A stretch of DNA of 64,000 bases from Ehretia macrophylla. Taxonomy: Eukaryota; Streptophyta; Magnoliopsida; Boraginales; Ehretiaceae. The notes below the pieces were generated by a model. The model was not told the origin of the DNA. It saw only the letters and a program-made list of their open reading frames with translations, and did no database searches. A program made the translations under genes and the position numbers. Below, in pieces: positions 1 through 64,000 of this stretch (position 1 is its first letter; every line of letters starts with the position of its first letter). Where the stretch lies: the NCBI GenBank assembly GCA_037974665.1, contig CM075775.1, forward strand, positions 39,458,152 to 39,522,151, read 5' to 3'.

Positions 1-1009
1 GCGACGGAGACTAGGTCCCAAGCCCCACGGCCTCGGTTTGCGGGTCCAGCCTCTACGTGCCACGAAGTTGTCTTGCCCAAGGTGCAGTGGGATTCGGTAA
101 TAGAAATGTGATGGATTAGGTTGTCGTCCGTTTCGCGGCTCACGACGTACAATTCGGGATGAAAAAATAGCACAAAAAAAGAAAAGTCTTCCGAAACTAA
201 TGAAAACATTCAATTTAGAGCACTGAAAATAGGCGTAACCGTGTAGGCTTGCTGCCCCTATCGTAGAGCTCTTAGAAAGCTTTCCAACGGTATGCTGTGC
301 ATCACGTAACTCCTTACGAATCAAAAGTTATGGCCACCGGAGCAGAAGAGACCTGGTCCCACGCCCCACGCCCTCGGTTTACGGGCCCAGCCTCGACATG
401 TATCGAAGTTGTCTTACCCAAGGTACCATGGGATTCGGTAATAGAAATGTGAAGGATTAGGTTGTCGTCCTTTTCGCTACTCACGACGTAAGATCCGCGA
501 TGAGAAAACAACGTAAAAGATGAAAAGTGTCCTGACACTAGTGACAACGTTCGATATTGGGCTTCGAAAACAGGCGTAGCCGAGCAGGCTTGCTGCCCCC
601 GTCGTAGAGCTCTCGGAGAGCTTTCCAACGGTATGCTGTGCACCGCAAAATTCTTTACAGATCAATAGTTATGGGCACCGCAGTGACGGAGACCTGGTCC
701 CAAACCCCACGCCCTCGATTTGCCGGCCAGCCTCTACGTGAGGCGAAGGTGTCTTGCCCAAGGTGGAGAGGGGGTCGGTGATAGAAATGTGATGGATTAG
801 GTTGTCGTCCTTTTCCCGGCTCACGATGTACGATCCGGGGTAGAAAAACTACGCAAATGACGTAAAGTGTCCCGAAATTGATGAAAACATTACATTTGGG
901 CTTCAAAAATAGGCGCTGCCGAGCAGGCTTGCTGCCCCCGTCGTAGAGCTCTCAGAGAGCTTTCTAACGTTATCTTGCACTCTGCGTAACTCTTTACAGA
1001 TCAAACGTT
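1..1009. repeat. Shortened first HOR unit with A/B hybrid monomer
   Basis: This unit has three monomers rather than four. The first (window start to 329) opens like class A (GACTAGGTCCCAAGCC, CGGGTCCAGCC) but continues like class B (AGGTGCAGTGGG, then GAGCACTGAAAATAGGCGTAACC). The switch lies between about 58 and 85. A class C monomer (330-670) and a class D monomer (671-1009) follow. The pattern is that expected from unequal crossover between adjacent A and B monomers, which removes one monomer length. The monomer is cut by the window edge. Confidence 0.8.
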
Positions 1010-1350
1010 ATGGGTACCAGAGCGACGGAGACTAGGTCCCAAGCCCCATGTCCTCGGTTTGCGGGTCCAGCCTCTACGTGCAGCGAAGTTGTCTTGCCCA
1101 AGGTGCCTTGGGATTCGGTAATATAGATGTGATGGATTAGGTTGTCGCCCTTTTGGCTGCTCATGACGTACGATTCGTGACGAAAAAACATCGCAAAAGG
1201 AAAAAAGTGTCCTAAAATTGATGAAAATGTTCGATTTTAGGCCCCGAAAACAGACGCAGCCAAGCAAGCTTGTTGCCCCCATCATAGAGCTCTCAGAGAG
1301 CTTTCCAACAGTATGCTGTGCGCTGCGTAACTCCTTGCAGATCAAAAGTT
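1010..1350. repeat. Satellite monomer class A (representative)
   Basis: A 341-bp monomer. Class marks are CCAGAGCGACGGAGACTAGGT near the start, CGGGTCCAGCC, AATATAGATGTGATGG, GTCGCCCTTTTGGCTGCTCA, and CAGCCAAGCAAGCTTGTTGCC near the end. It carries the dyad AGCTCTCAGAGAGCT at 1288-1302. It recurs once per HOR unit, ten times. Confidence 0.9.
1288..1302. other. Conserved dyad in satellite monomer (representative)
   Basis: AGCTCTCAGAGAGCT is a perfect inverted repeat: seven-base arms AGCTCTC and GAGAGCT around one A. The same dyad, or AGCTCTTAGAGAGCT with six-base arms, is present at the equivalent place in most monomers across the window, just before TTTCCAACGGTATG. It could act as a protein-binding or hairpin-forming site. 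The sequence shows conservation only, not function. Confidence 0.7.
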
Positions 1351-1690
1351 ATGGGCACTAGAGCTACGGAGACCTGGTTTAAAGCCCCACGCCCTCAGTT
1401 TGCGTGCCTAGCCTCTATGTGAGGCGAAGTTGTCTTGCCCAAGTTGCTGTGGATTCGGTAATAGAAATGTGATGGATTAGGTTGTCGTCCTTTTAGCGGC
1501 TCACGATGTACGATCCGGGGCGAAAAAATAGCACAAAAGAAGAAAAGTCGCCCGAAATAGATGAAAACATTCAATTTAGAGCGCTGAAAATAGGCATAAC
1601 TGTGTAGGCTTGCTGCCCCTATCGTAGAGCTCTTAGAGAGCTTTCCAACGGTATGCTGTGCGTTGCGTAACTCCATACGAATCAAAAGTT
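1351..1690. repeat. Satellite monomer class B (representative)
   Basis: A 340-bp monomer following class A. Class marks are CACTAGAGCTACGGAGACC or CACTAGAGCGACGGAGACC, TCAGTTTGCGTGCC, AGCCTCTATG, a TTTAGAGCGCTGAAAATAGG block, and GTAACCGTGTAGGCTTGCTG. Its dyad has the variant AGCTCTTAGAGAGCT. Two subforms exist in the array (GGTTTAAAGCCCC and GGTCCAAAGCCCA), so class B is itself heterogeneous. Confidence 0.88.
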
Positions 1691-2031
1691 ATGGGCACAA
1701 GAGCAGAAGAGACCTGGTCCCACGCCCCACGCCCTCGGTTTATGGGCCCAGCCTCTACGTGAAGTGAAGTTGTCTTGCCCAAGGTGCCATGGGATTCGGT
1801 AATAGAAATGTGATGGACTAGGTTGTCGTCCTTTTCGCGGCTCACGATGTATGATCCGGGATGAAAAAACCGCACAAAAGAAGAAAAATATCCCAAAACT
1901 GATAAAAACGTTCAATTTTGAGCTCTGAAAATAGGCGCAGCCGAGCAGGCTTCCTGCTCCTATCGTAGATCTTTTAGAGAGCTTTGCAACGGTATGCTGT
2001 GCGCTGCAAAACTCTTTACAGATCAAAAGTT
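1691..2031. repeat. Satellite monomer class C (representative)
   Basis: A 341-bp monomer following class B. Class marks are GGAGCAGAAGAGACCTGGTC (or AAGAGCAGAAGAG), GGTTTACGGGCCCAGCC, often GTGTACCGAAGATGTCTTGC, GCAACGGTATGCTGTGC, and CCGCAAAACTCTTTAC in place of the usual CCGCGTAACTCC. It is the class that varies most in length; the copy ending near 8820 has lost eight bases in its A-rich tract. Confidence 0.87.
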
Positions 2032-2371
2032 ATGGGTATCGAAGTGACGGAGACCTGGTCTCAAGCCCCACGCCCGCGGTTTGCAGGCCCAACCTCTTCG
2101 TGAGGTAAAGTTGTCTTGCCAAAGGTGCTGTGGGATTCGGTAATAGAAATGTGATGGATTAGGTTGTCGTCCTTTTCCCGGCTCACGACGTACAATCCGG
2201 GGTAGAAAAACTGTACAAATGACGTAAAGTGTCCCGAAATAGATGAAAACATTACATTTGGGCTTCAAAAATAGGTGCTGCCGAGCAGGCTTGCTGCCCC
2301 CATCGTAGGGCTCTCAGAGAGCTTTCTAACGTTATGTTCCGCTCTGCGTAACTCTTTACAGATCAAACGTT
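2032..2371. repeat. Satellite monomer class D (representative)
   Basis: A 340-bp monomer closing the HOR unit. Class marks are ACCGAAGCGACGGAGACC, GGCCCAACCTCTACG, GTCTTGCCAAAGGTGCTGTG, TCCGGGGCAGAAAAACTGCG, GTTACATTTGGGCTTCAAAA, and ATCAAACGTTATGGG at the junction with the next class A monomer. Class D copies near 3390, 6120, 10200 and 14285 are very similar to one another. Confidence 0.88.
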
Positions 2372-5300
2372 ATGGGCACCAGAGCGACGGAGACTAGGTC
2401 CCAAGCCCCACGCCCTCGGTTTGCGGGTCCAACCTCTACGTGCGGTGAAGTTGTCTTGCCCAAGGTTCCTTGGGATACGGTAATATAGATGTGATGGATT
2501 AGGTTGTCGCCCTTTTGGCTGCTCACGACGTATGATTCGCGAAGAAAAAACATCGTAAAAGAAAAAAAATGTTCCGAAATTGATGAAAAAGTTCCATTTT
2601 AGGCCCAGAAAACAGGCGCAGCCAAGCAAGCTTGTTGCCCCCATCGTAGAGCTCTCAGAGGGCTTTCCAATAGTATGCTGTGCGCTGCGTAACTCCTTGC
2701 AGATCAAAAGTTATGGGCACTAGAGCTACGGAGACCTGGTTTAAAGCCCCACGCCCTCAGTTTGCGTGCCTAGCCTCTATGCGAGGCGAAGTTATCTTGC
2801 CCAAGGTGCCGTGGGATTCAGTAATAGAAATGTGATGGATTAGGTTGTCGTCCTTTTTGTGGCTCACGACATACAATCTGGGACGAAAAAACAGCGCAAA
2901 AGAAGAAAAGTCTCCCTAAGCTGATGAAAACATTCGATTTAGAGTGCTGAAAATAGGCGTAACCGTGTAGGCTTGCTGCCCCTATCGTAGAGCTCTTAGA
3001 GAGCTTTCCAACGGTATGCTGTGCGTTGCGTAACTCCATACGAATCAAAAGTTATGGGCACAAGAGCAGAAGAGACCTGGTCCCACGCCCCACGCCCTCG
3101 GTTTACGGGCCCAGCCTCTACGTGTACCGAAGATGTCTTGCTCAAGGTGCCATGGAATTCAGTAATAGAAATGTGATGGATTAGGTTATCATCCTTTTCG
3201 TGGCTCACGACGTACGATCCGGGATGAAAAAACAGCGCAAAAGAAGAAAAGTGTCCTAAAAATGATGAAAATGTTCAATTTTGTGCTATGAAAATAGATG
3301 CAGCCGAGCAGGCTTCCTGACCAAATCGTAGAGCTCTTAGAGAGCTTTGCAACGGTATGCTGTGCACCGCAAAATTCTTTACAAATCAAAAGTTATGGGC
3401 ACCGAAGCGACGGAGACCTGGTCCCAAGCCCCACGCCCTCGGTTTGCAGGCCCAACCTCTACATGAGGTGAAGTTGTCTTGCCAAAGGTGCTGTGGGATT
3501 CGGTAATAGAAATGTGATGGATTAGGTTGTCGTCCTTTTCTCGGCTCACGACGTATGATCCGGGGCAGAAAAACTGCGCAAATGAAGAAAAGTGTCCCAA
3601 AATTGATGAAAACGTTACATTTGGGCTTCAAAAACAGGCGCTGCCGAGCAGGCTTGCTGCCCCCAATGTAGAGCTTTCAGAGAGCTTTCTAACTTTATGC
3701 TGCGAGCCGCGTAACTCTTTACGGATCAAACGTTATGGGCACCAGAGCGACGGAGACTAGGTCCCAAGCCCCACGCCCTTGGTTTGCGGGTCCAGCCTCT
3801 AAGTGCAGCGAAGTTGTCTTGCCCAAGGTGCCGTGGGATTCGGTAATATAGATGTGATGGATTAGGTTGTCGCCCTTTTGGCTGCTCATGACGTACGATT
3901 CGTGACGAAAAAACATCGCAAAAGAAAAAAAGTGTCCTGAAATTGATGAAAATGTTTGATTTTAGGACCCGAAAACAGACGCAGTCAATCAAGCTTGTTG
4001 CCCCCATCATAGAGCTCTCAGAGAGCTTTCCAACAGTGTGCTGTGCGCCGCGTAACTCCTTAAAGATCAAAAGTTATGGGCACTAGAGCGACGGAGACCT
4101 GGTCCAAAGCCCAACGCCCTTAGTTTGCGTGCCCAGCCTCTATGTGAGGCGAAGTTGTCTTGCCCAAGGTGCAGTGGGATTCGGTAATAGAAATGTGATG
4201 GATTAGGTTGTCGTCCTTTTAGCGGCTCACGACGTAAAATTCGGGACGAAAAAATAGCACAAATGATGAAAAGTCTCCCGAAACTGATCAAAACATTCAA
4301 TTTAGAGCGCTGAAAATAGGTATAACCGTGTAGGCTTGCTGCCCCTATCGTAGAGCTCTTAGAGAGATTTCCAACGGTATGCTTTGCGTCGCGTAACTCC
4401 TTACGAATCAAAAGTTATGGGCACCGGTGCAGAAGAGATCTAGTCCCACACCCCACGCCCTCGGTTTGCGGGCCCAGCCTCTACGTGAAGCGAAGTTGTC
4501 TTGCCCAAGGAGCCATGGGATTCAGTAATAGAAATGTGAGGGATTAGGTTGTCGTCCTTTTTACGGCTCATGACGTACGATCCGATACGGAAAAACAGTG
4601 CAAAAGAAGTAAAGTGTCCCAAAACTGATGAAAATGTTCAATTTCGGGCTCTGAAAAAAGGCGCAGTCGAGCAGTCTTCCTGCCCCTATCGTAGATCTCT
4701 TAGAGAGCTTTGCAACGGTATGCTGTGCGCCGCAAAACTCTTTACAGATCAAAGGTTATGGGTGTCGAAGTGACGGAGACCTGGTCTCAAGCCCCACGCA
4801 CTCGGTTTCCAGGCCCAACCTCTAAATGAAGTGAAATTGTCGTGCCCAAGGTGCTGTGGGATTCGGTAATAGAAATGTGATGGATTAGGCTGTCGTCCTT
4901 TTCCCGGCTCACGACGTACGATCCGGGGTAGAAAAACTACGCAAATGACGTAAAGTGTCCCGAAATTGATGAAAACATTAATTTGGGCTTCAAAAATAGG
5001 CGCTGCCGAGCAGGCTTACTGCCCCCATCGTAGAGCTCTCAGAGAGCTTTCTAACGTTATGTTCTGCTCTGCGTAACTCTTTACAGATCAAATGTTATGG
5101 GTACCAGAGCGACGGAGACTAGGTCCCAAGCCCCACGCCCTCGGTTTGCGGGTCCAACCTCTACGTGCGGCGAAGTTGTCTTGCCCAAGGTGCCTTGGGA
5201 TTCGGTAATATAGATGTGATGGATTAGGTTGTCGCCCTTTTGGCTGCTCACGACGTATGATTCACGACGAAAAAACATCACAAAAGAAAAAAAGTGTTTC

Positions 5301-8300
5301 GAAATTGATGAAAAAGTTCCATTTTAGGCCCCGAAAACAGGCGCAGCCAAGCAAGCTTGTTTCCCCCATCATAGAGCTCTCAGAGAGCTTTGCAACAGTA
5401 TGTTGTGCGCCGCGTAACTCCTTACAGATCAAAAGTTATGGGTACTAGAGCGACGGAGACCTAGTCCAAAGCCCAACGCCCTCAGTTTGCATGCCCAGCC
5501 TCTATGTGAGGCGAAGTTGTCTTGCCCAAGGTGCCGTGGAATTCGGTAATAGAAATGTGATGGATTAGGTTGTCGTCCTTTTTGTGGCTCACGACATACA
5601 ATCTGGGACGAAAAAACAGCGCAAAAGAAGAAAAGTCTCCCTAAGCTGATGAAAACATTCGATTTAGAGTGCTGAAAATAGGCGTAACCGTGTAGGCTTG
5701 CTGCCCCTATCGTAGAGCTCTTAGAGAGCTTTCCAACGGTATGCTGTGCGTTGCGTAACTCCATACGAATCAAAAGTTATGGGCACCGGAGTAGAAGAGA
5801 GCTGGTCCCACGCCCCACGCCCTCGGTTTACGGGCCCAGCCTCTACGTGTACCGAAGATGTCTTGCTCAAGGTGCCATGGAATTCAGTAATAGAAATGTT
5901 ATGGATTAGGTTGTCGTCCTTTTCACGACTCACGACGTACGATTTGGGACGAAAAAACAGCGCAAAAGAAGAAAAGTATCCCAAAACTGAAGAAAATGTT
6001 CGATTTTGGGCTCTGAAAATAGGTGCAGTCGAGCAGGCTTCCTGACCAAATCGTAGAGCTCTTAGAGAGCTTTGCAACGGTATGCTGTGCACCGCAAAAT
6101 TCTTTACAAATCAAAAGTTATGGGCACCGAAGCGATGGAGACCTGGTCCCAAGCCCCACGCCCTCGGTTTGTAGGCCCAACCTCTACGTGAGGTGAAGTT
6201 GTCTTGCCAAAGGTGCTGTGGGATTCGGTATTAGAAATGTGATGGATTAGGTTGTCGTCCTTTTCGCGGCTCACGACGTATGATCCGGGGCAGAAAAACT
6301 GCGCAAATGAAGAAAAGTGTCCCAAAATTGATGAAAACGTTACATTTGGGCTTCAAAAATTGGTGCTGCCGAGCAGGCTTGCTGCCCCCATCGTAGAGCT
6401 CTCAGAGAGCTTTCTAACGTTATGTTGCGCTCTGCGTAACTCTTTACAAATCAAACGTTATGGGCACCAGAGCAACGGAGATTAGGTCCCAAGCCCCACG
6501 CTCTCGGTTTGCGGGTCCAGCCTCTACATGCGGCGAAGTTGTCTTGCCCAAGGTGCCTTGGGATTCGGTAATATAGATGTGATGGATTAGGTTGTCGCCC
6601 TTTTGGCTGCTCACAACGTATGATTCGCGACGAAAAAACATCATAAAAGAAAAAAAGTGTCCCGAAATTGATGAAAACGTTCCATTTTAGGCCCCAAAAA
6701 CAGGCGCAGCCAAACAAGCTTGTTTCCCCCATCATAGAGCTCTCAGAGAGCTTTCCAACAGTATGCTGTGCGCCGCGTAACTCCTTACAGATCAAAAGTT
6801 ATGGGCACTAGAGCGACGGAGACCTGGTCCAAAGCCCAACGCCCTCAGTTTGCGTGTCCAGCCTCTATGTGAGGCGAAGTTGTCTTGCCCAAGGTGCTGT
6901 GGGATTCGGTAATAGAAATGTGATGGATTACGTTGTCGTCCTTTTCGCGGCTAACGACGTACAATCCGGGACGAAAAAATAGCACAAAAGAAGAAAAGTC
7001 TCCCGAAATTGATGAAAACATTAAATTTAGAGTGCTAAAAATAGGCGTAACCGTGTAGGCTTCCTGCCCTATCGTAGAGCTCTTAGAGAGCTTTCCAACG
7101 GTATGCTGTGCGTCGCGTAACTCCTAACGAATCAAAAGTTATGGGCACCGGAGCAGAAGAGACTTTGTCCTACGCCCCACGCCCTCAGTTTATAGGCCCA
7201 GCCTCTACATGAAACGAAGATGTCTTGCCCAAGGTGCCATGGGATTCGGTAATAGAAATGTGATGGATTAGGTTGTCGTCCTTTTCGCGGCTCACGACGT
7301 ACGATCCGGGATGAAAAACCAGCGCAAAAAGAGAAAAGTGTCCCAAAACTGATGAAAAAATTCAATTTTGGGATCTGAAAATAGGCGCAGTCTTTCAGGC
7401 TTCCTTCCCCCATCGTATAGCTATTAAAGAGCTTTCTAACGGTATGCTATGCGCCGCGTAACTCGTTACGGATCAAAAGTTATGGGCACCAGAGCGACGG
7501 AGACCTGGTCCCAAGCCCCACGCCCTCGGTTTGCAGGCCCAACCTCCACGTGGGGTGAAGTTATCTTTCCCAAGGTGCCGTGGGATTCGGTAATAGAAAT
7601 GTGATGGATTAGGTTGTCGTCCTTTTCACGGCTTACGACATACGATACGGGACAGAAAAACAGCGCAAAAGAAGAAAAGTGTCCCGAAATTGATGAAAAC
7701 ATTACATTTGGGCTTCAAAAATAGGCGCTGCCGAGCAGGCTTGCTGTCCCCGTCGTAGAGCTCTCAGAGAGCTTTCTAACGTTATGTTGCGCTCTGCGTA
7801 ACTCTTTACAGATTAAACGTTATTGGCACCAGAGTGACGGAGACTAGGTCCCAAGCCCCACGCCCTTGGTTTGCGGGTCCAGCCTCTACGTGCGGCGAAG
7901 TTGTCTTGCCCAAGGTGCCTTGGGATTCGGTAATATAGATGTGATGGATTAGGTTGTCGCCCTTTTGGCTGCTCATGACGTACGATTCGCGACGAAAAAA
8001 CATCGCAAAAGAAAAAAAGTGTCCCGAAATTGATGAAAACGTTCAATTTTGGGCCCCGAAAACAGGCGCAGCCAAGCAAGCTTGTTGCCCCCATCATAGA
8101 GCTCCCAAAGAGCTTTCTAACAATATATTGTGCGCCGCGTAACTCCTTACAGATCAAAAGTTGTGTGCACTAGAGCTACGGAGACCTGGTTTAAAGCCCC
8201 ACGCCCTCAGTTTGCGTGCCTAGCCTCTATGCGAGGCGAAGTTATCTTGCCCAAGGTGCCGTGGGATTCAGTAATAGAAATGTGATGGATTAGGTTGGCG

Positions 8301-11300
8301 TCCTTTTCGCGGCTAACGACGTACAATCCAGGACGAAAAAATAGCACAAAAGAAGAAAAGTCTCCCGAAACTGATCAAAACATTCAATTTAGAGCACTGA
8401 AAATAGACGTAACCGTGTAGGCTTGCTGCCCTTATCGTAGAGCTCTTAGAGAGCTTTCCAACGGTATGCTGTGCGCCACGTAACTCCTTACGAATCAAAT
8501 GTTATGGGCATCGGAGCAGAAGAGACCTGGTTCCACTCCCAAGCCCTCGGTTTATGGGCCCAGCCTCTACATTTACTGAAGATGTCTTGCCCAAGGTGCC
8601 ACGGGGTTCAGTAATAGAAATGTGATGGATTAGGTTGTCGTCCTTTTCGCGGCTCACGACGTATGATCCGGGACTAAAAAACAGCGAAAAAGTGTCCCAA
8701 AACTGATGAAAATGTTCAATTTCGGGCTCTAAAAATAGGCGTAGTCGAGCAGGTTTCCTGCCCCCGTCATAGAGCTCTTAGAGAGCTTTGCAATGGTATG
8801 TTGTGCGCCGCAAAAACTCTTTACAGATCAAAAGTTATGGGCACCGAAGTGACGGAGACCTGGTCCCAAGCCCCACGCCCTCGGTTTGCAGGCCCAACCT
8901 CTACGTGAGGTGAAGTTGTCTTGCCAAAGGTGTTGTGGGATTCGATAATAGAAATGTGATGGATTAGGTGGTCGTCCTTTTCCCGGCTCACGACGTACGA
9001 TCCGGGGTAGAGAATCTGCGCAAATGACGTAAAGTGTCCCGAAATTGATGAAAACATTACATTTGGGCTTCAAAAATAGGCGCTGTCGAGCAGGCTTGCT
9101 GCCCCCATCGTAGAGCTCTCAGAGAGCTTTCTAACATTATGTTGCGCTCTGCGTAACTCTTTACAGATCAAACGTTATGGGCACCAAAGCGACGGAGACT
9201 AGGTCCCAAGCCCCACGCCCTCGGTTTGCGGGTCCAGCCTCTACGTGCGGCGAAGTTGTCTTGCCCAAGGTTCCTTGGGATTCGGTAATATAGATGTGAT
9301 GGATTAGGTTGTCGCCCTTTTGGCTGCTCACGACGTATGATTCGCGACGAAAAAACAACTTAAAAGAAAAAAAGTATCCCGAAATTGATGAAAACGTTCC
9401 ATTTTAGGCCCCGAAAATAGTCGCAGCCAAGCAAGCTTGTTGCCCCCATCATAGAGCTCTCAGAGAGCTTTCCAACAGTATGTTGTGCGCTGCGTAACTC
9501 CTTGCAGATCAAAAGTTATGGGCACTAGAGCTACGGAGACCTGGTTTAAAGCCCCACGCCCTCAGTTTGCGTGCCTAGCCTCTATGCGAGGCGAAGTTGT
9601 CTTGCCCAAGGTCACGTAGGATTCCGTAATAGAAATGTGAACGATTTGGTTGTCGTCCTTTTCGCAGCTCACGACGTACGATCCGAGACGGAAAAACAGC
9701 ACAAACCAAGGAAAGTCTCTCGAAACTGATGAAAACATTCAATTTAGAGCATTGAAAATAGGCGTAACCGTGTAGGCTTGCTGCCCCTATCGTAGAGCTC
9801 TTAGAGAGCTTTCCAACGGTATGCTGTACGTCGCGTAACTCCTTACGAATCAAAAGTTATGGGCACCGGAGTAGAAGAGACTTGGTCCCACACCCCACGC
9901 CCTCGGTTTACAGTCCCAGCCTCTACATGTACAGAAGATGTCTTGCTCAAGGTGCCATGGGATTCGGTAATAGATATGTGATGGATTAGGTTGTCGTCAT
10001 TTTCGCATCTCAGGACGTATGATCTGGGACGAAAAAACAGCGCAAAAGAAGAAAAGTATCCCAAAACTGAAGAAAATATTCAATTTTGGGATCTGAAAAG
10101 AGGTGCAGTCGAGCAGGCTTACTGACCAAATCGGAGAGCTGTTAGAGAGCGTTGCAACGGTATGCTCTGGACCGCAAAATTCTTTACAAATCAAAAGTTA
10201 TGGGCACCGAAGCGATGGAGACCTGGTCCCAAGCCCCACGCCCTGGGTTTGTAGGCCCAACCTCTACGTGAGGTGAAGTTGTCTTGCCAAAGGTGCTGTG
10301 GGATTCGGTATTAGAAATGTGATGGATTAGGTTGTCGTCCTTTTCGCGGCTCACGACGTATGATCCGGGGCAGAAAAACTGCGCAAATGAAGAAAAGTGT
10401 CCCAAAATTGATGAAAACGTTACATTTGGGCTTCAAAAACAGGCGCTGCCGAGCAGGCTTGCTGCCCCCATCGTAGAGCTCTCAGAGAGCTTTCTAACGT
10501 TATGTTGCGCTCTGCGTAACTCTTTACAGATCAAAACGTTATGGGCACCAGAGCGACGAAGACTAGGTCCCAAGCCCCACGCCCTCGGTTTACGGGTCCA
10601 GCCTCTACGTGCGGCGAAGTTGTCTTGCCCAAGGTGCCTTGGGATTCGGTAATATAGATGTGATGGATTAGGTTGTCGCCCTTTTGGCTGCTCACGATGT
10701 ATGATTCGCGACGAAAAAACATCGCAAAAGAAAAAAAGTGTCCCGAAATTGATGAAAAAGTTCCATTTTAGGCCCCGAAGACTGGCGCAGCCAAGCAAGC
10801 TTGTTGCACCCATCATAGAGCTCTCAGAGAGCTTTCCAACAGTATGCTGTGCACCGCGTAACTCCTTACATATCAAAAGTTATGGGCACTAGAGCGATGG
10901 AGACTTGGTCCAAAGCCCAACGCCCTCAGTTTGTGGGCCCAGCCTCTACGTGAAGCGATGTTGTCTTGCCCAAGGTACTGTGGGATTTTTTAATAGAAAT
11001 GTGATGGATTAGGGTGTCGTCCTTTTCGTGGCTAACGACATACAATCCGGGACGAAAAAACATCACAAAATAAGAAATGTATCCCGAAACTGATGAAAAC
11101 ATTCGATTTAGAGTGCTGAAAATAGGCGTAACCGTGTAGGCTTGCTGCCCCTATCGTAGAGCTCTTAGAGAGCTTTCCAACGGTATGCTGTGCGTTGCGT
11201 AACTCCATACGAATCAAAAGTTATGGGCACAAGAGCAGAAGAGACCTGGTCCCACGCCCCACGCCCTCGGTTTACGGGCCCAGCCTCTACGTGTACCGAA

Positions 11301-14300
11301 GATGTCTTGCTCAAGGTGCCATGGAATTCAGTAATAGAAATGTTATGGATTAGGTTGTCGTCCTTTTCACGACTCACGACGTACGATTTGGGACGAAAAA
11401 ACAGCGCAAAAGAAGAAAAGTATACCAAAACTAATGAAAACGTTCAATTTTGGGCTATGAAAATAGGCGCAGTCGAGCAGGCTTCCTGACCAAATCGTAG
11501 AGCTCTTAGAGAGCTTTGCAACGGTATGCTGTGCACCGCAAAATTCTTTACAAATCAAAAGTTATGCGCACCGAAGCGATGGAGACCTGGTGCCAAGCCC
11601 CACGCCCTCGGTTTGAAGGCCCAACCTCTACGTGAGGTGAAGTTGTCTTGCCAAAGGTGCTGTGGGATTCGGTAATAGAAATGTGATGGATTAGGTTGTC
11701 GTCCTTTTCGCGGCTCACGACGTATGACGCGGGGCAGAAAAACTGCGCAAATGAAGAAAAGTGTCCCAAAATTGATGAAAACGTTACATTTGGGCTTCAA
11801 AAACAGGCGCTGCCGAGCAGGCTTGCTGCCCCCAATGTAGAGCTTTCAGAGAGCTTTCTAACTTTATGCTGCGAGCCGCGTAACTCTTTACGGATCAAAC
11901 GTTATGGGCACCAGAGCGACGGAGACTAGGTCCCAAGCCCCACGCCCACGGTTTGCGGGTCCAGCCTCTACGTGCGGCGAAGCTGTCTTGCCCAAGGTGC
12001 CTTGGGATTCGGTAATATAAATGTGATGGATTAGGTTGTCGTCCTTTTGGCTGCTCACGACGTACGATCCGCGACGAAAAAACATTGTAAAAGAAAAAAA
12101 GTGTCCCAAAATTGATGAAAACGTTTGATTTTGGGCCCCAAAAATAGGTACAGCCAAGCAAGCTTGTTGCCCCCATCGTAGAGCTCTCAGAGGGCTTTCC
12201 AATAGTATGCTGTGCGCTGCGTAACTCCTTGCAGATCAAAAGTTATGGGCACTAGAGCTACGGAGACCTGGTTTAAAGCCCCACGCCCTCAGTTTGCGTG
12301 CCTAGCCTCTATGCGAGGCGAAGTTATCTTGCCCAAGGTGCCGTGGGATTCAGTAATAGAAATGTGATGGATTAGGTTGTCGTCCTTTTTGTGGCTCACG
12401 ACATACAATCTGGGACGAAAAAACAGCGCAAAAGAAGAAAAGTCTCCCTAAGCTGATGAAAACATTCGATTTAGAGTGCTGAAAATAGGCGCAACCGGGT
12501 AGGCTTGCTGCCCCCATCGTAGAGCTCTCAGAGAGCTTTCCAACGGTATGCTGTGCGCCGCGTAACTCCTTACGAATCAAAAGTTATGGGCACTGGAGCA
12601 AAAGAGACCTGGTCCCACGCGCCACGCCCTCTGTTTGCGGGCCCAGCCTCTACATGAAGCGAAGTTGTCTTGCCCAAGGTGCCGTGGGATTCGGTAATAG
12701 AAATGTGATGGATTAGGTTATCGTCCTTTTCGCGGCTAACGACGTATGATCCTGGGCGAAAAAACAGCGCAAAAGTAGAAAAGTTTCCCAAAACTGATGA
12801 AAAGGTTCAATTTTGGGCTCTGAAAATAGGCGTAGTCGAGCAGGCTTCTTGCCCCTGTCATAGAGCTCTTAGAGAGCTTTGCAACAGTATGCTGTGAGCC
12901 GCAAAACTCTTTACAGATCAAAAGTGGGCACCGAAGTAACGGAGACCTGGTCCCAAGCCCCACGCCCTCAGTTTGCAGGCCCAACCTCTACGTGAGGTGA
13001 AGTTGTCTTGCCAAAGGTACTGTGGGATTCGGTAATGGAAATGTGATGGATTAGGTTGTCGTCCTTTTCCAGGCTCACGACGTACGATACGCGGTAGAAA
13101 AACTGCGCAAATGACGTAAAGTGTCCCGAAATTGATGAAAACATTACATTTGGGCTTCAAAAATAGGCGCTGCCGAGAAGGCTTGCTACCCCCGTCGTAA
13201 AGATCTCAGAGAGCTTTCTAACATTATGTTGCGCTCTGCGTAACTCTTTACAGATCAAACGTTATGGGCACTAGAGCGACGGAGACTAGGTCCCAAGCCC
13301 CACGCCCTCGGTTTGCGGATCCAGCCTCTACGTGCGGCGAAGTTGTCTTGCCCAAGGTGCCTTGGGATTCGGTAATATAGATGTGATGGATTAGGTTGTC
13401 GCCCTTTTGGCTGCTCACGACGTACGATTCGCGACGAAAAGACATCGCAAAAGAAAAAAGTGTCCCGAAATTGATGAAAACGTTCGATTTTGGGCCCCGA
13501 AAACAGGCGCAGCTAAGCAAGCTTGTTGCCCCCATCGTAGAGCTCTCAGAGGGCTTTCCAATAGTATGCTGTGCGCTGCGTAACTCCTTGCAGATCAAAA
13601 GTTATGGGCACTAGAGCTACGGAGACCTGGTTTAAAGCCCCACGCCCTCAGTTTGCGTGCCTAGCCTCTATGCGAGGCGAAGTTGTCTTGCACAAAGTGC
13701 CGTGGGATTCGGTAATAGAAATGTGATGGATTAGGTTGTCGTCCTTTTTGCGGCTAACGACGTACAATCCGGGATGAAAAAACAGCGCAAAAGGAGAAAT
13801 GTATCCCGAAAATGATGAAAACTTTCAATTTAGAGCGCTGAAAATAGACGTAACTGTGTAGGCTTGCTGCCCCTATCGTAGAGCTCTTTGAGATCTTTCC
13901 AACGGTATACTGTGCGTCGCGTAACTCTTTGCGAATCAAAAGTTATGGGCACCGGAGCAAAGGAGACTTGGTCCCACGCCCCACGCCCTCAGTTTATAGG
14001 CCCAGCCTCTACATGAAGCGAAGTTGTCTTGCACAAGGTGCAGTGGGATTCGGTAATAGAAATGTGATGGATTAGGTTGTCGTCCTTTTCGCGGCTCACG
14101 ATTTATGATCCGGGAAGAAAAAACAGCGCAAAAGTAGAAAAGTAGCCCAAAATTGATGAAAATGTTCAATTTTGGGCTCTGAAAATAGGTGCAGTCGAGC
14201 AGGCTTCCTGACCAAATCGTAGAGCTCTTAGAGAGCTTTGCAACGGTATGCTGTGCACCGCAAAATTCTTTACAAATCAAAAGTTATGGGCACCGAAGCG

Positions 14301-14625
14301 ATGGAGACCTGGTCCCAAGCCCCACGCCCTCGGTTTGTAGGCCCAACCTCTACGTGAGGTGAAGTTGTCTTGCCAAAGGTGCTGTGGGATTCGGTATTAG
14401 AAATGTGATGGATTAGGTTGTCGTCCTTTTCGCGGCTCACGACGTATGATCCGGGGCAGAAAAACTGCGCAAATGAAGAAAAGTGTCCCAAAATTGATGA
14501 AAACGTTACATTTGGGCTTCAAAAACAGGCGCTGCCGAGCAGGCTTGCTGCCCCCAATGTAGAGCTTTCAGAGAGCTTTCTAACTTTATGCTGCGAGCCG
14601 CGTAACTCTTTACGGATCAAACGTT

Positions 14626-16310
14626 ATGGGCACCAGAGCGACGGAGACTAGGTCCCAAGCCCCACGCCCTTGGTTTGCGGGTCCAGCCTCTAAGTGCAGC
14701 GAAGTTGTCTTGCCCAAGGTGCCGTGGGATTCGGTGATAAAAATGTGATGGATTAAGTTGTCGTCCTTTTCGCAACTTACGACGTACGATCTGGGATGGA
14801 AAAATAGCACAAAAGAAGAAAAGTGTCCCGAAACTGATGAAAACGTTTGATTTAGGGCTTCAAAAATAGGCGCAGCCAAGTAGGCTTGTTTCCTCCGTTG
14901 TAGAGCACTCAAAGAGCTTTCGAACGGAATGCTTTACGCCGTGTAACTCCTTACGAATCAAAAGTTATGGGCACCGGAGCAAAGGAGACCTGGTCCCAAT
15001 CCCCACGCCCTCAGTCTACGGGCCCATCCTCTATGTGAAGCGAAGATGTCTTGCCCAAGGTGTCGTGGGATTTGGTAATAGAAATGTGATGGATTAGGTT
15101 GTCGTCCTTTTCGCGGCTCACGATGTACGATCCGGGATGAAAAAACAGTGCAAAAGAAGAAAAGTGTCCCAAAACTGATGAAAACATTTGATTTTGGGCT
15201 TCAAAAATTGGTGCAGCCTAGCAAACTTGCTGCCCCCGTCATAGAGCTCTCTGAAAGCTTTCTAACGGTATGCTGTGTGCAGCGTAACTTCTTACGGATC
15301 AAAAGTTATGGGCACCAGAGTGACGGAGACTTGGTCCCGAGCCCCACACCCTCGGTTTGCCGGCCCAGCCTCTACGTGAGGCGAAGTTTTCTTGCCCAAT
15401 GTGCCGTGGGATTCGGTAATATAAATGTGATAGATTAGGTTGTCGTCCTTTTCGCGGCTCACGATGTACGATCCGGGACGGAAAAACAGTGCAAAAGAAG
15501 AAAAGTGTCCCGAAACTGGTTAAAACATTCGATTTTGGGCTTTGAAAATAGGTGCAGCCTAACAGGCTTGCTGCCCCTGTTGTAGAGCTCACAGAGTGCT
15601 TTCCAACGGCATGCTGTGCGCAGTGTAACTTCTTACGGATCAAAAGTGATGGGCACCGGAGCGACGGAGACCTGGTCCCGAACCCCACGCCCTCGGTTTG
15701 CCGGCCTAGCCTCTACGTGAGGCGAAGTTTTCTTCCCCAAGGTGCCGTGGGATTCTGTAATAGAAATGTGATGGATTAAGTTATCATCCTTTTCGCGGAT
15801 CACGACGTACGATCCGGGATGAAAAAACAGTGCAAAAGAAGAAAAGTGTCCTGAAACTGATGAAAACGTTCGATTTTGGGCTCTAAAAATAGGCGTAGCC
15901 TAGTAGGCTTGATGCACCTATCGTAGAGCTCTCAGAGAGCTTTCCAACGGCATGTTGTGCGCCGCGTAACTCCTTACGGATCAAAAGTTATGGGCACCAA
16001 AGCGACGGAGACCCGATCCCAAGCCACGCGCCCTCGGTTTACGGGCCCAGCCTCTACGTGAGGCGAAGTTGTCTTGCCCAAGGTGCCGTAGGATTCGGTA
16101 ATAGAAATGTGATGGATTAGGTTGTCGTCCTTTTCATGGCTCACGACGTACGATCCAGGACGAAAAAATAGCCCAAAAGAAGAAAAGTGTCCCGAAACTG
16201 ATGAAAACATTTGATTTAGGGCTCCGAAAATAGACGCAACCGAGCAGGCTTGTTGCCCCCGTCGTAGAGCTCTCAGAGAGCTTCCCAGCGGTATGCTGGG
16301 CACCGCGTAA
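14626..16310. repeat. HOR boundary and irregular monomers
   Basis: The monomer at 14626 begins as class A (GACTAGGTCCCAAGCC, CGGGTCCAGCCTCTAAG, matching the copy at 3735) and changes near 14732: class A would read CGGTAATATAGATG, but here it is CGGTGATAAAAATG, and the following segment lacks the class A TTGGCTGC mark. The next four or so monomers are not class A-D and show no obvious repeat partner nearby. No gene is visible. Confidence 0.8.
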
Positions 16311-19300
16311 CTCTTTACGAATCAAAAGTTATGGGCACCGGAGAAAAGGAGACTTAGTCCTAAGCCCCACACCCTCTGTTTGCGGGCCCAGCCTCTACGT
16401 GAAGCGAAGTTGTCTTGCCCAAGATGCCATGGGATTCGGTAATAGAAATGTGATGGATTAGGTTGTCATCTTTTTCGCGGCTCACGACGAATGACCGGGA
16501 TGGAAAAACTGTGCAAAAGAAGAAAAGTGTCCAGAAATTGATGAAAACGTTCGATTTTGGGCTCCGAAAATAGGTACAGCCAAGTAGGCTTATTGCCCCC
16601 GTCGTAGAGCTCTCAGAGAGCTTTCCAACGGTATGTTGTGCGCCGCGCAACTCCTTACGGATCAAAAGTTATGGGCACCAGAGCGACGGAGACCTGGTCC
16701 CAAGCACCACGCCCTCGGTTTGCAGGCCCAGCCTCCACATGAGGCAAAGTTGTCTTACCCAAGGTGCCATGGGATTCGGTAATAGAAATGTGATGGATTA
16801 GGTTGTCGTCCTTTTCGTAGCTCACGACGTATAATCCGGGACTGAAAAATAGCGCAAAAGAAGAAAAGTAACGCAAAACTGATGAAAGTGTTCGAGTTAT
16901 GGCTCAGAAAATAGGTGCAACCGAGTAGACATGCTGCCCCCATCGTGGAGCTCACAGAGAGCTTTCCAATGGCATGCTGTGCCCCACGTAACTCCTTACG
17001 AATCAAAAGTTATGTGCAACGGAGCAAAGGAGACCTGGTCCCAAGCCCCACGCCCTCGGTTTGTGAGCCCAACCTATACGTGAGGCGAAGTTGTCTTGCC
17101 CATGGTGCCGTGGGATTCGGTAATAGAAATGTGGTGGATTAAGTTGTCGTCCTTTTCGCAGCTCACGACATACGATTCAGGACGGAAAAACAATGTAAAA
17201 TAAGAAAAGTGTTCTAAAACTGATGAAAACGTTGAATTTAAGGCTCCGAAAATAGGTATAACCGGGCAGGCTTGCTACCCCCGTCGTAGAGCTCTCAGAG
17301 AGCTTTGCAATGGTATGGTGTGCGCTATGTAACTCTTCATGAATCAAAAGTTATGGGCACCGGAGCAAGGGAGACCTGGTCCTACGCCCCACTCCCTCAG
17401 TTTGCGGGCCCAGCATCTATGTGAGCCGGTGTTGCCTTGCCCAATGTGCTATAGGATTCGGTAATAGAAATGTGATGGATTAGGTTGTCGTCCTTTTCGC
17501 GGCTCACGACGTACGATCCGGGACGAAAAAACAATGTAAAATTAGAACAGTGTCCCAAAACTTATGAAAACATTTGATTTAGGGCTCCAAAAATAGGTGT
17601 AACCCAGCAGGCTTGCTGCCCCCGTCGTAGAGCTCTCAGAGAGCTTTCCAATGGTATGCTGTGCACCGCGTAACTCCTTACGAATCAAAAGTTATGGGCA
17701 ACGGAACAAAGGAGACCTGGTCCAAAGCCTAAAACTCTCTGTTTGCGGGCCCAGCCTCTACGTGAAGCGAAGTTGTCTTGCCCAAGATGCCATGGGATTC
17801 GGTAATAGAAATGTGATGGATTAGGTTGTCATCTTTTTCGCGGCTCACGACGAATGACCGGGATGGAAAAACTGTGCAAAAGAAGAAAAGTGTCCAGAAA
17901 TTGATGAAAACGTTCGATTTTGGGCTCCGAAAATAGGTACAGCCAAGTAGGCTTATTGCCCCCGTCGTAGAGCTCTCAGAGAGCTTTCCAACGGTATGTT
18001 GTGCGCCGCGCAACTCCTTACGGATCAAAAGTTATGGGCACCAGAGCGACGGAGACCTGGTCCCAAGCACCACGCCCTCGGTTTGCAGGCCCAGCCTCTA
18101 CGTGAGGCGAAGTTGTCTTGCCTAAGTTGTCATGGGATTCAGTAATAAAAATGTGATGGATTAGGTTGTCGTCCTTTTCGCAGCTCACGACGTACTATCC
18201 AGGACTAAAAAATAGCGCAAAAGAAGAAAAGTAACGCAAAACTGATGAAAGTGTTCGAGTTATGGCTCAGAAAATAGGTGCAACCGAGTAGACATGCTGC
18301 CCCCATCGTGGAGCTCACAGAGAGCTTTCCAATGGCATGCTGTGCCCCACGTAACTCCTTACGAATCAAAAGTTATGTGCAACGGAGCAAAGGAGACCTG
18401 GTCCCAAGCCCCACGCCCTCGGTTTGTGAGCCCAACCTATACGTGAGGCGAAGTTGTCTTGCCCATGGTGCCGTGGGATTCGGTAATAGAAATGTGGTGG
18501 ATTAAGTTGTCGTCCTTTTCGCAGCTCACGACATACGATTCAGGACGGAAAAACAATGTAAAATAAGAAAAGTGTTCTAAAACTGATGAAAACGTTGAAT
18601 TTAAGGCTCCGAAAATAGGTATAACCGGGCAGGCTTGCTACCCCCGTCGTAGAGCTCTCAGAGAGCTTTGCAATGGTATGGTGTGCGCTATGTAACTCTT
18701 CATGAATCAAAAGTTATGGGCACCGGAGCAAGGGAGACCTGGTCCTACGCCCCACTCCCTCAGTTTGCGGGCCCAGCATCTATGTGAGCCGGTGTTGCCT
18801 TGCCCAATGTGCTATAGGATTCGGTAATAGAAATGTGATGGATTAGGTTGTCGTCCTTTTCGCGGCTCACGACGTACGATCCGGGACGAAAAAACAATGT
18901 AAAATTAGAACAGTGTCCCAAAACTTATGAAAACATTTGATTTAGGGCTCCAAAAATAGGTGTAACCCAGCAGGCTTGCTGCCCCCGTCGTAGAGCTCTC
19001 AGAGAGCTTTCCAATGGTATGCTGTGCACCGCGTAACTCTTTACGAATCAAAAGTTATGGGCACCGGAGAAAAGGAGACTTAGTCCTAAGCCCCACACCC
19101 TCTGTTTGCGGGCCCAGCCTCTACGTGAAGCGAAGTTGTCTTGCCCAAGATGCCATGGGATTCGGTAATAGAAATGTGATGGATTAGGTTGTCATCTTTT
19201 TCGCGGCTCACGACGAATGACCGGGATGGAAAAACTGTGCAAAAGAAGAAAAGTGTCCAGAAATTGATGAAAACGTTCGATTTTGGGCTCCGAAAATAGG

Positions 19301-20795
19301 TACAGCCAAGTAGGCTTATTGCCCCCGTCGTAGAGCTCTCAGAGAGCTTTCCAACGGTATGTTGTGCGCCGCGCAACTCCTTACGGATCAAAAGTTATGG
19401 GCACCAGAGCGACGGAGACCTGGTCCCAAGCACCACGCCCTCGGTTTGCAGGCCCAGCCTCTACGTGAGGCGAAGTTGTCTTGCCTAAGTTGTCATGGGA
19501 TTCAGTAATAAAAATGTGATGGATTAGGTTGTCGTCCTTTTCGCAGCTCACGACGTACTATCCAGGACTAAAAAATAGCGCAAAAGAAGAAAAGTAACGC
19601 AAAACTGATGAAAGTGTTCGAGTTATGGCTCAGAAAATAGGTGCAACCGAGTAGACATGCTGCCCCCATCGTGGAGCTCACAGAGAGCTTTCCAATGGCA
19701 TGCTGTGCCCCACGTAACTCCTTACGAATCAAAAGTTATAGGCAATGGAGCGACGGAGACCTTGTCCCAAGCCCCACGCCCTAGTTTTGCAAGCCCAGCC
19801 TCTACGTGAAGTGAAGTTGTCTTGCCTAAGTTGCCATGGGATTCGGTAATAGAAATGTGATGGATTAGGTTGTCGTCCTTTTCGCAGCTCACGACGTACT
19901 ATCCAGGACTAAAAAATAGCGCAAAAGAAGAAAAGTGACCCGAAACTTATGAAAGTGTTCGAGTAATGGCCCAGAAAATAGGTGCAACCGAGTAGACATG
20001 CTGCCCCCATCGTGGAGCTCACAGAGAGCTTTCCAATGGCATGCTGTGCCCCACGTAACTCCTTACGAATCAAAAGTTATGTGCAACGGAGCAAAGGAGA
20101 CCTGGTCCCAAGCCCCACGCCCTCGGTTTGTGAGCCCAACCTATACGTGAGGCGAAGTTGTCTTGCCCATGGTGCCGTGGGATTCGGTAATAGAAATGTG
20201 GTGGATTAAGTTGTCGTCCTTTTCGCAGCTCACGACATACGATTCAGGACGGAAAAACAATGTAAAATAAGAAAAGTGTTCTAAAACTGATGAAAACGTT
20301 GAATTTAAGGCTCCGAAAATAGGTATAACCGGGCAGGCTTGCTACCCCCGTCGTAGAGCTCTCAGAGAGCTTTGCAATGGTATGGTGTGCGCTATGTAAC
20401 TCTTCATGAATCAAAAGTTATGGGCACCGGAGCAAGGGAGACCTGGTCCTACGCCCCACTCCCTCAGTTTGCGGGCCCAGCATCTATGTGAGCCGGTGTT
20501 GCCTTGCCCAATGTGCTATAGGATTCGGTAATAGAAATGTGATGGATTAGGTTGTCGTCCTTTTCGCGGCTCACGACGTACGATCCGGGACGAAAAAACA
20601 ATGTAAAATTAGAACAGTGTCCCAAAACTTATGAAAACATTTGATTTAGGGCTCCAAAAATAGGTGTAACCCAGCAGGCTTGCTGCCCCCGTCGTAGAGC
20701 TCTCAGAGAGCTTTCCAATGGTATGCTGTGCACCGCGTAACTCCTTACGAATCAAAAGTTATGGGCAACGGAACAAAGGAGACCTGGTCCAAAGC
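16311..20795. repeat. Second HOR: four-monomer unit (1363 bp) in three copies
   Basis: Copies lie at about 16311-17729, 17730-19036 and 19037-20795. A distinctive block (TGCAACCGAGTAGACATGCTG, GATCGTGGAGCTCACAG-like) recurs at 16915, 18278, 19641 and 19982. The first two steps are exactly 1363; the last is one monomer (341), so the third copy contains one extra monomer. Another block (CAATGTAAAATTAGAACAG) recurs at about 17531, 18893 and 20598. Copies are close to identical except for a diverged patch at about 16730-16860 in copy 1, where copies 2 and 3 agree with each other. These monomer types are not those of the 1-14.6 kb HOR, so this is a separate, apparently recent amplification. Confidence 0.9.
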
Positions 20796-22845
20796 CCAAC
20801 GCCCTTGGTTTGCAGGCCCAGCTTCTACACGAAGCGAAGTTGTCTTGCCCAAGGTGCCATGGGATTCGGTAATAGAAATGTGATGGATTAGGTTGTCGTC
20901 CTTTTCGCTGCTCACGACCTACGATCCGGGATAGAAAAATAGCGCAAAAGAAGAAAAGTGTCCCGAAATTGATGAAAGTGTTCAATTTTGGGCTACGAAA
21001 ATAGGCATAGCCAAGAAAGCTTGATGCCCCCATTGTAGAGATCTCAAAGCGCTTTCCAACGGTAGGCTGTGTGCCGCATAACTCCTTACGAATCAAAAGT
21101 TATGGGCACCGGAGCAAAGGAGACCTAATCCCACGCCCCACGCCCTCGATTTGTAGGCCTAGCCTCTACGTGAGCCAAAGTTGCCTTCCCCAAGGTGCCG
21201 TAGGATTTGGTAATAGAAATGTGATGGATTAGGCTGTCGTCCTTTTCGCTGCTCAAGATGTACGATCTGGGACGAGAAAATAGCGCAAAAGAAGAAAAGT
21301 ATCACGAAATTGATGAAAACATTCGATTTTGTGCTCCGAAAACAAGCGCAGCCAAGCAAGCTTAACACCCCCGTCATAGAGCTCTCAGAGAGCTTTGCAA
21401 TGGTATGCTATGCACCGTGTAACTCCTTACGGATCAAAAGTTATGGACACTAGAGCGATGGAGACCTGGTCCAAAGCACTACGCCCTCGGTTTGCGGGCC
21501 CAACCTCTACGTGAGGCGAAGTTTTCTTCCCCAAGGTGCCATGGGATTCGGTAATAGAAATGTAATGGATTAGGTTGTCGTCCTTTTCGCAGCTCACAAC
21601 GTATGATCCGGGATGAAAAAACAGCGCAAAAATAGAAAAGTGTCCCAAAACTAAAGAAAATGATAGATTTTGGGCTCCGAAAATACGCGCAGGCAAGCAA
21701 GTTTGCTGCCCCCATAGTAGAGCTCTCAGAGAGCTTTCCAATGGTATGTTGTGCACCGCGTAACTCCTTATGAATCAAAAGTTATGGGCACCAGAGCAAA
21801 GGAGACCTGGTCCTAAGCCAAACGCCCTCGATTTGTGAGCCCAGCCTCTACATGAAGCGAAGTTGTCTTGCCCAAGGTGCCATGGGCTTCGGTAATAGAA
21901 ATGTGATGGATTTGGTTATCTACCTTTTCGCAGTTCACGACATATGATCCAGGACGAAAGAACAACACAAAAAAAAAGTGTCCCAAAATTGATAAAAATA
22001 TTTGATTTTGGGCTCCAAAAATAGGCACAGCCAAGCAAGCTTGTTGTCCCCATCCTAGAGCTCTCAGAGAGCTTTCCAACGGTATACTGTGCGTCTCGTA
22101 ACTCCTTACGGATCAAAAGTTATGGGTACCAGAGCGACGGAGACCTAGTCCCAAGCATCACGCCCTCGGTTTGCGAGCCCAGCCTCTACGTGGGGTGAAG
22201 TTGTCTTGCACAAGGTACCGTGGGATTCAGTAATAGAAATATGATGGATTATGTTGTCGTCCTTTTCGCGGCTCACAACGTACGATCCGAGACGAAAAAA
22301 TAGCGTAAAAGAAGAAAAGTGTCCCAAAATTGATGAAAACGTTCAATTTAGGGCTCCGAAAATAGACGCAACCGAGCAGGCTTGCTGCCCCCGTCGTAGA
22401 GCTCTCAGAGAGCTTTCCAACGGTATGTTGTGCACTGCGTAACTCCTTACAAATCAAAAGTTATGGACACTGGAACAAAGGTGATCTAGTCCTAAGCACA
22501 ATGCCCTCAGTTTGGGGGCCTAGCCTCTACGTGAAGCGAAGTTATCTTGCCCAAGGTGCCATGGGATTCGGTAATAGAAATTTTATAGATTAGGTTGTCG
22601 TCCTTTTTGCGGTTCACGACGTACGATCTGGGACGAAAAAATAGCGCAAAAGAAGAAAAATGTCATGAAACTGATGAAAACGTTCAATTTTGGGCTCCGA
22701 AAACAAGCACAACTGGGCAGGCTTGTTGCCCCTATCGTAGAGCTCTCATAGTGCTTTCCAATGGTATCCTATGAACCGTTTAACTCCTTACGAATCAAAA
22801 GTTACGGGCACCGGAGCGACGGAGACGTAGTCCCACGCCCCACGC
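19980..22845. repeat. Long satellite duplication, copy 1 (4088-bp offset)
   Basis: Nearly the whole stretch reappears 4088 bases later (4087 after a single-base loss near 26065). Twelve monomers of 340.7 bp make 4088. Matching landmarks are 20752/24840, 21427/25515 and 22145/26232. Long parts look identical by eye (21440-21975, 22087-22380). Shorter parts clearly differ (21015-21100, 21975-22085, 22390-22410). Similarity falls off near 22845, where CACGCCCTCAGTTTG faces CAGGCTCTCGGTTTG in the second copy. Confidence 0.88.
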
Positions 22846-24067
22846 CCTCAGTTTGCGGGCCCAGCCTCTACGTGAGGCGAAGTTGTCTTGCCCAAGGTAT
22901 TGTGAGATTCGGTAATAAAAATGTGATGGATTAGGTTGTCGTCCTTTATACGGCTCACGACGTACGATCCGGGGCAGAAAAACTGCACAAAAGAAGAAAA
23001 TTGTCTCGAAACTGATAAAAACGTTCGATTTTGGCTTTCGAAATAGGCACAGCCAAGCAGGCTTCCTGCCCCCGTTGTAGAGCTCTCAGAGAGCTTTCCA
23101 ACGGTATGCTGCACGCCACGTAACTCGTTACAAATCAAAAGTTATGGGCACCAGAGCGATGGAGACCTGGTCCCAAGCCCCACGCCCTCGATTTGCGGGC
23201 CCAGCCTCTACGTGAGGCGAAGTTGTCTTGCCCAAGGTGTAGTGGGATTCGGTAATAGAAATGTGATGGATTAGGTTGTCGTCCTTTTCGCGGCTTACGA
23301 CGTACGATCCAGGATGGAAAAATAGCGGAAAAGAAGAAAAGTGGCCCAAAACTGATGAGAACGTTCGACTTTGGCCTCCGAAAATAGGCGCAGCCAAGCA
23401 GGCGAGTTGCCTACGTCATAGAGCTCTCGGAGAGCTTTCTAACGGTATGTTGTGCGCCGCACAACTCCTTACGGATCAAAAGTTATGGGCACCAGAGCAA
23501 CCGAGACCTAGTCCCAAGCACCACGCCCTCGGTTTGCAAGCCCAGCCTCTACGTGAGGCGAAGTTGTCTTGCCTAAGTTGCCATGGGATTCGATAATAGA
23601 AATGTGATGGATTAGGTTGTCGTCCTTTTTGTAGCTCACAACGTACTATCCGGGACTGAAAAATAGCGCAAAAGAAGAAAAGTAACGCAAAACTGATGAA
23701 AGTGTTCGAGTTATGGCTCAGAAAATAGGTGCAACCGAGTAGACATGCTGCCCCCATCGTGGAGCTCACAGAGAGCTTTCCAATGGCATGCTGTGCCCCA
23801 CGTAACTCCTTACGGACCAAAAGTTATGGGCACCAGAGCGACGGAGACCTAGTCCCAAGCACCACGCCCTCTGTTTGCAGGCCCAGCCTCTACGTGATGT
23901 GAAGTTGTCTTGCCCAAGTTGTCATGGGATTCAGTAATAGGAATGTGATGGATTAGGTTGTCGTCCGTTTCGCGGCTCACGACGTACTATCCAGGACGAA
24001 AAAACAGCGCAAAAGAAGAAAAGTAACGCAAAACTGATGAAAGTGTTCGAGTTATGGCTCAGAAAAT

Positions 24068-26932
24068 AGGTGCAACCGAGTAGACATGCTGCCCCCATCG
24101 TGGAGCTCACAGAGAGCTTTCCAATGGCATGCTGTGCCCCACGTAACTCCTTACGAATCAAAAGTTATGTGCAACGGAGCAAAGGAGACCTGGTCCCAAG
24201 CCCCACGCCCTCGGTTTGTGAGCCCAACCTATACGTGAGGCGAAGTTGTCTTGCCCATGGTGCCGTGGGATTCGGTAATAGAAATGTGGTGGATTAAGTT
24301 GTCGTCCTTTTCGCAGCTCACGACATACGATTCAGGACGGAAAAACAATGTAAAATAAGAAAAGTGTTCTAAAACTGATGAAAACGTTGAATTTAAGGCT
24401 CCGAAAATAGGTATAACCGGGCAGGCTTGCTACCCCCGTCGTAGAGCTCTCAGAGAGCTTTGCAATGGTATGGTGTGCGCTATGTAACTCTTCATGAATC
24501 AAAAGTTATGGGCACCGGAGCAAGGGAGACCTGGTCCTACGCCCCACTCCCTCAGTTTGCGGGCCCAGCATCTATGTGAGCCGGTGTTGCCTTGCCCAAT
24601 GTGCTATAGGATTCGGTAATAGAAATGTGATGGATTAGGTTGTCGTCCTTTTCGCGGCTCACGACGTACGATCCGGGACGAAAAAACAATGTAAAATTAG
24701 AACAGTGTCCCAAAACTTATGAAAACATTTGATTTAGGGCTCCAAAAATAGGTGTAACCCAGCAGGCTTGCTGCCCCCGTCGTAGAGCTCTCAGAGAGCT
24801 TTCCAATGGTATGCTGTGCACCGCGTAACTCCTTACGAATCAAAAGTTATGGGCAACGGAACAAAGGAGACCTGGTCCAAAGCCCAACGCCCTTGGTTTG
24901 CAGGCCCAGCTTCTACACGAAGCGAAGTTGTCTTGCCCAAGGTGCCATGGGATTCGGTAATAGAAATGTGATGGATTAGGTTGTCGTCCTTTTCGCTGCT
25001 CACGACCTACGATCCGGGATAGAAAAATAGCGCAAAAGAAGAAAAGTGTCCCGAAATTGATGAAAGTGTTCAATTTTGGGCTACGAAAATAGGCATAGCC
25101 AAGAAAGCTTGATGCCACCATCGTAGAGCTCTCAGAGAGCTTTCCAACGGTAGGCTGTGCGCCACATAACTCTTTACGAATCAAAAGTTATGGGCACCGG
25201 AGCAAAGGAGACCTAGTCCCACGCCCCACGCCCTCGGTTTGCAGGCCTAGCCTCTACGTGAGCCAAAGTTGCCTTGCCCAAGGTGCCATAGGATTCGGTA
25301 ATAGAAATGTGATGGATTAGGCTGTCGTCCTTTTCGCTGCTCACGATGTACGATACGGGACGAGAAAATAGCGCAAAAGAAGAAAAGTATCACGAAATTG
25401 ATGAAAACATTCGATTTTGTGCTCCGAAAACAAGCGCAGCCAAGCAAGCTTAACACCCCCGTCATAGAGCTCTCAGAGAGCTTTGCAATGGTATGCTATG
25501 CACCGTGTAACTCCTTACGGATCAAAAGTTATGGACACTAGAGCGATGGAGACCTGGTCCAAAGCACTACGCCCTCGGTTTGCGGGCCCAACCTCTACGT
25601 GAGGCGAAGTTTTCTTCCCCAAGGTGCCATGGGATTCGGTAATAGAAATGTAATGGATTAGGTTGTCGTCCTTTTCGCAGCTCACAACGTATGATCCGGG
25701 ATGAAAAAACAGCGCAAAAATAGAAAAGTGTCCCAAAACTAAAGAAAATGATAGATTTTGGGCTCCGAAAATACGCGCAGGCAAGCAAGTTTGCTGCCCC
25801 CATAGTAGAGCTCTCAGAGAGCTTTCCAATGGTATGTTGTGCACCGCGTAACTCCTTATGAATCAAAAGTTATGGGCACCAGAGCAAAGGAGACCTGGTC
25901 CTAAGCCAAACGCCCTCGATTTGTGAGCCCAGCCTCTACATGAAGCGAAGTTGTCTTGCCCAAGGTGCCATGGGCTTCGGTAATAGAAATGTGATGGATT
26001 TGGTTATCTACCTTTTCGCAGTTCACGACATATGATCCAGGACGAAAGAACAACACAAAAAAAAAGTGGCCCGAAATGATGAAAACGATCGATTTTGGGT
26101 TCCCAAAATAGGTGCAGCCAAGCAGGCTTGCTACCCCCATCCTAGAGCTCTTAGAGAGCTTTCCAACAGTATACTGTGCGTCTCGTAACTCCTTACGGAT
26201 CAAAAGTTATGGGTACCAGAGCGACGGAGACCTAGTCCCAAGCATCACGCCCTCGGTTTGCGAGCCCAGCCTCTACGTGGGGTGAAGTTGTCTTGCACAA
26301 GGTACCGTGGGATTCAGTAATAGAAATATGATGGATTATGTTGTCGTCCTTTTCGCGGCTCACAACGTACGATCCGAGACGAAAAAATAGCGTAAAAGAA
26401 GAAAAGTGTCCCAAAATTGATGAAAACGTTCAATTTAGGGCTCCGAAAATAGACGCAACCGAGCAGGCTTGCTGATCCAGTCATAGAGCTCTCAGAGAGC
26501 TTTCCAACGGTATGTTGTGCACTGCGTAACTCCTTACAAATCAAAAGTTATGGACACTGGAACAAAGGTGATCTAGTCCTAAGCACAATGCCCTCAGTTT
26601 GGGGGCCTAGCCTCTACGTGAAGCGAAGTTATCTTGCCCAAGGTGCCATGGGATTCGGTAATAGAAATTTTATAGATTAGGTTGTCGTCCTTTTTGCGGT
26701 TCACGACGTACGATCTGGGACGAAAAAATAGCGCAAAAGAAGAAAAATGTCATGAAACTGATGAAAACGTTCAATTTTGGGCTCCGAAAACAAGCACAAC
26801 TGGGCAGGCTTGTTGCCCCTATCGTAGAGCTCTCATAGTGCTTTCCAATGGTATCCTATGAACCGTTTAACTCCTTACGAATCAAAAGTTACGGGCACCG
26901 GAGCGACGGAGACGTAGTCCCACGCCCCAGGC
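24068..26932. repeat. Long satellite duplication, copy 2 (4088-bp offset)
   Basis: Partner of the segment at 19980-22845. It starts with the block also seen at 16915, 18278 and 19982, so its first part (24068-24880) is also a fourth partial copy of the 1363-bp unit. The region between the two copies (22846-24067) holds about 3.6 ordinary monomers, partly of the same types, including two more copies of the 16.9-kb block at about 23730 and 24070. Confidence 0.88.
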
Positions 26933-27230
26933 TCTCGGTTTGCGGGCCCAGCCTCTACGTGAGGCGAAGTTTTCTTGCCCAAGGTGTCATGGGATTCGGT
27001 AATAGAAATGTGATGGATTAGGTTGTCGTCCTTTATGCGGCTCACGACGTACGATCCGGGGCAAAAAAACTGCGCAAAAGAAGAAAATTGTCCCGAAACT
27101 GATAAAAATGTTCGATTTTGGCTTTCGAAACAGGCATAGCTGAGCAGGCTTGCTGCCCCCGTTGTAGAGCTCTCAGAGAGCTTTCCAACGGTTTCCTGCG
27201 CCCCACATAACTCCTTACAAATCAAAAGTT

Positions 27231-30200
27231 ATGGGCACCGGAGCGACGGAGACCTGGTCCAAAGCCCCACGCCCTCGGTTTGCGGGCCCAGCCTCTACGT
27301 GAGGCGAAGTTGTCTTGCCCAAGGTGTAGTGGGATTCGGTAATAGAAATGTGATGGATTAGGTTGCCGTCATTTTCGCGGCTTACGACGTACAATCTGGG
27401 ATCGAAAAATAGCGCAAAAAAAGAAAAGTGTCCCGAAACTGATGAAAACGTTCGATTTAGGGGTATGAAATCTGGCACAACCGAGCAGGCTTGCTTCCCC
27501 CACCATAGAGCTTTCAGATAGATTTCCAACGGTATGCAATGCATCGCGTAACTCCTTACGAATCAAAAGTTATGGGCACCGGAGCAAAGAAGACTTGGTC
27601 CCAAGCCCCACGCCCTCGGTTTGCGGGTCCAGCCTCTACGTGAAGAGAAGATGTCTTGCCCAAGGTGCCATGGGATTCGGTAATAGAAATGTGATGTATT
27701 AGGTTGTCGTCCTTTTTGCGGCTCACGACTTACGATCCGGGACAGAAAAACAATGCAAAATAAGAAAAGTGTATCGAAACTGATGAAAACGTTCAATTTT
27801 GGGCTCTGAAAACAAGCGCAAATGGGAAGGCTTGTTGCCCCCGTCGTAGAGCTCTCCGAGAACTTTCCAATAGTATGCTGTGCACCGCTTAACTCCTTAC
27901 AAATCAAAAGTTAAGGGTACCGGAGCAAAGGAGACCTGGTCCCACGCCCCATACCTCAGTTTTCGGGCCCAGCCTCTACGTGAAGCGAAGATTTCTTGAC
28001 CAAGGTGCCATGGGATTCTATAATAGAAATGTGATGGAATAGATTGTCATCCTTTTCGAGGCTCACGACGTATGATTTGGGATGAAAAAATAGAGCAATA
28101 GAAGAAAAGTGTCCCAAAACTGATAAAAACATTTGCTTTTCAGCTCTGAAAATAGGCGCAGCCGAGCAAGCTTGCTGCCCCCGTCATAGAGCTCTTAAAG
28201 AGCTTCCCAACGGTATGCTGTGAGCCGAGTAACTTCTTACGGATTAAAAGTTATAGGCATCAGAACGACGGAGACCTGGTCTCAAGCTCTGCGCCCTCGG
28301 TTTGCGGGCCCAACCTCTACGTGAGACGAAGTTGTCTTGCCCAAGGTGTTGTGGGATTCAGTAATAGAAATGTGATGGATTAGGTTGTCGTCCTTTTTGT
28401 GGCTCACGACGTACGATCCGGGGCGGAAAAACTGCGCAAAAGAAGAAAATTGTCCCGAAACTGATGAAAATGTTCAATTTTGGATTTCAAAAATAGGCGC
28501 AGCCGAGCAGGATTGCTGCCCATGTCGTAGAGCTCTCAGAGAGCTTTCCAACGGTATGTTGCGCGCCGCGTAACTCTTTACGGATCAAAAGTAATGGGCA
28601 CCGGAGTGACGGAGACTAGGTCCTAAGCCCTACGCCCTCGGTTTGCGGGCCCGGCTTCTACGTGTGGCGAAGTTGTATTTCCCAAGGTGCCGTGGGATTC
28701 GGTAATAGAAATGTGATGGATTAGGTTGTCATCCTTTTCGCGGCTTACGATGTATGATCCGGGATGGAAAAACAGCGCAAAAGAAGAAAAGTGACCCGAA
28801 ACTGATGAAAACGTTCGATTTAGGGCTTCGAAAATAAGCACAACCGAGCAGGCTTGCTGTCCCCACCGTAGAGCTCTCAGAAAGATTTCCAACGGTATGT
28901 TGTGCGCCGCGTAACTCCTTACGAATCAAAAGTTATTGGCACCGGAGCAAAGGAAACCTAGTCCCAAGCCCCACGCCCTCGGTTTGCAGGCCCATCCTCT
29001 ACGTGAAGTGAAGATGTCTTGCCCAAGGTGGCTTGGGATTCAGTAATAGAAATATGATGGATTAGGTTGTTGTCAATTTTGCGGCTCACGATGTACGATC
29101 CGGGACGGAAAAATAGCGCAAAAGAAAAAAAGTGTCCCGAAATTGATGAAAATGTTTGATTTTGATCTCTGAAAAAAGGCGTAGCCAGGCAAGCTTAATG
29201 CCCCCGTCGTAGAGCTCTCAGAGAGCTTTCCAACGGTATACTGTGCGCCGCGTAACTCCTTACGGATCAAAAGTTTTAGGCACCAGAGCGACGGAGAGTT
29301 GGTCCCAAATACCACGCCCTCGGTTTGCGGGCCCAGCCTCGACGTGAGGCGAAGTTGTCTTACCCAAGGTGCCGTGGGATTCGGTAGTAGAAATGTGATG
29401 GATTATGTTGTCGTCCTTTTCGCAGCTCACGACATACGATCCGGGACGGAAAAACAGCGAGAAAGAAGAAAAGTGTCCCGAAAATGTTGAAAATGATCGA
29501 TTTAGGGATCCAAAAATAGGTGCAACTGAGCAAGCTTGCTACCCCCGTATTAGAGCTCTCAGAGAGCTTTCCAACGGTAGGCTGTGCGCCAAAGCAAAGG
29601 TGACCTAGTCCTGAGCACCACGCCCTCGGTTTGCGGGCCCAGCCTCTACGTGAAGCGAAGTTGTCTTGCCCAAGGTGCCATGGGATTCGGTAATAGAAAT
29701 TTGATGGATTAGGTGGTCATCTTTTTTACGGCTCACGACGTACGATCCGGGGCAGAAAAACTGCGCAAAAGAAGAAAATTATCCCAAAACTGATGAAAAC
29801 GTTCGATTTTGGGTTCCAAAAATAGGCGCAGCAGAGCAGGCTTGCTGTAATCATCGTAGAGCTCTCAGAGTGCTTTCCAACGATATGATGCGCGCCACAT
29901 AACACCTTACGGATCAAAAGTTATGGGCACCGGAGCGACGGAGACCTGGTCCCAAACCCCATGCCCTCGGTTTACGGGCCCAGCCTTTACGTGAGGTGAA
30001 GTTTTCTTGCCCAAGGTGCAATGGGATTCAGTAATAGAAATGTGATGGATTAGGTTGTCTTCTTTTTCGCGGCTTACGACGTAAGATCCGAGATGAAAAA
30101 GCAGCGCAAAAGAAGAAAAGTATCCCGAAACTGATAGAAATGTTCAATTTAGGGCTCTGAAATTAGGCGCAACTTAGTAGGCTTGCTGTCCTCTTCGTAG

Positions 30201-30320
30201 AGCTCTCAGATAGCTTTCCAACGGTATGCAGTACGCCGCGTAACTCCTTACGAATAACAAGTTATAGGCACCGGAGCAAATGAGACCTGGTCCTAAGCCC
30301 CACGCTCTCGGTTTGCGGGC
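27231..30320. repeat. Ten-monomer satellite duplication, copy 1
   Basis: Matches 30604-33730 monomer by monomer. Offsets are 3373-3375 before 29590 and 3410 after it. The change is caused by a 35-base deletion at 29590 in this copy, which joins GTGCGCC directly to AAAGCAAAGG; copy 2 keeps the intervening ACGTAACTCATTACG...GGGCACC at 32966-33000. Corrected for that, the period is about 3408-3410, ten monomers. The two copies differ at many single bases, so this duplication is older than the 1363-bp and 4088-bp ones. Confidence 0.83.
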
Positions 30321-30603
30321 CCAGCCTCTACGTGAGGCGAAGTTGTCTTGCCCAAGGTGTCGTGGGATTCGGTAATAGAAATGTGATGGATTAGGTTGTC
30401 GTACTTTATGCGGCTTATGACGTACGATTCGGGGCAAAAAAACTGCGCAAAAGAAGAAAATTGTCCCGAAAGTGATGAAAATGTTCGATTTTGGCTTTCG
30501 AAATAGGCACAGCTGAGCAGGCTTGCTGCCTCCGTTGTAGAGCTCTCAGAGAGCTTTCCAACAGTATGCTGCGCGTCACGTAAATTCTTATAGATCAAAA
30601 GTT

Positions 30604-33600
30604 ATGGGCACCGGAGCGACGGAGACCTGGTCCCAAGCCCCACGCCCTCGGTTTGCGGGCCCAGCCTCTACGTGAGGCGAAGTTTTCTTGCCCAAGGTGT
30701 AGTGGGATTCGGTAATAAAAATGTGATGGATTAGGTTGTCGTCGTTTTCGCGGCTTACGACATACAATCCGGGATCGAAAAACAGTGCAAAAGAAGAAAT
30801 GTGTCCCGAAACTGATGAAAACGTTCGATTTAGGGATCTGAAATCTGGCACAACCGAGCAGGCTTGCTTTCCCCGCCGTAGAGCTGTCAGATAGCTTTCC
30901 AACAGTATGCAGTGCACCGCGTAACTCCTTACGAATCAAAAGTTATGGGCACCGAAGCAAAGAAGACCTAGTCCCAAGCCCTATGCCCTCGGTTTGCGGG
31001 TCCAGCCTCTACGTGAAGCAAAGATGTCTTGCCCAAGGTCCCATGGGATTCGGTAATAGAAATGTGATGTATTAGGTTGTCGTTCTTTTTGCGGCTCACG
31101 ATTTACGATCTGGGATAGAAAAACAATGCAAAATAAGAAAAGTGTACCGTAACTGATGAAAACGTTCAATTTTGGGCTCCGAAAATAGGCGCAAATGGTA
31201 AGGCTTGTTGCCCTCGTCGTAGAGCTCTCTGAGAGCTTTCCAACAGCATGTTGTGCACCACTTAACTCCTTACAAATCAAAAGTTAAGGGTACCGGAGCA
31301 AATGAGACTTGGTCCCACGCCCCATGACCTCAGTTTGCGGGCCCAGCCTCTACGTGAAGTGAAGATTTCTTGCCCAAGGTGCCATGGGATTCTGTAATAG
31401 AAATATGATAGATTAGGTTGTCGTCCTTTTCGAGGCTCACGACGTATGATTCGGGACGAAAAAATAGCGCAATAGAAGAAAAGTGTCCCAAAACTGATGA
31501 AAACGTTCGATTTTCAGCTCCGAAAATAGGTGCAGCCGAGCAAGCTTGGTGCCCCCGTCATAGAGCTCTTAAAGAGCTTCCCAACGGTATGCTGTGGAGC
31601 CGAGTAACTTCTTACGGATTAAAAGTTATAGGCATCGGAGCGACGGAGACCTGGTCTCAAGCCCCACGCCCTCGGCTTGCGGGCCCAACCTCTATGTGAG
31701 GCGAAGTTGACTTGCCCAAGGTGTCATGGGATTCGGTAATAGAAATGTGATGGATTAGGTTGTCGTCCTTTTTGCGGCTCACGACATACGCTCCGGGGTG
31801 AAAAAACTGCGCAAAAGAAGAAAATTGTCCCGAAACTGATGAAAACGTTCGATTGTGGATTTCAAAAACAGGCGCAGCCGAGCAGGATTGCTGCCCACAT
31901 CGTAAAGCTCTCATAGTGCTTTCCAACGGTATGCTGCGCGCCGCGTAACTCTTTACGGATCAAAAGTAATGGGCACCGGAGCGACGGAGACAAGGTCCTA
32001 AGTCCCACGCCCACGATTTGCGGGCCCAGCCTCTACGTGTGGTGAAGTTGTCTTGCCCAAGGTGCCGTGGGATTTGGTAATAGAAATGTGATAGATTAGG
32101 TTGTCGTCCTTTTCACGGCTTACGATGTACGATCCGGGATGGAAAAATAGCGCAAAAGAAGAAAAGTGACACGAAACTGATGAAAACGTTCAATTTAGGG
32201 CTCTGAAAATAAGCGCAACCGAGCAGGCTTGCTGCCCCCACAGTAGAGCTCTCAGAGAACTTTCCAACGGTATGTTGTGCGCTGCGTAACTCCTTACGAA
32301 TCAAAAGTTATAGGTACCGGAGCAAAGGAGACCTAGTCCCAAGCCCCACGCCCTCGGTTTGCAGGCCCATCCTCTACGTGAAGTGAAGATGTCTTGCCCA
32401 AGGTGGCTTGGGATTCGGTAATAGAAATGTGATGGATTAGGTTTTTGTCATTTTCGCGGCTCACGATGTACGATCCGGGACGGAAAAATAGCACAAAAGA
32501 AGAAAAGTGTCCCGAAATTGATGAAAACGTTCGATTTTGATCTCCGAAAAAAGGCGTAGCCAGGAAAGCTTAATGCCCCCGTCCTAGAGCTCTCAGAGAG
32601 CTTTCCAACGGTATATGGTGCGTCTCGTAACTCCTTACGGATCAAAAGTTTTAGGCACCAAAGCGACGGAGAGCTGGTCCCAAATACCACGCCCTCGGTT
32701 TGCGGGCCCAGCCTCTACGTGAGGCAGAATTGTCTTACCCAAGGTGCCATGGGATTCGGTAATAGAAATGTGATGGATTATGTTGTCATCCTTTTCACTG
32801 CTCACGACATACGATCCGGGATGGAAAAACAGCGCGAAAGAGGAAAAGTGTCCCGAAACTGAGGAAAACGTTCGATTTAGGGCTCCGAAAATGGGTGCAA
32901 CCGAGCAAGCTTGCTACCACCATCGTAGAGCTCTTAGAGAGCTTTCCAACGATAGGTTGTGGGCCACGTAACTCATTACGAATCAAAAGTTATGGGCACC
33001 AAAGCAAAGGTGACCTAGTCCTGAGCACCACGCCCTCGGTTTGCGGGCCCAGCCTCTACGTGAAGCGAAGTTGTCTTGCCCAAGGTACCATGGGATCGGT
33101 AATAGAAATTTGATGGATTAGGTTGTGGTCCTTTTTACGGCTCACGACGTACGATCCGGGGCGAAAAAACTATGCAAAAGAAGAAAATTATCCCAAAACT
33201 AATGAAAACGTTCGATTTTGGGTTCCAAAAACAGGCGCAGCAAAGCAGGCTTGCTTCAATCGTCGTAGAGCTCTGAGAGTGCTTTCCAACGGTATGCCGC
33301 GCGCCACGTAACTCCTTACGGATCAAAAGTTATGGGCACCGGAGCGACGGAGACCTAGTCCCAAACCCCATGCCCTCGGTTTACGGGCCCAGCCTTTATG
33401 TGAGGTGAAGTTGTCTTGCCCAAGGTGCAATAGGATTCGGTAATAGAAATGTGATGGATTAGGTTGTCTTCTTTTTCGCGGCTTACGACGTAAGATCCGA
33501 GACGAAAAAACAGCGCAAATGAAGAAAAGTGTCCCGAAATTGATAAAAATGTTCAATTTAGGGCTCCGAAATCAGGCGCAACTTAGCAGGCTTGCTGCCC

Positions 33601-33730
33601 CCATCGTAGAGCTCTCAAATAGCTTTCCAACGGTATGAAGTACGCCGCGTAATTCCTTACGAATAAAAAGTTATAGGCACCGGAGCAAAGGAGACCTGGT
33701 CCCAAGCCCCACGCTCTCGGTTTGCAGACC
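30604..33730. repeat. Ten-monomer satellite duplication, copy 2
   Basis: Partner of 27231-30320. The match ends within the monomer that starts near 33672. That monomer opens like its ten-monomer partner (TTATAGGCACCGGAGCAAA, CACGCTCTCGG), then continues like the monomers at 27571 and 30946 (GAAGATGTCTTGCCC, ATGATGTATTAGG). This marks another chimeric junction. About 0.9 kb of satellite follows before the LTR element. Confidence 0.78.
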
Positions 33731-34601
33731 CAGCCTCTACGTGAAGTGAAGATGTCTTGCCCAAGGTGCCGTGGGATTCAGTAATAGAAATATGATGTAT
33801 TAGGTTGTCGTCCTTTTCACGGCACACGACGTACGATCCGGGACAGAAAAATAGTGCAAAAGAAGAAAAGTGTCCCAAAACTGATGAAAACATTCGAGTT
33901 TGGGTTGCGAAAATAGGCGCAAACGGGCTGGCTTGATGCCCCCGTCGTAGAGCTCTCAGAGAGCTTTCCAACGGTATGTTGTGCGCCGCTTAACTCCTTA
34001 CGAATCAAAAGTTATGGGCACCGGAGCAAAGGAGACCTAGTCCCACGCCCCACGACCACAGTTTGCGGGCCCAGCCTTTACGTGAAGCGAAGATGTCTTG
34101 CCCATGTTGCCATGGGATTCGGTAATAGAATTGTGATGGATTAGGTTGTTGTCCTTTTCGCGGCTCACGACGTACGACCCAGGATGAAAAAATAGCGCAA
34201 TAGAAGAAAAATGTCTCGAAACTGATGAAAACGTTTGATTTTCGGCTCCAAAAATAGGCACAACCGAGCAGGCTTGTTGCCCCAGTCGTAGAGCTCTTAG
34301 AAAGCTTTCCAACGGTATGCTGTGCGCCACGTAACTCCTTACGGATCAAAAGTTATGGGCACCAGAGCGACGGAGACTTGGTCCCAAGCCCCACGCCCTC
34401 GGTTTGTAAGGCCCAACCTCTACGTGAGGCGAAGTTGTCTTGCCCAAGGTGCCGTGGGATTCAGTAATAGAAATGTGATAGATTAGATTGTCGTCCTTTT
34501 TGCAGATCACGACGTATGATCCGGGATGAAAAAACAGCGCAAAAGAAGAAAAGTGTCCCGAAACTGATGAAAACGTTCGATTTTGGGCTCCGAAAATAGG
34601 C

Positions 34602-34606
34602 GTAGC
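34602..34606. other. Target-site duplication, left (GTAGC)
   Basis: Five satellite bases directly before the element's TGTCACG terminus. The partner on the right is GCAGC at 50385-50389, with one mismatch. The satellite consensus at this point is GGCGCAGCCGAGCAGG, so removing the element restores a normal monomer. Confidence 0.85.
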
Positions 34607-35678
34607 TGTCACGCCCCAACCCGACCTATAGAGGTTAGACTAGGGTGTGATCTAAACATTCATATCATTTCACGTACTTAATTGTTCATTAAGGTTTAAC
34701 GCTTAACGTTAGCCTAGAACTCCAAAATTCTCCAGAAAACCGGCAGCATAACGACTGTAATTGTCTCCTTAGTTTGACTTAATTTCCTAAACGTCTCAAA
34801 ACTTTCAATCTCAAATTTGATTTCAACTAAGATTACTATTTATCACCAATTGAAATGCCTACTAGTTATTTCAAAGTCTCGTTCGATTAACAACCTAGCA
34901 TGGTAACTATGTCTCGTTTGTTTGTCAATCCCTATTACAAAAGTACTTGTTGATCTTAGCTTACCAATGAGTACCTGCTTAAGATTAGATAGATTCATTT
35001 TACTTAACTCTTTTCTAGTACTTCATAAGCCTGCAGTAGTTACCAATCAAAGTAGCAAAACGAGCAAATAAGGTGTCTGTCTAGTTAATATCGGTACAAT
35101 TCAAAATTAGACCCCAAATTACAACGGGGGTCATTTACAATAACGACAACAAGTAACATAAGAAATAGTCTTCAAAGCAACATATTGTTCACAAAATGGT
35201 CATAGACAAGTAAAGCACGTAGGGCAAGCAATCACTCCAAGGAGTCATCAATAGGCACGTTATCCTCGGGTACCTATTCCTGGTCTTCTTCACCTGAGAT
35301 GATAAAAGAGGGTGAGTCCTTATGAACTCAGCGAGGGGGAACGAGAAATACGTTTTGAAACTCTTTTTCCGGTTAACTTATGAAAAACTGCTTTTGAAAA
35401 CATGTCACGTATTACAAGCAATAAGGTACGCAAAGTATAAGAATCAAATTGAGCAACAGATACAATTACCAATCATTTCAAAGATACAGTGAGCATTTGC
35501 TCTCATTATCAATTTCGATACGATTGTTGCGGCCGATTTCAATAATCCACTTATCGCTCCCATTTGGGTGTACTTTGGATGTACCCCGAAAACCTACGAC
35601 CCAACTCTCCGAGGATGGAATGCCAAGCGAGAGAGGGAATGGGACCATGGTAGTCACGGGTGCACCGGCAAGCCCGAT
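34607..35678 (-). repeat. 3' LTR of the main element, distal part
   Basis: This is the end of the 3' LTR in element orientation (minus strand); it starts TGTCACGCCCCAACCC on the plus strand. It is nearly identical to 46607-47681 of the 5' LTR, and almost unchanged over 35000-35450. Three bases (GCC) present after TGTCACGCC in the 5' LTR are absent here. The match stops at ...GCAAGCCCGAT, where the nested element begins; the 5' LTR reads on as GCAAGCCCGATGCCGCCC. Short open frames here on both strands are not maintained in the other copies. Confidence 0.9.
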
Positions 35679-35790
35679 TGTCACGCCCCAACCCGGCCTA
35701 TAAGGTTAGACTAGGGTGTGACCTAAACGTTCAGGACATGTCACATGCTTAACCGTTCATGAAGATTTAACATTTAACGTCTTGGCCTAA

Positions 35791-35800
35791 ACTCCAAAAT
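35791..35800. other. Rearrangement junction with microhomology (LTR to interior)
   Basis: ACTCCAAAAT at this point is found both in the LTR (34719-34728, after GCCTAGA) and in the interior (44035-44044, after TATG, before CATGACT). The sequence to the left follows the LTR and to the right follows the interior. A ten-base shared word at the join indicates illegitimate recombination or template switching. Confidence 0.85.
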
Positions 35801-38157
35801 CATGACTCATGTTGTATCAATCTCGCATTCATACCTCAAAAGGAATATCACAATAATTCCATGATCCTAGGGTGATATACGTTAATTTCAAGATGATTGG
35901 TCTATATCCGATTTACATATCCTATCTACTAGCTTCAAAATTGTTAACACGTAGGACATACACATGTTATGTATTATTTCCACATTTCGACCCTATTCAC
36001 GAGGAACTCACCAAGCAAACTAATCCATCTTAAATCGTTATCTATTGATAATATCATAAGCCTGCTTATCTCGGAGGTACATTAGATTAGCAAATCTTCT
36101 AATGGCTAGTCTCCCGATTACAAGCTCCTATCCCTTAACCTTCTTTCCGAGTTTCGCTAACCTTTACGTTCGTAATCAAGGAGAAATGCCGTTGAGATTC
36201 GTTAAACTCAAACTCTAAGGTTTATTAAGTATCACCAACAAATTGCCATCGAAATTGCATGGGCAAACCGATCATGTTGCACTAGTTCAACTCTTACAAG
36301 TAAACTCATCAACTTGTAATCCACAATTTATTTCCTTATTCAAATCCCTATCTTCAAGTCACGAGGCTTCAGAATTTCTTTAATCTTAACCAACACTCCT
36401 AAGGCAAATAGTTTCAATCTCAAATAAATTTTACCTACCTCAATCCAAGGTTATGTCATACTTAAGAAGATAATGGTCCTACTCACTTAGCGACCTAGTC
36501 ATTCATTCGAATACTTAATGCCCACCAATATATCTTCGACATTAATGATCCCAAGTTGGGTTCATCGCCATGTAGGTGATATCAATGCTCTACTAGGTTA
36601 CCGGCCGTACAACAACAATCCTAGGGCTATAAATGGGTACCGAAATGATCTAGCTCATAAAATACTTACGTGAGATAACTTCAGGGTTGTATCAACATAA
36701 GAATTATGATCACGAGGCATCCTTCAACATAACCTAATAGAACTTCAAAAGTAATCAACCACTTATTTAACTATCACTACAAGATTCACCCTCTATTCAA
36801 CGACCATGATTCGAAGTTTACCAACCGCTTGTTTTTAGAAGTGAAACGGTGCACTTAAATACGGTTGTCTAACAACAGCCTCTTGGGTCATCGTAACTCT
36901 AATTCATCTCTATCTTAACTCTATGAAATCTTACTCTTCTCATTTACATGTTCAACTAGCTAAGAGCATCAAGACTCATCGACCTTAGGTCCTAGGGTTC
37001 ACCATGGATCATCATGCATACTTACTATTAACTATTTAGGATTACTAATCATATCCTAACGACTCCACTTTGTAACTAGATGCTTTAATCTTATTCCCAT
37101 GTTTTATATATACTAGGTCCATCGGTCTTACTTAAGGATATATGCTTTCCAACATCCTCTAGGGTATCTAAACAATGAGTGCATAGAATGACTTACTTGC
37201 ATAATCACAACTAAATCCGAGAGACACCAAATTAATACCATGATTCTAAATATCACCGATATCCAACTTAGGACCTTTAGCAACGTTAGTCATCTAATGC
37301 ATAATTCAATACCTTACACTCCTATTCGACCTAACATTTAGGTGTAGTCTTCCGAACACGAGTTCTAGCTACGTGAATTCCTCGATTCCAATATCCTTAT
37401 ATCTTGTTATATTAAAGAATCATCAACCTTGTTAAATTTGGTCTCCAGAGTTGCCTACATGTCTTGAGGTTATCCATTGTTAAGTCACTCAAATACACTA
37501 TCCATGTCTCAATAATCTAACCCTTAAAAGTAACTATCGTCAACTTCCATGAATTCATCTTTTAATTTCTAGGTCACGATCTTATTATTGAGTGAACTTG
37601 AAACTCGTTAATATACACCTTATTAGGTTCAACGATGCTTAATTCCAATCAAGTAAGGATTGAATCATATAATTAGTCTATTATACCATTTTAAGATATA
37701 AGAATTGTGTTCAAAAGAAAGTCATAAGTGAAACTTCCATTATAAGCATGTGAACATATATATACTACTCCACATCTCCAATAGTATATTCTTATATCTA
37801 AGGAAAGTTGTATATCATTAACATTTATTCTTGAACCACAATTAGAAGAACGGTTTGACAGAATTAAGAACTTTATAGCTATAAAATTGATAACTTAATC
37901 ACAGGCATGTGTATTCCAAAGATAAAGAGATAATTTTACCTCAACAATTATACATGTGCTACGCATTTTATACATATGCATATCCAATAATACATACTAT
38001 CCATCGAGTACCTGTGAAGATGCCAAAAATCTCTAACTGAGACTTTTCGTTCTTCCTGCATGAATTCACTTCCCTGAAAGTTATAATCCTAACTATCTAT
38101 GTGTATAAACAGTCATTCGCGGTTATATAACATGCACATGTATCAAGGAAAGAGTAG

Positions 38158-38179
38158 AAATATATACTACTCCACATGT
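38158..38179. other. Rearrangement junction with filler (interior to LTR)
   Basis: Interior-like sequence (TGTGTATAAACAG..., matching 46319 onward) ends near 38157. An 18-base stretch (38160-38177) then copies a sequence from inside the same element (37758-37775). After ACATGT the sequence becomes LTR (CACGTATTACAAATAATAAGG, matching 47409 onward). ACATGT also occurs at the LTR side (47403-47408). The copied stretch looks like templated filler DNA. Confidence 0.75.
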
Positions 38180-38535
38180 CACGTATTACAAATAATAAGG
38201 TACGCAAATATATGAAACAAATCGAGTAATAGATACATTTACCAATCATTTCAAGGATACGGTGAGCATTTGCTCTCAATATCAATTTCGATTCATTTGG
38301 TGCGGCCGACTTCAATAATCCACTTATCGCTCCCAATTGGGTGTACTCCGAATGTACCCCGAAACCTATGACCCAACTCTCCGAGGGTGGAATGCCAAGC
38401 GAGAGAGGGAATTAGACCATGGTAGTCACGGGAGCACCGGCAAGCCCTATGCCGCCCAGTGTTCGTGAAACGCTACCATGCCACAATGAAATGTTGCAAC
38501 CTCGTATGCAATGCAAATTTATAACATTTAACATA

Positions 38536-38903
38536 TCACATTAGGAGGACAACAAAGTAGGTTGTCTCTGAGCAAGTATATGATCACATTTTGAGATATT
38601 GGCATATAAGGCGTTGTAAGAACTTATAATCATTTCATATATCCATTTGAAAGCAATTAAACTTTAACAGGCAGTCAAGTAATCATGTTCAAATAAACCA
38701 TTGAATATCTTTTAACAATTCACATTAGGAGGACAACAAAGTAGGTTGCCTCCGAGCAATTTCAAGATCACATATTGCCAAGTAAACGAACGAGGCATGC
38801 TTGACATGAAATTTCACTTTGTAGAACACATAGAGTCATATGAACATTAAACGGGCAGCCATGTAACACATGCAAGTCAAGCCATATAACTCATTTCGAA
38901 GTC
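38536..38903. repeat. 184-bp direct duplication in nested element
   Basis: TCACATTAGGAGGACAACAA followed by a GTAGGTTG(C/T)CTC(C/T)GAGCAA block occurs at 38536 and again at 38720. Both parts continue through similar cold-spot text (a GGCAG(T/C)CA(A/T)GTAA block). The other LTRs of the window have this block once (41360, 47770, and the complement at 56610-56640). The right end is approximate. Confidence 0.7.
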
Positions 38904-40357
38904 CACGTAATCAAGTGATACGATTATTCAACATGCAACAACATCTACGTGGGTTCGGATGCAAGAAAAGCCTATTTGTCAACATGCAATGATCAAAATT
39001 ACATTTAAGCTTATAAGACATTTACGGGCAGCCCACTAAGCATATAATTTCCACACAATATCCAAATGATCAACACTTAGCAAGACTACCTAGTCATTAG
39101 AGTTTCCGTTTCATGCTCAACCATGTGATTAAACCCTAAGTCAACTCAAGTTCATTCACAAGTCATGCATCATTCAATTCAAACATCCTCAAGTACTCAA
39201 AACAGTCCACACAACATCCCAACACCACAATTCCAAGCAATTAGCACCACAAGAGAGTTTACAACAATTTTCCAAGCATGTAACTAAGTGAAACCTTTAC
39301 TGCAATAGGCTGTTTTCTCACAATAAATAGGATAATCAAAAAATCTCCAAATCCAGTGAATAAGATTTCAAATTAAATCTTAAGAAGTTAACTAAAATCA
39401 GAAACAAACCTTGCATCAATTGGAGTTCGGGATCATTAGATACAGCCGAAACAGTGGAATAGCACAAAACTGTCCAGATTTGCACACATTTCGATAATTG
39501 ACGTTTTTGAGGTCCTTAGGGTCAGATTTAGCCTTGGTCCATTTCTGATAAAAATGTCTAGAACTGAAAAATATAGCAGTACACCAATTTTCATACATTT
39601 TTGACATCATTAACTAAGTCAAGTCTGGTTCGTTCTACAAGGTCAGTGCATCTGCCAAAACCTGCTTCATTTTTCCAGATTTTCAGATTTGGTCACATTT
39701 TAAAGATTTGTCATTTTGAAGACCTTATATTCACAATTAGCTTCGTCCTATTTCTGGGAAAAATGTTCAAAACTGTCCAAAATAGTCATGTACCAATTTT
39801 CAAACATTTTCAACATCATTTGCCTAGCTAAACTTACCTCGAACAGACTGGTCAGAGAGCTGTCAACAATTTCGACTTCACCTAGCATCATTTTCAAGCC
39901 AAGATCTTGCCATGCATGGTTGTTTAAGCTTATGAACGACCATATAAATCAAGTACAGAAGCAAATAAACACATTTATGAGCATGCATGTGAATTTTTGA
40001 AGAGTTTTCAAAAGGTTTTAACCCTCACCTTTGCAATCAACCCAAAAAAATGCTCAAAACCTTGTTGAAGCTCAAATCTCTTCTTCTTCTTGCTTAGCCG
40101 AGATTCCAACTAGCTTTTCTCTATTTTTCCTAGCTTAGTGATCAATCTCTTAGCACATGCATGAGGTTAGAACAAGAAGAAAAGAAATGGAAGCTTAAAA
40201 ACTCACCAAGGCCGAAAATGGTGACTCAAAATGCTTGCATGTGTGTTTCTTGCATCCTAGCTTGCTTGGGTGAGTTTCTTTGCTTGTGGTTTGTCTTGAT
40301 GCACCATAGGATGATGAAGATGAGCTAAGAGGTGGAGAGAACTCAGCCAAAACCGAA

Positions 40358-40414
40358 ATGGAGAGAGAGAGTGAGAGGGAAGTGAGAGAAATTGAGAGAA
40401 AATGAGAGAATATG
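40358..40414. repeat. GA-rich tract in LTR (nested element)
   Basis: Low-complexity purine run built from GAGAGA and GTGAGAG units. Equivalent tracts are at 42755-42815 and 49398-49456. A CT-rich complement is at about 55020-55067 in the inverted solo LTR. The tract is a fixed part of this LTR family. In element orientation it is pyrimidine-rich. Confidence 0.75.
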
Positions 40415-40844
40415 ACAAAAGTGATGGCTTTGCAATTTTTTTGAGCATATGGTCAGCCTTGGGCATACAAATTCAGACTTTTTGTGTCTTCAAGGAGTAT
40501 TTTGAAATGGATAGCATGGGCATGGAGCACTTGGTCGAAAATGGTGGAGATTTGAGGAGAATTTGAGCAATTTTTTTATGCATTGTGTTAGGTGTTTTGT
40601 CCTAGTTTGTCTAGGACTAATTTTTATGCATTTGTGTCATTAGAATTGTCATAGGAATGTTGGGGAATGAGGGAATCTAGGTAGAATAAAATATAGGAAT
40701 GTTTGTTGATGAGTTGAATTAGGAATATAATATTAGTTAGTGGAGTTTGTAGAGAATTTGAATTACGAATATAATATTAGTTAGTGGATTGTGTAGGATT
40801 ATTTTAGTGTCTAGTGCTTTGTGTAGGATTCTTTCTTGATCAAC

Positions 40845-41267
40845 ATGGTGGCACGGATTCCTAGGTCTAGGGCACGAATTACGAGATAGACACGAACTAT
40901 GAGGTAAGACACAAACTACGAGGTAAGACACGAACTTCAAGACTAATGCACGTACTTCAAGATAAATGCACGGATTCTAATGCAAATGCACGCAAATCAA
41001 GACATGACTCTATATCTAGGTAAAGGTACGCAGTTCAAGGTTAGGGTACACGAAACGAGGTAACGCACGTACATCGAGGTCAGGGCACGTATTTTTAGGT
41101 ACCACACGTGAGTCAGGGATTAGGGCACACTATTCTAGGTCAAGGAATGTATGACGAGGTATGCACGAAAACCAAGACAGGACACGTCATCCAAGGTCGG
41201 TCATTTAATTTTAGGTCTAAGGCGCGTAAATCGAGGTAGGACACGTTATTCGGGGTCAGGCCTCACA
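40845..41267. repeat. Degenerate ~20-bp tandem repeat at LTR 5' end (nested element)
   Basis: A run of loose copies of a 19-21 base unit, approximately RRGGCACGTANWTCNAGGTY, ends at the LTR terminus. The same block occupies the same place in all LTRs of the family in this window. Confidence 0.75.
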
Positions 41268-41844
41268 GATGCCGCCCGGCGTGCATGAAACGCTACCATG
41301 CCACAACGAAAGGTTGCAACCTTGTATGCAATGCACATTTATAACATTTAACATATCACATTAGGAGGACAACAAAGTAGGTTGCCTCCGAGCAGCCCAT
41401 TAATCACATTTAGGGCTATAAAGACAACTACGGGCAGCCCATTAATCACACAAATAGACACAATAACCATAGGATTGATACTTAGCGAGTTTTCCTAGTC
41501 ACTAGGGTTTCAATTCATGCTCACCCGTGCGATTAAGCCCCAAGTTGTCACGTAATTAAACTCAAACCATGCATCGATTAATTAAAACACCCTCAAGCAT
41601 TTAAAACAGTCCACACAACATCCAAGTGCCATAATCCCAATCATTTAATACAACAAGAGAAGTTACAATAATTTTTAAAGCATGTCACTAGATGAAAACC
41701 TCACTGCAATGGTCTGTTTTCTTACAATCATTGAGACAAGCAAAAAATCTGCTATTCCAGTGAACAAAATGTCAAATTAAATCTTAAGGAGTGAACTAAA
41801 TCCAGAAACAAACCTCGCATCATTTGGAGCTCGGATTCAAGAGT

Positions 41845-42265
41845 TATAGCCAAAACCGTGAGACTACGCAAAAATGTCCAAATTTGCACACATTTCACTA
41901 CTTGTCATTTTTGAGGAACTTAGGGTCAGATTTAGCCTTAGTCTATTTCTGACAAAAATGTCCAGATCGGAAAAATATAGCATTATACCAAATTGCATTC
42001 ATTTTTGATATCATTTACTAAGTCAAAACGGGTTCGTTCTACAAGGACAGTGAATCTGCCGAAACCTGCTTCATTTTCCCAGATTCTCCAAATTTGGGCA
42101 CCTTTCGATGTTTTTCCATTTTGGGGACCTTAGAGTCAAAATTGGCTTTGGCCTATTTCTATGAAAAATTCTCAGAACTGGCCAAACTAGTCACCTATCA
42201 TTTTCACGCATTTTCAACATCATTTACCTGGTCAAATTCATTTCGCTCCAACAAGTCAGAAGACT
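41845..42265. repeat. Diverged ~210-bp internal direct repeat of the LTR
   Basis: Two neighbouring blocks share the order of phrases: CAAATTTG(C/G)...CATTT or CCTTTC, TCATTTTTGAGGAACTTAGGG versus CCATTTTGGGGACCTTAGAG, CTATTTCTGACAAAAATGTC versus CTATTTCTATGAAAAATTCTC, and ATCATTTAC(T/C)(A/T)(A/G)GTCAAA. The anchors TTAGGGTCAGA (41920) and TTAGAGTCAAA (42130) are 210 apart. The same pair is found in the other LTRs (48475-48895, and inverted at about 55540-55950). It is therefore an old duplication inherited by the family. Confidence 0.75.
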
Positions 42266-42754
42266 GCCATTTACGCGATTTCACCTATCTTCACATTCTA
42301 GCCAAATATCTTGCCATGCATGTTTACAAAAGCTCATGTACACACATAAATCACAAGTACAGAGGTAAAAATAGACATTTAAAGGCATGCATGTGGTTTT
42401 TGAAAGCTTTTCAAAAGAGTTTTAGCCCTCACCTTAGCAAGACAACAATAAAGATGCACAAAGCTTTTGATGATGCACAAGATTGACTTTTCTCCTTGCT
42501 TGGTCAAGAGATGACTTGAGATTCTTAATTCCTAGCTAAGTTACCACATCCTTAGTATGTGCATGTGGTTAGAACAAAAGAAAATGAAATAGAAGCTATC
42601 AAACATACCTATGCCGAAATGAAGGCTCTATGAGCTTGCATGTATGTCTTTTTGCATTCTAGCTTGCTTGGTCGAGTTCCTTAGTGGCTTGAAGGTCTTG
42701 ATGAATCTTAGGATGATGAGCTTAAGCCATGGAGAGTGAGATTGCAGCCAAGGC

Positions 42755-42815
42755 CGAGAGAGAGAGAAGAAATGAGAGAGTGAACGAGAGAAAGAGAGAA
42801 TGTGAGAAAGAAATG
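42755..42815. repeat. GA-rich tract in LTR (3' LTR)
   Basis: Run of GAGAGA and GAGAAAGA words, equivalent to those at 40358 and 49398. Confidence 0.75.
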
Positions 42816-43254
42816 AAAGCTTTGAAGAGTTTTGATGCATGTGTCAGCTATGGGCTTGCAAATTTTAGAATTTGTGTCTTCAAGAGCATATTTTGAATCA
42901 CCTTATCATGGGCAATTGAGTGTGTCGAGATTTTGGTGCATTGGGTAGGGTTTTGAGTCATTTTTTTATGCTTTGTGTCATAGGTTGTCTAAGTTTAATT
43001 TTGAAATTGCAAAGCATTGTCAAATGCTCCATGTGGTCGGCCAAGCTAGTGGAAAATTATGAATTTTTGTCTTGGTTGAGCTTATTTTATTGCATGTGCT
43101 TGGAATATGCAAAAAGAATAAAGAATAAAGAATAAGAATGTTTAGCTTTTTGTGCAATTTCGTCTTTTAGTGGGTTGAATTAGCATTTTAATATTAGTTA
43201 GTGGAGTTTGTAGGATTATTTTATAGTTTAGTACTTTGTGTAGGATTCTTTATC

Positions 43255-43726
43255 GATTACCGTGCCGGCACGCTTTTCTATGTATATGACACGTACTACG
43301 AGACACGCACAGAAATTAATACGGGACACGAATCACGAGGTAGACACAAACTACGAGATAAGACACGAACTTCAAGACTAAGGCACGTACTTCAAGATTA
43401 ATGCATGCAATCCTAGGTGAATGCACATAAACCAATACAAGGCACGTAATTCAATGCAATGCACGACTCTATATCTAGGTTAAGGTACGCAATTCAAGGT
43501 TAGGGTACACAAAATGAGGTAACACACGTACATCGAGGTCAGGGTACATATATCTAGGTATCGCACATCAGTCGAGAATTAGGGCACACCATTCTAGGTC
43601 AAGGCACGAATGACGAAGCATGCACAAAAACCAAGATAGGGCACATAATCCAAGGTCAGTCATATAATTCTTGGTCTATGACACGCAAATTGAGGTAACA
43701 CACGTTATTCAGGGTCGGGCCTCACA
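43255..43726. repeat. Degenerate ~20-bp tandem repeat at LTR 5' end (3' LTR)
   Basis: About twenty loose copies of the unit seen at 40845-41267 and 49905-50384, ending at the LTR terminus. Confidence 0.75.
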
Positions 43727-43739
43727 TCATCCCCTCCTT
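43727..43739 (-). other. Polypurine tract (PPT)
   Basis: On the minus strand this reads AAGGAGGGGATGA, directly followed by the TGTGAGG start of the 3' LTR. Purine tracts at this position prime plus-strand synthesis in LTR retrotransposons. Its position fixes the element's orientation. Confidence 0.9.
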
Positions 43740-43740
43740 A

Positions 43741-43765
43741 AATGAATTTCGTCCCGAAATTCATT
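43741..43765. other. Perfect inverted repeat next to the PPT
   Basis: AATGAATTTCG, three bases TCC, then CGAAATTCATT: eleven-base perfect arms. On the minus strand the centre reads TTTCGGGACGAAATTC. Similar GGACGAAAT words lie just before the PPT in many plant Ty3/gypsy elements, at or just after the end of pol. This supports a Ty3/gypsy origin of the gene-less element (inference from memory of the family). Confidence 0.75.
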
Positions 43766-46581
43766 CTTGCCTATTGAGGTCATTTAGACGGATTCTGACC
43801 CTTGTTATTCTTCCTACTCTGGTTCGTCCCGTGTTTGGTGATATTTTACCACAACCAATTCACTTCTTATGTTTCTCCAATCATTTAATTCGGTGTGACC
43901 TCTACATTTACAGTTCTTTCCTTTGAACGACTCTATTTTCTCCATTTGATCTTAAGGTCAAGTTCATTAACTAAGGTTAGAATCTTCAAACATAGTAATC
44001 AAAGCTGCATCGGTATTCTAACAATATAACTATGACTCCAAAATCATGACTTATGTTGTGTCAATCTTGCATTCATACCTCAAAAAGGAATATCACCATA
44101 ATACCATGATCCTATGGTAACATACCCTAATTTCAAGATGATAGGTCGATATCCGATTTACATATCCTATCAACTAGCTTCAAAATTGTTAACACGTATG
44201 ACATAAACAAGTTATGGATCATTTCCACAATATGACCCTATCTTCAAGAAGAACTCACCAAACAAACTAATCCATCTCAAATCGTCATCCATCAATAGTA
44301 TCATGGTCCTTATCTCGTAGGTACATTAGATTAGTAAATCTTCTAGTAAATCTTCTAATGACTAGTCTCCCAGTTATAGGCTCCTATTCATTAACATTCT
44401 TCCCCAACTTCGTTAACCTTCAAGCTAGTAATCAAGAAGAAAGACCATTGAGATTCGTTAAACTCAAACTCTAAGGTTTATTAGGTACCACCAACAAATT
44501 GCCATTGAAATTGCATGGGTAAACTAATCATGTTGTACTAGTTCAACTCTTACAAGTAAATTCATCAACTCGTAATCCACAATTTATTTCATTATTCAAA
44601 TCTCTATCTTCAAGTCACGAAACTTCGGAATTTCTTTTAATCTTAATCAAGACTCCTAAGGCGAATAGTTTCAATCTCAAATAATTTCACTCACCTCAAT
44701 CCAAGGTTACATCATACTTAAGAGGACAATGGTCCTACTCACTTCGCGACCTAATCATTCCTTCGAACACTTAATGCCCGCCAATATATCTTCAACATTA
44801 ATGTTACTAAGCTGGGTTCATCACCATGTAAGTAATATCAATGCTTTACTAGGTTACCAGCCGTACAACAACAATCCTAGGACTATAAATGGGTATCGAA
44901 ATGATTGAGCTCATAAGATACTTACACGGGATAACTTCAAGGTTGTATCAATATAAGAATTATGACCAAGAGGCATCCTTCCATATAATCTAATAGAACT
45001 TCAAAAGTAGTCAACCACTCCTTTAACTATCAGTACAAGATCTGCCCTCTACTTAACGACCACGATTCGAAGTCTACCAACGACTAGTTTCTAGACGTGA
45101 AATGGTGCACATAGATACAGTGGTCTAACAATAGTCTCTTAGGTCATCATGACTCTGATTCATCTCTATCTTACTCTCTTTGTTTACATGTTCAACTAGC
45201 TAAGAGCATTAAGTCTGATCGATCTTAGGTCCTAGGGTTTACCATGAATCATCATGCGTACTCACTATTAGCTATTTAGGATTACTATTCATACCCTAAC
45301 GACTCCACTTTGCAACCAGATGCTTTAATCTCATTTTCATGGTTTATATACTAGGTCCATCAGTCTCACTTAGGGATATATGCTTTCTAACATCCTCTAG
45401 GGTATCCAAACAACGAGTGCACAGAATGACTTACTTCGCATAATCACAACTAAATCCGAGGGGCAACAATTTAATACCATGATTCTTAATATCATCAATA
45501 TCCAACTTAGGACCTTAGCAACGTTAGTCATCTAATGCATAATTCAATACCTTACACTTCTATTCGACCTAACATTTAGGTGTAGTCTTCCAAACACGAG
45601 TTCTAGTTACGTGAATTCCTCGATTCTAACATCCCCATATCTTGTTATACTAAAGATTCATCAACCTTGTTAAACTTAGTCTCCAGAGTTGCCTACATGT
45701 CTTGAGGTTATCCATTGTTATGTTACTTAAACACACTATTCATGCCTTAATAATCTAACCCCTATCGTCAATTTCCACGAATTCATCTCTTAATTTCTAG
45801 GTCACGATCTTACCATTGAGTGAACTTGAAACTCGCTAGTATACACCTTATTAGGTTCAACGATGCTTAATTCCAATCAAGTAAGGATTCAATCACATAA
45901 ATAGTCTATTATACCATTTTAAGATAGAAGAATTTGATTCAAAAGCAACTCCTAAGTCAAACTTCCATTATGAACATATATATACTACTCCACATGTTCA
46001 ATAGTATATTCTTATATCTAAGGAAAGTTGTATGTCATTAACATTTATTCTTGAACCACAATTAGAAGAACGGTTTAACAGAATCAAGAACTTTATGGCT
46101 ATAAAATTGATAACTTAATCACAGGCATGTGTATTCCAAAGATAAGGAGATAATTTTACCTCAACAATTATACCTGTGCTATGCATTATATATATATGCA
46201 TATCCAATAATATATATGATCCATCGAGTACCTGTGAAGATGCGAGAAATCTCTAACCGAGCCATTTTCGTTCTTCCTGCATAAATTCACTTCCCTGAAA
46301 GTTCTAGTCCTAACTATCTATGTGTATAAACAGTTATTCATGGTTATATAACATGCAAATGTTCCAAGAAATGAGTATAAACGCATGCATGCATTATTAA
46401 GGGCACTAACGTGTCGGTGTGCATGACACATAATACATATGGTCCACAAAGGCACATAATATTCAATGCACAAAGCAATTAAGCACATTAGCACACATAT
46501 AAACAAGACATCATATTTACTTTAGGGCTTCTACCTACGGTCCGAGAGTTGAACCAGACTAATGCCTAGTTAGCAAACTAA

Positions 46582-46593
46582 GCTCTGATACCA
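46582..46593 (-). other. Primer binding site, initiator Met tRNA
   Basis: On the minus strand this is TGGTATCAGAGC, complementary to the 3' end of plant initiator-methionine tRNA, the usual primer of many plant LTR retrotransposons. It starts 13 bases inside the 5' LTR end (GGCGTGACA), slightly farther than is typical. Together with the PPT it shows that 46607-50384 is the 5' LTR. Confidence 0.92.
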
Positions 46594-49397
46594 TTCCTCT
46601 ATAAGGTGTCACGCCGCCCCAACCCGACCTATAGAGGTTAGACTAGGGTGTGATCTAAACATTCATATCATTTCACGTACTTAATTGTTCATTAAGGTTT
46701 AACGCTTAACGTTAGCCTAGAACTCCAAAATTCTCCAGAAAATCTGCAGCATAACGGTTGTAATTGGCTCCTTAGTTTGACCTAATTTCCTAAACGCCTC
46801 AAAACTTTCAATCTCAAATTCGATTTCAACTAAGATTACTATTTATCACCAATTGAAATGCCTACTAGTTATTTCGAAGTCTCGTTCGATTAACAACCTA
46901 GCATGGCAACTATGTCTCGTTTGTTTGTCAATCCCTGTTACAAAAGTACTTGTTGATCTTAGCTTACCAATGAGTACCTGCTTAAGATTAGATAGATTCA
47001 TTTTACTTAACTCTTTTCTAGTACTTCATAAGCCTGCAGTAGTTACCAATCAAAGTAGCAAAACGAGCAAATAAGGTGTCTGTCTAGTTAATATCGGTAC
47101 AATTCAAAATTAGACCCCAAATTACAACGGGGGTCATTTACAATAACGACAACAAGTAACATAAGAAATAGTCTTCAAAGCAACATATTGTTCACAAAAT
47201 GGTCATAGACAAGTAAAGCACGTAGGGCAAGCAATCACTCCAAGGAGTCATCAATAGGCACGTTATCCTCGGGTACCTATTCCTGGTCTTCTTCACCTGA
47301 GATGATAAAAGAGGGTGAGTCCTTATGAACTCAGCGAGGGGGAACGAGAAATACGTTTTGAAACTCTTTTTCCGGTTAACTTATGAAAAACTGCTTTTGA
47401 AAACATGTCACGTATTACAAGCAATAAGGTACGCAAAGTATAAGAATCAAATTGAGCAACATATACAATTACCAATCATTTCAAGGATACGGTGAGCATT
47501 TGTTCTCAATATCAATTTTGATACGATTGTTGCGGCTGACTTCAATAATCTACTTATCGCTCCCATTTGGGTGTACTCCGGATGTACCCCAAAAATCTAC
47601 AACCCAACTCTCCGAGGGTGGAATGCCAAGCGAGAGAGGGAATTGGACCATGGTAGTCACGGTAGCACTGGCAAGCCCGATGCCGCCCAACGTGCGTGAA
47701 ACACTACCATGCCACAACGAAAGATTGCAACCTTGTATCCAATGCACATTTATAACATTTAACATATCACATTAGGAGGACAACAAAGTAGGTTGCCTCC
47801 GAGCAATTACAAGATCGCACGTTGACAAGTAAACACACGAAGCAAGTTTGACATGTAATTTCACTTGTAAAACGCATGGAGTTATATGAATATTAAATGG
47901 ACAGCCATGTAACACATGTGAATCAAGTCATAGAACTCATTTCAGGGTTCATGCAATCAAATAACAAGGTTATACAACATGCAACAACATCTACGTGGGA
48001 CCGGGTGCAAGAAAGGTCTACTTATCAACATGTAATTGTTGGAATCACATTTAGGGCTATAAAGACAACTACGGGCAGCCCATTAATCACACAAATAGAC
48101 ACAATAACCATAGGATTGATACTTAGCGAGTTTTCCTAGTCACTAGGGTTTCAATTCATGCTCACCCGTGCGATTAAGCCCCAAGTTGTCACGTAATTAA
48201 ACTCAAACCATGCATCGATTAATTAAAACACCCTCAAGCATTTAAAACAGTCCACACAACATCCAAGTGCCACAATCCCAAGCATTTAATACAACAAGAG
48301 AAGTTACAATAATTTTTAAAGCATGTCACTAGATGAAAACCTCACTGCAATGGTCTGTTTTCTTACAATCATTGAGACAAGCAAACAATCTAAAATTCCA
48401 GTGAACAAAATGTCAAATTAAATCTTAAGGAGTTAACTAAATCCAGAAACAAACCTCGCATCATTTGGAGTTCGGATTCAAGAGTTATAGCCAAAACCGT
48501 GAGACTACGCAAAACTGTCCATATTTGCACACATTTCAATACTTGTCATTTTTGAGGAATTTAGGGTCAGATTTAGCCTTAGTCTATTTCTGACAAAAAT
48601 GTCCAGAACTGAAAATTATAGTAGCATAAAAAATTTCACGCATTTTGGATATCATTTACTAAGTCAAAACTGGTTCGTTCTACAATGACAGTGAATCTGC
48701 CAAAACCTGCTTCATTTTCCCATATTCTCCAGATTTGAACACCTTTCGATGTTTTGCCATTTTGGGGACCTTAGAGTCAAAATTGGCTTTGGTCTATTTC
48801 TAAGAAAAATTCTCAAAACTTGCAAATCTAGTTATCTACCAATTTTCAAGCATTTTAAACATCATTTACCTGGTCAAATTCACTTCACTCCAACAAGTCA
48901 AAAGACTGTCATTTACGCGATTTCACCTATCTTCACATTCTAGCCAAATATCTTGCCATGCATGTTTACAAAAGCTTATGTACACACATAAATCACAAGT
49001 ACAGAGGTAAAAATAGACATTTAAAGGCATGCATGTGGTTTTTGAAAGCTTTTCAAAAGAGTTTTAGCCCTCACCTTAGCAAGACAACAATGAAGATGCA
49101 CAAAGCTCTTGATGATGCACAAGATCGACTTTTCTCCTTGCTTGGTCGAGAGATGACTTGAGATTCTTAATTCCTAGCTAAGTTACCATGTCCTTAGTAT
49201 GTGCATGTGGTTAGAACAAAAGAAAATGAAATAGAAGCTATCAAACATACCTATGCCGAAATGAAGGCTCTATGAGCTTGCATGTATGTCTTTTTGCATT
49301 CTAGCTTGCTTGGTCGAGTTCCTTAGTGGCTTGAAGGTCTTGATGAATCTTAGGATGATGAGATTAAGCCATGGAGAGTGAGATTGCAGCCAAGGCC

Positions 49398-49456
49398 TAG
49401 AGAGAAAGAGAAGAAATAAGAGAGTGAATGAGAGAAAGAGAGAATGTAAGAAAGAA
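49398..49456. repeat. GA-rich tract in LTR (5' LTR)
   Basis: Equivalent to the tracts at 40358 and 42755, with small differences in unit number. Confidence 0.75.
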
Positions 49457-49904
49457 ATGAAAGCTTTGAAGAGTTTTGATGCATGTGTCAGCTATGGGCT
49501 TGCAAATTTCAGAATTTGTGTCTTTAAGAGCATAATTTGAATCACCTTATCATGGGCAATTGAGTGTGTCGAGATTTTGGTGCATTGGGTAGGGTTTTGA
49601 GTCATTTTTTTATGCTTTGTGTCATAGGTTGTCTAAGTTTAATTTTGAAATTGCAAAGCATTGTCAAATGCTCCATGTGGTCGGCCAAGCTAGTGGAAAA
49701 TTATGAATTTTTGTCTTGGTTGAGCTTATTTTATTGCATGTGCTTGGAATATGCAAAAAGAATAAAGAATAAAGAATAAGAATGTTTAGCTTTTTGTGCA
49801 ATTTCGTCTTTTAGTGGGTTGAATTAGCATTTTAATATTAGTTAGTGGAGTTTGTAGGATTATTTTATAGTTTAGTACTTTGTGTAGGATTCTTTATCGA
49901 TTAG

Positions 49905-50384
49905 CATGTGGGCACGCTTTTCTATGTCTATGGCATGCGCTACGAGACACACACAGAAATTAATACGGGACACGAATCACGAGGTAGACACAAACTACGA
50001 GATAAGACACGAACTTCAAGACTAAGGCACGTACTTCAAGATTAATGCATGCAATCCTAGGTGAATGCACATAAACCAATACAAGGCACGTAATTCAATG
50101 CAATGCACGCAAATCAAGGCACGACTCTATATCTAGGTTAAGGTATGCAGTTCAAGGTTAGGGCACACGAAACAAGGTAACGCATGTACATCGAGGTCAG
50201 GGTACATATATCTAGGTATCACACGTCAATCGGAGATTAGGGCACACCATTCTAGGTTAAGGCATGAATGACGAAGCATGCACAAAAACCAAGACAGGGC
50301 ACGTAATCCAAGGTCAATCATATAATTCTTGGTCTATGGCACAGAAATTGAGGTGACAAACATTATTCGAGGTCGGGCATCACA
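49905..50384. repeat. Degenerate ~20-bp tandem repeat at LTR 5' end (5' LTR)
   Basis: The clearest version: successive units such as AAGGCACGTACTTCAAGATT, AATGCATGCAATCCTAGGTG and AACGCATGTACATCGAGGTC run to the LTR terminus. Units are 19-21 bases and heavily diverged. Confidence 0.8.
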
Positions 50385-53323
50385 GCAGCCCAGCAGGCTT
50401 GTTGCCCCTGTCGTAGAGCTCTTAGAGAGCTTCCCAACGGTATGTTGTACGCCACGTAAATCCTTACGGATCAAAAGTTATGGGCACCAGAGTGACGGAG
50501 ACCTGGTCCTAAGCCCCATGCCCTCGGTTTGCGGGCCCATCCTCTACGTGAGGTGAAGTTGTCTTGCCCAAGGTGTCGTGGGATTCGGTAATAGAAATGT
50601 GATGGATTAGGTTGTCATCCTTTATGCGGCTCACGACGTACGATCCGAGGCAGAAAAACTGCGTAAAAGAAGAAAATTATCCCGAAACTGAAGAAAACAT
50701 TCGATTTTGGATTTCAAAAATAGGCACAGCTGAGCAGTCTTGCAGCCCCCGTCATAAAGCTCTCACAGACCTTTCCAACGGTATGTTGTGCACCGCGTAA
50801 CTCCTTACGAATCAAAAGTTACGGGCACTAGAGCAAGAGAGACCTGGTCCCGAGCCCAATGCCCTCGGTTTGCGAGCCCAGCCTCTACGTGAAGCGAAGT
50901 TTTCTTGCCCAAGGTGCCATGGGATTCTATAATAGAGAAGTGATGTATTAGGTTGTCGTCCTTTTCGCGGCTCACGACGTATGATCCGGGATGGAAAAAC
51001 AGCGCAAAAAAAAGAAAAGTCTCCCGAAATTGATGCAAATGTTCGATTTTGGGCACTGAAAATAGGCATAGCAATGCAGGCTTATTGCCCCCGTCGTAGA
51101 GCTCTCAGAGAGCTTTCCAACAGTATACTATGCGCTGAGTAACGCCTTACGGATCAAAAGTTATGGGCACCGGAGCGACGGAGACATGGTCCTAAGCACC
51201 ACGCCCTCGGTATGCGGGCCCAGCCTCTACGTGAGGCGAAGTTGTCTTGCCCAAGGTGCAGTGGGATTCGGTAATAGAAATGTGATGGATTATGTTGTTG
51301 TCCTTTTTGCGACTCACGACGTACGATCCGAGACGGAAAAACAGCGTAAAAGAGGAAAAATGTCCCGAAACTGACAAAAACGTTCGATTTAGGGCTCTGA
51401 AAATAGGCATAACCAAGCAGGCTTGCTAGCCCCGTCGTAGAGCTCTCAAAGAGCTTTCCAACGGTATGCTGTGCACCTCGTAACTCTTTACGAATCAAAA
51501 GTTATAGGCACCGGAACAAAGGAGACCTAGTCCCAAGCACCACGACCTCAGTTTGCGGGCCCAGCCTCTATGTGAAGCGAAGATGTCTTGCCCAAGGTGC
51601 CGTGGATTCGGTAATAGAAATGTGTTGGATTATGTTATCGTCCTTTTCGCGGCTCACGACGTACGAACCGAGACCGAAAAATAGTGCAAAAGATGAAAAG
51701 TGTCCCGAAACTGATGAAAACATTCGATTTAGGGCTCCGAAAATAGGCGCAACCAAGCAGGCTTGTTGCCCCCGTCGTAGAGCTCTCAGAGAGCTTTCCA
51801 GTGGTATGCTGTGCTCCTCGTAACTCCTTACGAATCAAAAGTATGGGCACCGGAGCAAAGGAGACCTAGTCCTAAGCACCACGACCTCGGTTTGCGAGCC
51901 CAATCTCTACGTGAAGCGAAGTTGTCTTGCCTAAGGTGCCGTGGGATTCGGTAATAGAAATTTGATGGATTAGGTTGTCGTCCTTTTCGCGACTCACGAC
52001 GTACGATCTGGGACAGAAAAACAGCGCAAAAGAAAAAAGTGTCGCGAAACTGATGAAAACGTTCGATTTTGGGCTCCGAAAAAAGGCGCAACCAGGCAGG
52101 TTTGTTGCCCCCGTCATAGAGCTCTCAGAGAGCTTTCAAACGGTATGTTGTGAGCCGCTTAACTCTTTACGAATCAAAAGTTATGGGCATCGGAGCAAAG
52201 GAGACCTGGTCCTACGCCCCATGCCCTCGGTTTACGAGTCCAGCCTCTACGTGAAGCGAAGATGTCTTGCCCAAGGTGCCGTGGGATTCGGTAATAGAAA
52301 TGTGTTGGATTAGGTTATCGCCCTTTTCGCGGCTCACGACGTGCGATCCGGGATGAAAAAACAGCCCAAAAGAAGAAAAGATTCCCGAAACTGATGAATA
52401 CGTTCAATTTTGGGCTCTGAAAATAGGTGCAGCCGAGCAAGCTTGCTGCCCCCATCGTAGAGCTCTTAGAGAGCTTCCTAACAGTATGCTGTGCGCCGCG
52501 TAAATCCTTACGGATCGAAAGTTATGGGCATTGGAGCGACGGAGACCTGGTCCCAAGCCCCACACCCTCGGTTTGCGGGCCCAGCCTCTACGTGAGGCGA
52601 AGTTGTCTTGCCCAAGGTGTCATGGGATTCGGAAATAGAAATGTGATGATTAGGTTGTCGTCCTTTTTGCGGCTCACGACATACGATCTGGGGAGGAAAA
52701 ACTGTGTAAAAGAAAAAAAATTTCCCGAAACTGATGAAAATGTTCGATTTTGGGTTTTGAAAACAGGCGCAGCAAAGCACGCTTGTTGCCCCCGTTGTAG
52801 AGCTCTTAGAGAGCTTTCCAACGGTATACTGCGCGCCGCGTAACTCCTTAGGGATCAAAAGTTATGGACACCGGAGCGACGGAGACCTGGTCCTAAGCCC
52901 CATGCCCTCGGTTTGCGGGCCCAGGCTCTACGTGATGCGAAGTTGTCTTGCCCAAAGTGTAGTGAGATTCGGTAATAGAAATGTGATGGGTTAGGTTGTC
53001 GTCCTTTTTGCGGCTTACGACGTACGATCTGAGACGGAAAAACAGCGCAAAAGAAAAAATGTATCCCGAAACTAATGAAAACATTCGATTTAGGGCTCCG
53101 AAATCAGGCACAACCGAGCAGGCTTGCAGCCCCCGTCGTAGAGCTCTCAGATAGCTTTCCAACGAAATGTAGTGCGCCGCATAACTCCTTACGAATCAAA
53201 AGTTATGGGCACCGGAACAAAGGAGACCTGGTCCCAAGCTGCACTCCCTCGGTTTGTGAGCCCTGCCTCTACATGAAGCTAAGATGTCTTGCCCAAGGTG
53301 CCATGGAATTCGGTAATAGAAAT

Positions 53324-53549
53324 GTGATGTATTAAGTTGTCATCCTTTTCGCGGCTCACGACGTACGATTCGCGACGGAAAATCAGTTCAAAAGGAGAAA
53401 AGTGTCCCGAAACTAATGAAAACGTTCGATTTTGGGCACCGGAGCAAAGGAGACCTGGTCCCACACCCACGACCTCGGTTTACGGGCCCAGCCTCTACGT
53501 GAAGCGAAGATGTCTTGCCCAAGGTGCCGTGGGATTCGGTAATAGAAAT
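53324..53549. repeat. Shortened satellite monomer (115-bp deletion)
   Basis: The GTGATG anchors here are 226 bases apart instead of 341. GATTTTGGGC is followed directly by ACCGGAGCAAAGG; normally about 115 bases containing the dyad and the CAAAAGTTATGGGC block come between. GGGC occurs at both ends of the lost piece, so deletion between short repeats is likely. Confidence 0.85.
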
Positions 53550-54338
53550 GTGATGGATTAGATTGTCGTCCTTTTCGTGGCTCATGACGTACGATTCGGG
53601 CCGAAAAAATAGCGCATTAGAAGAAAAGTGTCCCAAAACTGATGAAAATGTTCGATTTTTGGCTTTGAAAATAGGCGTACCCGAGCAGGCTTGCTGCCCC
53701 CGTCGTAGGGCTCTTAGAGAGCTTCCCAACGGTATGTTGTGCGCCGCGTAACTCCTTACGTATCAAAAGTTATGGGCACCGGAGCGACGGAGACCCGGTC
53801 CCAAGCCCCACGCTGCAGGCCCAGCCTCTACGTGAGGTGAAGTTGTCTTGCCCAAGGTGCCGTGGGATTCGGCAATAGAAATGTGATAGATTAGGTTGTC
53901 GTCCTTTTCGTGGATCACGACGTATGATCTGGGATGAAAAAATAGCGCAAAAGAAGAAAAGTGTCTCGAATTTGATGAAAACGTTCAATTTTGGGCTCCG
54001 AAAATAGGCGCAGCCGAGCAGGCTTGCTGCCCCCGTCGTAGAGCTCTTAGTGAGCTTCCCAACAGTAAGCTGTGCGCCACGTAACTCCTTACTGATCAAA
54101 AGTTATGGGCACTGGAGCAACGGAGACCTGATCCCACCCCTCACGCCCTCGGTTTGCGGTCCCAACCTCTACGTGAAACGAAGATGTCTTGCCCAAGGTG
54201 CTATGGGATTCGGCAATAGAAATGTGATGTATTAGGTTGTCGTCCTTTTCGCGGCTCACAACTTACGATCCGGGACGGAAAAACAGTGCAAAAGTAGAAA
54301 AGTGTCCCGAAACAGATGAAAACGTTCGATTTTGGACA

Positions 54339-54343
54339 CCGAA
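54339..54343. other. Target-site duplication, left (CCGAA)
   Basis: Perfect match to 57805-57809. Joining the flanks gives GTTCGATTTTGGACACCGAAAATAGG-like text, an ordinary monomer. Confidence 0.93.
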
Positions 54344-57300
54344 TGTGAGGCCCGACCTCGATTTGCATGTGATATGTCGTTACGTGTGCCATAACCTAGA
54401 ATTGCTTGCCTTGACCTAGGTTTAAGAGTCGTGTCTCGTTTTATGTGCCTTGCATTGAATTACATGCATTCATTTAGGGTTGCGTGCATTTGCTTGGAAA
54501 ACGTGCATTCGTCTCATAGTTCGTGCTTTATCTCGTAGTGCATTCCCTAAACCTAGGAAAGCGTGTCCGCACGCTAATCAAGAAAGTATCTTACACGAAG
54601 CACTATATTATTAAGTAATCCTACAAACTCCACTAACTAATATTAAAATGCTAATTCAACTCACTAGAAGACGAAATTTCACCAAAAGCTAAACATTCTT
54701 ATTCTTTATTCTTTATTCTTTTGCACATCCCAAGCACACAATAAAATAAGCTCAAAACAAGACAAAAAAATTCAGAATTGAGCATGCTTGGCTGACCGCT
54801 TCTTGCATTTTAACAAGATTTCATAATTCAAAAATCATTCCTAGACAAGCCTATGACACAATGCATTAAAAAATGAAATAAAACACACCTACCAAGCTTC
54901 ACTTTCTCGACCAAAACACTCCATGCTTCCTCACATTTCAAGATTGCACAAGGACTAAGAGAATTTCAGAAATTTTGAAGCTCAAGGCCGACACATGCTT
55001 ACACCAACATTTCATTCTTCTCAAACATTCTCTCAAGCTCTCAATTCCTCTCTCTTTCAGCCAAGGCTGCTCCCTTAAGTCCCATAGCTTAAGTTCATCT
55101 CCTAAAGCTCACCAAGACACTCAAGGACCCTAGGGAGCTCGACCAAGCAAGCAAGAAGCAAGAATAGATGCATGCAAGCTCATAGAACACTCATTCGGCC
55201 CTAGGTATGTTTGATAGCTTTTCTTTCATCTCCCTTTTGTTCTAACCATATGCACATACTAAGGAAAAGGTAACTCAGCTAGGAATTAAAGACATCAAGC
55301 AATATCTCTTGGCCAAACAAGGAGAGAAGACCATTTGTGCATCTTCAAGAGTTTTGAGCATCATTTGTTGGCAATAGGCTAAGGTGAGGGTTAATCTTTC
55401 TTAAGAGCTTTCAAAAACCACATGCATGCCTTCATATGTCTATTTTTACCTCTGTACTTGTGGTATATGTGTGTACATGAGCTTTTGTAACCATGCATGG
55501 CAAGATATTTAGCTAGAATCTGAAGATAGGTGAAATCGCGAAAATGGCAGATTTCTGACTTGTTAGAACGAAGTGAATTTGGCCTGGTAGATGATTTTGA
55601 AAATGCATGAAAATTTGTAGGTGACTATTTTTTCGAGTTCTGAGAAGTTTTCGTAGAAATAGGCCAAGGCCAATTTTGACTCTATGGTCTTTAAAATGGC
55701 AAAACATCGAAGGGTGTCTAAATCTGGAAAATCTAGAAAATGAAGCAGGTTTTTGGCAGTTCACTGTCCTCGTAGAACGAACCAGTTTTGACTTAGTAAA
55801 TTATATCTAAAATGCATGAAATTTGGTAGGTTGCTATATTTTTCAGTTCTGGACATTTTTTCCAGAAATAGACCAAAGCCAATTCTGACCCTAAGACCCT
55901 CAAAAATAGAAAACATCGTAATGTGTCTAAAACTAGACAGTTTTGCGTAGTCTCATGGTTTTGGCCATAAATCCTAGGTCTGAACGCCAAATGAGGTGAG
56001 GTTTGTTTCTGGATTTAAATCACTCCTTAAGATTTAATTTGAAATTTTTCTCACTGGAATTGGAGATTGTTTTCTTGCCTAAATGATTGTGGGAAAATGG
56101 ACCATTTTGTTTAGTGATATGCTTTGAAAAATGTTGTAACTTCTCTTGTGGTAGTGAATGCTTGGGATTGTGGCACTTGGATGTTGTGTTGATTGTTTTG
56201 GATGATTGAGGGTGTTTTAATTAATTGATGCATGGCTTGAGTTTAATTACGTGACAAATTGAGGCTTAATTGCACGTGTAAGCATGAATTGAAACCCTAT
56301 TAACTATGAAATCTCGCTAAGTGATGATCATATGATTAATGTGTCTAAATGTGTGATTAGTGGGCTGCCTAAGAAATATTAAGTAGACTTTTCTTGCACC
56401 CGGTCTCATGTGGACGTCGTTACATGCTTGTATAAATTTATTACTTGATTGCGTGAACCCCGAAATGAGTTATATGACTTGATTCACATGTGTTACATGG
56501 CTGTCCGTTTAATATTCATATCACTCCATGAGCCTTACAAGTGAAATTACCTGTCATAGCATGCCTTGTGTGTTTACTTGTCAATGTGCGATCTTATAAC
56601 TACTTGGAGGCAGCCTACTTTGTTGTCCTCCTAATATGATATGTTAAATGTTATAAATGTTCATTGCATACAAGGTTGCAACCTTTTATTTTGGCATGGT
56701 AGCATTTCACGCACGCCGGGCGGCATTGGGCTTGCTGGTGCTACCGTGACTACCATGGTCTAATTCCCTCTCCCACTTGGCATTCCACCCTCGGAGAGTT
56801 GGGTCGTAAGTTTTCGGGGTACATCCGGAGTACACCCAAATGGGAGAGATAAGTGGATTATTGAAGTCGGCTGCAACAATCGTATCGAAATTGATATTGA
56901 GAGCAAATGCTCGCCGTATCCTTGAAATGATTGGTAATTATATTTGTTGCTCAATTTGATTCTTATACTTTGCGTACCTTATTACTTGTAATACGTGACA
57001 TGTTTTCAAAAAGGGGTTTTTCATAAGTTAACCGAAAAAAGAGTTTCAAAATGTATTTCTCGTTCCCCCTTACTGAGTTTATAAGGACTCACCCTCTTTT
57101 ATCATCACAGGTGAAGAAGATCAGGAATAAGTACTTGAGGAGCACGTGCCTATTGATGACTCCTTGGAGTGATTGTCTGCCCTACGTGTCTTACTTGACT
57201 ATGGCTATTTTGTGAACGATATGTTGTATTGAAGACTATTTCTTAAGTTGTTTGCTGTCGTTATTGTAAAAGACCCCCGTTATAATTTGGGGTATAATTT

Positions 57301-57804
57301 TGGTTTGTATTGATGATAACTAGACAGACACTCTTTTGGTCATTTTGCTATCACTACTTGGTTAGTAACTATTACAGGCTTATGAAGTATTAGGCAAGGA
57401 ATCAAGTAAAATGAATCTATCCAATCTTAAGCAGGTACTCATTTGTAGACTAAGATCAATAGGTACTTGTGTAACAGGAATTGACACATGAACGAGACAT
57501 AGTTATCTTGCTAGGTTGTTAATAAAATGAGACTTCGAGATAATCAGTAGGCATGTCGATTGGTGATAAATAGTAATCTTAGTTAGAATCGAATTTAAGA
57601 TTGAAAGTTTTGAGGCATTTAGGAAATTAGGTCAAACTAAAGAGCCAATTATAGCCGTTATGCTGCCAGTTTTCTGGAGAATCTTTTGGAGTTCTAGGCT
57701 AACGTTAAGCGTTAAACCTTAATGAACGATTAAGTACATGAAATGATATGAATGTTTAGATCATACCCTAGTCTAACCTCTATAGGTCGGGTTGGGGCGT
57801 GACA
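54344..57804 (+). mobile_element. Solo LTR of the same retrotransposon family
   Basis: A 3461-bp element from TGTGAGGCCCGACC to GGTTGGGGCGTGACA. It is the reverse complement of the LTRs at 34607-43726 and 46607-50384 along its whole length, in opposite orientation to the main element. There is no interior, PBS or PPT, and a perfect CCGAA duplication flanks it, which is the mark of LTR-LTR recombination that removed the interior and one LTR. It shows more differences from the other LTRs than they show from each other, and its terminal 20-bp repeat block is shorter (54344 to about 54590, roughly twelve units). It is probably an older insertion. Short frames (for example 55513-55990 and 56760-56954, minus) are not genes. 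Confidence 0.93.
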
Positions 57805-57809
57805 CCGAA
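57805..57809. other. Target-site duplication, right (CCGAA)
   Basis: Partner of 54339-54343; it runs into CCGAAAATAGGCACAAATGG of the satellite. Confidence 0.93.
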
Positions 57810-60800
57810 AATAGGCACAAATGGGCAGGCTTGCTGCCCCCATCGTAGAGCTCTTAGAAAGCTTTCCAACCATATGTTGTGCACCACTTAACTCCTTACG
57901 AATCAAAAGTTATGGGCACCGGAGCAAAGGAGACCTGGTCCTACACCCCACGCCCTAGGTTTGCAGGCCCAGCCTCTACGTGAAGCGAAGATGTCTTGCC
58001 CAAGGTACCGTGGGATTCGATAATAGAAATGTGATGGATTAGGTTGTCGTCCTTTTCGCGGCTCACGATGTACGATTCGGGATGAAAAAGCAGCGCAAAA
58101 GAAGAAAAGTATCCCGAAACTGATGAAAACGTTCGATTTAGGGCTCCGAAAATAGGCACAACAGAGCAGGCTTGCTACCCCTGTCGTAGAGCTCTTTGAG
58201 AGATTTCCAACGGAATGCTGTGCACCGCGTAACTCCTTACGGATCGAAAGTTATGGGCACCGGAGCGACGGAGACCTGGTCCCAAGCCCCACGCCATCGG
58301 TTTACGGGCCTAGCCTCTACGTGAGGCATAGTTGTTTTGCCAAAGGTGCAGTAGGATTCGGTAATAGAAATGTGATAGATTAGGTTGTCGTCCTTTTTGC
58401 GACTTATGACGTACGATCCGGGACAGAAAAATAGCGCAAAAGAAGAAAAATGTTCCAAAACTAATGAAAACGTTCGATTTTGGTCTGCAAAAATAGGCGC
58501 ATCCGAGCAGGCTTGTTGCCACCGTCGTAAAGCTCTCAGAGAGCTTTCAAACGGTATGATGTGCGCCGCGTAACTCTTTACGAATCAAAAGTTATGGGTA
58601 CCGGAGCAACAGAGACCTAATCCCACGCCCCACGCCCTCGGTTTGCGGGCCCAGCCTCTACGTGAAGCGAAGATGTCTTGCCCAAGATGCCGTGGTATTC
58701 GGTAATAGAAATGCGATGGATTAGCTTGTCGTCCTTTTCGCGGCTCACGACGTACTATCCGGGACGAAAAAACAGCGCAAAAGAAGAAAAGTGCCCGAAA
58801 TTGATGAAAATGTTTGATTTTGGATTTCAAAAACAGGTGCAGCTGAGCAAGCTTGTATCCCCCGTCGTAGAACACTCAGAGAGCTTTCCAACGGTATGCT
58901 GTGCGCCGTGTAACTCCTTACAGATCGAAATTTATGGGCACCGGAGCGACGGAGACCTGGTCCCAAGCCCCACGCCATCGGTTTGCGGGCCCAGCCTCTA
59001 CGTGAGAGGAAGTTGTCTTGCCCAAGGTACAGTGGGATTCGGTAATAGAAATGTGATGGATTAGACTATCGTCCTTTTTTCGGCTTACGACGTACGATCT
59101 GGGACGGAAAAACAGCGCAAAAGAAGAAAAGTGTCCCAAAACGGATGAAAGCGTTCCATTTAGGGCTCCGAAATCAGCCGCAACCGAGTAAGCTTGTTGT
59201 CCCCATCGTAGAGCTCTCAAATAGCTTTCCAACGGTATGAAGTGCGCCGTGTAACTCCTTACAAATCAAAAGTTATGGGCACCGATGCAAAAGAAACCTG
59301 GTCCCAAGCCCCATGCCCTCGGCTTGCGGGCCCTGCCTCTATGTGAAGCGAAGATGTCTTGCCTAAGGTGCCATGGGATTCGGTAATAGAAATGTGATGG
59401 ATTAGGTTGTCATCCTTTTTGCGGCTCACGACGTACGATCTAGGACCAAAAAATAGTGCAAAAGAAGAAAAGTGTCCCGAAACTGATGAAAATGTTTAAT
59501 TTTGGGCTCCGAAAATAGGCGCAGCCAAGCAGGCTTGCTGCCCCCATCGTAGGCCTCTTAGAGAACTTTCCAATGGTATGTTGTGCGCCGCGTAACTCCT
59601 TACGGGTCAAAAGTTATGGTCACTAAAGTGACGGAGACCTTGTCCCAAGCCCCACGCCCTCGGTTTACGGGCCAAGCCTCTATGTGAGGCGAAGTTGTCT
59701 TGCCTAAAGTGTCATGGGATTTGATAATAGAAATGTGATGGATTAGGTTGTCGTTCTTTTTGTAGCTCACGACGTACGATCCGGGATAAAAAAACAGCGC
59801 AAAAGAAGAAAAGTGTCCCAAAAATGATGAAAACATTCGATTTTGTCTCCGAGAATAGGCGCAGCCAATCTAGCTTGCTACCCCTGTCGTAGAGCTCTTG
59901 GAGAGCTTTCCAACGGTATGTTGTGCGGTGTGTAACTCCATACGGATCAAAAGTTATGGGCGCCAGAACGATGGAGACCTGGTCCCAACCCCACGCCCTC
60001 GGTTTGCAGGCCCAGCCTCTACGTGAAGCGAAGTTGTTTTGCCCAAGGTACCGTGGGATTCGGTAATAGAAATGTGATGGATTACGTTGTCGTCCTTTTT
60101 GCGGCTCACGACGTACGATCCGGGATAGAAAAATTGCACTAAAGAAGAAAAGTGTCCCAAAACTATTGAAAACATTCGATTTTGGGCTCTGAAAATAGGT
60201 GCAGCCGAGTAGGCTTGCTACTATCATCGTAGAGCTCTCAGAAAGCTTTCCAACGGTGTGATGTGCGTCGCGTAACTCCTTACGAATCAAAAGTTATAGG
60301 CATCAGAGCAACAGAGACCTGATCCTACGCCCCACGCCCTCGGTTTGTGGGCCCAGCCTCTACGTGAAGCGAAGATGTCTTGCCAAAGATGCCGTGGTAT
60401 TCGGTAATAGAAATGCGATGGATTAGCTTGTCGTCCTTTTCACGGCTCACGAAGTACTATCCGAGACGAAAAAATAGCGCAAAAAAAAGAAAAGTGTCCC
60501 GAAACTGGTAAAAACATTCGATTTTGATCTACGAAAGTAGGCGCAGCTAAGCAAGCTTGCTACCCCCGTCGTAGAGCTCTCAGAGAGCTTTCCAACAGTA
60601 TGTTGTGCACCGCATAACTCCTTACGGATCAAAAGTTATGGGCACCAGAGCGACGGAGAATCGTCCCAAGCCCCACGCCCTCGGTTTGTGTTCCCAACCT
60701 CTACGTGAGGCGAAGTTGTCTTGCTCTAGGTGCCGTGGGATTCGGTAATAGTAATGGGATCGATTAGGTTGTCATACTTTTTGCGGCTCACGACGTACGA

Positions 60801-63800
60801 TTCGGGACGGAAAAACAGCGCAAAAGAAGAAAAGTGTCTGAAAACTGATGAAAACGTTCGATTTTGGGCTCAGTAAATAGGCGCAGCCAAGGAGGATTGA
60901 TACCCCTGTTGTAGAGCTCTCGGAGAGCTATCCAAAGGTATGTTGTGTACCGCGTAACTCCTTACGGATCAAAAATTTTGGGCACCGGAGCGACGGAGAC
61001 CTGGTCCTAAGCCCCACGCCCTAGGTTTGCGGGCCCTGCCTCTACGTGAGGCAAAGTTGTCTTGCCCAATGTGCCGTGGGATTCAGTAATAGAAATATGA
61101 TCTATTACGTTGTTGTCATTTTTGCAGCTCACGACGTACGATCCGGAATGGAAAAACTGCACAAAAGAAAAAAAATGTCCTTAAAGTGATGAAAATGTTC
61201 GATTTTGGGTTCCGAAAATAGGCGCAGCAGAGCAGGTTTGCTGCCCCTGTCGTAGAGCTCTCAGAAAGCTTTCCAACGGTATGATGTGCCCTGCATAACT
61301 CCTTACGAATCAAAAGTTATGGGCACCGGAGCAACGGAGACCTGGTCCCAAGCCCCACGCCCTCTGTTTGGGGGACCCAGCCTCTACGTGAAGCGAAGAT
61401 GTCTTGCATAAGGTGCCATGGGATTCGGTAATAGAAATGTGATGGATTAGGTTGTCGTCCTTTTTGTGGCTCACGCGTTATATCCGGGATGAAAAAACAG
61501 CGCAAAAGAGGAAAAATATCCCAAAACTGATGAAAATGATCGATTTAGGTCTCCGAAAATAGGCACAACCGAGCAAGCTTTCTCGCCCCGTCATAGAGTA
61601 CTCAAAGAGCTTTCCAACGATATGCTGTACGCCACGTACATCCTTACGGGTCAAAAGTTATGGGCGCCGGAGCGACGGAGACCTGGTCCTAAACCCCACG
61701 CCCTCGGTTTGTGGGCCCAGCCTCTACGTGAGGTGCAGTTGTCTTGCCTAAGGTACCGTGGGATTTGGTAATAGAAATGTGATGGATTAGGTTGTCGTCC
61801 TTTTCGCGGCTTGTGACGTACGATCCGGGACAGAAAAATAGCGTAAAAGAATAAAAGTGTCCTGAAACTGATGAAAATGTTCGATTTAGAGCTTTGAAAA
61901 TAGGCGCAACCGAGCAAGCTTGCTACCCCCGTCGTAGAGCTCTCAGAGAGCTTTCCAATGGTATGCTGTGCACTGCGTAACTATTTACGAATCAAAAGTT
62001 ATCGGCACCGGAGCAAAGGAGACCTGGTCCCAAGCCCCACGCCCTCGGTTTGCGGGCCCGGCCTCTACGCGAAGGGAATTTGTCTTGCCCAAGGTGCCGT
62101 GGGATTCGGTAATAGAAATGTGATGGATTAGGTTGTCATCCTTTTCGCGATGCACAACGTACGATCCGGGATAGAAAAATAGCGAAAAAGAAGAAAAGTG
62201 TCACGAAACTGATGAAAACGTTAGATTTTGGGCTCCGAAAATAGGCGCAGCCGAGAAGGCTTGCTGCCCCCATCTTAGAGCTCTTAGAAAGCTTTCCAAC
62301 GGCATGATGTGCGCACGTAACTCCTTACGAATCAAAAGTTATGGGCACCGGAGCAACGGAGACCTGATCACACGCCCCACGTCCTCGGTTTGCGGGCCCA
62401 GCCTCTACGTGAGTCGAAGTTGTCTTGCCCAAAGTGCTGTGGGATTCGGTAATAGAAATGAGATGGATTAAGTTGTCATCCTTTTTGCGGCTCACAACGT
62501 ATGATCCGGGATAAAAAAAAACTGCGCAAAAGAAGAAAAGTGTCCCAAAACTGATGAAAATGTTCAATTTTGGGGTTTGAAAATAGGCGCAGCCGAGCGG
62601 GCTTGCTACAACAGTCGTATAGCTCTCAAAGAGCTTTCCAACGATATGTTGTGCACTGCGTAACTCCTTACGGATCAAAAGTTATAGGCACGAGAGCGAC
62701 GGAGACCTGGTCCCAAGCCCCACGCCACCGGTTGGCGGGCCCAGCCTCTACGTAAGGCGAAGTTGTCTTGCCCAAGGTGCCATGGGATTTGGTAATAGAA
62801 ATTTGATGGATTAGGTTGTCGTCCTTTTTGCAACTCACGACGTACGATGCGGGATGAAAAAATAGCGCAAAAGAAGAAAAGTGTCCCAAAACTGATGAAA
62901 ACGTTCGATTTTGGGATCGGCAAATAGTTGCAGCCAAGCAGGCTTGCTACCACCGTCGTAGAGCTCTCAGAGAGATTTCCAAGGGTATGTTGTGCGCCGT
63001 GTAACTCCTTACAGATCAAAAGTTACGGGCACCGTAGCGACGGAGACCTGGTCCTAAACCCCGCGCCCTCGATTTGCTGGGCCAGCCTATACGTGAGGCG
63101 AAGTTGTCTTGCCCAAGGTGCCATGGGATTTGATAATAGAAATGTGATGGGTTAGGTTGTCCTCTTTTTCGCGGCTCACGACGTATGATCCGGGACGAAA
63201 AAACACCGCAAAAGAATAAAATTGTCTCGAAACTGATGAAAATGTTTGATTTCAGCTCCGAAAAAAGGCACAGCCGAGTAGGCTTGCTGCCCCCGTCGTA
63301 GAGCTCTCAGAGAGCTTATCAACAGTATGCTGTGATTTGCGTAACCCGTTACAAACCAAAAGTTATGGGCACCGGAGAGACGGAGACCTTGTCCCAAGAA
63401 CCACGCCCTCGGCTTGCGGGCCCAGTCTTTAAGTGAGGCGAAGTTGTCTAGCCCAAGGTGCAGTGCGTTTCGGTAATAAAAATGTGATGGACTACGTTGT
63501 CGTCCTTTTCGCGGCTCACGACATACGATATGGGATAGAAAAACTGCACAAAAGAAGAAAGATGTCCAGAAACTATTGAAAACGTTCGATTTTGGGCTCT
63601 GAAAATAGGCGCAGCAGTGCCGGCTTGTTGCCCCCGTCATAGAGCTCTCAGAAAGCTTTCCAACGGTATGATGTGCGCCGTGTAACTCCTTACGAATCAA
63701 AAGTTATATGCACCGGAGCAATGGAGACTTGGTCCCAAGCCCCACACCCTCAGTTTGGGGGACCCAGCCTATACGTGAAGTGAAGATGTCTTGCCCAAGG

Positions 63801-64000
63801 TGCCATCGAATTCAGTAATAGAAATGTGATAGATTAGGTTGTCGTCCTTTTTGCGGCTCACGCGTACTATCCGGGATGAAAAAATAGGGCAAAAAAAGAA
63901 AAAGTGTCCTGAAACTGATGAAAATGATCAATTTAGGTCTCCAAAAATAGGCACAACCGAGCAGGCTTTCTCGCCCAGTCATAGAGCTCTCACAGAGATT
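57805..64000. repeat. Tandem satellite array, segment 3
   Basis: About 18 monomers, in the same orientation as the other segments, cut by the window end. Some monomer types recur: CGTGGTATTCGGTAATAG with ATGCGATGG at 58691 and 60393 (1702 apart, five monomers), and GTTTGGGGGACCCAG at 61366 and 63753 (2387 apart, seven monomers). Both seven-monomer partners also share a shortened CTCACGCGT and a CTTTCTCGCCC variant. The longer minus-strand frames here (59712-60290, 63176-63700) run through two monomers because of frame-shifting indels and contain no recognisable domain. No gene is visible. Confidence 0.95.

Follow-up and report, generated by a model that had tools for sequence, protein, structure and literature searches.

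A probable relict four-monomer higher-order repeat in a 341-bp satellite array, with signs of short-tract exchange between its units

Introduction

In primate alpha satellite, diverged monomers follow one another in a fixed order that is itself repeated as a unit, a higher-order repeat (HOR), and the most homogeneous human HOR arrays are near-identical. On the human X chromosome, according to passages of PMC2834710, CENH3 chromatin occupies a central position, where the HORs are youngest and most homogeneous, and is flanked by older, more diverse monomers. Plant centromeric tandem repeats are described in part of PMC12371157 as usually organized into higher-order structures, with hop as a case without them. 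HORs are also reported for Brachypodium (part of PMC10910784) and for the Salicaceae, some of them in arrays without CENH3 peaks (part of PMC12046899), and among 171 species of animals and plants with Sanger data, 76 had clear HORs (part of PMC4053949). Together, these excerpts do not bear out the first-pass annotation of the DNA analyzed here, which held that such regular HORs are less often reported in plants.

Here we describe HOR1, a four-monomer HOR of a 341-bp satellite at the left end of the window, the whole 64,000-nucleotide stretch of DNA that was analyzed. Because plant HORs are well documented, the block is in itself ordinary. It shares with primate alpha satellite the repetition of diverged monomers in a fixed order, a likeness of organization; the monomer here is 341 bp and HOR1 units are 89-95% identical. 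Brachypodium CentBd/CentBs, Populus Palv156 and, as cited in other papers, Arabidopsis CEN178 are, in the excerpts available, likewise multi-monomer blocks repeated together, with variable block sizes in Brachypodium; their likeness to the present array, with its 341-bp monomer, is one of description. Similarity within Palv156 falls with distance (part of PMC12046899), whereas no fall is seen in HOR1. The non-centromeric Populus and Salix satellites Palv148 and Sar145, which form relatively ancient HORs without CENH3 peaks in the same excerpts (PMC12046899), can be set beside the also old HOR1 by description, although their monomers, judged by the names, differ in length. In maize centromere cores (Shi et al. 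2010, as relayed in part of the commentary PMC2834710), exchange is unrelated to distance, as in HOR1, but the maize evidence concerns transposon-marker exchange between homologues, whereas here exchange would have taken place between units of one array. None of the literature matches listed was a plant satellite monomer of 341 bp, the term referring there to an American pika repeat and to part of a base count; the family may well have been described elsewhere already.

Results

TRF placed a 341-bp array over 1-34606, with more of the repeat at about 50.4-54.3 kb (three overlapping rows) and 57.8-64 kb, and a monomer profile search of the window returned 134 matches in three arrays, all on the + strand. 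Beyond HOR1, the satellite continues to 34606 and resumes at 50385-54343 and 57805-64000. The lag tables kept all 134 monomers, so that partial ones lower the longer-lag values in two small arrays.

1..14615, + strand: HOR1, a four-monomer higher-order repeat of about 1362 bp per unit with 43 monomers (monomer profile, lags, phase test, tree)
1000..2361, + strand: example HOR1 unit, class order C-A-D-B (the letters are this analysis's own)
14616..16320, + strand: five monomers outside the HOR, the first of which (14616-14956) is a class C outlier with support of 97/92
50385..54343, + strand: satellite array without a period of four (lag 4 = 0.812, lags 1-3 = 0.805-0.813)
57805..64000, + strand: satellite array without a period of four (lag 4 = 0.805, lags 1-3 = 0.806-0.809), right edge open

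HOR1 consists of ten full units from 1000 onward and three leading monomers, the first of these partial, and the evidence for it comes from a single 14.6-kb stretch that the window truncates on its left side. The ten anchors of class C have their starts at 1000, 2362, 3725, 5087, 6450, 7812, 9167, 10531, 11894 and 13254, with the next boundary at 14616, giving spacings of 1362, 1363, 1362, 1363, 1362, 1355, 1364, 1363 and 1360. Both the four-monomer HOR of a 341-bp satellite and the anchor spacing of 1355-1364 bases noticed in the first-pass annotation were thus reproduced. Its starting point of 1010 was not: monomers 0-2 (1-999) already stand in class order, and HOR1 therefore continues past the window's left edge. 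The second of these three (D class, margin 0.035) has the weakest phase assignment of all 43.

Mean identity between aligned monomers in 1-14615 was 0.807, 0.802 and 0.808 at lags 1, 2 and 3, as compared to 0.906 at lag 4, and remained at 0.897-0.913 at all multiples of four from lag 8 to lag 32. The multimer copies are therefore more alike than the monomers within them, as a HOR demands. Diagonals equally strong at every 341 bp, with no stronger band at 1362, had been named in advance as the pattern that would speak against a HOR; the lag-4 band proved the stronger one, and the claim stands. Ungapped raw autocorrelation over 1010-14625 gave 0.627 at lag 341, 0.508 at 681 and 1022, and 0.502 at 1363. 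The 1362 band does not stand out in it, probably because 1-bp indels break register; aligned monomers are needed, and raw autocorrelation was dropped as a HOR test. When CpG columns were removed (267 columns kept), HOR1 persisted, with 0.93 at lag 4 versus 0.854-0.860 at lags 1-3.

Each of the 43 HOR1 monomers was assigned to its own phase by leave-one-out assignment, and each had its nearest neighbor among the 43 in phase, which shows a fixed order of distinct monomer classes; the observed lag-4 excess was attained by none of 5000 order shuffles. A maximum-likelihood tree was built from 127 of the 134 monomers, 7 partial or mis-cut ones having been left out of clustering, consensus and tree. 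In this tree, whose bootstrap is not fully settled, classes A, B and C each form one branch with support of 100/99 and class D one with 88/86, so that three classes have strong support as clades and the fourth moderate support. Cluster letters rest on an arbitrary cut-off of 0.15, and the tree and phase tests were preferred to them. The four classes do not share a common branch of their own and are interleaved with monomers from elsewhere in the window, none of which, outside 1-14615, is at least 90% identical to any inside.

Pairwise identity among the ten full units ranges from 0.892 to 0.947 (45 pairs) and shows no relation to distance (Spearman 0.094 over the 45 pairs; Mantel p for decay 0.71). 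HOR1 is not the most homogeneous or recent repeat within the window, as two blocks to its right, a second HOR (HOR2, 0.983) and a lag-12 duplication (0.972), are more alike.

16321..20750, + strand: HOR2, a second, younger four-monomer repeat built from a different monomer set (H I J K), with 92-100% identity between copies
19387..27220, + strand: tandem duplication with a 12-monomer lag that covers 11 monomers (19387-23133 versus 23475-27220), mean identity 0.972
26881..33662, + strand: older tandem duplication of ten monomers (26881-30253 versus 30254-33662), mean identity 0.923

HOR2 includes one five-monomer variant (H I I J K), and its lag-4 mean of 0.983 is taken over six pairs; the background for the duplication identities is 0.831 over 1653 pairs. 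HOR2 and the two duplications point to several rounds of block duplication, differing in age and size, within 34 kb. Monomer type J is present in four identical copies (from 17002, 18365, 20069 and 24157), its neighbors H and I differing by 0-8% between copies, and tract exchange may have occurred in this young block (17002-24497) too. At 29266-29912, two adjoining monomers span about 647 bp and not 682, owing to a deletion of about 35 bp that crosses the boundary between them in one of the two copies of the ten-monomer duplication; the deletion probably postdates the duplication, as the counterpart monomers at 32641-33321 are full length. Another internal deletion is seen in the middle array (53195-53761), where a truncated monomer of 243 bp is followed by one starting about ten bases into the unit.

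Nearest neighbors of adjacent HOR1 monomers often lie at differing unit distances, which is not expected from plain whole-unit duplication. Tract and simulation tests were carried out on the 40 of 43 HOR1 monomers that make up the ten full units. By site permutation (300 permutations), a shared tract was detected at p<=0.01 in 16 of 45 unit pairs; the tracts measure 140-379 bp and join units at distances of 1-8, with identity outside the tract of 0.887-0.936. At the level of monomers, 35 of 210 same-phase pairs reached p<=0.01, as did 29 of 693 different-phase pairs (about 4%, where 1% is expected), an excess indicating that the test is inflated by uneven rates along the monomer. Within-monomer tract tests at p<=0.005 were positive in 17/55 (class A), 5/55 (B), 3/55 (D) and 0/45 (C) pairs.

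Identical runs of at least 140 bp were found in 12 of 45 unit pairs. In 200 simulations on the best single tree with class-specific rates, such pairs averaged 0.185 and never exceeded 3, although long runs are made rarer there by the assumption of independent site rates and by a divergence slightly above that of the data (0.093 versus 0.087). The longest identical run was 357 (at most 229 simulated) and class heterogeneity 240 (at most 150 simulated). With runs and heterogeneity both beyond simulation, a single vertical history for the HOR1 units is rejected. A vertical signal is nevertheless present: ultrafast bootstrap support for a group of units 1, 3, 6, 7 and 9 is 100%, and units 1, 3 and 7 resemble each other in two or more classes, as expected from block duplication. 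We read this pattern as probable conversion atop some block duplication.

The 341-bp consensus contains 31 CpG sites, and transitions relative to it reach a fraction of 0.177 at CpG positions, 0.083 at the remaining C/G and 0.025 at A/T, in a spectrum that left out eight of the 134 monomers. This is as expected for long-methylated plant DNA, and it is from the spectrum that we infer methylation. The monomer had been described as close to two nucleosome lengths, which is true of its length only, as the consensus has no alike halves. A dimer of a 170-bp monomer was accordingly rejected (circular self-match of 0.29 at lag 167, highest 0.32 for lags 20-170). The CENP-B box core is TTCGNNNNANNCGGG; with two mismatches allowed, it matched the consensus once per strand, each time with two mismatches, and a CENP-B box satellite was likewise rejected, as was derivation of the monomer from the inserted retrotransposons (best match E = 0.46). 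A dyad in the consensus, AGCTCTCAGAGAGCT, has 7-bp arms and proves nothing about a centromere role; short dyads are said in part of PMC8997354 to be common in centromeres, those of plants included. Exact-pattern scans for the satellite in viral and prokaryote contigs gave 0 matches, as expected for a plant sequence.

The satellite is interrupted by LTR elements further right.

34607..50384, - strand: LTR retrotransposon without a long open reading frame, in the satellite (printed junctions, counted by hand)
46607..50384, - strand: 5' LTR of this outer element
43727..46606, - strand: its internal region
41268..43726 and 34607..35678, - strand: its 3' LTR
35679..41267, - strand: related LTR element nested in the 3' LTR of the outer element
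54344..57804, + strand: solo LTR of 3461 bp, TG...CA, with the 5-bp target duplication CCGAA

The outer element is flanked by the 5-mers GTAGC and GCAGC (one mismatch), while the nested element has no clean 5-bp target duplication (CCGAT / GATGC). Just inside the 5' LTR of the outer element lies TGGTATCAGAGC, and a purine tract precedes the 3' LTR. We take TGGTATCAGAGC to be the usual primer-binding site (initiator tRNA) of plant LTR elements, which indirectly supports a plant source for the satellite; the 3' motif of the outer element presumably resembles that of Tekay/Del-type chromoviruses. No long reading frame touches 34609-50391, where the longest stop-to-stop frame is 154 aa, and the solo LTR has no start-to-stop frame of at least 120 aa. 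Over the longest matches, the solo LTR is 82.6-88.9% identical to the LTRs of the outer element and lies in opposite orientation. These two related insertions (34607-57804) strike the monomer at nearby positions (near 249 and 261-263 of its 341 bp, a difference of about 12-14 bp), both within a region of it that is among the least conserved; with two events only, targeting was not accepted. Short tandem repeats with units of 10-44 bp occur in the LTR sequences at 40363-50117, and a 20-bp unit, TAAGGCACGAACTTCAAGAC, is shared by the two LTRs of the outer element (at 43359 and 50003). The two LTRs are 94.9-97.2% identical, above the HOR1 units, and at equal rates HOR1 is therefore probably older than the insertion. 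Tract exchange would lower, not raise, the apparent age of the HOR in this comparison.

Discussion

The reading we favor, at a probability of roughly 0.65, is that HOR1 is a relict: a higher-order repeat within a satellite array of (peri)centromere type, most likely from a plant, that arose in an old burst and then underwent decay and short same-phase exchange. Four already diverged monomers (about 80% alike) would have been amplified together, as a 1362-bp block, until there were ten units or more; the fixed order and the class clades are observed, and they suggest a single burst. The units would then have decayed by mutation, with the over-representation of C/G transitions in the spectrum suggesting methylation. 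Short tracts, visible as mosaics, appear to have been swapped between same-phase units several kilobases apart, probably by non-crossover gene conversion and not by repeated unequal crossover. Later amplification on the right would have used other monomers, giving HOR2 and the lag-12 duplication, and the LTR retrotransposons would have inserted further right. HOR1 probably has no function of its own and would be a mark left by the recombination through which such arrays stay alike. We hold more tentatively to a narrower version, in which HOR1 no longer expands and only phase-locked conversion of short tracts maintains its four-phase order, with copy number and order fixed. Overwriting of 140-380 bp in this way between same-phase monomers as much as 11 kb apart is possible, at odds somewhat short of even.

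Alternatively, the mosaic could be the product of unequal crossover or break-induced replication alone, acting over many rounds on sister chromatids without gene conversion. Both processes are considered as models of HOR growth in part of PMC8997354, and such rounds could likewise fragment shared blocks so that only short tracts remain. Duplications with lags of 4, 5, 10 and 12 monomers are directly visible in 16.3-33.7 kb, and five HOR1 units fall into a well supported group. However, the tracts measure 140-379 bp, lie between more diverged flanks and link units up to eight apart; each would need several further cuts, and identity does not drop with distance. Maize marker linkage, as presented in part of PMC2834710, shows no relation of short conversion tracts with distance, unlike crossing over. 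We consider an origin by crossover or break-induced replication alone rather doubtful. As for the four-phase order itself, repetitive DNA is prone to misassembly, and the order might in principle be an artefact of assembly or of monomer cutting; the phase agreement of all 43 monomers and the failure of every one of the 5000 shuffles to match it make this highly improbable. A collapsed or copied unit is also unlikely, as identity between any two of the ten units is at most 94.7%.

The first-pass annotation put HOR1 forward as a candidate active-centromere unit, should the array be centromeric. The sequence leans against this, as the units are diverged and a younger block adjoins them, and by the human X and Salicaceae yardsticks HOR1 is a poorer centromere candidate than that younger block. 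It looks more like an ageing part of an array, and its decay would be compatible with CENH3 on HOR1 monomers. HOR1 does run off the left edge of the window and could be the edge of a large active centromeric HOR array with a homogeneous CENH3 core to the left, an arrangement that would recall the human X, where older monomers flank the young CENH3-bearing HORs in the account excerpted from PMC2834710. Against this, the ten units show no gradient, the leftmost being no more alike than those further right (Spearman 0.094), and the youngest repeats in the window sit to the right of HOR1. We therefore regard an active core to the left as unlikely.

Within 34 kb, then, one satellite holds two HORs, one old and one young, and two duplications that differ in age, together with a clear signal of short-tract, distance-independent exchange between HOR1 units. 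With old and young blocks and this signal at one locus, crossover and conversion could be told apart there with haplotype data. If conversion alone does maintain HOR1, then HOR growth and HOR homogenization would be separable processes in a plant array. The locus also counsels caution, in that a regular HOR should not be equated with an active centromere.
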